Positions 1 through 64,000 of a stretch of 64,000 bases of DNA are shown in pieces. Made by a program: the position numbers and the translations under genes. Below the pieces are notes generated by a model. That model was not told the DNA's origin and searched no databases. It worked only from the letters and a program-made list of their open reading frames with translations. This stretch comes from Echinarachnius parma. Its lineage: Eukaryota > Echinodermata > Echinoidea > Clypeasteroida > Echinarachniidae. The stretch spans positions 1 through 64,000 of the forward strand of contig JBAMJV010004361.1 in assembly GCA_037951105.1 (NCBI GenBank), in the 5' to 3' direction. The number at the start of each line of letters is the position of its first letter. Position 1 is the stretch's first letter.

Positions 1-2004
1 GGTAACAGTCAAAACAAACTTATCCATATTCCGGTTCACTCCTAGTAATTACAATTAGAGGATGGTTACAGCACGGTTGAATGCTACTAGTAAATCCTTG
101 GTTTCAGTGTACACGGGTTCAAGCGACCTATTAAGAGTTCTAGCCATGATTTAACCATCTGAATAAAAAAACTATACACAATAAAAATTATCACTGTAAA
201 ATGAATATAGAAAGAAACTTACAAACAACACTTGGCAAACGTGTAGGCTATACAAGGATCGGTACAAAAGAAAAAAGAAAAAGAAGACTATTCAAAATGT
301 GGAAAGGTCGTTTGAGACCTATCAGTATTTTTTCCCCAGGAAGAATACCTTTGGATAAACATGTAGATAAAATATACAAGGTATATTAGGTAATAATAAA
401 CAAACAAATACACAAACATGAGAGGTGGAAAAGGTTTTCTATGCGGCCGCGTGCCCCGCCCCCACCCTAATCGAATGGCAAAGGAATAACAAACAAAAAC
501 AAAGAGAACAAATTTAAAGCAACAGTATAAAGCGAATCACCCGTCCCCACGAGTTACTCCATACGGCACATGGGGCGAACGATGTTGAAATCAAATTGGC
601 GCCATGGGGCAGAAGGCTTCAGGTGACACATACGCCCCTCATTGTTATAACCATTGGCTAGTATAGATAGATTTCCCAATTTTATATAAAGCAAATCAAA
701 TACAGTTCATTGTGAACATTGTTATTATAAGTCATATTCCGTGATTACTAAACATTGAACAAGACTGATTATTGTTATCTGATAACATAGTTTCTTCAAC
801 CAGGTCTATTATATGGCCGGAATCGAAACAACCGACATTATCAGGTGTAAGAACAAGCGACTTTCCAGAATAATTGAGCGCGCAAGAAAAGACAAAGAAA
901 CATTTCAGGTCACATGAATTATTCAAAATAGCTTTAAATCATATTGAAACTGTTATTATTCTTTAATAAGATGATTACAGATGCATCGTATAGAAACCAA
1001 CGATCGGGCGATAAGTAGTATTGCGTGTTCCGATCAACCATATTCATCTGTCGGGGAAACAATTGAAAACAAACAAATACAAACTAACTAAATGTCCCGT
1101 CTCATTTTTTGAAGTCGACCCTGCTAATCTGGCCAAGTCCCGTGGTTTTACCGGGCCCTTTCTGGTTTCGATGATTTGTTCGTTCCGCCTCGCGTCCCAA
1201 GCGCGCGATAAACGTTTCCTACAAAGCGTAAAAATAGAGCGTAAATCGTCCACCGATTTCATTGCGGTTCTCTTGGAATTGGAAATGGGATGATAATGTT
1301 ATCGATTAAAGTAATTCAATTAGTTAAGGTGTTATTTTCAAGCTACCTAGTTTGATCGCGATCGTTGGATTAGCAAAACTTGGTTTGAGACAGCGAGCTT
1401 TTGTTCGAATACATCGGGAGCTATCGAAAGTAAAAACGCTGCATTAACCCTCTCCGCATAGCAAGCCATACGATGTTACAAAATAATGTGCTCGAAGTAT
1501 GGAGAGGATTAAAGAGTGAAACATCATTCAACATGTTCAATCGAAACAAATCAGAGGATTACGAGTGACACATCTGTTCGAGGGGCGTGTATCTAGGTTT
1601 CTAACTAGCCAATCAGAATCCGGTACGAACAAAAGGTGACAGTCAACCTGTCTGGCTAACCATGCAGGTACATGAACAATGCTCACGATACTTCTCAAGC
1701 TCATTGCTTCTCAAAAAGCTCTTCTATTCATGGAGTAGACACAATTAAAAGTTCAAATTTGATAAATGAAAAGTCACGGACCTTTTCGAATATATATGAC
1801 ACTCTGTTCCAGATTTTCTTTATTCGTAATTTTGTTAATGATTTCGATATGTGTATTTAGTTGGGAACGAAAATAAAATGTAATTGAATCAAAAACTTCG
1901 TTTATAGGTCAAAAGGGCAAAATACATTGTTTTAAAAGAGAAATATAATTTCTTTTAAAATCTGTCTAATAACCAAAGGAAGACAGAAAATGCGACTACT
2001 TCAT
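1..2004. other. Intergenic, no gene seen
   Basis: Short open frames occur on both strands, but none has a recognisable domain, a splice-supported continuation or a plausible composition. AT-rich unique-looking sequence. I see no RNA gene and no clear element here. Confidence 0.5.
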
Positions 2005-2110
2005 GGAGGTTGTCTAAGTATATAGACAGGTTGATCCATACGCCACATAAGTGGTCGCTGTAGACAGGTGTCTACTATAGAGAGGTGGCCACTAACACAG
2101 GCTTGACTGT
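2005..2110. repeat. Fragment of a 'GGTTTGACTGTA' repeat family
   Basis: Contains the phrases AGACAGGTTGATCC, GTAGACAGGTGTCTACTATAG and GGCTTGACTGTAAA. The same phrases recur near 9,540, 10,927, 22,578, 54,505 and 60,171, so this is a dispersed repeat. The best-preserved copy, at 54,505-54,696, has inverted ends, which suggests a miniature inverted-repeat element. Confidence 0.5.
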
Positions 2111-2439
2111 AAATTATACATTTCTATCAATAAGGAGCTGGAAATTAAATTTTCTGAAGAGGATGATTAATTTATCCGAACGAGTTTCGATATACGAGAC
2201 CGAACTCACCGAAGATTTGACGTTCCGCGCCCCACACCTTGCCCCATATCGCTTATATCCACCAAACCACACCACACATTTGATGGACTGAACCAGAAAA
2301 CATCGATATCCGGTAAAAATCAATCAATCAATCAATCAAAGAAAACATGACATATCTACAAATTTCTGGGGACGACGTTTCTACATCTTCATTAGACATA
2401 AGAAAACTGTACTAAAGCGACACTGTCAAGTACAAGGGC

Positions 2440-2743
2440 AAATAATTTGTTTTCGTTCGCTGGTTGTAGTATGTGGTTAGCGGGATCATGGGCGAATGGT
2501 GGGCTGGTGGCATCGCATCTAGGCAGGGGGTAGCTACAGGGAGCGTGGGGGCACTTGCCCCACCCCACACATGTTATGTGCTTCCCACAGGTGCCCCCAC
2601 CAAAAATACTTGAAATAAAAATGGACAAATGGAATCGGTCAAAATAATGTTATTATCAAGGTAAATTACGGCTTCATTTTCGGCCCGGTTTACGTCATTG
2701 TTTTGTTTTGGTCAGGTGAAACCTGCTCATGAAGAGCAAGCCC

Positions 2744-2774
<31 letters not shown>

Positions 2775-3235
2775 GCCCCAACTTGAACAATCCTAGCTAC
2801 GATGCTGCATCCAGGTATTTAAAAGGGCAAATCTTCCACTCGCTCTTTCCGTTCGCTGATGATAGTCTGTGGTCAGGGGGATCATGGGTGTATGGTAGGC
2901 AGGTGGGATGGCGTCCCAGTAAATCGTTACCACAGGCCGCGTGGGTGGATGATGTGAGGGCGTGACTATTAAGTTCCTACATCTTCTTATTAAAACTGTA
3001 CAAAAGCGACACCGTCAATTACAAGGGCGAATTAATATTCTACTTTTCTCCTCTATGTTTCCGTTCTCTTGGTTGTAGTGCTTGTCTGTGGTTGGCTGGA
3101 TCATGGGCATGATGGGTGTATGGTGGACCGGTGGGATGGCATCCCAGTAAATCGTTACAGCAGGTGCGTGGGTGTCCATAGGCGTGACGGCCTCGGCCTG
3201 TCACGATCACGTGTCTTGTCTGTGACGATCACACG
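2440..3235. repeat. Degenerate tandem repeat, three units
   Basis: Three diverged units carry the landmarks GTCTGTGGT, GGATCATGGG, TGTATGGT and GGTGGGATGGC, starting near 2,465, 2,860 and 3,075. The last two units also share CCCAGTAAATCGTTAC. A poly-C run of about 28 bases (2,742-2,770) lies between units one and two. The small open frames across it are low-complexity. Confidence 0.6.
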
Positions 3236-3665
3236 GTGGGGCTCCCTCTATATTTACTAAAGGTCTCGTTTAACTGTGTTTTTCATGTGCAAAACATCAG
3301 TCGGATGGGCCTATCATATCATTATCATAAACATGTGCAGTTTAATGTTCCTTAATTGTAAAATGTTCATTGGAACGAATTAGTTATGGCTAAGATATGA
3401 GCGAGTGGTGTCACGACCACGATGGGAGGGCTCCCTCTAAAAGTTTAAACTTTCTTCTCATCATCATGTGCTAGTCGGAAGGGGCGTATCATTATCATAC
3501 ACATTATAATTATAGCAGTTAAATTTTCTTTGCTTGCATAGTATATCTGTGCAAATTTCATTGCAAATGGATTAGGTTTGCCTTAGGTGGGGACTCCTTT
3601 TTAAAAAGTTTTAAACCATAAAATAATAGGCGTATCATATGCATGTGTCAGATTGTTCTTAACGA
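3230..3665. repeat. Degenerate tandem repeat, about 170-190 bp unit
   Basis: Three units each begin with GGGCTCCCTCT or GGGGACTCC (3,238, 3,428, 3,587). Each continues to a TCATATCATTATCAT-like or GGCGTATCAT segment followed by a CATGTG motif. No coding potential. Confidence 0.5.
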
Positions 3666-3949
3666 AGAGTCTGTGAAGAATTTACAGCAAACGGCTTACT
3701 TTCGGCTCAGATACAATATAAAAATAAAAACAATAAAATGAACAATGGCTCTGAAGAAGCGTAAGTTTTCCAATACATTTTGTTTACAAGTTATTTCGAA
3801 GGGGAAACTCATAATGACTGGACATGCTGCTGTGGGACGTCGGGACTCCGTCTTAAAAAAATATATTTATTAGGAAATAAACTGGACGGTAAAGACCCAC
3901 TGCCGAGTGGATTTTCATCCTCTCACGTACCAAGACAATGGAATATTCC

Positions 3950-5530
3950 AGGTCAGATATCACGCTCTGTGGGAAGCCCTCAATGCATGGTCCATTGCCC
4001 GTGTCATCCAGTCCAAGATGACAATTCATTCTTATCCGTGAGGAGAAGCCATGCTTATATTAATACACGAGGTCACGCAGAATACAGGTCCGATTTGCCA
4101 CAATACATACACATCCAGCGGGAAGCCTGCAAGTCACTGTCATGGTCTCGGTCATTTTCGTGTCAGCTCCAAGTTGAGAAATCACTCTTATAACTAGATC
4201 CGATTTTAGACAACTGCGCGGACAGTGGACCAACTGCTGGGTATAGGTATCATTCTGGCATCCTCTTATACCAGTGAGGTATATCCATGCTCTAATGAAT
4301 TATTAAAGATCACGTATAGAGGTCAGAAGTCACATCCGGTAGGGGGGTCCTGACGTCATGGTCACGGCCCGTGTCATTGTCAACGTTGGGAATTCATTCT
4401 TGACAGATCCGTCTGTAGAAAACTGGACGATAGACCAACCTACTGGGTACGCTGCAATGGGTGGGTATATGCATCTCACCCTCTTACTAGCAAAGTCTAC
4501 ATATGTAGATGCTCTCATAAATACTCAACGTCACCATGGGCACGTACAACAGTTTACAAGTCAGAACGCCACACTCTGTGGGAATTCAGAAAGTCATGGT
4601 CACTGTTTGTGCCATCTCAAAGTTGAGATATAATTCTTAGCTGGGTGGGGTACGCTGGGTGGGAATCGCTCTAGCAGCCTCTTAATAGTGAGGTCTTGAG
4701 GTCTCTTCATGCTCTTATAAATACACATAGTCACGCAGGATAAATTATAGGTCAGATACCACAGTCGGTGGGAAGCCGACCTATAGCCGACGTCGTGGTC
4801 ATTGTCTGCAGGTATGTATCATCACCAGGCTCAGATCCGCTGTGGAAATTTGGACCAATTAACTGCTGGGCGGACATCATTTTCCTATCGTCATATATCC
4901 AATGAGGAGTATCCATGCTATACGTTGAGAATACTTTAAAACGGGACGGTATAGACGTACCACTGGGATGTTATTGTTCTCATGAATTTACTGTAGCGAT
5001 CACGGTCATATTATGAAGGTGAGGATTCCGTCCGTAACAAAAAAAAAACCTGAATACAAATAATATCATTCAAGACGTCCAGGACTTGCTGTGAGAAGTT
5101 ACTGGACTTTTCTAAGCAGCTTCGTGGTCATAGATCGCCTGGTCTATATCCATTTGATCTACTTCTAATTTGGTCGACCGCATGATGCCCGAAAATTAAT
5201 TGTACTCACTCCAAACTTGCCCCCAACCATAAACATAACCCTAACTCTAATCCCATCCCCTAAACGTAATCATAATCTTCGATCCTCTCTACTGAAGCCT
5301 CTGAATTCCGATTTCGCGGTTGAGTACGAAAAGGGAGTCCATCAAATGGGTGTAGACCAAATAACAAGCAAGTAACCTGCTTGAGAACATCGCGCAGATG
5401 ATTTTCAGGGTGGTTCTCACTATGTCCTCAAATTATCACCCTCTCACGTACGAGCAAATGAAGGTCAGAGGTCACACTTTCATGGGAAGCAGTGTATTCA
5501 TGGTCATTGTCCGTGCCATCTTCAATTACT
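3950..5530. repeat. Degenerate tandem repeat with irregular period
   Basis: At least five units start with GGTCAGA or AGTCAGA followed by TCAC or CCAC, then GTGGGAAGCC, then TCATGGTCATTGTCCGTGCC. Starts are near 3,953, 4,320, 4,558, 4,750 and 5,463. The spacing varies from about 190 to 700 bp because of internal loss and insertion. A 137-codon open frame across 3,780-4,193 is carried by this repeat and has no protein-like character. Confidence 0.6.
5150..5365. repeat. Dispersed 'GGTCTAC' inverted-end repeat
   Basis: Begins with CTGGTCTATATCCATTTGATC, holds a CCCTAACTCTAATCCC-like core, and ends with GGGTGTAGACCAAATAAC. Related copies lie at 17,905-18,045 and 57,490-57,690. The outer ends are rough inverted repeats. 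Confidence 0.5.
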
Positions 5531-5540
5531 CGCGACTTTT

Positions 5541-6075
5541 AGACGGGCCAGGTGGAGCAAGGGGGTGCCGCAGACCATTGAGTCCCCGTAATAATGACCA
5601 TGCACTGCACTGATTGTTATAGACAAAGACGGGTATACAATATCGTACTCAAATTGAGAAAAATATTTCTTCGAACGGTGAGGAATTCTGACGCCCAGAT
5701 GAAACAAGGGGGTGCCACAGACCATGTACTGAGTCCCCTAAATAATCATCACGACCCGATTGTGATAGACAAAGACAGGTAGATTATTTCTTCCCAAATT
5801 GCGAAAAAATAACCCTCCCAAACTAGTACTAGTATCAGAAATTCTGACGGCCAGATGAAACAAGAGGGTGCCACATACCATGTGTTGAGTTCCCTAAACA
5901 ATCATCACTGTGATAGAAAAAGACAGGTAGATTATTTCTTCCCAAATTGAGAAAAAAATAACCCTCCAAACTAGTACTACTACTAGTATTATAAATTATG
6001 ATGGCCAGATGAAACAAGGGGGTGCCAGACCATCGAGTCCCCGAACTAATGACCACTACCCTGATTGAGATAGAC
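5541..6075. repeat. Tandem repeat, about 154 bp unit, four copies
   Basis: CCAGATGAAACAAG followed by GGGTGCCA recurs at 5,695, 5,851 and 6,005, with a more diverged first copy at 5,548. Each unit continues to GACCAT, GAGTCCCC, TGTGATAGACAAAGACAGG and TTATTTCTTCCCAAATTG. A fifth decayed copy may start near 6,458. Spacings of 147, 156 and 154 bp show true tandem duplication. Confidence 0.75.
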
Positions 6076-6078
6076 ATA

Positions 6079-6238
6079 GGCCCCGTTGCAGAAAAAGATC
6101 GATTGTAAGTTACAATCAATTGTAAGTCTGGTCATGTGTTCTGAGCCGCGCAAATATGATTGGTTGAATCGCGCAAATTCGCTGACTTACAATCAATCGT
6201 AACTTACAATCGATTGTATCTCTTTCTGCAACGGGACC
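6079..6238. mobile_element. Short foldback (MITE-like) element
   Basis: Near-perfect hairpin of about 160 bp. The left arm reads GGCCCCGTTGCAGAAAAAGA and then TCGATTGTAAGTTACAATC. The right arm is its reverse complement, ending in CTGCAACGGGACC. A unique loop of about 40 bp lies between. No coding capacity. Confidence 0.7.
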
Positions 6239-6590
6239 AAAGACAGGTTGGACATTTTCTTACCCAAGTTGAGAATAATAGTTGAGAATCAAAGGATGAG
6301 AGATTCTGATTTTATAGACAAAGGCGGCTAACAATAAATGTAGATAACGTAATTGGTAAGTCTTTAATGGACCCCACATAATAATAGCTGTTACCGATAA
6401 CAAAGACAATTAACAATTATCTCCGACTTGAAGTATCATAATAATGTGATTTAGACCAGCAAGGTGAAACGAAGGGCACCACACAGACAAAATAGACCAC
6501 CTCGAGTTCTCGAAATATATGCCTGTTGCCATGGTTACCAAGATTAAAATAATCATACCAAACCCACCCCTGTATACAAAACTAATACTA

Positions 6591-7024
6591 CAACATGTCC
6601 AAAATTAATTACAACGGGACTTTCTGCAACGATAACTTTAAAGATAGATCAATCAGAATGATATTTTAGGGTATGAAACTATACTTATTACCTACATCTT
6701 GCAGAAAACCCTATTCGATTTGCTTCAGTTGTCATGGAGAATGAGGATCTTTTGTCAATCATGTCAGATGTCCCTTCCCTCCAGGTTTTGTAAGGAGACG
6801 TGTTGTCCATTGTGTTCACGCGTTATGAACGAAAATGGACACATGACATGATTGACAAAAGATCCTCATTCTCCATGACCACTGAAGCAAATCGAATAGG
6901 GTTTTCTGCAAGATGTAGGTAATAAGTTATATTTTCATACCCTGAAATATAATTCTGATTGATCTACTATCTTTAAAGTTATCGTTGCAGAAAGTCCCGT
7001 TTTAATTAATTTTGGGACATGTTG
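6591..7024. mobile_element. Large foldback element with ~180-bp arms
   Basis: The left arm (6,591 to about 6,770) and right arm (about 6,838 to 7,024) are close reverse complements. Both carry GGACTTTCTGCAACGATAAC, CCTACATCTTGCAGAAAACC and GGATCTTTTGTCAATCATGT or their complements. The loop is about 65 bp. Several small differences between the arms show age. No transposase is encoded. Confidence 0.75.
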
Positions 7025-8138
7025 TATACACACCAATACAAAATTTGGTAATTTTCTTCTTCTATTTTTCTTCAGTTTTTTTCTTCAGTTTTTCGACAAA
7101 TTTTTCGACAAAAGGTTTCCAGAAGTTATTCTCAAAGTAATCAATGAAGTGAGAATACAAATATACCATCGCCAGACGTTACTTAATTATTCAAGTGCGC
7201 GAGGTAGGAAATCAGTCCACACCGATACAATACATATTTTTAAATATTTTGTTTAATATTTAATTCTTCAAGAGCACGAAGCAAGAAATTGAGAGACGCA
7301 CGGCTAGTTTTTTATCGAGAGTATCGAAACTCCACTCGGCATCCTGTGGGGGCATTAATGTTCCAAGGAGGGGCGGCTTACACAGTGTTCAGGGGGTTTA
7401 CGAGCGTCTCGAGGACATCCAATGTTCTACCTGACTGCTATCGTAGACACGGTGCGGGTATCATTTTAAAGGCAACCAAGTGCGTTTGCAAGATACACTG
7501 GATGAGATGAACGATGAATGCATTTAGTTCGTCGATGAATGCATTTAGTTTGTTGTTTAATCCAGAATTCGCCTTTAATAGATTTAACTTAATTTGTAAT
7601 GCAACATGACAGTTTCCCCTCATGTTACCAGTGTTATTAGACCGTGTTTCCCACAAACGATTGTACAAAATGTTTTTATAATGCTTTGTCTGTCACCATG
7701 ACTACGGGCGCTAATTAATTTATTATACGTTAACATTATTTTTCTCTTCGGTATCCCTTTTCTTATTATCATCTTTATCAATTGTAAAATCAACACAACT
7801 TCTCGAGAAAAGGTGTATTTTCTTATGGGAATTAATTTGGGAGGAAAACATGCAATTTTGTTTTCATTTTTAGATGAGTCACTTACGTGTAAATATGTTT
7901 AATGGCCACATACAAGGGTGGGCGAAATTACCAACAACATACGTAAGCTAGTGCATGAAAGCCATACGTGAAAAGCTCCTAGTGTCTACGTGTGAGTTTT
8001 ATTTTCTTTGTTTTAATGTTCGCTCAGACTTAGCCAAAACTGACTCGTTTGCCATCAAACTTAAGCATAATATGTGGCAGGCACATAAAATTAAACTAAC
8101 GTTTAATGCTCCGACCCAGCTTGTATACATGACGCCGA
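7025..8138. other. Intergenic, no gene seen
   Basis: AT-rich sequence. The short duplicated phrase GATGAATGCATTTAGTT occurs twice near 7,510-7,550. The 60-77 codon open frames have no protein features I recognise. Confidence 0.45.
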
Positions 8139-8427
8139 AGTTGAGTTTTGTAATAGAGGGGGCGCTACAAGAAATAATTTTTTTGTGAGGTAATGAAAAA
8201 CTGAGTGTCAAATTTGAAAGAGCATACAATTTTAATGACAGAATAAACTTTGCTTGATCAAAATCGGTGCAGAGACGGCTTAAATATTCATAAATATAAC
8301 CATTAATTATTGTGGGGTCCCACAATAATTCAATAACTGTTGAACCAGCCGTAACAAAAAAATGCTTACACTTTTTCAAAAAATGTAAAAAAGATGTTTT
8401 TAACTGGTTGTTGATGATCTCTCTATT
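8139..8427 (+). repeat. Partial TTAA-type miniature element
   Basis: Matches the 5' half of the complete copy next to it: GTTGAGTTTTG, AGAGGG..GCGCTAC, GAGTGTCAAATTTGAAAGAG, AATGACAGAATAAACTTT, GATCAAAATCGGT and a GTGGGGTCCCAC hairpin. It lacks its terminal TTAA. The 126-codon minus-strand open frame here is repeat-derived and should not be called a gene. Confidence 0.7.
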
Positions 8428-8981
8428 TAAAGGGATAGGCTAGTTGAATTTTGGTATAGAGGGCGCTACACAAAATAATTTGTTTGTGAAAATGAAAAAC
8501 TGAGTGTCAAATTTGAAAGAGCATACAGTTTCAATGACAGAATACTTTATTTGATCAAAATCGGTTCAGAAATGGCTAGAATATCCAGAAACATAACCAT
8601 TTGTAATAATTGTGGGGCCCCACAATTATTCAATAATTTTGATTCAGCCGTTAAAAATTATTAAAAAATGCTTCCTCTTCTCAAAAATTTACAAAAGAGG
8701 TTTTGAAATAGTTGTTGATTATCTCTCTATCTAATCACTATTTCAACAAAACATCACATGCACAATATTGTATTTAAAATGGTTGAAACCAATGAGTTTT
8801 TAGAGAGCGCCTTCTTGAGTTTTACAGGCTTTTTACTTAGTCATTTGAATTTTTGTTATTCATTTCGAGCATGGTGTAGTTATAATTGTTAGTTTGTAGT
8901 ATAATGGTGCAGGTTTTGGTATCTAAAATTCAGTATGACCAAAACTGTACTCTCTTTACCAAAACTCAACTATCCCTTTAA
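8428..8981 (+). mobile_element. TTAA-flanked miniature element, full copy
   Basis: Starts TTAAAGGGATA and ends CTCAACTATCCCTTTAA, so the termini are inverted and flanked by TTAA. Internal landmarks: GAGGGCGCTACACAA near the left, a GTGGGGCCCCAC palindrome, AACAAAACATCACATGCACA in the middle, and CGAGCATGGTG near the right. About 554 bp with no open frame of note. TTAA target preference is typical of piggyBac-type transposition, which I infer rather than see. Confidence 0.75.
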
Positions 8982-9239
8982 TCATTATTTTAACAAAACA
9001 TCACATGCACAATTTTGTATTAAAAATGGTTGAATTTGAAACCAATGCGTTTTTCGAGAGCACCCTCTTGTGTTTTAACGGCTCTTTTTGAATGATAACA
9101 GGCTTTTTACTAGTAATAGTCGTTTGTAATTTGTGTACCTTTCGAGCATGGTGGAGTGTCTTGGTGCAGATTTTGGTTACTAAAATTCAGTTTGACCGAA
9201 ACTGTACTCTCTATACCATAACTCAACTATCCCTTTAAA
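8982..9239 (+). repeat. Partial TTAA-type miniature element (3' half)
   Basis: Repeats the 3' half of the preceding copy in the same orientation, from ACAAAACATCACATGCACA through CGAGCATGGTGGAGT to CTCAACTATCCCTTTAA. It makes a tandem head-to-tail arrangement with its neighbour. Confidence 0.7.
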
Positions 9240-11249
9240 ACATCAAACATTGATGATGAATGTGATCAATGTTTATATATCTTTATATCTTTATATATAT
9301 ATATAATTATACAAATTTACTGAAGTATATATATATAGGCACACATTATTCCAGGCTTACCAGATTGTGTATGCCACAAATATGAAGAAGGAAATCATAA
9401 TATAATTGTGTTTTCAAAATGACAAAGCAAACTTTACAAAACTACAAAAATGAGTGATCACACTAGGGAAACAGACTTTATAGACAGGTCCCATTACATT
9501 TGATTTTCTCTGCAGGGATCTCTTTTTTTTTGTGGCCACTATATAGGCAGGTTGGCTGTCAGGTGACTGCTTGAACAGGTTTGACTGTATACGTGGAAAG
9601 ACCTCTACCAAACAATCTCTGTATCACTATCAGTCTCTCGGAGACCATTAAAGTCGCGATCATGTTTCGTCCCGCTGCGTGCTGCGATCCAATATCAATG
9701 AATGACGTGACATACGTGTATTCATGACTGAAACATGGTTTCTGGTCGGTGGATCCGCACCATGATACTTTTACGACTATTGTCTGGTCATGGATATGGT
9801 CTAGTATATCAAATATGTTTTTAGATTTGATTTGGTAAAATGGAACGTTTTCTGAGAACTATACCTAATGTCTATCCTTATGTTTCAACAACATGTTCGA
9901 TTCTTCGAAATAAAAAAAAATACCCCAATTGAATCGAGACATTATTTGGATAAAACAACTAATGTCATGCCTACAATATAATCTATTTGTAACGAAAAAA
10001 TATTATTTACTCGGAGTAGTTATTAAAGTAATGAATATAGACACAATTACTTTTCCCAAAGTTGTCTTCATCGACATACCGCTGGACATTTCACATTTCG
10101 AGCCAAATTGAATTTGTGACGTCGAGACCTTGCAGATAGCGCCCCATGCAACCAGTACGTCTAGACAAGGTGGAGTAAAGACTATGGATTCTATTGTCTG
10201 TTACGTGTAGACGGCGTTACAACATAATGCACGTGAGAACTCGGGAAACTGTCTGAAAACTAACTGGAATACGCAGAATCTTTAATGAGAATTAAACATT
10301 CCAAGCATTCCTTAATTATTGTCTAGAGACTGTAATATTATTGGCTTCAGTACCAGGTTTTGTTGATTTGCCAATCCTTAAACATGAAACAATATATATA
10401 TAAAGAAAATGATAGAGCCTAGATATATTGATTACTACGGAATCGATTGGAAACGAGATAATATCGATATCAATATATTACACTCAGTTTGTTGTTGCTG
10501 TTGTTGGTGTTGTTGTTGCTGTTGTTGTTGTTTACGACGACGACGACGGTGGTCGGAGCGCGTACCACTGTGGCATGATCACAGCTCATCCCCAAAACGT
10601 GAACGCATTAGTAACTCTATATACATGTAGTATTATAGATCAGTGTGTGGTACATGATTGTATGACGATTATTAGAGGATTGCGTTTGTTCATTTTGATT
10701 TTGATAAGATTCCACCCCACTCACTTCACACAGGGTATACAAATTTGTGGTAATTTAAAATAGTGTAGTCGAAGGGGGTGTGCGTGTATGGGTGTAGAGA
10801 TTGGGGGGGGGGGGGGGGGGGGGTGCCCTCTACAGTCTCCCCTCTCACTGTCCCCCATACCAGTACCACCTTTGAATAAATTATTGCCCCTCTCAAGAGA
10901 TACAGAAAACAAATATTGTCAACATGCATGTCAAACCTGTATTAGCGGCACCTGTCTACAGCAGTCAACACGTCTTTGATGTCACCATCCGATAGACGCG
11001 GCCTAAGTTTATAACCCGAGCCGATTGACTATGGAGAGCACAGAGACTTGGCCACTCGAAAATACCAGAACACCTCAAATTGTTGGCGTATACAGGGTCA
11101 ATCTTGCGCACCAGGATTTTATTTTTGTAGCTTCAAGATATTGGTTGTGTGTTGTATATTTTCTCTCTCCATATTTTTTCCTAGGCAGAGGGAACGAGGG
11201 AGCCACGGCTGTTTTTAACACCACGCCCCCTGTCTACGCCACTATCCCT
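9240..11249. other. Intergenic, low-complexity islands only
   Basis: Holds a TA-rich microsatellite (about 9,275-9,340), fragments of the GGTTTGACTGTA family (about 9,540-9,592 and 10,927-10,970), a GTT/GCT trinucleotide stretch with a following GAC run (about 10,486-10,550) and a 21-base poly-G run (10,803-10,823). Cys- or Pro-rich short open frames here come from these repeats. Confidence 0.5.
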
Positions 11250-12150
11250 TCATTACGTCACTGATCCCATGCACTTTCCACAACATAATATTTACACCAA
11301 GGTCAGTGGGTGATTTAAAGTATGGTGTTTAAGGCCGGTGTTAGTGTTTATTACACACAAACACCAGTTTGATAAACACTAACACCAGCCCTAAACACCA
11401 TACTTGAAATCACCCAGTGTCTTCAAATTATTGTAGTAGGAATTAACGGACATATTCGTATAAGAAGTGAGCGGTAAGTTTGAGTTAAGCAACAAGAGGG
11501 TGAGAGTTCGAAGGGGGCTATCTGTTGTTGCCACCACGCCCCCTGTCTACGCCAATATCCACTAGTTTACGTCACTGATCCCATCTTCTTGTAGTATAGG
11601 AAATAACGGAAACGAACGAAACAGTAAGTTGAATGATTGAAAGTGTACAAGGTGTAGGTAGGGGGGAGCTGTTTTGCCACGGTATCCTCTTTTACGTCAC
11701 TGACCCAACTTTCCACAACGTTTATTTACACCAGGTTCAGTGTCTTCCAATTGTAGTATGAAGTTACGTAAATGTTCGTATAAGAAGTAGACGGTAAGAC
11801 AGTTCGATAAGCAACAAGAGGTCGAGTGTACGAAGGGGGCGAGCTGTTTTCGCCACCACGCCCCCTGTCTACGCCACTTTCCCCTCTTTTACGTCACTGA
11901 TCCCACTTTCCACCACGTATTTACACCAAGGTCAGTGTCTTTCAATTGTAGTATGAAGTTACGTAAATGTTCGTATAAGAAGTAGACGGTAAGACAGTTC
12001 GATAAGCAACAAGAGGTCGAGTGTACGGGTCGAGTGTACGAAGGGGGCGAGCTGTTTTTACCACCACGCCCCCTGTCTACGCCACTTTTCCCTCTTTTAC
12101 GTCACTGATCCCACTTTCCACAACGTATTTACACCAAGGTCAGTGTATTC
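11250..12150. repeat. Tandem repeat array, five irregular units
   Basis: The landmark ACGTCACTGAtCCCA recurs at about 11,255, 11,569, 11,694, 11,891 and 12,099. It is preceded by CACGCCCCCTGTCTACGCCA in four of the five units and followed by TTTACACC(A)AGGTCAGTGT. The two units at 11,694 and 11,891 are almost identical over about 150 bp, so the last expansion is recent. The first unit is lengthened by the hairpin at 11,307-11,415. Confidence 0.75.
11307..11415. repeat. Hairpin inserted in tandem unit
   Basis: Near-perfect palindrome. The left arm GGGTGATTTAAAGTATGGTG plus GGTGTTAGTGTTTA is answered by TAAACACTAACACC and CACCATACTTGAAATCACCC. It is present in only one of the five tandem units, which suggests a small foldback insertion. 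Confidence 0.65.
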
Positions 12151-12502
12151 CAAATGTAGTTTTAAAAAATAGCGGAAATGTTCGAATTTCAAGTTAAATG
12201 AAAAAGCAAGGCATCGTAGTAAAGATAAAACGGAAAGGACGGATGTCAGACCGACACCTGGGTCGGCCGTGGGCGTGGGTGAATGGGTGTCAACGTAGTG
12301 GGATATTCTTGCAGCAAGACGATACATTATTCAATATTAATTTGATTTTTCATTCGGGAGGCAGATTTAATTTATATATCATCGGCAATCATATCATGGA
12401 GTAATAAGAAGCAAGTACGGTGCCCTTTCCAATTCCTGATTATAAACATTTGCAACAAAATCAGATCTAACAGTCTACCAGAAATTCGAAATATACACGA
12501 CT

Positions 12503-12713
12503 AAAGGCCCGGTCACATATTACCGGATAGCGTAGACGAATAGAAAATTTGCAAAATCAAACTATCCGGTGGTGAAAGCCGTCTCCATTGCCTCATGTAC
12601 AGAACAACAACGTATACATTGCCTGACAAGGAACGGACAAGAAGCGCATAAGACGAACGGATTGAAAATTTTGCTCTCCGTCGGGCTATCCGGTGATATG
12701 TGACCGGGCCTTT
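12503..12713. mobile_element. Miniature inverted-repeat element
   Basis: About 211 bp. Terminal arms AAAGGCCCGGTCACATAT..ACCGGATAG and CTATCCGGTGATATGTGACC..GGGCCTTT are reverse complements apart from one or two bases. No coding capacity. A TA or TTTA flank is possible at the right edge. Confidence 0.7.
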
Positions 12714-13314
12714 AAAGATCAGTCTGAAGGGAAGGCAATTCTCATGAATGAATGGAGAACTAACGCCTCGGCGGATTACAACATGACCTTGGCTCAAGTA
12801 TCACTTCGAGCTCGGGTTCTGTGAAATTTCACGGTTCGCTACAGAGTGCAACCCCGTCTTGGCATTGCCTCGGTCACGTTGCGGACTGAAGTTATGTCGA
12901 TAATATGAAACCATACCTGTCGCAGGATTACAAAATTAGATGACATTTCCGCTGAAAGAAGAAAACAAAAACATGAACACTTCTTTCATGTGGTTGATCA
13001 TCGAGAACGAGCGAAGGACGTGAGTGATCATCACAAGATTATCCGCGGTGGGAAAACTGACATTGTTCACTGCGAGACAATAACTTAGAAAAGAAACAAT
13101 TTATATTGACGGAAATAGGAATAAGAAGGAAAACACAATCATTTTAAAGAGATCAATATAGCAAGAGAGATTACGACTTGCCAGAAATCTGCATCATTTT
13201 CAAAGTCAAGTTAGATTAACCGATCATTGCGCTTATGCATGAAGACGTGTAAGTGAGAGAGGCTGTAGCCTGTTACAATATTATATGCGTGAGATGTCTT
13301 AGGCACTATTCAAA
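12714..13314. other. Intergenic, nothing recognised
   Basis: Mixed sequence with somewhat higher CpG than the flanks near 12,800-12,900. I find no exon, RNA gene or repeat that I can support. Confidence 0.4.
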
Positions 13315-13430
13315 TCGCTACACAGCGGTTCGCCATTTTGAACCCGGCTAATTTGTGCACACTGCATAATGAGTTAGTGTGTATTTCGCACCGCGCTAGG
13401 CGTTCGCAAGATGGCACCTCGCATCTGACT
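13315..13430. repeat. Dispersed repeat, copy 1 of 2
   Basis: The phrases GCGGTT(C/G)GCCATT, AATTTGT.C.CAC and TTTTCGCACCG / ATTTCGCACCGCG followed by ATGGCACC.CGCAT recur in the same order at 14,990-15,110. The two copies are diverged. Confidence 0.5.
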
Positions 13431-13500
13431 TGAGAATGTGGTTAGCTGGATAATGGCTTTGCTCGCACATCTCTATAATAGCTTTTTTTTTACTAATATT

Positions 13501-13562
13501 TCCCGTGTGCCGAATTTCTGGATAGCAAAATTCCCGTGTGCCGAATTTCTGGATAGCAAAAT
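13501..13562. repeat. Perfect 31-bp tandem duplication
   Basis: A 31-base unit starting TCCCGTGTGCCGAATTTC is present twice back to back without a mismatch. It is a recent small duplication in otherwise unique sequence. Confidence 0.85.
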
Positions 13563-14989
13563 TGAATTAGAAATAGATTACGAACATAATCTCACGTAAT
13601 CAAAACTAACCGAAGTCTCTATACTAGATTTCATCCCTGATTGATCAATCAAGCCATAAGAATGACAGAAACAACTCATTTTGTCCCCTGTCCTGAGTGA
13701 CGTCAAGAAGATATAATTATTTTGTCAACAAAACAAAGCGAAAGAACTTGTGGTTATTTGCACCCGCCTCTCGGACGCTTCAAACGTTACTCTATATTCT
13801 AATCTGGGGAAACGAAAATAGCGATGGGTGGGTTGACCTAGGATGCGGGCTAGCCGTTTGGGGGAAGATATAAATCCACCACTCAAATTATTGATTCGAA
13901 ATAAATAAAATCATAAATAAATACGTGTCGCTATGGCGTTGCTAGGCTCTCTACGCAGGTTCTTATCGCTACATTTCGTGAAAAAAAAACAACAACAATT
14001 TAATTATTGCCTTGTTTTTAATTGTACAATATTGTTTCTATCCAACAAAAGGAAACATTGTCTTGGGCAAATTATGACCACATTATGTCTTACTTGGCGA
14101 CTTGATCAAAACCCCAAGTTGTCCTAATATACTTGCAGAATGTCGAGTCAATGAACGCTTCACCAAGTTAACTAACCTTTTATTTACAAGTTCGCACAAT
14201 CTTCAGTCGAAAACATGTTTTTTCTTTGTCAAAAATATATGTATTTTTAAAATATGTTTTATTGTATTTCATACATAATTTTTTGAATGCTGCAAGTATA
14301 CTCGTTTAAATGTCACTCCTTCATAGTGTCTGTATACACTATTAAACAGAATGGATAAAAAACAGTGGGCACACTGAAATCTAAGAAATAACAATTAGCA
14401 AAGAAACTTGGGCTACACCAAAAAGCCCAATTTTATTTGCTTAATTTAACTAATAATGCACGACTTTCACATTATATAGTACTTTTATAACGCAATCTAC
14501 CTATAGTCGACGTACTCAGTTTGACTTTCTCAAAAGTAAGATAGTTTTCAAGTTTTTACACTTCATTCGGTTATGAAAACGGCAGTTTATCGCGTTATCG
14601 GTTGATCGAGCAAGTAGAAATAGAAGTTTGTCCCGAGGTTGTTGCATTCGAACCAAGACTGGTAATACAATCTTGATATAATGATAATAATGATCATGAG
14701 TGAATACTGAGTGAAAGTCCGATCGAAATAATTGATTAGGCCTATATAATGCTATAGATACAATCGATGGGATTATCAAAACACTTTCAAAAGTGTTCTG
14801 AATGAAAATGGGTCACATGGAAAAGTTTGCACTTGTATAGTGCTTCCTATATAGGATGTGGACGCAGACTAGCCGAAAGGGGTGAGAGATCCACGTAAAC
14901 TTTGGGGGAAAAGGGAAAAGAAAGTTGCCCACAGCGGTGACGCAGAGCGTGCCAACTCGTTACAGACTGTCATGAGTGGGGATTTAGAG
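13563..14989. other. Intergenic, nothing recognised
   Basis: AT-rich sequence with short unsupported open frames on both strands, including an 87-codon minus-strand frame at 14,516-14,779 that has no recognisable domain or splice context. Confidence 0.45.
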
Positions 14990-15110
14990 GGCGCTTTTCG
15001 AATTGCCACACCGCGGTTGGCCATTCGTAACTAGACAAATTTGTACGCACTACGAAGCTGCACTGTGAAAGTTTTTCGCACCGTGCACATCATGGCACCG
15101 CGCATATTTG
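14990..15110. repeat. Dispersed repeat, copy 2 of 2
   Basis: Diverged copy of the 13,315-13,430 sequence in the same orientation. A poly-C run of about 12 bases follows near 15,158. Confidence 0.5.
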
Positions 15111-15560
15111 TTTAAATTGTATTTTATAAATAAAATGTCACCCCGATGCTCACATGCCCCCCCCCCCCCCCTCGTCCCCCGGCGGAAATCAGAAACAAAC
15201 ATGTTTTTGTTGAAAAAATCAATTTCAAAACTTCCTGGGATTTCGTCAAAAGATGGCGACATTTCACTTTCCTCTGACTTTACCAAGAGCGCGTAATAAA
15301 CATTCAGAAGTCAACGTCGCATGTCATGAATTCAAAATAAATGAAAACAAGTATTTTCTGGGATATTGATTTTTATTTAAACATTATTTTGAGAACAAAT
15401 TTTGAATTTTCGAATTTGGCACGAAATATATAAATTGTTGATATAATATATGCGGCCCACTCCGATTGCTATTAAATTATATGAAACAGGACCTCCGAGT
15501 CCACCAAAGTAAAAACTACCTTGGTGGCCCCCGTGTCTTGTATCGAATGATACATAAAAC

Positions 15561-16051
15561 GTGTTCACACACAACACATTTCATCCCTTAATCATGACTA
15601 ACGAAACGTCGTATAAAGAATCATGATTAACGAAACTAACCGAACGTTCACACACACAAAAACAAGATCCCAAAACAGGTGGCATTCAGCTGCACGAAAC
15701 ATCGTATAAGTGCGCAGTTTGCTACTGCGCAGTGTGCTGTCTTTTTTCTGTCTGCTGTTCTGTTCTGCGGTCACGTTAAGCCCCGCCCAGTTATACGAGT
15801 TTCGTATAGCTAATCATGATTAGCGAATCGACCGGTCGTTCACACACAAAACGATCGTGATTCTATAGTCAGCTCTCGTACGAAACGATGCTCAAACCCC
15901 CGTTTCGTTAATCATGATTAGCTATACGACGTTTCGTTAAGTGAGCGTTCAGACACACAATTTCCGACAATTTCTGTGGTATAGCTAATCAGGAGCTGAT
16001 TCTTTAGTCAGCCCCTGATTAGCTATACGATGAAATTTGTGTGTGTGAACA
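15561..16051. mobile_element. Foldback element with internal palindromes
   Basis: The outer arms GTGTTCACACACAACACATT and ATGAAATTTGTGTGTGTGAA are inverted copies. Inside, TAATCATGATTAGC-type palindromes and the phrase ACGTTTCGTTAA or its complement recur four or more times, interleaved with (CA)-rich TTCACACACA segments. The element could fold into several hairpins. No protein is encoded. Confidence 0.65.
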
Positions 16052-17327
16052 CTGGGTATGGCGCATGAGACATTAAAGTCATGACCTTAAACCAAGCATT
16101 TATCCTGATCATGGAATCAGTTCTATTCATCTTTAATAATCTGATGACTTCGCAAATTGTTGAAGAAGAAAATGTATTACACGTACGAACTTGACGGACG
16201 AGACTCTTCCATGTGAGTTTGAAATAGGATCTGGAATTCGAATCAGTGAGTGGCAACGACATTGTAATGACTGTTGTGCGAATTTAGAGTGACAAACGTC
16301 CAATCAAGGGAGCCGCTCGATTCCCCGGGGCCTGTTGTACAGAAATTAAAAGTGATGGGAACTTTATAAGCTTAGCAATCATATAGGCCTTGTGTATTTC
16401 AAGATGCTTCCATGATAGCAGAATCTGATATAGTCAAGTTTAACAAATATAAAATACACTAAAAGTACGATCTTCTGTTTTCTATCTCCTCAAATTTTGT
16501 ATTGACACTGTCTTGTTCCTCTTGTATTATTGTCAGTTATGATATACATGTATTCATTTAATCACATAAATGTTTACTTAAATTCAACATCAAACATCTG
16601 CCAGAAACATGGTCCTCATCAACAAATAAATGAACGAATAAATAAATAGAAAGGTAAATAAACAAATAAATAAATAAATACATGTAAATACTTAAATAAA
16701 CAAGAACGAATGCGTAATATGCAAATTTATTTTTTGCCAAACTGCTAGAACTAAAAGAACGATCTTGACAAGTATGATTGCGTAGGTCGCAATGTGCACG
16801 TAATTTACGCTGTTTTCTAAAGACGGTCTTCGAAAACATATATTACATTCATAACAATTGATTTACTTTTGCTTTTTTAAAAACTATCTTCCTAATTTAT
16901 TATGTCTTGCAGTAATGCTGGAAGCGATACCTTTCAAGTAAAAAAAAAGAAATATTAATACAACGATCGGATGATTTTCATATTAAATGTTTTTAGCGAC
17001 GAAGTGACGCGTGACGAGGCTTAGTTTATTTAGCTAACGCTTCAATAAAACTCAAGATTCAGAACCTTCCTATTTCGATTTTTTTCAAGAAAACATCAGT
17101 TACCATCGGCTTTCCTTTAAGTTTAACACGTATAGTAGCATCATTCCAAATTTGACACTTGTCGGAAGACGTTACGATGATAGAAAGAGACCCTCGATGT
17201 AATAATTGTATACCTGAAACATTCTTGCCATATTTTCACGCAGGGAACAGAGGTGTTCAATCTTCAAGATAATTCGGTAATGACTACCAATGGCCTCATA
17301 CCATGAACATCCACGTTGATCTTATTA
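16052..17327. other. Intergenic with AAAT microsatellite
   Basis: Contains an (AAAT)n stretch at about 16,622-16,690. Otherwise unique AT-rich sequence with no exon I can support. Confidence 0.5.
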
Positions 17328-17879
17328 TTAAAGGGATAGTTGAGTTTTGGTATAGAGGGCGCTACACAAACAAATTTTTTGTGTGAGATAATGAAAAACT
17401 GAGGGTCAAATTCGAAAGAGCATACAATTTTAATGACAGAATAAATGTTTTTGATCAAAATCGGTTCAGAAATGGCCGATATATCCAAAAGATGGCCCCA
17501 CGATTATTCGAACTTTTTGAACCAGCCGTTAAATATTTGTTTTAATGCTTCCTCTTTTCACAGATTTACAAAAGAGGTTTTTAAATAGTTGTTGATTATC
17601 TCTCTATCTAATCACTATTTCAACAAAACATCACATGCACAATATTTTAATTAGGATGGTTGAAACCGATGAGTGTTTAGAGAGCGCCCTTTTGAGTTTT
17701 AACGGCTCTTTTTGAATGATAACAGGCTTTTTACTTAGTCATTTGTAATTTTGTATTCCTTTCGAGCATGGTGGAGTTATAACTATTAGTTTGTAATGTA
17801 AATGGTGCATGTTTTGGTTACTAAAATTCAGTTTGACCAAAACTGTACTCTCTTTACCAAAACTCAACTATCCCTTTAA
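17328..17879 (+). mobile_element. TTAA-flanked miniature element, full copy
   Basis: Begins TTAAAGGGATAGTTGAG and ends CTCAACTATCCCTTTAA, about 552 bp. It carries all the internal landmarks of the family, including GAGGGCGCTACACAA and CGAGCATGGTGGAGT. One of the best-preserved copies in the window. Confidence 0.8.
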
Positions 17880-17904
17880 CTCGAGCCAAGTGTGAATCGT
17901 CGCT

Positions 17905-18045
17905 TAGTCTACACCCATTTAGTCAACAAGCGAAATCCAAATTATAGGATTAGGATAAGGAGGTTATTATTATTTTAAGGTAAGGTTTAGGGTTGGGGGA
18001 TTGAAGTATCAGACATTTGATTATAGACCAACGTAATTATACACT
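17905..18045. repeat. Dispersed 'GGTCTAC' inverted-end repeat
   Basis: Has TAGTCTACACCCATTTAGTC at the left and ATTATAGACCAACG at the right, around a GGTTTAGGGTTGGGGG core. Related to the copies at 5,150 and 57,490. Confidence 0.45.
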
Positions 18046-18454
18046 TCAAGGAAATAATTATGTGTAGATCACGTTATAAACATAACGCTAAAAACAAAAC
18101 AAAACAGAGTTTCTAAAACAATGTCAACCCAACCTGATTTGACCAAGGGGGTATAAGAAAGTACCTCCTTGATTTGACGGTGCCGGTGGGGTGCCGCTCA
18201 TTCGCGCCAGGTACCGAATGGAAGCAGCGATGTCCATGGAGTTGCCATGGTAACGCGGGGGACTCGGATGATGACTTGAAGCCTCTGGTCATACCTGACC
18301 CTTCAATATAAATGGGTTAATTTTTTCCGCGATCTCGGTCGCCGCCTCGCCGGTTCAGAGACCACCGCCTGACTTTATTATTATTCCCGGTGTTTTTTTT
18401 TAGCGAATGTGGAGGTTTTTCCAAATATAATAAAGTTATACAAAGTAAAACAAA
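18046..18454. other. Intergenic, nothing recognised
   Basis: Slightly GC-richer patch at 18,180-18,370 with CpGs. No exon or element that I can support. Confidence 0.4.
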
Positions 18455-18867
18455 GTTAAAGTGATCCATATACTTTGTCTAACTCTACGAAAATTACTTT
18501 GAGCTTCCACATTTCTCTTCTACCGTGTTGTTTAGCGAAGAATTGGTAAGAGAAGAATAAAATGGGGTTAGGTTTGTTCATGTCCCTTTAGTATGAAGAG
18601 ATATCTATTATTGAAAATCATTCAGCTCAAGACCGTCTACAGACGGTCATAAAGGTCACGTTCGAACTTTGAATCTAAGGCAAAGAACTCAGAATTAGTT
18701 GTAAAATCTGACGCAAATTTTCGCTTTTTTAACCAGGAAAGCAATGTTCTTTTTCAATGAAACTTTCACACATCTTTCAGACATATCTTACAATGATTTT
18801 GGTATAGGATTGAAGTCTCAAATGTCATTTTTGGCAATATCTAACAAAGTACATGGATCACTTTAAC
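18455..18867. mobile_element. Miniature inverted-repeat element
   Basis: Terminal arms GTTAAAGTGATCCATATACT and ACAAAGTACATGGATCACTT are inverted with a few mismatches, about 413 bp apart end to end. The interior has no coding capacity. Confidence 0.55.
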
Positions 18868-19519
18868 GATCATGAGTCAAGACACAAGTGTATAATATCA
18901 AGCACATTTCAATGAGAATATATATTTTACTGTTATGTTTAGTCGGGCGTGGTGGATGATTAGATCAGCAATATATAATTTATATATTTGTCCTTTCGGG
19001 ATTTTAAGATTTTGCGAGGAAAAACAGAAACCATGAAATTATTGGACTTAACAATTTATTGATGGTTGCGTATTGCAATATCTGATTATTTTCTCATGGA
19101 TGGATCCAGGTGAAAGCGTAGTCCGTTCTTCATATTACTCTATCCATATTATAAGGTTTTTATTATTTAAACATGTACATGTATACAGATAATAGAAGTA
19201 GCTAATGATTATGAAACTTAATTTTTACAAACAATCAATAGATCATGCCATAAATAAAATGCATTTCTAAAAATAAATGGGAGAGGAGAAATTTGAAAGA
19301 ATAATTATACAGATGATGAGAAAGAAACGAAGACATACATGTGATGGAATGGGACATAAAATGATGAGAAAATGTGGCATGAATAGAAGATGATAATTAT
19401 ATTTCTTTCAACGAAGAGGAAGCAAGACATTCTGTATTATTGTGAATCGAACATAAATCTAGATGGTACACGCCAACTGCCAAGAGAGTGGACATATTCA
19501 CTTTGACAATGTTCCCTGG
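18868..19519. other. Intergenic, nothing recognised
   Basis: AT-rich unique-looking sequence. No exon, repeat array or RNA gene that I can support. Confidence 0.4.
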
Positions 19520-20215
19520 TGCTCCAGCGATGTTTGCCCTCGGGGTACCCACACGCTAGGTGAACTTGGTGAAAGTGTGGTCGGCCTTCGTTGATTATTA
19601 GAAGCTAATGGCGTCCCAGCGAGTAAAAACCGTAGTTATTTCCTCATCTTGTCCACACCGACTCTCTTTCCCATAATTCAATGCCAAAGCAGAGAGGTGG
19701 GAGGACCTCTCTGGATGAACTTTGGTAAAGTTAGAGGCCAGCGTATACTGTGTGAACGCACGGTTACGGGTTAAGTCACCCACTCTATGCCCTACACTCG
19801 AATGTTGATACACGCTATGTGAACGCATTGACGACTTGCCCCAGACTCTCGGCTCATGTGTGGTCATGGCTAAATGATGTCCCATCAGTAATAAACCATG
19901 TCATTTCCTCCACCCGTCCACACCGTGTAAATTGTTCAGACTCTCGTTCCAATTATGCATAAGTTAGAGGTTAGCGTATACTGTTGGAACGCACTTCGTG
20001 CACTGCACTCGAATTTTGATACACGCTATGTGGGCGTATTTCCGACTTGCCCCAGACTCTTGGCTCATGTGTGAACGTGGTATTGCTAAATAACCTCTCG
20101 TTTCCTTCACCCCTGTTTAGCGGTAATGAAGGAGACATATCGCTCCTGAAGAAGAGATTGCCAAGTATTTCATTCATGGGGTCACTCATCAATGAAGACA
20201 CCATAATGGCCGTGT
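19520..20215. repeat. Degenerate tandem repeat, ~211-260 bp units
   Basis: Three units. The landmark GACTTGCCCCAGACTC is at 19,833 and 20,044 (211 bp apart), with ACACGCTA(T/G)GTG at about 19,549, 19,810 and 20,023. The shared AGTTAGAGG.AGCGTATACTG and CCGTCCACACCG segments confirm the order. Two minus-strand open frames encode related peptides (THEPRVWGKS) only because of this repetition. Confidence 0.65.
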
Positions 20216-20889
20216 GAAAAATACATGAAGGATAATGGCGATGGAATGCGATTCCATTTTCAGTCCTAATTACAACAAGATACTAAATGCAAACGTGATC
20301 GTAAACTAAGTGACATTTGTTTGAGGGGGGGGGGGGGGGGGGGGGGGGCACAATTTTATGAAGGTCCTGAATCATACGAACAAGAAAATGCTCTGCAATA
20401 TCTGGAAACTCGGATAGATGGTACTAGACAGTACTACTAGTCACCTCAATTTTTTCAATTTTTGAGCGCTGAATGGAAACGAGGAAAACGTAAAATATGA
20501 TCTCCTTTATCCTGCTCACGACCATCTGAAGATGGCGCTATACACATACGGGGCATTATTATGACGTTTTCTTCCATGGGGAAACGAAATGGAAAGGAGT
20601 GGGTGGAGCTAGTGGAAGACTTGTTTTTATCTTTCATGTTTTCTTTACTGAAACCGATGTTCCATAAGGGGTATTGTTGTATACTTATTGCCGATTTTTT
20701 TTTGTGTGGACACAATTCATTTTTGAAACTCAATTCAATTACGCTAAAATTGCATAAAAAACACAATTATTCAGAATACAACTCTGGAGAAGATTATTAG
20801 CTACGATTTAACCGAACTGCCACGGTAACGTGTGAATATAGTATAATCAGGGATATGGCCCTGGTATAATGTGTACGATCTATTTTCGT
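20216..20889. other. Intergenic with poly-G run
   Basis: A 24-base poly-G run lies at 20,325-20,348. The 103-codon minus-strand open frame at 20,455-20,766 has no recognised domain or family similarity, and I do not call it. Confidence 0.45.
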
Positions 20890-21560
20890 ATCATGATGTC
20901 ACGACCACGCTGGTATGATCAATGGATCAATGATTCAAACTTTTTGTAGCACTGTGTCTTTATTTGATTACTTTTGATTTTGCTTTTCCACTTTTATCAC
21001 AAATACAAGCTATTCCGATATCATAACACATAAGTATTATCGCTCTAATGGATGTACGAAATGATAGTTCTATCCTTGCTGATATCATGACTACGCTGCT
21101 ATGATATTTAAATTAATATTAACCTCTCGAATCACTTTTTATTACCGTTTGAGTTTTGTTTTCCTTCATTTTATCGAAACTAATTAAGTTTTGAAATAAA
21201 TACTAGTGAACTAATGCCGAGCTATTCCGTTTAGTACGAATAATGTCGAGCTGTTCCGATTACTACGAATAATGCCGAGCCGTCTGATGTCATAATCTTT
21301 TGGATAATACGAAATGATTTCATGATCGCGCGACTATGATGTTAAACGATCAACAATTATTGTTACTTCTTGAAGCACCGATCTTTAGTTGATTACCATA
21401 TTTAGCTTTTCACTTTTATCGCAAATATAGGAAATGAATACTTGTGAACCAATGACAATGCGAGTTACTTCGAGTAATGCCGAGCTAGTCCGATTTGTTA
21501 ATCGGCTTATCCGATTTCTGTTCGTCAAATCTCGGCGGAAGTGCAATGGGTATCCAACTA
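20890..21560. repeat. Degenerate tandem repeat, three units
   Basis: Units start with GAT.TCATGA(C/T)(C/T)(A/G)CGC.(G)CTATGAT near 20,892, 21,080 and 21,315. Each continues to TTTTCACTTTTATCGCAAATA or a diverged form, and then GCCGAGCT(A)(T/G)TCCGAT. Periods are about 190-235 bp. Confidence 0.55.
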
Positions 21561-21789
21561 CCGACATACATGTATGTGGGATTTTAGTTTTGAGTACACT
21601 GCATCTAAGTCAGAAATAATCAAGCTTTTATGGGTTGTACTTTGATTAATATAACTTCGTACTACCATAATTATCTAGGTGGAGAGGGTCAATGGAGCCA
21701 GACGCTAATGTGTTGTCCTAATTTACAAAAACCCGGCTTCTCAACCTTTCACCACACTTGCGGCGATATATTATGTTCGGTGATAGGTT

Positions 21790-22100
21790 ACTCTAAACAA
21801 ATAACTAGTCAAAATGACCAGAAACCTATGCAGCCGGGCACCTGAACTATTTCTAGTCAAAATGATACGGAAAATCTAGTCAAATACATTGATGTTCTAA
21901 TTTTATATTGCCTTTGTATACAGAAAAATATATTGCAATTATACTCAATAACGTGAAAACGCTATTGAGTATAATTTTAGATTATTTTTCTGTATACAAA
22001 GGCAATATTTAATTAAAACATCAATGTATTTTGACTAGAATAGTGCAGGTGCCCGGCTGAATAGGTTTCTGGTCATTTTGACTAGTTATTTTTTTAGAGT
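21790..22100. mobile_element. Foldback element, ~150-bp arms
   Basis: Left arm ACTCTAAACAAATAACTAGT, then CAAAATGACCAGAAACCTAT and GCAGCCGGGCACCTG. The right arm is the reverse complement, ending TTTTTTAGAGTG. The centre holds a nearly perfect hairpin around ATTGAGTATAATT. About 311 bp, no coding. Confidence 0.75.
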
Positions 22101-22577
22101 GTATGGTTATAACCAATATTGATGGTAATCATGGTAAATAACGCATTGGATTTTCGGTGTTAAAAGAGGATTAATCAGAGAGAGGGCGCGTCACGTACAG
22201 CAAGTCTCCCGCATCCATTTTCACCTACATTCATGACCCAGCTTCTGTTTCTTAACCCTGTGAGTGCCAAATCAAATTTTTTGTAGCTCAAACACTCCAT
22301 GACTTCACCAGTTGCACTATCTTGTCCAATACGACACCTACAGCATGTTGTTCAGCAAACCCGACATGAATTCTATCTCCACTGTCTTTCCAACGCCCTT
22401 GTTCTCTACAAACTTGTCATAAAATGACAATATTTTGATTTAGCCTTGTTAGGACCACATATAGCTTCATTGCATGACATGTTTCTGCATTAGTTTAGGC
22501 CTGTATGTCAAGAATGCATGTCGTTTTTTATTAAAGTAGTTGTAGAGTCCTTGTGGTGCTTGTTATTTGTAAATAAT
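22101..22577. other. Intergenic, nothing recognised
   Basis: Unique-looking sequence between two repeats, with no supported gene. Confidence 0.4.
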
Positions 22578-22765
22578 GCAGTCAAACCTGTGTAACGTAT
22601 TTAGTAACCACCAAGAAGACACAAGAAAAGTGATCACTGTAGACAGTGACCCTCTATAGACAGGTAACATAACGTTGTTTCCCCCTGCTGGCCTTACTTT
22701 TGAGGCCCACTATTGGCAGGTTGGATGCCATGACAGGTTGCCGTTATGACAGGTTTAATATCAGT
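22578..22765. repeat. 'GGTTTGACTGTA' family repeat
   Basis: Starts GTCAAACCTGTGTAACG, contains TAGACAGTGACCCTCTATAG, and ends with ATGACAGGTTT. Related to the copies at 2,005, 54,505 and 60,171. Confidence 0.5.
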
Positions 22766-22914
22766 ACCAGTTTTCTTATGGAAAGGGCATCATTGAATAT
22801 TGAGTTTAAAAAGTCTATGTAATTTGCTTTTTTATTGCACTAGTAAATTACCATTATCAGATTCTCTTACTTTCCTGAAAATTTTGTTAAAATATGTCGA
22901 CCTCACAATGTAAG

Positions 22915-23430
22915 TTTAAAGGGGAAGTACAGTTTTGGTAAGGCTGAACTTTAGTAACTAAAGCTGCATAATAACATTACAAACTAATAGTATAACTCCA
23001 CCATGCTGGAAAGGTATATAAAATTACAAACGACTACGTAAAAGGCCTGTTATCATTCAAAAAGAGCCGTTAAAACTCAAGAGGACGTGCTCTAAAAAAA
23101 GCATCGGTTTCAACCATTTTTCATACAAAATTATGCATGTGATGTTTGTTGAAATAATGATTAAATAGAGAAATCATCAACAACTATTTAAAAAGTGTAA
23201 GCATTTATTTAATGAATACAAAAATAAAATAAATCTGGGCCCCAGATTTATTCCGATCGGATATATTTATTGATATTTCGGCCGTTCTGAACCGATTTTG
23301 ATCAAATAAAGTTTATTCTGTCATTAAAATTGTATGCTCTTTCAAATTTCACACTCAGTTTTTCATTATCTCACACAAAAATCATTTTGTGCAGGGCCCT
23401 CTATACCAAAACTGAACCATTACCCCTTTA
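22915..23430 (-). mobile_element. TTAA-flanked miniature element, full copy, inverted
   Basis: Opposite orientation to the 8,428 and 17,328 copies. The segment with CACCATGCTGGAAAGG comes first, and the GATCAAATAAAGTTTATTCTG segment last. Ends are TTTAAAGGGGAAGTACAG and CCATTACCCCTTTAA. About 516 bp. Confidence 0.7.
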
Positions 23431-23869
23431 AAACATACCATGAATGCGTGGTAAAAAAAACATTCTTAGGTTAGCAAAATACTAATTAAATGTCTTAATG
23501 GATTAAATATTGAATTGAATAACCACCTGTATTTCTGGGCCTGTATTCATGAATCCACACTAGCTTAGTTTCAACCGAAGCTTATTTTGTATGATATGCA
23601 ACACAAAGTTTTCATAGTCACTAACTATGGTTATCTGGGTAAGCAATTCTTACCCACTATGTATGTTAAAGGTACACTTGAGTATTGGTACTTCCCCAAA
23701 AAACATTGTAAGGGTTTTGGTTGGTATTAATTCCATTTGAAAGTTCATTGAATAAAACATGTGAAATTAGAATCATTCCCTTTTGAATGCTTTCATAGTT
23801 GTAAAATATGATTTCAAAATATTGTATTTATATATCGTTTAGCCATGCGATGCTTATACACTTCTTTCA
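23431..23869. other. Intergenic, probable repeat debris
   Basis: Begins after the inverted miniature element. From about 23,668 the phrase TTAAAGGTACACTTGAGTAT resembles a decayed terminus of the same family. No gene seen. Confidence 0.4.
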
Positions 23870-24181
23870 AAAAAAAATTCAAAAGAGATTTAAAAAAAAA
23901 GGTAGTTGATGATATCTCTATTTAATCATTAATTTAACAAAACATCACTTGCACAATTTTGTATAAAAAATGGTTGAAACCTATGAGTTTTTAGAGGGCG
24001 TCCTCTTGAGTTTTAATGGCTATTTTTTGAATGATAACCGGCTATTTTGTAATGATAACCGGCTTTTACTTAGTCGTTTGTAATTATGTAGACCTTTCGA
24101 GCATGGTGGAGTGTGTAATGTAATGGTGCAGGTTTTGGTTACTAGCATCCAGTTTGACCAAAACTCAACTATCTCTTTAAC
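23870..24181 (+). repeat. Partial TTAA-type miniature element (3' half)
   Basis: Contains AACAAAACATCACTTGCACA, TGGTTGAAACC, CGAGCATGGTGGAGTG and a terminal CTCAACTATCTCTTTAA. A small internal duplication of TAATGATAACCGGCT is visible near 24,030-24,065. Confidence 0.65.
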
Positions 24182-24819
24182 CCTAGTTGGCAACTACAAG
24201 GATCTTTTGTTGCATACTTAGCCATATTTTCTAAAATAATTTTTGTTAGTTGTGGTCTTATGAATATGAACCCATGGACAGCTTCTTTGCAGGAGCAACA
24301 AAGTAAAATGACTCTTCATCAACACCTGCTGTATGTAGTTTTGTTTTGTGTGTTGTATGTATTTGTATGTTTCATATGTATTTAGTGTGTTTTTGTATTT
24401 GCTTGTTTGTATCAATTTGTTTTTATTTGTATAGATCTGCTGTTTAACCTTTTCGCATATTTTAAATTTCAACTCCTGTCGTGACCCAGTTATTATTGTT
24501 GATATGTCAATGTATTTATTTTATTTTAATTGCTTTATATTTATTTAAATATTTGCATTATAAACATTTCAAATGATCCAGCTCCATGACCCTGCAAAAA
24601 AAAGAAGTAGAAGAAATTAAACTTCTACCAGTACATGCATTCAGAGTCACGGGCGCCTTCTTAGTTGCAGCAAGAAAGTACAATTATGTTCCTCTGTCCT
24701 CTGTCATGACCTGCAGGTGTATTAATTTTGTCTAGAATAATCATAAAATAGTTTTATCCATGCATTCCTTTTTAACCGCCCAGCCACATTTTGAAACTTT
24801 AACCCAATCCAGTAGACCG
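24182..24819. other. Intergenic, nothing recognised
   Basis: AT-rich sequence with TGTAT/TTTGT microsatellite-like composition near 24,340-24,430. No supported gene. Confidence 0.45.
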
Positions 24820-25138
24820 ATTCGGTGGGGGGGGGGGGGGGGGGGGGGGTTGGTGCAAGCAAAATTATGATTATTTTATTACTATTATTATTATTATTAT
24901 TTATTTATTTTTTTTGTGTGGGGGGGGGGGGGGGGGGGGGGGGCACACTGTATGCATTTCTTTGTCTTTAAAAAAAGTCTCCTTATGTTCCTTTGTTTTT
25001 TTCTCTTCAAATTATTGGGGGGTGGGGGGGGGGGGGGGGGGGGGGGGGGGTGTTGGCAAGTGCCCCCCGTTACTACGCACTGACCTAGCCATGTGTATTT
25101 GACTGACCTAGCCATGTGTATTTGTCAGTAGCGTAGCC

Positions 25139-25170
<32 letters not shown>

Positions 25171-25240
25171 AAAAATAAATAAATAAATAAAATAAATAAA
25201 TAAATAAAATTAAAATAATAATAATAAATAAATAAAAATT
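24820..25240. repeat. Cluster of poly-G / poly-C runs and AAAT repeats
   Basis: Three long G runs (about 24,827-24,849, 24,920-24,943, 25,022-25,050, the last two slightly interrupted) and one C run (about 25,137-25,159) lie within 340 bp. (TTA)n/(TTTA)n and (AAAT)n tracts are interspersed. A short tandem duplication of GACCTAGCCATGTGTATTTG lies at 25,081-25,122. Gly- or Pro-rich open frames here are artefacts. Confidence 0.85.
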
Positions 25241-25799
25241 TAAATAAAATAATAAAATCAGTGGAACCACTCTTTCTCTTTTCTGAGAGGTCGTTTTGCA
25301 CCATTCCAAATAACCTAGATCCATGAAACCACAAACAAAAACAAAATATAACTTGTTCCCAGTACAAGTATTCACATGTTCAATTTTGTTGCTTGTTGGT
25401 TTCATGTTGTGAAACTTTTCAACTGTTCAGCATATGTTTAATCTTTCTTCCAGTCATGACCTGGTCAGGTGTCATATTAAAAATATTAAAAAAATTGTTT
25501 ACTTATTTTTTAGTTACTATTGCTCGTTTTATTGAACTATTCTGTTTTTTAAACAACTCAGCACAATTCTGCAACAGTGCTTCACTGTCACATGCATGTG
25601 TCACGTTTGATGTTTTGTTTATCGTTTGTTGTTTTTAATGTTTACCTTGAATAATTATCAATCATCTGCATTTCAGATATTCAGCATAAATTCATTTCTC
25701 AGCAGGATAACATGGACCCATCAATAAATGATAACATAAATATTTTCCAGTAGAACCATCCATCTTTAAATACCATCAAAACAACAAAAACAGTTACAG
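25241..25799. other. Intergenic, nothing recognised
   Basis: The end of this stretch and the 24,240-24,720 stretch share loosely the phrases GTCATGACCTG and AGGTGTAT, suggesting old duplicated sequence. No supported gene. Confidence 0.35.
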
Positions 25800-26165
25800 T
25801 CTCAGGACACACATTCAATCTTACAAACACAAATACACTCACCAGCCCACTTACACATGCACACACATACATGGAAATCTTCACATACAATATACAAACA
25901 TACATATGCACGCACAAACATACAACAATTTATGCACTGATATGCATACACACACAATGTGTACACGCCACCCATACAACCACATGCACAGATATACATG
26001 TAACCATTTCACACATTTTTTCTCTTTCTTGATGTATTGATTGTTATATTTGTAGGCGCTGCGATACCTTGTGAACAGCGATTTATAAGAAACCTATATT
26101 ATAATTATACACACATGCACACAGACATACATACAACCAGTTACGGAAAACACATATACACACAC
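25800..26165. repeat. CA-rich imperfect microsatellite
   Basis: ACACAC and CATACA motifs dominate in two blocks (25,805-26,000 and 26,105-26,165). The minus-strand open frames here read as Cys/Val/Met-rich nonsense and are excluded. Confidence 0.8.
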
Positions 26166-29100
26166 ATTCACGACCTTGAACCACATCATTTATATGTGTC
26201 AATGAAAGTACATTGATACCTTCCAACCAAAATTAAATTTTCAACCTTAAGAAATAGCAATTGCGCTCATCATTGAACAGCGACAAGGAAGATATAACAT
26301 ATAACTCCAGAGTACAACACCCCCAAAAAGTGCAGTATTGTGTCCTCATAACTAGCGATGCTTCGTTTTCTCCGAGAAAACCTACAGTATGACTATACTC
26401 AACCCAGTCAGTTACCATGAAATATTTCCTCTATTTTCAAATTGATAGTGGTTAGCAATAGGCAACCTCTTCAAAGGTTCAAAATATGTCAATACGATTG
26501 TGATCAACGAAAAATCGGCGCTCAGAGCGACGCAGCGTAACAAAAACAAGAGCATAATAAGACTCGATTATTTATCCTAAAAAGCTCATTGACGAGAAGA
26601 AACGCCGAAAGATACGATCCATTGCCTTTCCGCGTACATCTAAACAGGCATACATCTTTGGTTCCTTTTTTTACATATAGATAATCTGGCCTTACTTTAT
26701 TTTGTACGTTTGATGACGGATGTCACAATTTTACAACAGTTTTTTGCACAAACTTTGAACTGCTGCTGAGAAACTCTGCTGTTAGCTGCACTGGTGCATT
26801 GCAATTGCAATTGCATTACGGTGCCGGTCAATGCCATAGCTACAAGGGTGAACCTGACCCAATGACATCATGAATTTAATACTATGAATACAATAGAATT
26901 TATATGAAAAGCAGCAATGTGTTGAATTATGTTTGTCGCATTGGTCATCAGTGGCAACAGATATTTTGTATTATCCTTATCAAAAGAAACGAAAGAGACC
27001 AATTATTTTCTTTGCAATAGTAAGCCTAATGCAGACGCTGTATGTAGATCACTCGATTTTTAAAACCCAAAATGCAAAATAATGCACTGAGAAATTAAAA
27101 AACATCTCAATATGCACAATGTTGCACAGAGAAATCCGAAATACCATGTCTTAGCTTAGTAGTTAGGAAAAAAGCCGAAACCATTATGAGGATGAAGTAG
27201 ATATGCAAGTAAAAATTTCATACACTCATAAGACACACTTTAGTTGTTCGGTAGGGACTGTCTCCATAGTCCTTTCCTGAAAAAAGAATGACAATTACAG
27301 ATTTTTAAATGAATTTGTATCATGAATATGTTTATGATTGCGTTACGAAGATGATTGTTTTTTTTTGGAAGACTTAAATGGTTGCAGCAATTAAAAAAAA
27401 ATATTAAAGATTTTGTAGAGATTAACTCTTGTGCCAGGGATTTGAATGGTCTATGGCAGTTGTGTGTATTGTAACTCGCAAAAATGCAAGCTTGGCACTC
27501 AAAGAGTTAAGGCATTATCAGACAAATGAGGACTCGGGTTCGAATCCCCGAGAAGCCCCATTTTCTTCGCTCATCTTTCACTTTTCACCGTTCTGAAAGT
27601 TTTTAAAAGTACATGTATGCAAAAAAGTTTATACTGTACCGCTTTTCACAAAGTTGTTTGTACTGCTGGAAATTATGAACGTATTTAACTCATGACATGA
27701 CGTGCGACTGTACTTTTACGAATGTGTTATTGTTATTTGCTGGAAACGATCGCAAAGTAAGCAATCTCTCTTCATACCGTTCCGTCCGGTTGAAAGGCAT
27801 GATAGATACGTTCATATTCAATGTAGAACATTAAAAGAGCAAGTCTAAAAAATAGCCGGTCTACGATAACATAAAAACGTTCTGTAATATTATGCAATAA
27901 GACAAGTTTATACACGTAAAGTCTTGATATTTAGTAGCCTAGAACCTGGGTAATATTTCATGGTAACTGACTGAGCCGAGGTGAATGCATTGATAACGTA
28001 TATATATGAATAACGAAAAATAGACGGTGTTGCAACTTTACAACTACATGTATTCTCTGACGAAAAGATTAAGCGAAGTCCACACATTTACTTTATTACT
28101 GAAGGAAATGAGCAGTTCTATTCCTTATCCATTGACACCTGTTTAGGACTGGTCACGCAAAAGCTGGGGTCTAATGCAAGTTATACCAGCAATCAAATAG
28201 TCTTCAACATGTTAATCCTTGTCTGTACAAGTCAAGTGTCTATAAAAAATGCTTGCAAGTTGATTACTAGTACAAGTATATCAGTCATCAGCAACAAAAC
28301 AAGTCAATCTCTCACATAACATAACATACAATTTCAAGTTTCAACATTCAAAGACAATTTGGCAACATAAAAATGGTATTTGAGGGAGCCATAATTTAAT
28401 CAGTCAATAACAAATCAAAAGCAATATTGAACATTGATGCACATGCAAGTGGCATTCTTTCTTTGTATCATTGATTAGATATTCTAGCGTAAAAGTAAGA
28501 GATTTTATGTTAGTTACAGCTGTTTGAAAAAGTTGTTATCTTTTAAAACTTACAAATCAGAAGTTAAAAGAAAACTTCCTCAATTTTCAAATATTGTCTA
28601 TTTTAATGATACAATGTAGTGGCTAAAAACCTTTGCATAAATTATTCAAAGTGTTAGATCTTACTCAACAATGTGTAATTAAAAAAACACACAACTATTA
28701 TCATTTCTAGAAGTATAATAAGCCTTGTGATTTTTATACTGTTCTTCAAAACTTAACCAAAGTACTTTCCTATTAAAAAGTTGGTTTATTTTTTGGTTAA
28801 AACCAAATTAAATCTCAAATGACAAATTCATACATATGATTGTTATTACTTTGGCTATAACAGAAAATGCATGTAAGATTGGTAATTGTAACTCGCATAC
28901 AGTAAATGTCAAAATGTTAACAGTTACCCACGTCAAATAACATGATTTATGAATACGGAAGGGCTTTAAAGGGTACCACCACCCAAAAATAATATTCTTA
29001 TAAATGAAAGGTAACATCTTTAATATTCAATTCCATCAACAAGTTCATAAAAATATGTTTCCAGAAAAAAATATATAATTGGGAAACGCATCACCATTCT

Positions 29101-30230
29101 AAAGCATGCGTTCATGGGTCTGCATGTACGAGACTACTTTGTCCAGAGCGAACGAATCGCCCGGGATTCTATTGTCTCCAAATGTATGCGTGAATAGCAT
29201 TGGCGCACTCGCAAATGTTTGACCCGTACGGAACCAGGAAATAGTAGTGGTTCCGTAAGTGGTGGAAATTAATTGCTTTGTTTATGAATTACACAACCCT
29301 TTGCAAAATGTTGGGTATCTATTTGATATCACAAAATGGTACCAAAACATATAATTATGTGTTGTTCTTTGCCTGGTGGTCCCCTTTAATGAATCACATG
29401 TACACATTAATAAAATCCATAGACCAAACTACCAAAGGAACAAGAATTTAAAAAATTGTAGTTGTACTATTTGTTTTTGTTTTTTGGGAAGTTTACCACC
29501 CCCCTCCCCCACCACAGCATTCATCTTTCGTACCTCAACATTTTGCCTTTTCTACTTTCAGTCAACCTAGCCCAAGTCAAACTCGAACAAGTTATATGAG
29601 TGAAAATTAGCAACAATATTGCGAAGTTGACGGTGTATTCCGATTCCCTTTACTTTGTTTTCTATTGGTTTTATCCACACATTTAAAGCTTTCATACAGT
29701 CCCAATTGATTTGACATCTTCAAGTTGAATATATTTACAATGCTGATACTAGACTTTTAAAGTTACTTGAAACAGACATAAACTGAAGTACACTCTGTAC
29801 TTGCTCAAGACAGAACATTCAGTGCAAGATATTTACAAATTGACTAGCACTCCCAATGATTAAAATGTTAACATCAAAACTAACAAAAGACAATTACACA
29901 AGTGTATAGTTATACAAAACGTTATGGCATGATCTACAAGCAGAATGTAATAATAAGAATTACAATGACATGTTACTCATAACAGGTGTTACGAAACGTA
30001 TGTACATGTTTTACAAATATCCAATAATAACAGCCTTTTCAGCACAAATGCATTAAACATAAACATACAACATCATGTGCATAATATACTTAATGCCTAA
30101 GGTAAGGAGGGGAGTAATCAAGGGATGCGAAGGAATATTTTTGTTTCTTTTTCCAGAGACTAGCTATGATCTTCAGACTGCCTGGTCAGGCCATCTAAAT
30201 GCCTAGCTCGATGGCCCTATTTAATGCATG
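26166..30230. other. Intergenic, probably includes NCOA5 3' UTR
   Basis: No coding exon is visible. The part just below 30,231 must include the 3' untranslated region of the minus-strand NCOA5 gene. One AATAAA on the minus strand lies at 28,785-28,790, but I cannot show it is used. A tRNA-like T-arm occurs at 27,534-27,561. Confidence 0.45.
27534..27561 (+). other. tRNA-like 3' fragment (B box)
   Basis: CTCGG + GTTCGAATC + CCCGAG forms a proper T-arm, contains the RNA polymerase III B-box consensus, and is followed by AAGCCCCA, which resembles an acceptor 3' strand. No matching 5' acceptor strand, D-arm or A box is found upstream, so it is not a tRNA gene. It may be the remnant of a tRNA-derived SINE. 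Confidence 0.4.
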
Positions 30231-31102
30231 TTAGTACATGGGGCGGCCACGAGGTGGCCTCATGGGGGGAGGGGGCCCACCCCTCATACTGTACGCCATG
30301 CTCTGTGCCTGCAGGGCCTGTACCTGCTGAGGGGTCATGCCAGTGGGAGGGATGTTGGCTGGGTTGATCCCCGCTGCCATCAGGCTGGCCGCCCCAGCCA
30401 TCTGAATCCCCTGCTGGACGTTTTGCGGTGCCTGTTTCAGCTGCTGCATGGTGCGGATAGCCTCCGCCTGGGCGAGGGCCAGGTTCTGCTGATCCATGGA
30501 GGCCGCTCCCACTTGCTGCATTCGGTTCGCTGCCTGCTGCATGACATTTCCTGGCATCATTGGTGGCCTTGGGGCCATGGCCATGCCCCTCTGCATAGGA
30601 TTGGCCTGCATTGGGGGCTGCGCAATGGGCACTGCCTGTTGGGGCTGAGATGCGCCGTTGTTGCCACCAAAGTTCCGCAAAAGATTAGGTCCCGTCTGGA
30701 TGAGGTTGTCCAGAGCCTTCTTGACGTTAGGGTTGTCCAGGTTGAGGGAGCTAGACACTGGGGTAGATGGGCCGCTCTGGGTTAGCGTGGTAGCTTGCAT
30801 GCTGGCCTGGGGGGAGGACATCAGGGGCATAGGGGATTGGGACGATATGAGACCCTGGCTAACAGCACGAGCAACTGATGTGGGAGTGGACAATAAGGAT
30901 TGTTTGGCAAGCCCAGCCAGCATTGCTTGCCTATTGACCATTGCCGTGGATGCTGCTACGGGACCATTTTGGACCTTTGGTGCTACTGCAGCCTGGGCCT
31001 CTGCAGCACCGACGTTGCTGCCTATCAGGCTTAGAATCTTGGCTTGTAAAGCAGTGGAGTCGTCTGGTTTTGGCTCTGTCTTGGGTGGTGGAGGTGGGGC
31101 AG
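30231..31102 (-). CDS. NCOA5: NCOA5 terminal coding exon (Q/M/P-rich tail)
   Basis: Encodes a proline run, ALQAKILSLIGSNVGAAEAQ, an Ala/Ser/Gln-rich linker, NLDNPNVKKALDNLIQTGPN, a Gln/Met-rich tract and a final RPPRGRPMY, then TAA at 30,231-30,233. The NVKKALDNLIQTGP motif aligns with NPSVQKALDTLIQSGP near the human C-terminus. Two plus-strand open frames of 185 and 175 codons lie antisense to it and are composition shadows. Confidence 0.94.
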
Positions 31103-34100
31103 CTGTAACAGAAATTAAGCCCAAAATGTTGTACATCAAAAAAATTGCATGGAGTGAAACAAGAGCAATTAGAGCAGCAGGCTGAATGAAGTTTACACGT
31201 ATGTCCCAATTATCTTTTCCCACATTTTTACAGTTAGGGGCAGGGCAATCTGAATAAATCTGCTCCTTACTTTGTCCAAAAGATAATTACCAACCCAATC
31301 TTCTTTAATAACACATAAAGTAGCTTTAATTTATCCCAACAAGTTAAAGGGAAAGATCATATGTCAGTGAAACGGCCCTTACCTTTCTCTTTTTTCCTCG
31401 GAGGTTGTCCCTGGTCTTCGGCCATGCGTTCTCTCATCTCCTCGAGGAATGTGATGACCCGGTCGACCTCGCTGACGGTCAGTTGGCGGCCGTCAGCCAG
31501 CAGACTGAACAGCTGCGACAGCGTCAACTCGACAGACTGACCATCTGCACCGGTTTTCACCCCGGGGGCGGAGCCTGAGGCCACGCCCCCTCGCTTATCT
31601 CGCAGCTCTTGCATGTAGCGGTCATAGTTTCTTGTAATAAGGCTCATTGCATCGTCCAGGGGCATGTTCCTGTGTTCTATTTGGGGTAGAGATAATATTC
31701 CGGTTTGGAGGGGAGAGGTTAATGGGGAAAACATGTGACAGATCAGAACAGCATTTTCAATAAAACGCAAGTACTGCCTGCCAAACACAGCTTAACCAGT
31801 AATATCGAGCACTCATAGTTACTTTAAAGTAATGCAATTACGTCGTCCAGATGCAAATTTCCATTTGTTATAGTGGTAGAGATAAATGGGGGAAAACCTC
31901 CTGCAATAGAGTTGAATACTGTACATCTAGAAAGAATACAATCAAAGACAGGGCACAGATTATAAAGAAAGAAATATTATAGTGAATCAACATCCAATCA
32001 GGTCAAAATGATTATGTGATGATGATCTGTTAGTTCTGTTCCGCTATATAAATGAAAAATAATATGATAATTTATCTGAAAAAGGAATAAGACAGACATA
32101 AAAACAAAATGGACAATATTCACAATCATAATTCAAAGCATTTAATGTAAATTTAAAATATAGATAATGCACACCCAATATCTGACACAGACAGACAACC
32201 AAAGACACACAGCTACATGTAGTAGTCTTGCAATCATTGCATGGCACATGTAGTGTATCCACCTTAATCATAATAATTAAATATTTTTTCTTTATAATAT
32301 ATATATCATGCATCCAACATCACAAAAACAAATGATATAAAAAAAGTATCAAACATTTTGTTCAAGCTTTATTTCTTACAACTTTAATAAAATTCCTAAA
32401 ATATCTGTGAAAAAAAGGAATACTGTTACAGGTTAATACATCGGGACCTTGGATTACATTTCTTTCCCATGCCCCACCGCTTAAAAACAAATGTGAATTG
32501 GAATGTTCTATCTTTTTACAGCACTTCTCGGCACAACATTGGTGCACCTGCCAAATTCAATTTCTGTGCCCTGTTCCTTCAGGTGAAAATCACTTTCAGT
32601 GAAATTTGACTCTTTCTTACCAAGTCTACAATAGGACTTTGTCTTGACTCGGACCCACTGCTGGTCAAGCTGTGTGGCATGCTTGTTATCAAATTATCTT
32701 GAATTTATCCGTTTGACCTTTGTGTTAACCCTTTTTGGCATTCGGAAAGGAAAGATATGACAATAGGATCCATAATCATGTAATTGTGAAATCTGAGCAG
32801 AGTAAAAACAGTCGAGCAACTGCTGCTTTGTTTCATCTTTATTGTATTTGACAGATGAATAAAGGTGTGTATGTTTAATACACATGTGCCAAGAAACAGA
32901 AAATAGTGACACATTAACTAGTACACACAAAAACAGATACAAGTGTGCTCCCTACACATACACCCAACGTTTACCAAGCACACATGCAAATTACACCACT
33001 GCACCAAAATGTAAATTTAGATACACATTCATACACACAATTAAAGATAGAACACATTAATCTCAATTTTCAAACTATTTCTACTCGCATGCAAACAAAA
33101 AAGAAGTAATAATGTGTAAGATGTATATCTCTCTGTAAGCTAGGATTTTAAATAACTTTTTTTGCTTTGTGTCATCAGGCATTCAAGCTAATGTTTCTGG
33201 ATCCCAGACCTGTTAAAAGAAAATATACACAGTATGAACTGAATTCTGCTTTACTTTTCATGACGCAAATGCTGTAATGCTGTGCCGTAATTCACTTCAT
33301 TGTATCATACAGTTCAAAATAAACGTGACAATTTGAAACGTTACCCTTGATCAATCATCACAATCATAGATGTATTGCGCTTACACTAAATTTGAAAGTA
33401 AACATTCTTGCTTCATGATATTATACACATTATTGTTATTTTAGACATTGATATACCCATATCTGTTGTTTACCGTGCCTTGCCATTTTGAAATGTTTTA
33501 TTTTTTCATATTTGACAGTGGACCAGGGTTTTCTATGTTTCACATCTTAGATTCTTCTGAATTCAATAAAGATGACAGGAGGCACAATGGACAAATCAAA
33601 CTGTTGAATGTTTTTGTAGTACGAATGAATATCACGTCACGTGACTGTGAACACACAGAAAGTATTATAAATGAGCTATCAAAGAAGCGTAAGCAAATCA
33701 TTTTTAATTTTTCCTCACTGTTTTATAATGATACGAGAGAATCGATTTTTTGGGGTAAAATATGAACATTTTGAATGTAACTTATAAATGTTTTAGACAT
33801 GCATTTAAGTCATTGGAGTCTTACATCAGTTCCATCACACAATTCACATTTCATGTTTTTTGTTAAGTGCAATTACGAAATATATTCAACAGTCGTATTC
33901 ACAAATCAGTCATCAATCATCATCAACATTGTCATCGCCATCATCATCATCGTCGTCGTTGTCATCATCATTGAATGCTTGCAATCAGTAACATATAATT
34001 CTAGCTTTTAACGTGTAAATCATTACTAACTACATGTACAGTAGTACAGGGCTCACTCACATGTTTTGGGCCGCAAACATTTAGAATTTAAATATAACAT

Positions 34101-37100
34101 TACTATATTTCACGGGTATGAATGATCCAGAAGCAAAGGAACCACAGATAGTATAGAACCATGACACATTGTAATCATCAATCAATTATCAATATCATCA
34201 ATTATTATTATTATTATCATCATCAAATCAGGAATAGAGAAATTTCAAATGAGATTTAAAAAGCTGATGGTTCTGCAGCAGTGATCTCAGGAATCAAACT
34301 TGGGCTGTTTCAAATAAAAAGATGTACAGATACATTTTTTCAATGCAAATTATTTCACTCGCATGAATAGGGCACGCAAAACAAAACTAAATAGTGCTGA
34401 AACTCTGTAAATTTGTCAATAACACCAATATCACATCACCACTACAATTATTATCATCAAATATGGGGGAAAGAATTTACACACTAGATAACAAAAGCAA
34501 GTGTTCCTGCATCAATGTTCTCAGGAATCAAACTCGAGGCTGTTTTATAAGGAAACATGGATAATTTTGTTTCAATGAAGATCTCGTTATGGCACGCTCA
34601 TCTGTGACTGTGACCTAAAAAAAAAAGCTAAACATGACAGAAAATATAAACAAGAAATACTTGTCTTGGAACTGAGCAGCACAACATTCAAACACAGCCA
34701 CACTCCATCTGAACTCGTACACTTGAATACACCATAGCAGAAAGGTTTATAAATCTTGGTTTAGATATGCATGATTCATGGATATAGAGATATTAAAATA
34801 AAATAACATGGACATTTGCCTTTAAAGAGATATAAACTTAAAAAATTAAATGCAAGCACAAACTCTCATTTCATACACTAAGAACTAATTTTAAAATTCA
34901 TTCTCTATTAATGCAGAATATAGTTTCTAAGTGTACTATTTGCCAAGTTTAACAAAACAAATTACAAGAATGAATGGATACATATTAATTTATGTTAATT
35001 TGTTTTTAATATTGCCATTTTATACTTTTCTTCTTGTACTCCTCCTAGGTCGAATAGGTAGAAAAAAAGAAATTTACAAGCACCAAGATGACACTGAGCA
35101 ATAGCAAACCACTCACACATAAAAAACAAACACAAACAAAAAAAAATTTCTAGAAATAAGCTCACTGGAAAGAACCTGCAAAGATAAAAATGATACATAA
35201 CATGTGCATTTCATAATTCATTCAAGAAGCATAGTATTAAAAGGAATTCTAAAAATACCAACGGTTCCAAAAAATACATAACTCATTCTCACTCGCCAAA
35301 ATTTCATTTTCGGATGCACTCAATACATAGAATATGAGATCACACAAACATTATTTTCTTTATACGGTACTGTACACACAAATAATCTCCATGCATTCAA
35401 GATGAATTAGCTTTCAGCATGAAGTTCTTAATCTTGCTTACAGACGCAATGCCGAAGTTTAGTACATTTCTGTTAGAACGTAACGTAAGGATCATATGCA
35501 GCGGATCGTTTGAAAGCGCGCATTTTGCCATTAAAAATGCCTTGCATTTTGCAAAAAATTCTAGGACTTTCACTTTTGTTGGAATAATTTTGATTCAAAG
35601 TATGATTTCCGTAAAAAATCAAGATTTGAATCAAACTTCATGGAATAGGGTACACTTTCAACACTTCTCAAATTGAAGAGTTAGAAAGGTTTTCATGAAA
35701 CAATGTACATTATATTCTCACTGAGAAAAAATATGCGGAAGAAAAATGTTTTTTAAGAGCTAGAAGAGATATATCGCTCCGAAATTAAACACAATACGGT
35801 ACCGTTCTACCAAATCGTTTATAGCGCAATACACAATGAACGACTCCCGTTACTTGACATATTAGTTTTTCAACGCTGCAACGCAAATAGCATGACAAAA
35901 GTATGTGCACATATTGGAGTTGCCTACCTACACCTAAAAACCCTTAGGATGCAAATCTTACCTTGTGGAGTGCCATGCAAGATATTCAGCGTCAATGAGC
36001 GGTGGATCTCGTGCGTATTGGACACCATGATGGCATAGAGGGCGCCATTCCTCGTAGCACCATCCAGCACGGCAGAGATGGATGCCTCGGCGTTGATGAA
36101 CATCATGTCCGTGGTGATGCCTAGACCGTTCAGTCGACGCTCAACCATCTCTGCATAGCCTCTGTTTAAAAAGAGAAGAAATTTTGATAAATTTGATTTG
36201 ATCTTTCTAAAATATCATGATTTACTTTTTGAACTAGAAGTTATGGAAAACTGTGCATGCTTCACATATTTTTTTCAGATTTACAATTGTCCACAAGATA
36301 TTTTTATTAGATTTGAAATCGGGTAGGCTGTACAACTCCCTTGGGTTTTATTTCAATTAATTTTGTAAACATAAAATAGGTGATACGCAGTACCACTTCC
36401 AAAAAGTAAACCAAATTATAAAATCTTTATCATAAAATATATGTGTAAAGCTTTCTTCTTTCTGAAGGGTACCACCAATACAACAAAGACTCTCTTGAAG
36501 ACGTGTAGGCCTATATGACATTGGCAATTTATGAAATAAAAATCTTACCTGGTGCAACTAATATGTGACCGGCCAAAGCAAAACCCGGCACTTGTCGGTA
36601 ATTCATGTTTTGAAGAAATTGGCATTTTAAGTTCACACAAAGTGTGTAAAAGACCTATGATTGTAAAATTGAAACAATCATATCTTCGCCAATTATTGAC
36701 CAATTAGTTAAAACAAAGCATCAAATGAAAGCTTGTGATGAGGCCTTTGTAATGGTAAAATCTACATTTTGATATTTACTGACAAGTGCCAGGTTTTGCT
36801 ATAGCCGGTCACATATATATTTGTTAATGATGGACATACAATCACACAGTGACATGGAAAAGAAAATACACATTGATTAGAAGATGGAGTTAAAATGAAT
36901 AAAATATAATACATAATAAGACCACATTTCTTTTGTTTTTCGTCTATAAACCAGTGCAGTTGCATTGAGATGTTGTTACTCACTTCTGAATTTTAGCTGC
37001 GGCTGAGCCATAACTGAAATAAATGAGAAGATAGCGACAGGTAAGCCATACATCATTCATACCCATGACGGGTCAAATTTATGTGAATTCAATAATTCCA

Positions 37101-40100
37101 CAGAGAATCAAATTCATGCTTCATGTCGAACCCAAAGAAACATTTACACTTTGGTTATGCTGACATTATATTAAGTAAAGCATATCTAGAATGAAAGATT
37201 AGTAAAAAATAAAATTAAAAAAATCATTTTCAGGTAAATTTACAGAAGGCTGTAAATTTGGTAAGATATTGAAATTGTTGAGTTATTCTGTGTATATAAA
37301 AATTAACACTGATAAACATTATGCTAACTTTTCATGAGGTATGAATGATAAAGGGCTTGCCTGTATAAGCTTCGACTTGCCTCCCCATTATTAAAATGGA
37401 TTACATTTGCAAACTGCTTTATTTGTGATTTCTGGTGTTTTTTTAGTTACATAAAGATACACATGAACTGTTTTAATGTTTTAAGAAGCCTAATTTTAAT
37501 ATTTACTCATGTGATGAATCAGAGGGAAAGAAAGAAAGTTGCTTGATTACACAGAGGCTCATAAATATATTGCTAGTCCGCGCCACAATTCGCTTGCATT
37601 ATTACCCTGGTCCTTGCTGGTACAGTTCAAACCAGCACAATTATCTTACTCACCATCAAAACTCCCCAGGGAGCATACCAGCTTGCTGTTAATTTTACTG
37701 TAACTAATGCAAACATTTTAACTCTACCAATACCATGCAAGGAAAAACAGCACTTGAGCTAGTGCAAACATCAGAGAGAGGTAGCTACTCATTTGACAAC
37801 AAAAAACAAAACAAAACATAGGGGTAAGTACATTTAAAAAGCAACAACATAATGTAATACATAGGGTGTGCCCCCCCCCCCTCCCATTCAGTCTGTCCAA
37901 GCTATGCCCTGACAGATAAGATGTCCACATATTAGCATTGACATAGATCTGCGGGGAGTTATTTTGTACCAGGGGAATGAATGGATAGATCACCCACCCC
38001 CCTGAACAAAAGATATTGCCTCCTGTATGGTGTTATACTAACACTAAGATAAATTTCAGCATCGATTTAAAGTACAAATCAATGCTGAAATCGATTTCAG
38101 TGTTAAGTGAAACACCCCCCAGATCTACGCCAGTGCACATGAGTTGTTAAACTCACCTCTGCTGTTTGCTGAGCACCAGTATCTCACAGTCCACAGGCTT
38201 GCCGCTGACTGGGGGCAGGTAGTCAGAGACGGTGGTAGATGGAGGGGGTCCTGAACGCCGTTCAAAGCTCTCGGATGGCCGCTCTGCTGGGCGCTCTGCT
38301 GGGCGCTCCGCTGGGCGGTCCGCTGGCCGCTCAGATCTGTCACGGGAGTATGGATCACGGCTGTCACGGGCATACGGATCTCTCCTGGAAAATAGATAAA
38401 TATATATATATTTTTTTAAAACTTGACTTAATTTCGCTGTGACAAAATATGTTTAACCTGTTGCTTACGGGAACCGGATGGGCTATGTACAAAGTCTATG
38501 GGGATTTTAGAATCTTATATTGAACGGGTTTGCTCATTTTAATTTATATTATTTCTGAATTAGCTTTCTCTATGTTTGAATTTACATTGAATTCAACTCA
38601 CCTTTCACTATACGGATCCCTCTCTCTGTCCCGATCCAGTGACAGACGATCTCTGCCGTCTCTCGGTGCATCTCTCTCTGGAAGCCTATCACGATCACCA
38701 AGACGATCACGTTCAGCAAGACGATCTCGATCACCAAGACGGTCTCGATCAGCAAGGCGATCACGCTCGTAATCTTTGTAGTACGGGTCATCCCGTCGGT
38801 AGGGGTCGTCACGTAAGTATGGATCATCGCGTGCATCCCGAGGGTCACGAATTGGATCCCGTGAATCACGGATAGGATCACGAGGATCACGAATTGGATC
38901 CCGTGAATCTCTCGGTGGATCCCGTGAATCTCTCGGTGGATCCCGTGAATCACGGATAGGATCACGACCATCTCGCAGTGGATCACGTGAATCCCGCAGC
39001 GGGTCCCGGAGTGGGTCACGCAGTGGATCCCTTGCATCCCTATCCCTGAGTGGATCACGAAGGGGGTCACGTAACGGATCACGCAGGGGATCCCGAAGCG
39101 GATCACGCAGGGGATCGCGCATATCTCGGTCACGGTCTCGTTCACGGTCGCGTGGCAGTGGAGGAGGAAGGGATCTGTCGTACGGGTCTCTCCTGTCATC
39201 TGGGAAACGTTCCATGTCACGCCTGAAATTCAATAGCACAAGACAAACAAGGTTTTATATAATGCACTGCATACAAAAAACAAATGTGAATACAAAAATG
39301 GTGTATCAACTATGAGGCGACATGTCAACTGAGGCATTTTAATAACACTTTATACAGATAACAGGAAAAATTATTGACATGTTCAACAACAAAAAACACA
39401 TTTATTCTTACTTACTATCGGAATATTGAAAATCATACATCATATTCCACGGCTATTTTTGCTCAACTTTCTTTATCTCTATAAAATTATGATGATAATA
39501 TGAAGTAATGCTCCAACAGTTTGAAATAATGAAAGATTTGTGGCTGAGTTTTGATCAGAAGTTCTTACCTTGCTGGGTCATCTCTGTAGTACGGATCTCT
39601 GAAGCGTTCTTCATAGCGCTCACGTTCTCTGTCGCGCAACGGGGAACGCTCTCTAGGTCGTGGCGGTGGAGGGAAGTCCCTGCCGTATGGGCCATAGGGA
39701 TCAAAATCTCTGGCCTCCCGGCTGAAAGTGTCAAAGAAAAATAATTAATACATTAATTGTCGGCATTTATTCCTGATTACACTTGAGTTGCAAAGGTAGG
39801 CGTATGTAAAGAATGTTTCAAAGTATTTATATAATTTGTTCATTATATTTCCTCTCATTTAGCAGCGAAACAGAATTTCATGGCCATCTACCGCTAGTCA
39901 CAAACTTGTAGACGAAATGGTCTCCTTACGGAAATTGAGTTCCACAGTATCTCCGACACCAAGGACTTTGCTCGCTTAGCCAAGCGTAACCAAGACCACT
40001 CCACCAAGCCTCTGTCATGGAGACATGACTTACAAAGGGCCACAAGTCCTAGAAGGGTGTAGCGCATACTCTAATCTGTGGCAACTCTTTACGAGACCAT

Positions 40101-42899
40101 CAAGACTACCGTATTTGTCAGCGTATTAACCGCATGGTTTTCCCCGACAGAATTACCGACGAAAAGGGGGGTGCGGTTTGTACACGGAGATAGGGAAAAA
40201 TTGCACGAAAATCCCCACTAGCACAACACAGCATGAAACACTATGCATGGGACTGTAGTGAACGCTAGAAGACAAACGAAGACAAAACAAAACATGAATC
40301 AAATCGGAGATGAAAAAACTGTACCTTGATATGTTTATTCCTTCTTAGATTAAGGTAGGGTAGATTTAACCAAATCTGAACTTGTAAGAAGGAATAAACA
40401 TATCAAGGTACAGTTTTTTCATCTCCGATTTGATTCATGTTTTGTTTTGTCTTTGTTTATCTTCTAGCGTTCACTACAGTCCCATGCATAGTGTTCCATG
40501 TTTTGTTTTCTGGTAAGCTCAACAAATGTTACAGATTGATCGGGGAAGGGGCTCATAATTTCCTTAATGTGCTTCAGAGACTTCAGTAAATTGAAGTTTA
40601 TTTCATAGAACAAAACTCTCTGGAAAAGAAGGATGTTTTTTCTTATCCTCGGCACATTTTGACCATCCAAAAATCAAGACTTATGCTATCACATTTTTTT
40701 TTTTCATGGAAAACCCCCAAAGTTAGGGATGCGGTTAATACACCGGAGCGGGTAATACACCGACAAATACGGTATTCATACCATATATTTCATCCGATGC
40801 CTGTTAACGATTTTGTATAATTCTGATTTGTAAAATGATATATTATTCATATATATTACATAATATTAATTTGGTAATTGTAAATATAAACTTTGTTTCT
40901 TCTTCTTTTCTCTCTATCTCTCTCTCTTTCTACTTTATATCGTCCTCATTTTTTTTATCTGGTCCCCCATGGGGACCAGATAATTGATCTTTGAATTTGG
41001 AGTCAATCTACATTTGAATATATGTCTCTATCGCCCAAGCACTCGGGCAAGGGCCTAATTATTATGAACATTGTAAACAAAAGGGAAAGAAAGCCCCTGC
41101 AGGATCCCACCAACTATGGAGAATTGATCTCTCCCACCATTGCCAAGCTCTTGGAACTTCTACTAAATATCACCTCTAAGAAACATCAACACCCAAGACA
41201 AACTTCAATTTGGTTTTCAAAAGGGAGAATCCTGCCTGTATTCCTCATCTGCATTTAACAGACTTCAATGCCACCTTAAAAAAGCCAGGGCAATCAAGTA
41301 TGAACGAGAGACTTTAAAAAGAATAGCATTGTAATTTTGCTGTGCACAGGTTGTATTTTCTCTGTAATAGTCGTCAAAGGTAGGCAGTCCACCTTGTGGA
41401 TGGTAGTTGGTGCGACTATTATCAGACTTTTCTCTTGCTGGGATAGCTGACATTCTATTTGTAATGAAACTAGAAATAGCTCCATTTCTGAACCCAAGAA
41501 GTACATTTTTGTGTAGATATCTTGGCAATGTTGATGGTTCATCTTACCTGAATTTATCTCTGTAGTAGTCATCAAAGGTAGGCAGTCCACCTTGTTGTGG
41601 GGGCCCTGAAGGGTAGTTCTGGTTTTGACTATTGTCGGCCTTCTCTCTGGCGAGGATAGCTGCCGTGGAGTTTGAGAGGTTACTGTTAACATTCCCTTCC
41701 CCTCCGCCTCCCCCACCTCCTCCTGGTTGGGGCTTCTCCTCCCCAGGTTTCCTCTTGGCAAAACTACATTCTGATTGGATCAATAACAAATGGAAACAGA
41801 AACAAAAGTTGTTTGAGAAGAATATTCAAAATACAAAATAAGGGGCATCCATCTTTTTTTTCAAAGATGGTTCAGTTTCCTAAATAAGATGAGCACAGTG
41901 CGTAGTACACACTGATTCAGTGTTATGCAGTGTCCGTCAACTAGCCGAGTTTAAAATGGCAACCTCAGTGTAGTATCCCCACTCATGAAGGCCTTAAATG
42001 GTGCTAAATTTGTAATACTTCTCAAAATCTTTTCTACATGCTTTTTAGTAATGGCAACAATGGTGGACACTTAAAACATCCGTGTTCCTAATAAATATGA
42101 ATTCCCCCTATATAAAATAAAAAATACTAAAATTTCAGAAGGAACCAAACTAAACGCATGAAAATGGTTAATACCAAATCTGTTCTAATAAATTGTTTTT
42201 GAACTCACCAATTTTCTTTCCCTTAATCATCTGCCCAGACTCTGCACTGATGGCATTTTGTGCTTCCTGCGCCGTCGCAAACTGCAGAAATGCAAAGCCT
42301 TTCTTCATGAATAGATCTGAGGAAATACAAGTAAATATTGTTAGCCAACCTCAAACAAGAATATTCATGAACAGGTCTAAGGGAAACGAGCAAGTATTGT
42401 CAGCCGACATTGATGATAAGAATATTGCTCAAAGGCAATTCTTTCTTCATGAACAGGTCTGAGGGGAAAAAAGGGAATATTTACAGAAAGTTCTGTCAAG
42501 ATTCACTTTTCTAATTCAGTGCAATTTCAAACAGCAATCAGAAAGACAGAACTTTATGAAATAAATGTATCACAATGGGAAAAAAATTGCTCTTAAATCG
42601 GGACTCTTTTTCAGTTGTTTGTCAGGATGTAGAAAGATCTATACATTTTCAGGGAGCCTCCTGCGGAATCAGGGAGACTTGGCAGCTCTGGGCCCCATTG
42701 CTGAAAGAGATACAATTGATTGTATGGCGCTCTATAAATGCTATAATTATATTGTTATTATTATTATTATTATCATACCTGTAACAGGGCCATATTTCTC
42801 AAAGCGAGTCCTCAACTCTTCGCGGTCAAGCTGATCTGTGGGGAGATTTGCTACAAAGACTCGTGAGTTGAGCTTGATCTTGATATCCAGGTCAGCCAT
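30231..42899 (-). CDS. NCOA5: NCOA5-like coregulator, ten coding exons
   Basis: Homologue of nuclear receptor coactivator 5 (CIA), a nuclear coregulator and RNA-associated protein. Coding exons, 5' to 3': 42,899-42,779; 42,316-42,209; 41,770-41,548; 39,721-39,569; 39,222-38,602; 38,384-38,157; 37,013-36,984; 36,161-35,962; 31,676-31,383; 31,102-30,231. All junctions are GT-AG, phases agree throughout, and the sum is 2,850 nt (949 residues). Layout: RRM (about residues 11-75), Gly run, Arg/Asp-rich block (about 160-450), anticodon-binding-like domain (about 470-562, ending HGTPQ), LXXLL box LFSLL (617-621), then ALQAKILSL and NVKKALDNLIQTGP motifs also found in human NCOA5. Human NCOA5 is about 579 residues, and as I recall it has no N-terminal RRM. 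The start codon is the first ATG of the RRM exon, preceded by an in-exon AG splice site at 42,918. Identity is very secure; the exact start is fairly sure. Confidence 0.93.
31383..31676 (-). CDS. NCOA5: NCOA5 coding exon 9 (LXXLL box)
   Basis: Begins EHRNMPLDDAMSLITRNYDR (human has EHRNMPQADAM). After a linker it encodes LTLSQLFSLLADGRQLT and EVDRVITFLEEMRERM, matching the human region around SLINLLADNRYLT. LFSLL at 31,512-31,498 is a nuclear-receptor-type LXXLL box. Acceptor AAATAG|AACAC, donor GAAAG|GTAAGG. The preceding intron is about 4.3 kb. Confidence 0.94.
31677..35961 (-). other. NCOA5 intron between exons 8 and 9
   Basis: 4.3-kb intron. Contains ATC/ATT trinucleotide stretches (about 33,925-33,970 and 34,200-34,225) and otherwise AT-rich unique-looking sequence. 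A possible acceptor followed by a short open stretch lies near 33,215, but no second feature supports an exon. Confidence 0.7.
35962..36161 (-). CDS. NCOA5: NCOA5 coding exon 8 (anticodon-binding-like core)
   Basis: Encodes GYAEMVERRLNGLGITTDMM, FINAEASISAVLDGATRNGA, LYAIMVSNTHEIHRSLTLNI and LHGTPQ. This corresponds position for position to the human segment around VDLIFLNTEVSL, FAIVITQQHQIHRSCTVNI and MFGTPQ. The fold is the aminoacyl-tRNA synthetase class II anticodon-binding fold. Confidence 0.95.
36561..36817. mobile_element. 'ATATGTGACCGGC' miniature inverted-repeat element
   Basis: Ends ATATGTGACCGGCCAAAGCA and TGCTATAGCCGGTCACATAT are inverted copies, each followed inward by (A)AACCCGGCACTTGTC or its complement. 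About 257 bp, in the intron between NCOA5 exons 7 and 8. Same family as 58,857-59,112 and 59,957-60,170. Confidence 0.75.
36984..37013 (-). CDS. NCOA5: NCOA5 coding exon 7 (30-nt microexon)
   Basis: A 30-base exon encoding SYGSAAAKIQ, between TTTCAG|TTATGG and CAGAA|GTGAGT. It keeps phase between exons 6 and 8 and supplies the helix at the start of the domain. Its small size makes it easy for gene finders to miss. Confidence 0.85.
38157..38384 (-). CDS. NCOA5: NCOA5 coding exon 6 (RPAE repeats, enters ABD)
   Basis: Encodes RDPYARDSRDPYSRDRSERP, four RPAE-like repeats, SGPPPSTTVSDYLPP, and then PVDCEILVLSKQQ, which matches the opening strand of the human NCOA5 anticodon-binding-like domain (PVDCEI). 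Acceptor TTCCAG|GAGAG, donor CAGAG|GTGAGT. Confidence 0.93.
38602..39222 (-). CDS. NCOA5: NCOA5 coding exon 5 (Arg/Asp repeat block)
   Basis: Longest internal exon at 621 nt. Encodes MERFPDDRRDPYDRSLPPP followed by many tandem RDPLRD, SRDPIRD and DPRD units, then YRRDDPY and RDRLGDRDRL units. Human NCOA5 has a comparable but shorter RD-rich N-terminal region. The opposite-strand and +1 open frames across this exon are shadows of the 12-bp repetition. Confidence 0.92.
39569..39721 (-). CDS. NCOA5: NCOA5 coding exon 4 (Arg/Pro-rich)
   Basis: Encodes REARDFDPYGPYGRDFPPPP and then a run of RER/RDRE and YYRDDPA. Acceptor TTTCAG|CCGGG, donor GCAAG|GTAAGA, two bases carried into and out of the exon. 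Confidence 0.9.
40109..40772. mobile_element. TA-flanked inverted-repeat element with foldback core
   Basis: Starts CCGTATTTGTCAGCGTATTA and ends with a diverged complement, ATACACCGACAAATACGG. TA lies directly outside both ends (40,107-40,108 and 40,773-40,774). The inside is a long hairpin whose arms carry TGAATCAAATCGGAGATGAA and CTGTACCTTGATATGTTTAT. A TA target duplication is typical of Tc1/mariner-type movement. 664 bp and non-coding. Confidence 0.75.
41355..41455 (-). pseudogene. Decayed tandem copy of NCOA5 exon 3
   Basis: On the minus strand this reads MSAIPAREKSDNSRTNYHPQ and then GGLPTFDDYYRE, against AAILAREKADNSQNQNY and GGLPTFDDYYRD in the true exon 93 bp upstream. The copy lacks a usable GT donor at the matching place (it reads GAGAAAATAC) and has no clear acceptor. 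It is probably dead, but its frame is still open. Confidence 0.75.
41548..41770 (-). CDS. NCOA5: NCOA5 coding exon 3 (Gly run, GLPTFDDYYRD)
   Basis: Encodes a basic CSFAKRKPGEEKP stretch, a run of seven glycines, a STAAILAREKADNSQNQ segment and GGLPTFDDYYRDKF. The acceptor is ATCAG|AATGTAG, chosen because it alone keeps phase with the RRM exon. The donor is TTCAG|GTAAGA. A decayed copy of its second half lies at 41,355-41,455. Confidence 0.88.
42209..42316 (-). CDS. NCOA5: NCOA5 coding exon 2 (RRM C-terminal half)
   Basis: Encodes DLFMKKGFAFLQFATAQEA and SGQMIKGKKI. KGFAFLQF is the RNP1 motif with its aromatic residues. The arrangement resembles the RALY/hnRNP C type of RRM. Acceptor CTCAG|AT, donor TTG|GTGAGT. 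The acceptor is tandemly triplicated upstream (see 42,298-42,465). Confidence 0.92.
42298..42465 (-). repeat. Tandem triplication of the NCOA5 exon 2 acceptor
   Basis: The block containing TCATGAATAGATCTGAGG, that is the acceptor plus the first codons of exon 2, recurs at about 42,366 and 42,446 as TCATGAACAGGTCTAAGG and TCATGAACAGGTCTGAGG. The first two copies also share a following AA.TATTGT.AGCC. Each copy offers CTCAG or TTAG-type acceptor sequence on the minus strand. Confidence 0.7.
42779..42899 (-). CDS. NCOA5: NCOA5 coding exon 1 (RRM N-terminal half)
   Basis: Starts MADLDIKIKLNSRVFVANLP, where VFVANL is the RNP2 strand. Ends at ACAG|GTATGA with one base carried over. A splice acceptor at 42,918 upstream shows that this exon also holds an 18-base 5' untranslated piece. 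Confidence 0.92.
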
Positions 42900-42917
42900 G
42901 TTGCTGATGCGGAATCA

Positions 42918-45595
42918 CTGTAAATGGAAGTAATGGAACAATAATAAGACAACTTATTCACTCATACAGACATTATCATACTGCTGTGTGGGGCAGGCAT
43001 GGGAGCTAGCAGGCTAGCTGTACATAGACAATGCATGGTGGCAAGTATAGAGGAAGCTAATGCAAAGAATATTACAATGTTGGAAATTATAAATAATAAG
43101 AGAACTATGGGCTTAAATATTATTATTATATAAGTTGTAAGTCCCATGTGCTTCAGAGATCCAACTGAACAAGCACTTAGAAAACCCAACTCGGGATCGA
43201 TACTAAATGCTCTTCGGACCAAAAAGCAGTGGAAAATTTTGAAACATATTACTTTTAAGCCTTAAGGCCTGATATTCAATTGAATATGGGATAAGAAAGT
43301 AAAAATAGTTAGTAAGCAGCTTTAAATGAAGAAAATAAAGTGAGGTTTAGACAAGATATGTAGGATAAATAAAGGGAAAATAAGGGCATAAAGAGGACAT
43401 TTTCCTGGCTTCACATTGGTAATGTGTATAAATGATTATTTAAAATTTTGGGGGGTAAAGGACATCATTTTTGCGTTTGTTTGGAAACATTTTTTGTGAA
43501 TATGCACAGAGGGGGTGTATTTTTTAAAGTGGCTTGTAAGTTGTACTGCTTCACATTTGTGAAGGGCCACAAGATGAATTTTGTTAGAATTTTAAAAAAA
43601 TCATTAAAAAGGGATGTGGCTGTATTTTATAGGCCAAGAATAATCATGCGTTACACCTTTGAATATGAAGTGACACCACCAGGGACATTTTTGGTCATAT
43701 TTGGTTCCGATTTGCTCTCCCCGCACTACCTTATATGTACATTCCTAATGCAGTTGCAATGTTCAATAAGGGTTTCATTATATCTTCTTACGACATTGTG
43801 AATGTTTTTATTGTTTTAGTTAACAGAAAATGTAATATTGGACTATAACGAAGGAGTGCAAATGGCAATTCACACGGCGCAACACTCGTAACGCACCTTC
43901 AAGACATGATCATTAAAAAATGGGTGCTTCCAGATAAAACAAATTTGGGCCATATTCAACATCTGTCCATACTCTTTTGAAGTAAAAGACATCATTGCCC
44001 TTTAAACTTCACAGACTCTTTGACATAAAGGTGGTTAGCAGAAAAAGTGTACTCTGTGTGCCGTAACACTCGTAACGGGCAAACAAAAGCTGATATTTAA
44101 AAGTTGAATAAAAACTTCTGCTGCTTTTTGTTTTCCGGCTTTAAAGTGGGTCCTGATACACCATTTGGACATATTAAATTTCTGTGAACACTAATTTCTT
44201 TTCCTAGGGGAGGGTTAAAACTTCTAAAGTTCGCTCTGAAACGTAAACACCCGTAACGTGGAACTGCCCAGTGGTAGAGTTAATTTCTGCTTGTAATATA
44301 CATTAAAATTTGCTTTTTTACTTTAAGCCTGCACCCAAACACCCCCCCCCCCCCCCCAAAAAAAAATGCTGTAGAGTGTACACCTGGGGGTGTATTCTGA
44401 AAATTGTCTTTTCTCGAAAACTGTATTATCTTAGGCTTATGACAAAATATGTATTCTGAAAACTCTCATAACTGTTGTAATTGTATTATCTCTGAAAGTT
44501 TGTAAACCTCTATCAGCTGGCGCGCCTTGCCACGCAATTGCTAAGCGCGTTTGCGCAAGCAAAGGTGTCTTATTTGGTCAAAAATATGTATTCTGAAAAC
44601 TCTTTTCTTTTATCTCATCATAAATTCATAAATTCTACTCATATGCTGAGACAGCTACTATGGCCTGGGGCTGTATTTTCCTTTTGTTATATCTTGTTTA
44701 AAAATATTTTAAGACATTTATTTGAGTTTCTGAAAATGTGAACATTTCGTGCTTGTTAACTATTTTGAAGGCTAATTTCTCATATTTGCACGATGATGAT
44801 TAACTGAGATTTATCACTTTTAAAAAGGAGATGATGAACATGATACAGTCGATTAAGATGTACATTCCTCTTCCAGTTACACTTACAGTTATTGTTTACT
44901 AAGTAAAAGTTAAACAATACAATTACAATAAGAATTTAGATCATTAATATTATTCATTATTCATTAAATTAAAATTAACATCTTCATCACTTTCTGTACA
45001 TGGCAACAAAGTTATTAATCCCTTTAATGTTACATTTATAACCAAGTACAAGACCAAGTTCCATATTTCTCTCTGTGTCTGTGACGTCTGTCCTCTTGTC
45101 TTGACAGAAAGAAGAGTTTATTACCCAATGATACTGTTCAGTTCCACAACAAAACCTTCTAGGATCAATCAGAACGCTCATGTTAGTAGGCGTATAATAC
45201 ACGGGCTTCTACGTAAGCTCGGCAAAATATCGCACAACTCTCTCAATACAAGGTGCTATAGCCGCGTGTTTTATGCAAGATCGCCGTGGGATATTAAACC
45301 AATTGTTTCGCTGATCACCAGCTTTACTATAATGTAACACAAAAAGACATCAGCGTAAATCACGGATTCAGAAATAGGACGACACATGCACAGACACAAG
45401 TCATGTAGTCATAGACCGCTTTGTTGCTACAAAAGTTACATGCCGATCGATCCGATGACGATGTCGATGAATGCTCGTAAATAAACAGGGAAATCTTCAA
45501 CTATATCGTGTGGACATATACTGATTAATTATGAATGGATTGATGTGCACAATTAATACATCAACAAGCACAAAAGTCAGACAATTAATACTTAC
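42918..45595 (-). other. Probable 5' UTR intron of NCOA5
   Basis: Bounded below by the acceptor TTTACAG|TG at 42,918 and above by the candidate donor at 45,595. Contains a 17-base poly-C run (about 44,341-44,357). A loosely tandem motif AACACTCGTAACG recurs near 43,884, 44,066 and, as AACACCCGTAACG, 44,249, about 182 bp apart. No coding exon is seen. Confidence 0.5.
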
Positions 45596-45773
45596 ATTTT
45601 TGTGTCAGAAACGGGTCTCAGACTCCGGATTGTCGTGCGGTATAATATATATACAGTATAGTACACGTACGTACGCGCGCGTTATTATACGGTAAAAATG
45701 CGCGCGGCGCGTGCAGCGCATCCGATCCGACCGATCCGATCCCGAGCGCAATCGACACGTGCGATACTAGTAT
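45596..45773 (-). promoter_or_regulatory. Candidate NCOA5 promoter and non-coding first exon
   Basis: A strong donor AAAAAT|GTAAGTATT sits at 45,596/45,595 on the minus strand, upstream of a GC- and CpG-rich patch (ACGTACGTACGCGCGCG, GCGCGCGGCGCG, CGATCCGATCC repeats) and TATA-like sequence near 45,640. Together with the acceptor at 42,918 this fits a non-coding first exon. The transcription start cannot be fixed from sequence alone. Confidence 0.4.
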
Positions 45774-45781
45774 ACTGTAGT
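45774..45781. repeat. 8-bp target site duplication, left
   Basis: ACTGTAGT, directly outside the left terminal inverted repeat of the P-type element and identical to 51,065-51,072. Confidence 0.88.
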
Positions 45782-45817
45782 CATAGAGTTATATATAGGT
45801 ACTAGAGTGCGGACTCG
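45782..45817 (+). repeat. Left 36-bp terminal inverted repeat of P-type element
   Basis: Identical to the reverse complement of 51,029-51,064 over all 36 positions. Contains TATATATA (from about 45,789) and GTGCGGACTCG at its inner end. Confidence 0.92.
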
Positions 45818-46046
45818 CAATGGCTCGCGCGCAAAGGCTCTGTGATCGCATGGAGCATAGTCCGCCATTATTATGTCGGGCAATGTGCCGCGAGTCTCCG
45901 CACGCGCTGCACATGCCCTTCGCACTGACTGATGATACAAGTCGGTGTTTGGCCTTGATTTCGCAAGACACAATCTGAAAATTACAATGAAGATTATAAA
46001 CATATATATACATGTACTGCTCGGAGTCGAAATTTATAGAAAACAA

Positions 46047-46113
46047 CGAGAATAAATGAAATACTCCGTGGGAAAATTTGTTTTTTTCCACAGAGTATTT
46101 CATTTATTCTCGT
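46047..46113. repeat. Perfect 20+ bp hairpin inside P-type element
   Basis: CGAGAATAAATGAAATACTC is followed after about 25 bases by its exact complement. Extra pairing (CGTGG/CCACAG) continues toward the loop. May be a small foldback insertion. Confidence 0.75.
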
Positions 46114-46650
46114 GTTTTATATACATATATAATATGTGCATATAATATATAGATTTTTTATTTTTATTTATTTATTAATTTTTTTTTTGTTTTGGGGGGG
46201 GATAATTGTTCTATACTACAAGTATTCTCTTTATTTTGTTCACTTGAAGCTATAGTGTCAAGCCTGGATTTATTACGCGATGGAGCATGCTCTTCACTAT
46301 TGTATTGTTATGGATTTATGTGTGTGAATGTGTGTTTGTTGAGGAGGGGTGGGTTGGAAAGATGAACTTCCCCTGCGAATAGGAAAGTTTCAATTTAAAA
46401 TGTCAAAATAAGCTTTGTATTTTCCCACACATTCAACCATCCATTCAACCAACCATTCATTTATCCATCCTTCAAGCATGCCATTCATCCACCAATCTAT
46501 CAAATCATATCAGCACACTTTTTGTTCATTGCAGAAAATTTCCTAAATCAAATGTAGTCTGTTGCCCTTTCACAAAATCAGGTTCATGTACTTTGTCGAT
46601 TCATTTCTAAAAGTAAAAAAAAAAAAATGAACACATAAAAAAATCAAATT

Positions 46651-46830
46651 GTACAGCGGACTCTCGTTATAAAGAGGTCGGATATAAGTAACAAAACCTG
46701 CGTATAACAAGGTAATTTGCTGGTCCCAACTATTTATATATTTTTTTGTTTAGCCTGAATGAGAAACTTGATATAACAAGTCAATTTTCTTGGTCCCAAG
46801 GACCTTGTTATAACGAGATTCCACTGTACT
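46651..46830. mobile_element. 'CAGTGGAACC' miniature element, diverged copy
   Basis: Left end TACAGCGGACTCTCGTTATA and right end TATAACGAGATTCCACTGTA are inverted. Inner GGTCC(C/A)A and CTTGTTATA phrases match the copies at 59,790-59,922 and 60,640-60,761. Confidence 0.65.
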
Positions 46831-47183
46831 TCAATCATTAAATTCAATAAATAATTGTACATATATCTCCTCATAAAATATTAAGGGATTCTCTATAACA
46901 CAGACACAGCATTTCTCACATTTCAATATTGCTATAGGCCAATTCACGAATCACGATACAAAATTATTTATACTCATTTAAATAAACAGTCAGTCAATGA
47001 ACATGTGATCTAAATGTAAATTTATTGATCTTAGAGAAATAACCCAATGGTTTTTTCCATAGATAAATTCAATTCAAACAAATCAATAAATAGTTCTGGT
47101 TAATTTCTCAGTTTTGTCCATCATAATGGTGGTTTTAAATCAAAGAGCAGATGCTTTATACCTCTTATACATGTATAATAATG

Positions 47184-47634
47184 TTAAAGGGGCAGTTTAG
47201 TTTTGGTAAGGCTGAACTTTAGTAGCCAAAACCTGCACAGTAACATTATAAACTAATAGTTATAAATCCACCATGCTCGAAAGGTATACACAATTACAAA
47301 CGACTAAGTAAAAATGCTGTTATCATTCAAAAAGAGCCATTAAAACACAAGAGGGCGCTTTTAAAAAAAGACTTGGTTTCAACCATTTTTCAAAGTGCAA
47401 GCATTTTTTTTTTTTTTTTCAAAGAATCATCTAATTATTTGGGCCCCAAATAATTATAAGATCAGATATATTTATCAATATTTCCGCCGTTTCTGGGTCG
47501 ATTTTGACCAAATAAAGTTTATTCTGCCATTCAAATTGCATGTTCTCTCAAATTCGACACTCAGTTTTTTATTACCTCACAAAAAAATTGTGATGTGCAG
47601 TGCCCTCTCTACCAAAACTAAACTACCCCTTTAA
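47184..47634 (-). mobile_element. TTAA-flanked miniature element, inverted copy
   Basis: Ends TTAAAGGGGCAGTTTAG and CTAAACTACCCCTTTAA. Contains CACCATGCTCGAAAGG and GACCAAATAAAGTTTATTCT. Inserted within the P-type element. Confidence 0.72.
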
Positions 47635-48018
47635 ATTTCTATTTACCCTATCATAGATAAACTACTTGGATACAAGAACAGTCCCATTGAGAACGAAGAC
47701 CACATTTAATGTATTGCAATGATGGAATAAATCTCTATTGTATCATCGAATTGGATACAGAAATGTCATTATTTTTTACTAAAATTAAGTGAAACTTCAA
47801 GTTTTGTATAGACAAAATAAAATATGAACATTTGGCAATTCATTCCAATCTAAAAAGTTTCCAATTTGCACTAAAATAGTGATCTTCAATCTGTTCATAT
47901 GTTGCCAATTTAGGATTCTCAGATTATTTTGGCTAAAATAACTCCTATGAGCGGTCGCAACATTTAACTGTGACAATTGAGGTCTAATTTGGGGCAGTTT
48001 ATTTTTCTCTTTATTCTG

Positions 48019-48130
48019 GAACAATCCCCCCCCCCCCCCCCCATTATAATTTTTTTTGGGAAAATTTGTTGATGTCAACAACAAAAAGTGTCAGAGGTCC
48101 CCCTCCCCTCCCCCCCCCCCCCCCCCCCAA
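48019..48130. repeat. Two poly-C runs
   Basis: C runs at about 48,027-48,042 and 48,109-48,128, separated by about 65 bp of T/A-rich sequence. Gly-rich minus-strand open frames across them are artefacts. Confidence 0.8.
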
Positions 48131-48610
48131 GAAGTTGCAAGGCATTTTGCCCTCCCTAAGCAAACACCCTGGCGCCGCCCCTGATTCCAGCAGACATGAT
48201 GATAAGGAAAATAGATATGTATTGAATTTTGTGTGATGTTTGATTGAAACAGCAAGAAGATAAAATCAGTATAGCACATCTCTACAAGAAAGTATTGAAT
48301 CTATTACTATATTGAGCCATTTATATTACTAGTTGCTCTCACTTTTTGTGCATCTCTCAAATTGTGGGCACACTAAAATTACCAGGTTTGGGGATAACTT
48401 CCACAAGAGTTGTATGCATACAGTGAGAAAAGAAAACCTCTAGTTGGATGTATCTACTATAAGCAGGCTTTTTTCCTGCAACATACAAAGTGTAGCTGGC
48501 TTTTCAGTTTTTAGAAAGAAAAAAAGACTGCAACAATTACAAATCAATCACTACTGAACTTCCCCTTTAAGGCTGAAATCCCTCGTGTTTTATTTTGTTT
48601 TTCTGTTAGT

Positions 48611-50908
48611 TTACTCCCCAAGAAATAAGCTTTTCTTGGTCAGGATGTGCCGTTCAGAGTCTTTGTTGTGCTTTACATAGCGTCCAGTGAACAGGCGACC
48701 ATGGTGATGTAAGAGAGTTCTGATGCAGAGTCCACTGATTTGCTTTACAAGCCGATTCCCATGATCATCTTCACTCTCCAGGTTCTACTCACAGAAGTGC
48801 TCTTCAAGATCGATGAACACTTCGCTTCTTATTGAAGACATTACCTGCCCTTGGACCTCGTCAATGAACTTGTTTGATGTCTTCATAGGCCCATGGTTTA
48901 CCAAGGCCCTCCTGCATGATAGAAAATAGATTTTTTAATTAACAGAAAATATTCATTAAAAAATATGGCAACTGAAGTTGTCACAAACTCCACAGAACAC
49001 AAAATGTTGCCATTTCTGCAAAGAACATTTTAGCAATAAGCATAAATTTCTTTTAAAATCATTCCACATGTAAATTATGAAATTGTATAATCACATTACA
49101 AAATGTACATTTGTGACCTTACACCACAAAACGACCAATAAGTCGGGAAAACTGATTTTGCTGCTTTTCATAAAACATTACAATAGAAGTCATTACCTTT
49201 AGAAGGGTATATCATTCGTCACATTTGGACTAAGCAAACCCTCTCAAAATGAACACCAACAATTTGGAATATGGCTGAAGCATTTTTAAAATAAGGGAGA
49301 AACGGGCCATTTAAAAGATCAGCTTCCATTAAAGCGCTGTAATAAGATCACATTTATTGGATGAAAAATAATATTTAAACGTGATTTCCGACGCTCAAAA
49401 TGTTACAGAAGCTAGATTATGATATGCTTATTCAGGAAATACCAATATCCTAAATCTCATATTTTAAACAAAATTTACCTATTTTAGCTAATAAAAGAGA
49501 AACTACCACAGCGACATAACGGTCGTTTTGTGGTGTAAGGTCACATTTTCAAAGATGGCAAATAAATTAGTTCAAAGGTAGATTTTATAAGAGAAGGGAA
49601 AATCTCTCCGGTCATTTTATAATGGATCGTGGCAAAAACTGTTTCATTTTATTTTTTTTTGGAGATATTTTTGCCTTTTGCATAAGACTGTTACGAAAAT
49701 TGGAGAGAGCTATTCTTAAAATCAAGAACAGCAGTGGAATTTAATCAAAAAAAAGGAAAGGTGTGCAAATGAGGGCCACAACAATTAAAACAAAAGTAAA
49801 CACCCTTTTTTTTTGTATTTCAACTTAGAATAGATGTCTTTAATAAAAAAAGACTTTATTTTCCTGACGGAATCAATCCTTACCTCACTTACACTATAGG
49901 AAAAAAAACAGATACCGATGTGGAATTAAACCTGCAGCCTATCATTTCAAGTCACCACTCTTAACTCACCGAGCTGTGCAAGATTTGCTGCAATGCCGAG
50001 GTCAGGATTCATGTCCTTTGTTCATTGCACGGTACAAACTCAGACCGCATCATAATAATTCTCTCCAGTAAGAATTAGAGAGCGTGCTCAACTGTGTCAC
50101 AGAAATGACTGCACCCCCCCATGGCTAGCTTTAAATCATGATAATGCCGCTACTAAGTACTACTAGTACTAGTACTAGTATACATCTGTAGTCATCTAGA
50201 CTGAATGATATGGTGATATCATATGAAGTTCAATATAAAATGCTTAAAATTATTAAAAACAAAAATGAGAAACTCACCTCTCATATCCTCTTTCAGGAAA
50301 TGTTCACTGCAGAGAAAATTTCCCTGGTGTGAAGTCATCCCGGCTGATCTTCACGAGCCACTGTCAATGCTGAATTGCCAAGGGGTAGTCTAAAATAAAA
50401 AAAAAAAGAGAAATACCAAAACAATAATTCTGTGCAAGTAATGAAGTATCATGGGGTAACCTACAGTACTTAAATTATTAAATGGACACCTTTTTTTCAA
50501 GCTTATGAATATTACACTCAAAACCACTGGAACAACAAAGTTTTCTCAATGCGGAACCTTCTGTACTTTAAATAATAACATTCTTGTAAAATCCACTGCA
50601 GAATATTTAGAATTCATCTTCAAATGCCGGTTTGAAAATACCAGTTAGTTACTTAGCTTAGGAGGGTACTCACTACTCATCAAGCGCGAGTCACGGGTAG
50701 CTAGCCGCGTAGGCTGCCGGCGCCGAAGTATGGCTACACTTGTGAACTGGTAGCGCCCCAAAGTCAAATATCCCCTAAATGCTGATTGTTAATATTAAAT
50801 TCAATAAACTTAGAGCCTACTTAGTAAAGGAACTTACTTGAGAACGATTATGCCACTTCTCTTCACGTATCTGTTCCTTCAACCGTATTCGATACACGAA
50901 TTCGGCAT
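48611..50908 (-). pseudogene. THAP-domain P-type transposase, broken
   Basis: Three exons remain with intact splice signals: 50,908-50,838 (donor CTCAA|GTAAGT), 50,389-50,278 (TTTTAG|ACTACC to GAGAG|GTGAGT) and 48,911-48,611 (CATGCAG|GAGG). Exon 1 begins MPNSCIEYG, but the second THAP cysteine codon is TGA. Exon 2 holds PLGNSALT, then WLVKISRDDFTPGKFS in another frame, then LCSEHFLKEDM in a third, so there are two frameshifts. These are the C2CH zinc-finger landmarks (C-x4-C, W, F-x-P, C-x2-H). Exon 3 encodes about 100 codons with one in-frame TAG at 48,787-48,785, and its last part (LVKQISGLCIRTLLHHHGRL, HILTKKSLFLGE) resembles the C-terminal end of THAP9/P-type transposases. The catalytic middle is absent. 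Dead gene. Confidence 0.85.
49112..49545. mobile_element. Miniature element with 25-bp inverted ends
   Basis: TGTGACCTTACACCACAAAA plus CGACC at the left and the exact complement at the right (49,521-49,545). 434 bp, non-coding, inside the large intron of the THAP pseudogene. Confidence 0.8.
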
Positions 50909-51028
50909 TTTGAAGGTCTGCTTGCTGGCTGTCAAGTGTCATGTCCACGGTACGTACCGTGCGTGCGACGCGACTTTGCCCGACAAATCAATGGCGGCCG
51001 CTGCTCCACGTTGTCACAGCGATTCGGC

Positions 51029-51064
51029 CGAGTCCGCACTCTAGTACCTATATATAACTCTATG
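51029..51064 (-). repeat. Right 36-bp terminal inverted repeat of P-type element
   Basis: Exact complement of the left end. In the direction of the transposase gene it carries a TATATATA box about 130-140 bp before the start codon at 50,908, so it may double as the core promoter. Confidence 0.92.
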
Positions 51065-51072
51065 ACTGTAGT
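51065..51072. repeat. 8-bp target site duplication, right
   Basis: ACTGTAGT, identical to 45,774-45,781 and directly outside the right terminal repeat. Confidence 0.88.
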
Positions 51073-51591
51073 TGAGTTTTAGTATAGAGGGCGCTACTAA
51101 AACAACTGAGTGTCACATTCGAAAGAGCATACAATTTTAATGACAAAATAAACTTTATTTGATCAAAATCGGTTCAGAAATGGCTGAAATATCCATAAAC
51201 ATAACCATTCGTAATAAATGTGGGGCCCCACAAGTAGGCCTATTCGACAATTTTGAACCAGCCGTTACAAATTTTTTTAAAGGCTTCCTCTTTTCAAAAA
51301 TTCACAAAAGTGGTTTTTAAATAGTTGATAATCTCTCTATCTAATCACTATTTCAACATAACATCACATGTACAATATTCTATTTAAAATGGTTGAAACC
51401 GTTGTGTGCACAGAATGCGCCCTCTTGAGTTTTAACGGATCTTTTTGAATGATAACAGGCTAATATACTTAGTTATTTGTAATTTTGTATTCCTTTTGAG
51501 CATCGGGTGGAGTTATAATTATTAATTTGTAATGTAATGGTGCGGGTTTTGCTTACTAAAACTATGTTTGACCAAAACTATATCCCTTTAA
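51073..51591 (+). repeat. TTAA-type miniature element lacking its left tip
   Basis: Starts TGAGTTTTAGTATAGAGGGC, so the first dozen bases of the family consensus (TTAAAGGGATAGT) are missing or replaced by the P-element target site. Ends ATATCCCTTTAA. Landmarks are otherwise complete. Confidence 0.72.
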
Positions 51592-51825
51592 TCATTATTT
51601 CAACAAAACATCACATGCATGCATAATTTTGTGAGGAAAATGGTTGAAACCAATGGCATGCTTTTTTAGAGAGCGCCCTTTTGTGTTTTAATGGCTCTTT
51701 TTGAATGATAACAGATTTTTTACTTATAGTCATTTGTAATTTTCTATACCTTTCGAGCATGGTGGAGTTATGGTTAGTAAAGCTCAGCCCCAAAACTGTA
51801 CTACCCCTTTTACCTTTAATTTGTA
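51592..51825 (+). repeat. Partial TTAA-type miniature element (3' half)
   Basis: Begins TCATTATTTCAACAAAACATC and ends near CTGTACTACCCCTTTTA. Same tandem 3'-half arrangement as at 8,982-9,239. Confidence 0.65.
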
Positions 51826-51837
51826 GCCTACGTAAAG

Positions 51838-52422
51838 CTTAAATGGATAGTTGAGTACTGGTAAAGAGAGTACAGTTTTGGTCAAACTGAATTTTAGTAA
51901 TCAAAACCTCCACCATTACATTACAAACTAATAATTATAACTCCACCATGCTCGAAAGGAATAAAACATTCCGGGAAAACATTACAAATGACTAAGTAAA
52001 AAGCCTGTTATCATTTTTAAAAAGAGCCGTTAAAACTCAAGAGGGCGCTCCCTAAACACTCATCGGTTTCAACCATTTCAAATAAGATATTGTGCATGTG
52101 ATGTTTTGTTGAAATAGTGATTAGATGGAAAAATAATCAAAACTATCTAAAAAGCTTTTACGTACATTTTTGAAAAGAGGAAGCATTTAAAAACATTTCT
52201 AACGGCTGATTCAAAATTGTCTAATAATTGTGGGGCCCCACATTTATTACAAATGGTTGTTTATGGATATTTCAGCCATTTCTGAACCGATTTTGATCAA
52301 ATAAAGTTTATTCTGTCATTAAAATTGTATGCTCTTTCGAATTCGACACTCAGTTTTTCATTATCTCACAAACAAATATTTTGTGTAGCGCCCTCTATAG
52401 GAAAACTCAACTATCCCTTTAA
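51838..52422 (-). mobile_element. TTAA-flanked miniature element, full inverted copy
   Basis: Starts TTAAATGGATAGTTGAGTAC and ends CTCAACTATCCCTTTAA. Contains CACCATGCTCGAAAGG, ATCACTATTTC complement and a GTGGGGCCCCAC palindrome. Inverted relative to the copies at 51,073-51,591. Confidence 0.78.
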
Positions 52423-53984
52423 CCTGTTTACAGAGACCACAAAAGAGAAACAAGAAATACAGCCAAATGACGTTGTGTTTTGTAGCCAAATATAGTCACA
52501 GATCTAGACCGACGGCAAAACAGGGGTGTACACGTCCTAGATATCTGGTACGAACGACGGGCACATAGATCTATGCGCATGCGCACTGCTTCAAAAAATG
52601 ACGTCACCGTAATAGTCCACTAGTGAACGTACAAATCAAAAAGTCCGTAATAATGGGGAAAGGGGATGGGGCACTCTAACATAGACGTACCCGGGGGAGG
52701 GGAGGGGGTTTGATGAAAAAAGAGCTGTTTTAGGAGGGCAATTTTTAGTGGTCTTGACCATCATAACCAATGGTCTTGGGCCCCCCAAAACCAAGTGGTC
52801 TCGGTCTCGGCCTTGAAATTTTTGACGGATCTCGGTCTCGGCCTCAACATTTTTTGAAGGATCTCGGACTCGGCTTCGAAAAATCATAAACACACAAACG
52901 CACGCACACACACTCACACTGCGTGCAAACACACACACATATGCAATGAACCTTCTCACAACAAAGGACACTCACACACACAAACAAACAAAAACACACT
53001 ACCATACACACACACACAAACATACATACATAAAAGACACATATGGACACACACACAAACACATACCCAAAACAAACTCACACTTACACACAAGTGTATG
53101 ACCGTATGACCTCGCCTACCCCAACGACTACGGACTTGGGAATTAGCACTGTGCAAAGCGGCTAATGTGAGTGAGTTCATATTATTTTGAGGTCTTACAA
53201 TCTATACAAAGCCACCAAATGGATGTTTCATGCCCTCATTTCTCAGGCAAGCTCTTGAATGACATTTTCTTTCATTTAAGACAATAATCTCGCAACTTTT
53301 GAAATTGGGCTTGCTAAATGATGTCAGGATCTTGTTTGATACCCTTTTTATGGGGGAGGGGGGTAACATATAACATGAAATAATGTGAACAGCATGAACA
53401 TGACTTTTTAAAAGAAATCAGGTACGATTTATTGTTTTATAACTTAATACAGCGTTATTAATATTCTAGCATAACAAAGTCTACATAATGTTAGGTATAG
53501 ATCTTCTACTTAGGAGAGTAGTCGATATAGTATTTAGGGTGAGGAAATAGGGGAAGAAACTATTTCACAGGCCCGATGGGGCCACTGGCTAAAAAGGTGA
53601 GTGTGGAGCCCTGAATAGTTTTTTTAGTTTTTTTAAAACTTTAGATGAGCAAAATGACAATATGAACACATTTTAAAGCTACAAATATAGGGGGGCCGAG
53701 CCAAAATGCATGGATTCTAAAATTACAATAATATTAACATATTGGGACACTTTTTGTGTTTTCCTTAAACTGACAGAGGGATTTAACTAAGACGCTGCTC
53801 TAAATTTGTACAACTTATTTTTCACTTTGGCAGTCCTTCAAAAGATATAAAGAAATTTAACTTAACCCATTCAGGACCTGGATGGTCCCGATAATACTTG
53901 GGGTGGGGTCTATGTAGAATACATGCTTTATCAAATCAAATCGACTTGAATGGGTTAAGGCAGAGCTCTATTTTCTTCTTTTGC
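52423..53984. other. Intergenic with CA-rich microsatellite
   Basis: A diffuse (CA)n/(CACA)-rich tract lies at about 52,885-53,095. Short tandem GGTCTCGG(C/T)CT phrases recur at 52,800-52,870. No gene is supported. The minus-strand Val/Cys-rich open frames are microsatellite translations. Confidence 0.6.
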
Positions 53985-54258
53985 ATTACTTATAGCAAGC
54001 CTCCATACCAATTGTCTTCTGTACTGGCCCATTCGGGCAAGTGAAATCATAAATGTTGAAGGTTTACTTGCCCTAATATGAATGTAACTTGCCCTCTTAC
54101 TTCAAGCTGAGCTTTATATGCAAGAAATTACATTGTTCTCTCATAGTTGAACAATTAATTGGGCAAGCAAACCAGACAATTTATGAAATTTTACTTGCCC
54201 GACATACATTTTTACTTGCCCCAGGCAAGCGGGCAAGTGCTAGTGTCCAGCCCTGTTA
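53985..54258. repeat. 'GGGCAAG' dispersed repeat, copy 1
   Basis: Begins near CTGTACTGGCCCATTCGGGC and ends CGGGCAAGTGCTAGTGTCCA. TTACTTGCCC recurs several times inside. The copy at 59,396-59,638 follows the same order. Confidence 0.65.
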
Positions 54259-54504
54259 TGGATACCATGGAATAATTAAACACAGGGATACAGATAACAG
54301 GAATGTCAATATCATATGCTTGTTAGACTCTGAAATGTACTAGTACACATGATTAGGTGTTGAGTTTACAAGTGACCAAATTTTAATTACTTTTAGTTTG
54401 AAAATTATAAGACTTTTAAGTTCACTGACCAGATTCCAGTGATTTTAGTGTTACGTTTTTGAAACTTGAAATAAAGAGTAAAGACTTTTTTTTACAAATA
54501 CATG

Positions 54505-54696
54505 TATAGTCAAACCTATATTAGTGGTTACCCATCTACAGCAACCAACCTGCCTATATAATAGTGGCCACTAAATGTGCTAACCTGCAGAGAAAAGCAA
54601 TATTATATGGAAGGGAACCTGTCTATACCTTTCATCTAATTATGTATGGCAACTTTTGTTTCTCTTAGGTAATCACTATACAGATGTTTGACTATA
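54505..54696. mobile_element. 'GGTTTGACTGTA' family element with inverted ends
   Basis: Left TATAGTCAAACCTATATTAG and right (ATAC)AGATGTTTGACTATA are inverted, about 192 bp apart. The interior has GTGGCCACTAAATGTGCTAACC and the phrase CCTGCAGAGAAAA shared with the 60,171 copy. Confidence 0.65.
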
Positions 54697-55400
54697 GTAC
54701 GATGCCGATAAATGATGTAACTGGTGATGGCTTCCATGGAGATTCTAGAGAATTTGGGAGAGATTTCTGTCAAATGGTAGAGTCTGCGCCATGGAATATG
54801 AACAGTTCTTGTTGTCCTCCTTTTCATTTTAATGGATCAGAGCACAGGACTTGCAGGAGTCATTATTTGGGGTAAAAGTTGACCAGAGAAAGTCCAATGA
54901 AGACTTCCTTTTGTACACAATTTAATACGATGTTAAAATGGTGGTGTTACATGAGGACACTTGTAACTGCTTCCAGGGAGATGAAGGACACTTGAAGTCT
55001 TGAAGAGAGCAGGTCTGCATCATCTTGGCATCTGGCTTATTACTGGGAATATTGCTCAAGTTCTATTGTCCTCCCTTGCATTCTGATAGATCATGGATCA
55101 ATACACAGGGGTCAACAGTTGACAATGGAAAGTCTACTGAAAGACTACTTTTTGTACTGTACACACAGGATCTTCTATAAAAGTAGCGACGTCAGTAATG
55201 GTGATGAAAAATAGTGACGTTATCATGACAATCGTAGCTGCTTTTATGGAGGGCTAAGGAAAACTTGAAGAAAGCATGACGGCATCATCTTGGCGTCTCG
55301 CTTATCGCTAGGAATATCATACAAGTTCAATCTAAATGTTCTCTCTTGCATCCTGATGGATCAGTAGACAGGCGTTGGAGTTTGGGTCAACAGCTGGCCG
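54650..55400 (-). repeat. Tandem repeat covering the NOP10 3' end
   Basis: The landmark CATYCTGATRGATCA is at about 55,349 and 55,080, with CATTTTAATGGATCAG at 54,826. (G/T)GGGTCAACAG(C/T)TG(G/A)C occurs inside the last NOP10 codons (about 55,386) and again at 55,107, with a weaker AAAGTTGACC copy at 54,876. ATCATCTTGGC(G/A)TCT.GCTTAT.(A)CT lies at 55,289 and 55,020. The period is about 255-270 bp, so the stop-codon end of NOP10 and its 3' flank have been copied twice. Confidence 0.7.
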
Positions 55401-55458
55401 AAGCGCTTCTTGATCGTCACCCTCTGTCTCGAGTACTTGTCATCTGGTGAAAAGCGTG
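55361..55458 (-). CDS. NOP10: NOP10 exon 3
   Basis: 98 nt encoding (A)[20 protein letters not shown] and the C-terminal tail, with TGA at 55,361-55,363. Confidence 0.95.
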
Positions 55459-56853
55459 CTGCAAAGATTTAAAGAAAAATGATAGTAGAAAAACATTACA
55501 ATTCATTGATATTGATTTTCATTATACAAATATATGAAAAGTGAGGTTGAAAGAAACAAAAATGTTCTCATCTGAAGAATTAGTGTCATTTTATAGTTAG
55601 TTACAGAATTAATCTCATTTCTAGCTGGAAAGGCTATGTTTTGCACACAGATGGCTTGATATAATTATCTTTTAAATGTGGGATGATATGCTAATTAAAG
55701 TCTATTTGATCACGTTTCTAAATCTAATATCAAACCAGTTATCATCATGTTATCAAAGATTACATTTACATTTTTGTTTAAAGAAATAATACAAAGGTCA
55801 CAACAATCATCATGCCAAGGGAAATTACCTGGATGAGCCGACAGGGTTGGCTTCCCCTTGGGATCCAGTTTCTGAAAGTGTAAACAAAGCCAAAGGATAA
55901 TTGATACATAATACATTTCATGTTGAGTGAAAGTAATTACTAAATCAGTATAACTTTTTATTTACAATTATCTTATTCTACGACTTCAGACTGACTGATG
56001 GTTCACATTTCCAGGATCATTTGATTTTTTGCTATATACTGTAGTTTATTTTAATTAAATAAATCATGCATTCGCCATATTCCTCTAATCATGCTAATTC
56101 TGTTCGAGACCAGTCAGAGTAAATGGGTTAATACATTTCAATTTTTGATGCAAAACAATGTTCAGAGAATTCATGAGACATGACCCTTTCTCGCTTCACG
56201 CGTTAAGTTATGACTATGAGTAGCTAGTTTGTTTTCAATTTTAGTTAATTAATTACATTTCTGCCAACTTTTTCTTTTATTTATTTGAACTATTTTTAGA
56301 AACAAATAAAAGATTGAAACAAAGTTAACTTAGACTAGTCTTACTTTAAGAAACACTGGAAAACAAATATTGAAATAATGACTTAATGTCTCATCCACCG
56401 ACTGCCAACTGCAACGCCGGGACAAGCTATTTTTTTACGAATTTACCTCACTAAACACTCAGTAAATACAATCATAAATTCAATACAGTCTTCACATAAA
56501 AATATTTCACATTTTTTGTAAAGTTCCTATTCAAGACAAGTCTCCTCGTAGTACTCGGCTAGACGCACAAGTCAAACATCATCGCTCGATCATCATTAGA
56601 TCGACAAATCTATCGCTTTCATGGCCTTTTTGACATTATTATTGTTATTTTCACTGTCGGCAATCATCCATGGCATGCGCATGCGTGTGAAATTAGTTCC
56701 TCGGTCCCACACGTTCTTATCCGTGTGCCATGACTGTATAAAAAGCAAAAGCAAATGATCGAGGCGTGAACAATAATTGAAAAAACAGAAAAAACTAACC
56801 TGTAATGTATACACACGATCTCCTGATTCGTTTTCATAGAACATCAAATACAT
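55361..56853 (-). CDS. NOP10: NOP10, H/ACA snoRNP core protein
   Basis: Complete three-exon gene: 56,853-56,800, 55,871-55,829 and 55,458-55,361, total 195 nt, 64 residues, the same length as human NOP10. The product is one of four core proteins of H/ACA ribonucleoproteins, which guide rRNA and snRNA pseudouridylation in the nucleolus and Cajal bodies and form part of telomerase RNP. Sequence: [33 protein letters not shown], then [20 protein letters not shown] and a short [11 protein letters not shown] tail. The human protein has [38 protein letters not shown] and KKRF at the same places. Junctions: CAG|GTTAGT, TTTCAG|AAACTG, CCAG|GTAATT, TTTGCAG|CACGC; phases agree. As in other eukaryotes, the archaeal zinc-binding cysteines are absent. 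Its 3' end lies in a tandem repeat. Confidence 0.95.
55829..55871 (-). CDS. NOP10: NOP10 exon 2
   Basis: 43 nt encoding [14 protein letters not shown] plus one base. Acceptor TTTCAG, donor GTAATT (a weaker donor). Confidence 0.93.
56597..56663. repeat. Repeat shared with 63,503-63,970, in NOP10 intron 1
   Basis: GACAAATCTATCG.TTTCATGGCCT followed by TTTTCACTGTCGG matches both arms of the foldback upstream of EMC4, with a few changes. Confidence 0.6.
56800..56853 (-). CDS. NOP10: NOP10 exon 1
   Basis: 18 codons, phase 0 at the donor CAG|GTTAGT. The ATG at 56,853 is the only one in frame that gives the family N-terminus. CpG-containing upstream sequence (56,950-57,050, AGGCGCGCCCGCG) is a likely promoter. 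Confidence 0.94.
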
Positions 56854-56899
56854 CTTGAGTGTTGAATTATGTATGATTTCTTGGGAAAAAAGATGTTTA

Positions 56900-57489
56900 T
56901 TGACGGTGACTTGATCCGAAGTTTACAAACAACAGCCACATGTGTTACGCCAGCGAGTTTCTCTGACAAGACGCAAGGGGGCGCTATGCAACAAAGCTCG
57001 ACCATAATCGATCGATGAGCTAGGCGCGCCCGCGTCCACACCCTTACTTTTTGTAGGTTCTGCAATCTTAGCTCATATCATGTTGACAGCATCGTTACAA
57101 AACCTTTTGAGCTTGCTGAACCTATATAGAGCCGAGAAGATTTTTTTATTTAATGAGCGGAGCCCCTATTTTACTGACAGTGGGGCAGCTGTGGGAATTA
57201 TATGGAGCACATGCCCCAATAATTTGATGAGAGCAATACAAAACAAAAACAAAACAAAAACAGTATAATAGTAATACGTTATTGAGTGCCCCTATGGAGG
57301 ATGACAATTTTTTATCAAGAGAAATCTGACGCTGGGACATTATCCCAGGGAACATTATCTTAGCATATATACGTTTCTTTATAATAAAAAAAAGCAGGGG
57401 CAATTCACAGTTATTGTTTCAAACCTATCAATTGGCCTATGTGACTAAATATAAGGCAACTATTCCATTCCGATCATCATAGGTAACTT
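56900..57489. other. NOP10 upstream region, no other gene seen
   Basis: Contains the CpG-rich patch at about 56,950-57,050 and unique AT-rich sequence. Short open frames on both strands have no recognisable family. Confidence 0.45.
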
Positions 57490-57690
57490 GCCGATTGGTC
57501 TACAGCCATTTGGTCTACTAGAAAATTATAAATTTGTGGGCTTATGATTATAATTAAGGATTATGATTGCGGTTAGGGGTGTGGATTAGGGTTAGGGTTA
57601 AGGTTTGGGGTTATAGGGATCATGTTTGAAGTTGGGAAAATTGAAGTTAAAGGCATCAGGTAGTGTTGTAGACCAACTGAGTGTAGACAA
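57490..57690. repeat. Dispersed 'GGTCTAC' inverted-end repeat with TTAGGG-like core
   Basis: Left ATTGGTCTACAGCCATTTGG, right AGTGTTGTAGACCAACTGAG, and a core with GGATTAGGGTTAGGGTTAAG. The core resembles telomere repeats only over about three units. Confidence 0.6.
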
Positions 57691-57714
57691 AGAGAACATA
57701 AACCCACTACGGTA

Positions 57715-57800
57715 CACCACCACCACCACCATCATCATCCTCCTCCTCCTCATCATCATCATCATCCTCTACATCATCATCATCATCATCATCATGTATA
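57715..57800. repeat. CAC/ATC trinucleotide microsatellite
   Basis: (CAC)n runs into (ATC)n and (TCC)n over about 85 bp. A further (ATC)n lies at 58,362-58,381. Confidence 0.85.
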
Positions 57801-58856
57801 GGTCATAATGTAAACAAACTATAAAAACTATTTTTTAGATCAAGGTACAACATATTGTAATGACACCTATATTTTTAAAGATATGATTACTAGTGCATGT
57901 ATCACACATTTCTTACTATCTATATTGTTTTTCAATAGGTATAAGCAAAATTACCTCAACTTTGATAACAATTTAAATGGTTTTTGCATCTAAACCTTCT
58001 CATGTATTTGAAATCAGATAACAACCCACACATTAAACATTTAATCTAAAATAAATTTACCAGAATCGCGTAAGCAAAGAAACAAATGTACACAGAACAA
58101 TTTACTTAATCGGACACTTGACATTCATCATTTTATTGCAGTTTCACTTTGACAATCAATTTAAATAGATCAAAGAATACAATAAGTTTAACTATGACTG
58201 TAATATTTATTCTTCCATCCTTTTTTTTTCTTGTACATATTGGTTATTAATCATTATTCAGACTCCTTGATCTACTATAACCTATTGAGGGCTCGTTCTA
58301 AAATTATTTAACTGGAGTCAATGTAAAAATCAAGAAATAAATAAAATGAAAATCATTTATAACCATCATCATCATCATCATCTTATTCTCCCTCCGCTAT
58401 TTCGGAGATCAGCGATCCCATGGGCCGCAAAGACATATAACAAAACTGGCCAAAGGAGCACAAGAGTGGAGCTGAAGAGTAACATCAAGGCAAACATTTA
58501 ATCTGATTTTCCCCAATAATGTCAAACATCAAATGCTGAATTATCAACAATTTAATTTAATACATCTTATACAAATATTATTACAATTATGATCACATAA
58601 TTGTACGCAGTACCAAAAAAGCCATAAAGGAACATATTTTACTTTATGAAGAAAACAACAATTACAAGACCATAATAAACATAAGTTAACATTAATGAAA
58701 GAAAAAAATATTATGTAAATAAGTTTTTCCTTTTGATTGAAACATAATTTGAATGTTGTCCATTCATAGCAATAAAACGTTTACTGATTCTATTTCTGTA
58801 ATGCACATAAGAAATACATCCATTCATTTTTGCATACAATTATTGTAACATAAATG
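57801..58856. other. Intergenic, nothing recognised
   Basis: AT-rich sequence with no supported exon or element beyond the short ATC repeat at 58,362. Confidence 0.45.
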
Positions 58857-59112
58857 AGACCGGCTATAGCAAAACCATGCACTTCTCAGTAAAATTTAAA
58901 CTGTAGATTTTCATACCATTAGAAATGCCTCATCAAAGGCTTTCATTTGATGCTTTGTTCATAACAAATTGGTCAATAATTGGCGAAGATATGATTGTAT
59001 TAATTTTACAATCATAGGTAAGTCTTTTACACACATTATGTGAACTTAAGATGCCTCCTTCTTCAGAACATGAATTACCGACAAGTGCCGGGTTTTGCTA
59101 TAGCCGGTCACA
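58857..59112. mobile_element. 'ATATGTGACCGGC' miniature inverted-repeat element
   Basis: Left GAGACCGGCTATAGCAAAAC, right GTTTTGCTATAGCCGGTCAC, about 256 bp. Internal phrase CATTTGATGCTTTGTTC and TTGGTCAATAATTGGCGAAG as in the 36,561 and 59,957 copies. Confidence 0.78.
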
Positions 59113-59312
59113 AATGGCTCAACAAATTACATTAGAACTGATTTTACATTATGAAAATATACAACACTGATATCAGAGATGATACTAAAGTTACAAAACA
59201 ATTACACAAAAACAAAACAAATGTATACTGTCCTATGGATTATACTTTGTGCGAAACCAATCAGCAGTAGAAATACACTTGAAATACTAGTGTTGTAGGA
59301 GAACGTGGTCAT

Positions 59313-59328
59313 GGGGGGGGGGGGGGGA
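59313..59328. repeat. Poly-G run
   Basis: About 16 consecutive G residues. Confidence 0.85.
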
Positions 59329-59395
59329 ACTTTGCCACCTACAGGCAAACATTAGAAGCGAGCAGGCTCCAACAGATCAGGACTGTAAAACAAGA

Positions 59396-59638
59396 CTCCA
59401 CACTAAATTCTACTGGCCCGTTCGGGCAAGTAAACTCATAACTTTTCAAATTGTATTTGCCCAAACAAAATATGTTCTTACCCTGCTTACTTGTAAATGA
59501 GATTTACACATAAGGAATTACATTATTCTCTCGTAGTTGACAAAAATTACTTGCCCAACAAAACTTAGCCATTTATAAAATTTGACTTGCCCGACATCAG
59601 TTTTTACTTACCCCGGGTTAGTGCTAGTATCCCTGCAT
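59396..59638. repeat. 'GGGCAAG' dispersed repeat, copy 2
   Basis: TACTGGCCCGTTCGGGCAAG at the left and GTGCTAGTATCCCTGC at the right, with TTCTCTCGTAGTTGA and TTGACTTGCCCGACAT inside, matching the order at 53,985-54,258. Confidence 0.65.
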
Positions 59639-59789
59639 AAAACCATAACTTGTTTGCCTGCTACTACTTGCGTTGCAACCGCAATGCATGACTCTGTACG
59701 AGACATGTTATTGGAATGCTAAAATGGAGGTCGCCTAGCTCCCCAACCACTATGGTACAGGTACATGTGAATGTCACTAATGGTATGAT

Positions 59790-59922
59790 GCAGTGGAACC
59801 ACGTTATAAAGAGCTATGATATAACAAAACCCACTTATAATGAGGTCATTTTCTGTTTTATCCCGATTGAACAAGGAAAATGTCATGGTCAGAAGCTCCT
59901 CAATATAATGTGGTTCCACTGT
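59790..59922. mobile_element. 'CAGTGGAACC' miniature element
   Basis: Left GCAGTGGAACCACGTTATAA, right AATATAATGTGGTTCCACTG. About 133 bp. The two overlapping open frames here are translations of this element. Confidence 0.72.
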
Positions 59923-59956
59923 AATATCTTTGCCCAACTGAGCCCCTGATTGTAAT

Positions 59957-60170
59957 ATGTGACCACTCACCAGCTATAGCAGAACCCTGCACTTGTCGGT
60001 AAACATCAAAATGTAGATTTTCATACCATTAGAAAGGCCTCATCACAAGCTTTCATTTCATACTTTGTTCTAACAAATTGGTCAATAATTGGCGAAGATA
60101 TGAGTGTTTCAATTTCACAATCATGAGTGCAGGTGCAGGGTGCAGGGTTTTGCTATAGCCGGTCACATAT
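59957..60170. mobile_element. 'ATATGTGACCGGC' miniature inverted-repeat element
   Basis: Left ATATGTGACCACTCACCAGC, right TTGCTATAGCCGGTCACATA. The right arm has an AGGTGCAGGGTGCAGGG slippage. About 214 bp. Confidence 0.75.
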
Positions 60171-60328
60171 GGTCTGTCACTGCCTATATTACGGTGACTA
60201 CCAAATATGATACCTGCAGAGAAAAAATAATGCTATTGAACCTGTCTATAGATAGAGTTCACCTGTATACAGTGTCCACTAGTCTTGTTTCCCTACGGGG
60301 ATCACTATACACAGGTTTGTCTGCATTT
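60171..60328. repeat. 'GGTTTGACTGTA' family repeat
   Basis: Follows the preceding element directly. Contains CCTGCAGAGAAAAAATAATG, GAACCTGTCTATAG and CACTATACACAGGTTTGTCT. Confidence 0.55.
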
Positions 60329-60497
60329 AAAAATATTTTATAACATATTTTAAGCAAAGGTCCTCCATGTTTTCTGTCCTCACCTCCGTAGATACTGGCA
60401 CGATGCAAAGAGTACAGGTCATTGCACTTATTACAGTCTTTTTTTTTCTTTCCTTCAAATGATTTTCAAATTTTCTCAGACGTTGGCCTGGACTGGA

Positions 60498-60533
60498 TCA
60501 CAAGACCATTCCTCCACCAGAGTACTCCACCCT
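60498..60533 (-). CDS. EMC4: EMC4 last exon (36 nt)
   Basis: [11 protein letters not shown] and TGA. Acceptor TTTGCAG|AGGG. It is found only by family knowledge, since it is far too short to stand out as an open frame. Confidence 0.92.
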   Translation of the reverse strand, partial: RVEYSGGGMVL

Positions 60534-62812
60534 CTGCAAAAAGATGAGATGAGAAATTACAATGCAATATGATGATAAATAGAATGCAATGATTATGACT
60601 TTACTTTGATAAGGGGGGGGGGATACAACAACCAAAGAGTTGCAGCTAACCTGCTTATAAAGAGCTTTGAGCCTCTTATAACTAGGTTTTCTTTAACCCT
60701 TATATAACAAGGTGATTTCATGATCCCAAGGACCTCATTATAATGTGGTTCCACTGTAGCAACGTGATCATAGATAATAATAAAATGCATACACTGACAC
60801 TCAGGAGAAAATGAGCAATATCAGCAAAATCATATTCAGAACAAACTCATTCTAGGGTGTCATATGATATAGACTTTGTATCAACTAGAATACACATATT
60901 TATACAAATCTGTACGATATCAGAATGAAAATGAAATGTATATAATTTTACATCATTAAGGAGAGCTTATCAAGAATGAATTTGATGGAACATTTTGGAT
61001 ATGTACAACAACCCTACTCAATTATATCAGGCATGATATATGATTGAAACAAAATTACAATTTTAAATATTGTTAGTAATGCATGAGCATGAAAATGAAC
61101 AGTGGACTAACCCTAGAACTTTTGGGGGGTAAAAGTGGCCACAAAATGTGTATTGACATAGCATAGAGAATTAGAGACATGCCTTCAAACACTGTGCCTA
61201 GGCTGCTAACTTAATAGTACTGGTCAGGGGCCTTCAGAGTTCTGTTTGTGCTATCACTTTCTTGCCTGAAAGATTAAAAGACCTTATTCAAGATATCTTA
61301 ATTCAGGTCTTGTGATTTGGGCTTCGGGCTAGCAAATTTTGTCTCTACAAACTACAAAGTCTCTACTTTATTTGCCCAATTGGTCCACTAGGAAAAACAA
61401 CACAACTTCTAGCATATGCTCACCTGTTGTGGTTCTAAGAAAGACAGCCAGTCGGATGAATGCGTGGGGAGTAGTCCCATCGATGAGCATTTATACAGGG
61501 CAAGGGCTATACCAAGCAGGTTGGCTACGAAGTACACCAATTTCTGAATCAAGGCCTGTGGACTGCCTTCCAGCATTTTATAGGCTGTGATAAAAAAAAT
61601 ACAACAAATGTAAAATTAATGATATGGTAGCGGGAATTCAAATCATGAGACGAGATTATATTTCATTTTCACCAACAACCAAGTTTTATCTCTGCTCACT
61701 TCAGAGTTGAGATATATGATATTGGGCCTTACTAGTCTGACAATTGTGATTTAATCACAAAACCAGTCTTTGAATAAATTCTATCATGGGATAAGGCTTT
61801 AAAATTCTTTCTCGTAAGATTACCAATTTGTATAGATCTCTACTTACTTGTTTTGAGTGCCTGGATGGGTCACCATAGCATTGAGCAAACAATCATGTAT
61901 ATTTCAGAGATCAGATCTGATAAAAGATCTGATTTAAAAAAAAAAAAAAAAAAAAACAATTATAATAATTTCCAAATCATACAGATCTCTACTCACTTGT
62001 TTTGAGTGACATGAGTGCCTGGATGGGTCGCCATAGCATCATGCCTACCATCATGATGGGGAAGATGGAGATGGAGTTGCCAGCCATGTACATGAGGAAC
62101 AGGTTCATGGGCAGTTGCTTCATTGGAGCCAGGGCTATGTCCCAACATTTCTGAAGGGAAAAAGAACATAAACGTATGTGTAAAACTTTATTTTAATGGC
62201 TGAAAATTGTGTTGTATCATTGAAAACTGAAAGTTAATAATACTATGCTACTTCCAGCTGTACCTCAATAAATATTAATCAAATCGTTTTCTTTTTAAAA
62301 TGATGGGCTTTTTCCGATCCTTTTCGTTGTTTCTCACAACAAAATTACTTTTCAAGCACCCCATTTCACCCAACAATGAGGAATATGGAGTAAGAGTTTC
62401 CTGCCATGTACATGAGGATTAGGTTCATGGGGAGTTGCTTCATAATTATCAACTCATGAAGCTAAAGATGGAGATGCAGTTACCACTCATGTACATCAGG
62501 AATACTTTCATGTGGAGTTGAGCTGAGTGGGGCTATAGCCTATATAGAGCTTTTCCTGCATTTCTGCTAGCGAAAGAAACATTATCGATGGAGTTGGCAC
62601 AATATCTAAGCAAGGCAGATAATTAGTTCTAGTAATGAGGCTAACACTGAGAATACAAACATTTTAAATGCCAGCAATTTGTCAGATAGCTTACCTTAAC
62701 AATAAGACTTGAGTCGTTGTCATGTGACGAAAGGTCTGGCAGGGAGCGTTCTATGTATCCTATGGGAGCCGGAAGGTCTGCAATGGGCTGCAACTGCCTC
62801 TCACTTCTAGGC
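60498..62812 (-). CDS. EMC4: EMC4, ER membrane complex subunit 4 (5' exon missing)
   Basis: Exons, 5' to 3': 62,812-62,695; 62,150-61,997; 61,584-61,424; 60,533-60,498, ending TGA. 156 residues are recovered; human EMC4 has 183, so about 25-30 N-terminal residues lie in an exon I cannot find, probably beyond 64,000. EMC4 is a membrane subunit of the EMC, which inserts tail-anchored and multi-pass proteins into the ER membrane. Matches to human: [90 protein letters not shown] and the C-terminal [10 protein letters not shown]. Hydrophobic membrane stretches are [20 protein letters not shown] and [14 protein letters not shown]. All junctions are GT-AG with consistent phase. Confidence 0.95.
60640..60761. 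mobile_element. 'CAGTGGAACC' miniature element, diverged left end
   Basis: The right end ATTATAATGTGGTTCCACTG is intact, and the left end (GAGTTGCAGCTAACCTGCTT) is diverged. GGTCCTTGGGATCA-complement phrases match the 46,651 copy. Lies in the last EMC4 intron. Confidence 0.6.
61424..61584 (-). CDS. EMC4: EMC4 third recovered exon
   Basis: Begins (A)CC TAT AAA ATG and ends LEPQQ before CAACAG|GTGAGC. Holds the second hydrophobic region and the [11 protein letters not shown] motif. Confidence 0.95.
61838..61905 (-). pseudogene. Partial decayed copy of EMC4 second recovered exon
   Basis: TACTTACTTGTTTTGAGTGC followed by CTGGATGGGTCACCATAGCA repeats the donor end of exon 61,997-62,150 (CTCACTTGTTTTGAGTG, CTGGATGGGTCGCCATAGCA). 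The next bases diverge, leaving only about 60 bp of similarity. Confidence 0.7.
61997..62150 (-). CDS. EMC4: EMC4 second recovered exon
   Basis: 51 codons plus one base. Acceptor CTTCAG|AAATG, donor AACAA|GTGAGT. The most conserved part of the protein, including the first membrane region. Confidence 0.95.
62395..62565 (-). pseudogene. Two decayed partial copies of EMC4 second recovered exon
   Basis: GCCATGTACATGAGGATTAG and GGTTCATGGGGAGTTGCTTC (62,400-62,442) match the exon's GCCATGTACATGAGGAACAG and GGTTCATGGGCAGTTGCTTC. A second copy (62,464-62,565) runs from AGATGGAGATGCAGTTACCA through ATGTACATCAGGAA and GAGTTGAGCTGAGTGGGGCT to TGCATTTCTG. Neither keeps a continuous reading frame. Confidence 0.75.
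62695..62812 (-). CDS. EMC4: EMC4 first recovered exon
   Basis: Encodes [20 protein letters not shown] and [19 protein letters not shown], aligning with the human [20 protein letters not shown] segment. Acceptor ATACAG|GCC, donor TTAAG|GTAAGC. Two bases are carried in from the missing exon. A decayed copy lies just upstream. Confidence 0.92.
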
Positions 62813-62862
62813 CTGTATGAAATGAATTTAGAGATATTGGCCCAAATACACATCAGTAAAAC

Positions 62863-62992
62863 CTTAACAACAAGACTTGAGTCACTGTCATGTGACATGA
62901 AGTCTGGCAGGAGCGCTGTACATGTATCCTATCAGAGCCTGGAGGTCAGCAATGCTAATGTGCTGTAACTTAACTGCCACTCACTTCTAGGC
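62863..62992 (-). pseudogene. Decayed copy of EMC4 first recovered exon
   Basis: About 50 bp upstream of the true exon. It keeps the acceptor TTACAG|GCCTAGAAGTGAG, the GACAGTGACTCAAGTCTTGT segment and GTTAAG|GT, but the middle has indels and stops and the donor reads GTTTTA. A further trace, ACATTGGCCCAAATTCTCAA, occurs at 63,052, matching ATATTGGCCCAAATACACAT at 62,834. Confidence 0.8.
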
Positions 62993-63502
62993 CTGTAAGT
63001 GTATGGAGACCAGAGTATGAAAAGCAACAAAGTTATATCTAGTCTTGAAGACATTGGCCCAAATTCTCAATCAGTGGTACATCTTTAGAGCAGGATCAAT
63101 GCACATCTACTAAGTAAATATGGTCCAGTCAGCTGGAGTCGGTAATTATTATCAAAGTATATGAATTGTGGATCACATAAACGAAAGTTTTTTTGCATTT
63201 GCTGGTAAATGGAGGGAGAAATCTGCCGACAAAAAATTGTTCGTGTTGGATAGTGCAGCAGACAGAAGCGGTTGATCTCCGCACAATGCTATTGTAATGT
63301 AGCTATGTGTGGATCAATGGGACATACATAAACGGTTTAACCATGGATTCCTGAGGACTAGTGCAACTAGCCTCAGGGCCCATGGCCATGCCTGCAGGGG
63401 TGACCAGAGGCCAGAGCTAGAGGCCACCATCAACACTAACCTTTACTAGTTCACAGTCATTGCCATCATTTTCTAACAATAACATACATAGGAGGTACAC
63501 AG
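62993..63502. other. EMC4 upstream intron, nothing else seen
   Basis: Should be intronic if the EMC4 first exon is beyond the window. No exon starting with an EMC4-like basic/aromatic N-terminus is visible. Confidence 0.45.
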
Positions 63503-63970
63503 CTAGATCAACAAATCTATCGTTTTCATGGCCTCTTTTACATTTAATTGCAGTCTTTTTACTGGCTTTTAAAATTTTCTTTCGCTGCATGTGATCGCGC
63601 TGATGGACAAAGCGAACGAAAATTTAAAAATCGCGCAGCGGACGCAAGAAAGCTTCGAAGAAAGCTTGGACAAATAGCTGGAAATATAAACTTTTAGAGT
63701 TCAGACATGAATTGGAGACCATAGAATCGGTACGTTTATTTATTGATGAGGGTCTGTATACATTGTCAAAATCTTTGTTATAACTATAGTATAAGACCAC
63801 TGCAGGGATGTCTTATATTTATAACTGGTTCGCCGACCTGTCCGTAATTCACCGTTGGAGGGTAGGCCCCCCCGCACATTCCGCGTCAATAATCGTTAGA
63901 ATGGCCGACAGTAAAAAGACTACAATTAAATGTAAAAGAGGCCATGAAAATGATAGATTTGTCAATCTAG
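63503..63970. mobile_element. Foldback element with ~65-bp arms
   Basis: Left CTAGATCAACAAATCTATCG..TTCATGGCCTCTTTTACATT and on to CAGTCTTTTTACTG. The right arm (63,904-63,970) is its complement, ending GATAGATTTGTCAATCTAG. The 60-codon plus-strand open frame inside it is repeat sequence. Confidence 0.7.
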
Positions 63971-64000
63971 TACACTGCCCTCTTTTTTAATAAATTAACG

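What the first reader, a model, noticed from the sequence alone, without database searches (positions are those of the whole stretch)
45774..51072. Precisely delimited P-superfamily transposon with a THAP transposase relic
Seen directly: a perfect 36-bp terminal inverted repeat starting CATAGAG at 45,782 and 51,064, immediately flanked on both sides by the identical 8-mer ACTGTAGT. Inside, a minus-strand gene starts 157 bp from one end and encodes THAP zinc-finger landmarks. The 8-bp duplication, the CA start and the THAP gene are the defining traits of the P superfamily. The transposase core is absent, so this copy is non-autonomous and dead, but it provides the exact ends with which to find live relatives.
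Basis: partly seen in the sequence, partly recalled or inferred. Interest (0 to 1): 0.88.

Follow-up and report, generated by a model that had tools for sequence, protein, structure and literature searches.

The report
Hitch-hiking P-element transposon, recently multiplied
The stretch is one of several dozen closely similar copies of a broken P-type jumping gene, apparently moved by an enzyme from a fuller relative in the same animal genome; it looks like a new family of a well-known kind of transposon.

Summary
The P-superfamily reading holds. The same genome has 82 ends within 3 mismatches of the 36-mer, 76 exact, against 0 for a reversed control. Identical 8-bp duplications flank 15 of 18 paired copies read. 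In 17 aligned copies, mean pairwise divergence by region is 0.6-1.2%, and all 17 share the same THAP stop and have no open frame in THAP exon 2. The gene was thus already dead when the family spread: it moved in trans. A relative on contig C7678 has the exact 36-bp right end, stop-free THAP exons 1-2, a 764-aa P-type core frame with four Pfam P-element domains, and the last exon. The window copy is that layout minus two internal deletions. Copy C5637, with both ends and a duplication, keeps the start of the core. No copy with both ends and the whole core was seen. Correction: the gene is dead, but the family was recently mobile. Novelty: new family, known superfamily.

The parts
45774..45781 (.). 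left target-site duplication ACTGTAGT
45782..45817 (+). left 36-bp terminal inverted repeat (CATAGAG...)
   Evidence: 82 ends genome-wide within 3 mismatches
45840..45886 (+). left imperfect subterminal inverted repeat
46041..46118 (.). hairpin (36-nt arms, 6-nt loop), present in other copies too
46651..46829 (.). nested element with 29-nt inverted arms; a 267-bp stretch around it is absent in L026, L027 and L028
47184..47634 (.). nested MITE with TTAA on both sides; the site with a single TTAA is seen in C7678
48548..48549 (.). junction of internal deletion 2 (2,961 bp present in C7678); a MITE tip lies beside it
48611..48913 (-). relic of the last exon (C-terminus) of the P transposase, with one internal TAG
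   Evidence: C7678 exon 92% identical
49113..49544 (.). nested 432-bp element, absent in 16 of 16 other aligned copies, ATTT duplicated
49798..49799 (.). junction of internal deletion 1 (6,397 bp of C7678, which include the whole 764-aa core frame)
50278..50389 (-). relic of THAP exon 2 (WLVKISRDDFT...LCSEHF), stops in all three frames
50838..50908 (-). relic of exon 1, first part of THAP (MPNSCIEYG then TGA); GTAAGT follows
50973..51019 (-). right imperfect subterminal inverted repeat
51029..51064 (-). right 36-bp terminal inverted repeat
51065..51072 (.). right target-site duplication ACTGTAGT

Best explanation
The stretch is an insertion of a non-autonomous, internally deleted member of a P-superfamily DNA transposon family. 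The fuller layout, seen on contig C7678, is: 36-bp right TIR; exons 1 and 2, which together encode about the first two thirds of a THAP DNA-binding domain; a core exon (HTH, RNase H halves and a GTP-binding insertion); an intron; a last exon; and a long 3' part. The window copy lost the core in one deletion (49798|49799) and a 3' piece in a second (48548|48549), and its remaining exons carry stops and frame breaks. It keeps both ends, so transposase made by a fuller copy could cut it out and insert it elsewhere, duplicating 8 bp. An already defective ancestor multiplied recently into several dozen closely similar copies. Shown: ends, duplications, copies, shared defects, the fuller relative, collinear blocks with the two gaps. 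Inferred: the exon splicing, that the gaps are deletions in the window lineage, that C7678-type transposase (or a close one) does the moving, and that movement may still occur.
For: TIR and duplication. 82 genomic ends within 3 mismatches: 76 exact, 6 with one mismatch, none with two or three; control 0. 34 inverted pairs of 4.6-10.5 kb, 14 ends unpaired. Identical 8-mers in the window copy, 13 of 16 fetched pairs and C5637: 15 of 18, at 14 sites. Mean pairwise divergence by region 0.6-1.2%. TGA at codon 10 of exon 1 and no open frame in exon 2 in 17 of 17 aligned copies. TAG in the last exon in 16 of 17; 34 of 46 genome-wide rows hold a TAG. C7678: exact right TIR, exons 1+2 THAP 42.7 bits over cut-off 23.9, core GBD 4.7e-45, RNaseH_N 3.6e-43, HTH 2.1e-22, RNaseH_C 7.4e-18, last exon 92% identical without a stop. 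Of 47 contigs with a TIR and 49 with a PF21787 match, C7678 is the only one with both. Blocks of the window copy map in order to C7678. C5637 joins both exact TIRs, duplication CTCGCGAC, THAP exon relics and 109 aa of the core at 86%. The nested TTAA MITE has its empty site in C7678.
Against: C7678's left end was not seen: homology ends at element base 707 and part of that contig reads N, so no copy with both ends and the whole core was found. The last third of THAP (Pfam positions 61-87) was not located in C7678: its two exons match positions 1-60, and an AVPTIF-like motif search of L052 and L054 found none. 3 of 16 fetched pairs (L013, L021, L028) have unlike 8-mers; L013 and L021 share a right flank. 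Element 4018-5283 is only 82-83% like C7678 while other shared blocks are 86-95%, so C7678 is not the direct parent. C5637's exon 1 is also broken. No empty allele of the window site is in the assembly. Early tests of the last exon were weak: a profile of four P C-termini did not beat the rest of the window, and at least 10 of 300 shuffled queries equalled the L050 C-terminus match (top ten printed).
Confidence: 0.93

Rival explanations
1. Another superfamily with 8-bp duplications (hAT-like) or with THAP (Kolobok) owns the ends, and the P-type exons are captured host or foreign sequence.
For: 8-bp duplications alone are not unique to P (recalled); the family carries several nested foreign elements.
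Against: The right TIR, THAP exons, core and last exon lie in order on C7678, and C5637 joins both TIRs to THAP exon relics and part of the core. The C7678 core matches four P-type Pfam families and no other at E <= 0.01. Kolobok duplicates TTAA (recalled); here 8 varied bases are duplicated.
Confidence: 0.04
2. The 36-bp repeats and 8-mers arose by a local inversion or duplication, not by transposition.
For: No empty allele of this site is in the assembly.
Against: 82 ends on 47 contigs, with different matching 8-mers at 14 sites read. The base after the right duplication lies in a MITE whose other window copies read through TAGT|TGAG, though the MITE's first 9 bases are missing on the left flank. 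L019's 8-mer GGTCAAAC is single in MITE copies in the window, with only 4 bases of match beyond it.
Confidence: 0.01
3. The family is now extinct: C7678 is immobile or broken outside the parts read, and no transposase able to move these ends remains.
For: C7678's left end and the last third of its THAP domain were not seen; C191's exon 1 carries TGA and C5637's exon 1 is broken; C7678 is the only contig with both a TIR and a PF21787 match.
Against: The C7678 core, exons 1 and 2 and last exon read without stops; the 17 aligned copies are about 99% alike, mostly with matching duplications.
Confidence: 0.5

Closest known systems
Zebrafish Pdre2 / THAP9 (P superfamily; abstract and passages of PMC10983969)
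   Same: TIR beginning CATA, 8-bp duplications, subterminal inverted repeats, THAP plus P-type transposase, internally deleted copies in the genome.
   Different: Pdre2's TIR is 13 bp (CATACCTGTCAAC) against 36 bp here; here at least 34 paired copies, about 99% alike in the 17 aligned.
Drosophila P element and its internally deleted KP-type derivatives (recalled, not compared in any call)
   Same: CA-ended TIR, 8-bp duplication, THAP transposase split into exons, non-autonomous copies made by internal deletion and moved in trans.
   Different: 31-bp TIR and 2.9 kb full length (recalled) against 36 bp and about 13.7 kb, nested insertions included, from element base 707 to the right end on C7678.
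THAP9-like genes with a Tnp_P_element domain in echinoderms (PMC13228809, passages)
   Same: THAP plus Tnp_P_element domain in one gene.
   Different: Those are described as genes; here the THAP exons sit inside mobile ends.

Membership tests
P superfamily | 8-bp target-site duplication | tested here: met
   Window copy, 13 of 16 fetched pairs, and C5637
P superfamily | TIR starting CA | tested here: met
   CATAGAG in the window; 82 of 82 ends start CATA, though they were found with this 36-mer
P superfamily | subterminal inverted repeats | tested here: met
   77% over 47 nt, above 500 shuffles
P superfamily | THAP DNA-binding domain in the transposase | tested here: met
   C7678 exons 1+2: 42.7 bits, over cut-off, model positions 1-60 of 87; window relic 21.6 bits, under cut-off; the last third not located
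P superfamily | P-type core (HTH, RNase H, GTP-binding insertion) | tested here: met
   Not met in the window copy itself; met in the C7678 relative, and its start in two-ended C5637. Membership is as a non-autonomous derivative
P superfamily | transposition of these ends by this transposase | not testable with these tools
   needs cells or population data
Kolobok | TTAA duplication | tested here: not met
   8 varied bases duplicated; TTAA recalled as the Kolobok trait
hAT | hAT-type transposase | tested here: not met
   only P-type families on the C7678 core; in the window copy only the right half of the minus frames and ten ORFs were scanned, with none

The most novel reading that the evidence does not exclude
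The family is still mobile: a C7678-type copy supplies a working THAP/P transposase that both cuts and inserts these ends. That would be a working P-element system in a non-insect animal, where the zebrafish enzyme was reported to excise but not to integrate (PMC10983969, abstract and passages).
Probability: 0.3. Interest if true: 0.7.

Novelty: new member of a known kind. Interest (0 to 1): 0.46.

Why it matters
P elements are best known from flies; outside insects most known cases are old relics or single host genes (recalled). Here the exact ends, dozens of young copies, two differently deleted forms and a relative with a readable transposase are in one genome, so the cycle of a non-insect P family (source, deletion derivatives, trans-mobilised burst) can be dated and tested directly.

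Tried and rejected
A profile of four P-transposase C-termini did not separate the relic exon from the rest of the window. The match became clear only with a profile of the L020 exon and three of its four database relatives (P0001-P0003; P0004 left out). A Pfam scan of the four gave nothing over a cut-off; P0003's precomputed label PF22824 was not reproduced. A viral-contig scan gave one match of 16 residues, L001, not used. PDB search with the last exon gave nothing credible; with the bridged THAP exon, THAP1 and THAP2 at E 0.038-0.23. I first took a minus-strand frame starting MTLDSQQ as exon 1; the right frame starts MPNSC. The first search for these ends around 20 transposase loci (1.5 kb each side) found none, C7678 included, because its end lies further off. 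I considered that 48549 was the original 3' boundary of another family; the L055 blocks showed a gap in the window copy instead. Some frames printed were not the THAP frame; the counts were redone.

Literature: searches (listings with abstract starts) showed no paper describing this family; of PMC10983969 and PMC13228809 only passages were read. The library lacks most subscription papers, and no Repbase copy was searched, so an earlier description cannot be excluded.
Full report
What is in the sequence. The inverted homology goes on: 45840-45886 pairs with 50973-51019 at 77%, above all 500 shuffles. The minus strand carries an ATG at base 157 from the right end (50908). It begins MPNSCIEYG and then runs into TGA. 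A second exon at 50278-50389 carries WLVKISRDDFT and LCSEHF in different frames, with stops in all three. Read through for a search, Pfam's THAP model gives 21.6 bits, just under its cut-off of 23.9. A further relic lies at about 48611-48913: an exon with one TAG. Its stop-free version from copy L020 has four relatives in the protein database at 56-61% identity (E 6.8e-32 to 3.9e-27). A profile of that exon and three of the four matches the C-terminus of a P-type transposase gene on contig C6339 (L050) at E 1.8e-5 among 1,658 frames, against 0.58 for the best of one shuffle of each frame. Two weaker earlier tests went against it or were undecided.

The genome. The window lies in a 1.2-Gb assembly of 14,790 contigs. 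The first 327 bases from the left duplication inward gave 253 candidates, of which 40 were scored; thirteen rows, the window copy and twelve others, are 100% identical as printed. The 36-mer with up to three mismatches has 82 ends on 47 contigs, 76 exact and 6 with one mismatch, while the reversed control has none. Paired by contig they make 34 inverted pairs of 4.6-10.5 kb, with 14 ends unpaired. I fetched 20 places; 16 held both ends. In 13 of 16 the two 8-mers are identical and differ from place to place; L013, L021 and L028 are unlike. With the window copy and C5637 that is 15 of 18. L026 and L027 look like one place on two contigs, so the 15 are 14 sites. Among the 17 aligned copies (the window's and 16 fetched) mean pairwise divergence in five regions is 0.6-1.2%, single pairs up to 4% in the shortest region.

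Dead gene, recent spread. In 17 of 17 aligned copies exon 1 has TGA at codon 10 and exon 2 has no open frame. The last-exon TAG is in 16 of 17, L020 being the exception; genome-wide 34 of 46 rows hold a TAG (46 of 46 candidates scored, 44 contigs). These defects predate the spread, so the copies must have been moved by transposase from elsewhere; that inference is the standard logic for non-autonomous elements. The window copy also has a nested 432-bp insertion (49113-49544, ATTT duplicated), absent in 16 of 16 others.

The fuller relative. PF21787 (P-type RNase H) has 68 matches in the genome, 93 of 93 candidates scored. One, on C7678, sits near a stop-free last exon 92% identical to the relic. 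C7678 is the only contig with both a TIR and a PF21787 match. Reading it piece by piece shows, on the minus strand: an exact 36-bp right end at 21220-21255; exons 1 and 2 without stops, giving MPNSCIAYGCKNRY...LCSEHF, THAP 42.7 bits over model positions 1-60 of 87; a 764-aa core frame with GBD, RNaseH_N, HTH and RNaseH_C; the last exon; and the 3' part as far as element base 707. Part of the contig beyond reads N and no left end was seen. The last third of THAP was not located. Splicing is inferred from splice-like sequences, not shown.

How the window copy was made. Its base 4017 (49798) matches C7678 13464 and the next base matches 19862: 6,397 bp with the whole core are missing. Base 2767 (48548) matches 9694 and the next matches 12656: 2,961 bp are missing, with the tip of a MITE left at the joint. 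The TTAA MITE at 47184-47634 is absent from C7678, where a single TTAA is found. C5637 is a differently deleted copy: both ends exact, CTCGCGAC on both sides, THAP exon relics and 109 aa of the core at 86% identity, then a jump past the rest of the core and the last exon. It ties the core to a two-ended element. C191 has a right end with one mismatch, a stop-free last exon and, next to it, the same 3' sequence as C7678, but TGA in exon 1.

Limits. No copy was seen with both ends and the whole core. Element 4018-5283 is 82-83% like C7678, the other shared blocks 86-95%, so C7678 is a cousin and the genealogy is mosaic. The left flank of the window site occurs once in the assembly, so no empty allele is at hand. 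The right flank begins inside a MITE whose other window copies read through the insertion point, and L019's target 8-mer is single in MITE copies of the window, with four bases of match beyond it; both are partial empty-site evidence.

Verdict. An ordinary mechanism, well supported: an internally deleted P element, of a family I found no description of, multiplied recently by borrowed transposase. The point of interest is that a fuller relative is still readable.

Noticed in passing
8139-9240, 17328-17879, 22916-24180, 47184-47634, 51073-52422: A MITE family with TTAA ends (AGGG[AG]TAGTT...) has many copies in the window; the window P copy and L019 are inserted in copies of it. The one at the window insertion lacks its first 9 bases.
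   Followed up: partly
30231-39254 (minus): Exons that look like a nuclear receptor coactivator 5 (ncoa5) gene, by recall of the protein; the transposon lies upstream of its first recognisable exon.
   Followed up: no
L019 1-2628 and 3533-6161: A 99.9% identical tandem duplication that repeats the left part of the element with its GGTCAAAC; real or an assembly effect.
   Followed up: partly
L013 and L021: Two copies share the right flank (GCTGGGAT) but have different left flanks, and group apart in the tree, as ectopic recombination or mis-assembly would give.
   Followed up: partly
G000: 68 P-type RNase H matches, some with open frames of 600-787 aa; a few carry other Cys-rich N-terminal regions. 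A diverse P-type complement.
   Followed up: no
L018 and L054: The right flanks of a deleted copy (C2999) and of C7678 share the first 15 nt (TTACGAACTGGCTTA) and then diverge; chance, repeat target or re-insertion not resolved.
   Followed up: partly
49113-49544: A 432-bp element with 34-nt inverted ends (GTGACCTTACACC) and ATTT duplicated, seen only in the window copy among 17; its family was not identified.
   Followed up: partly
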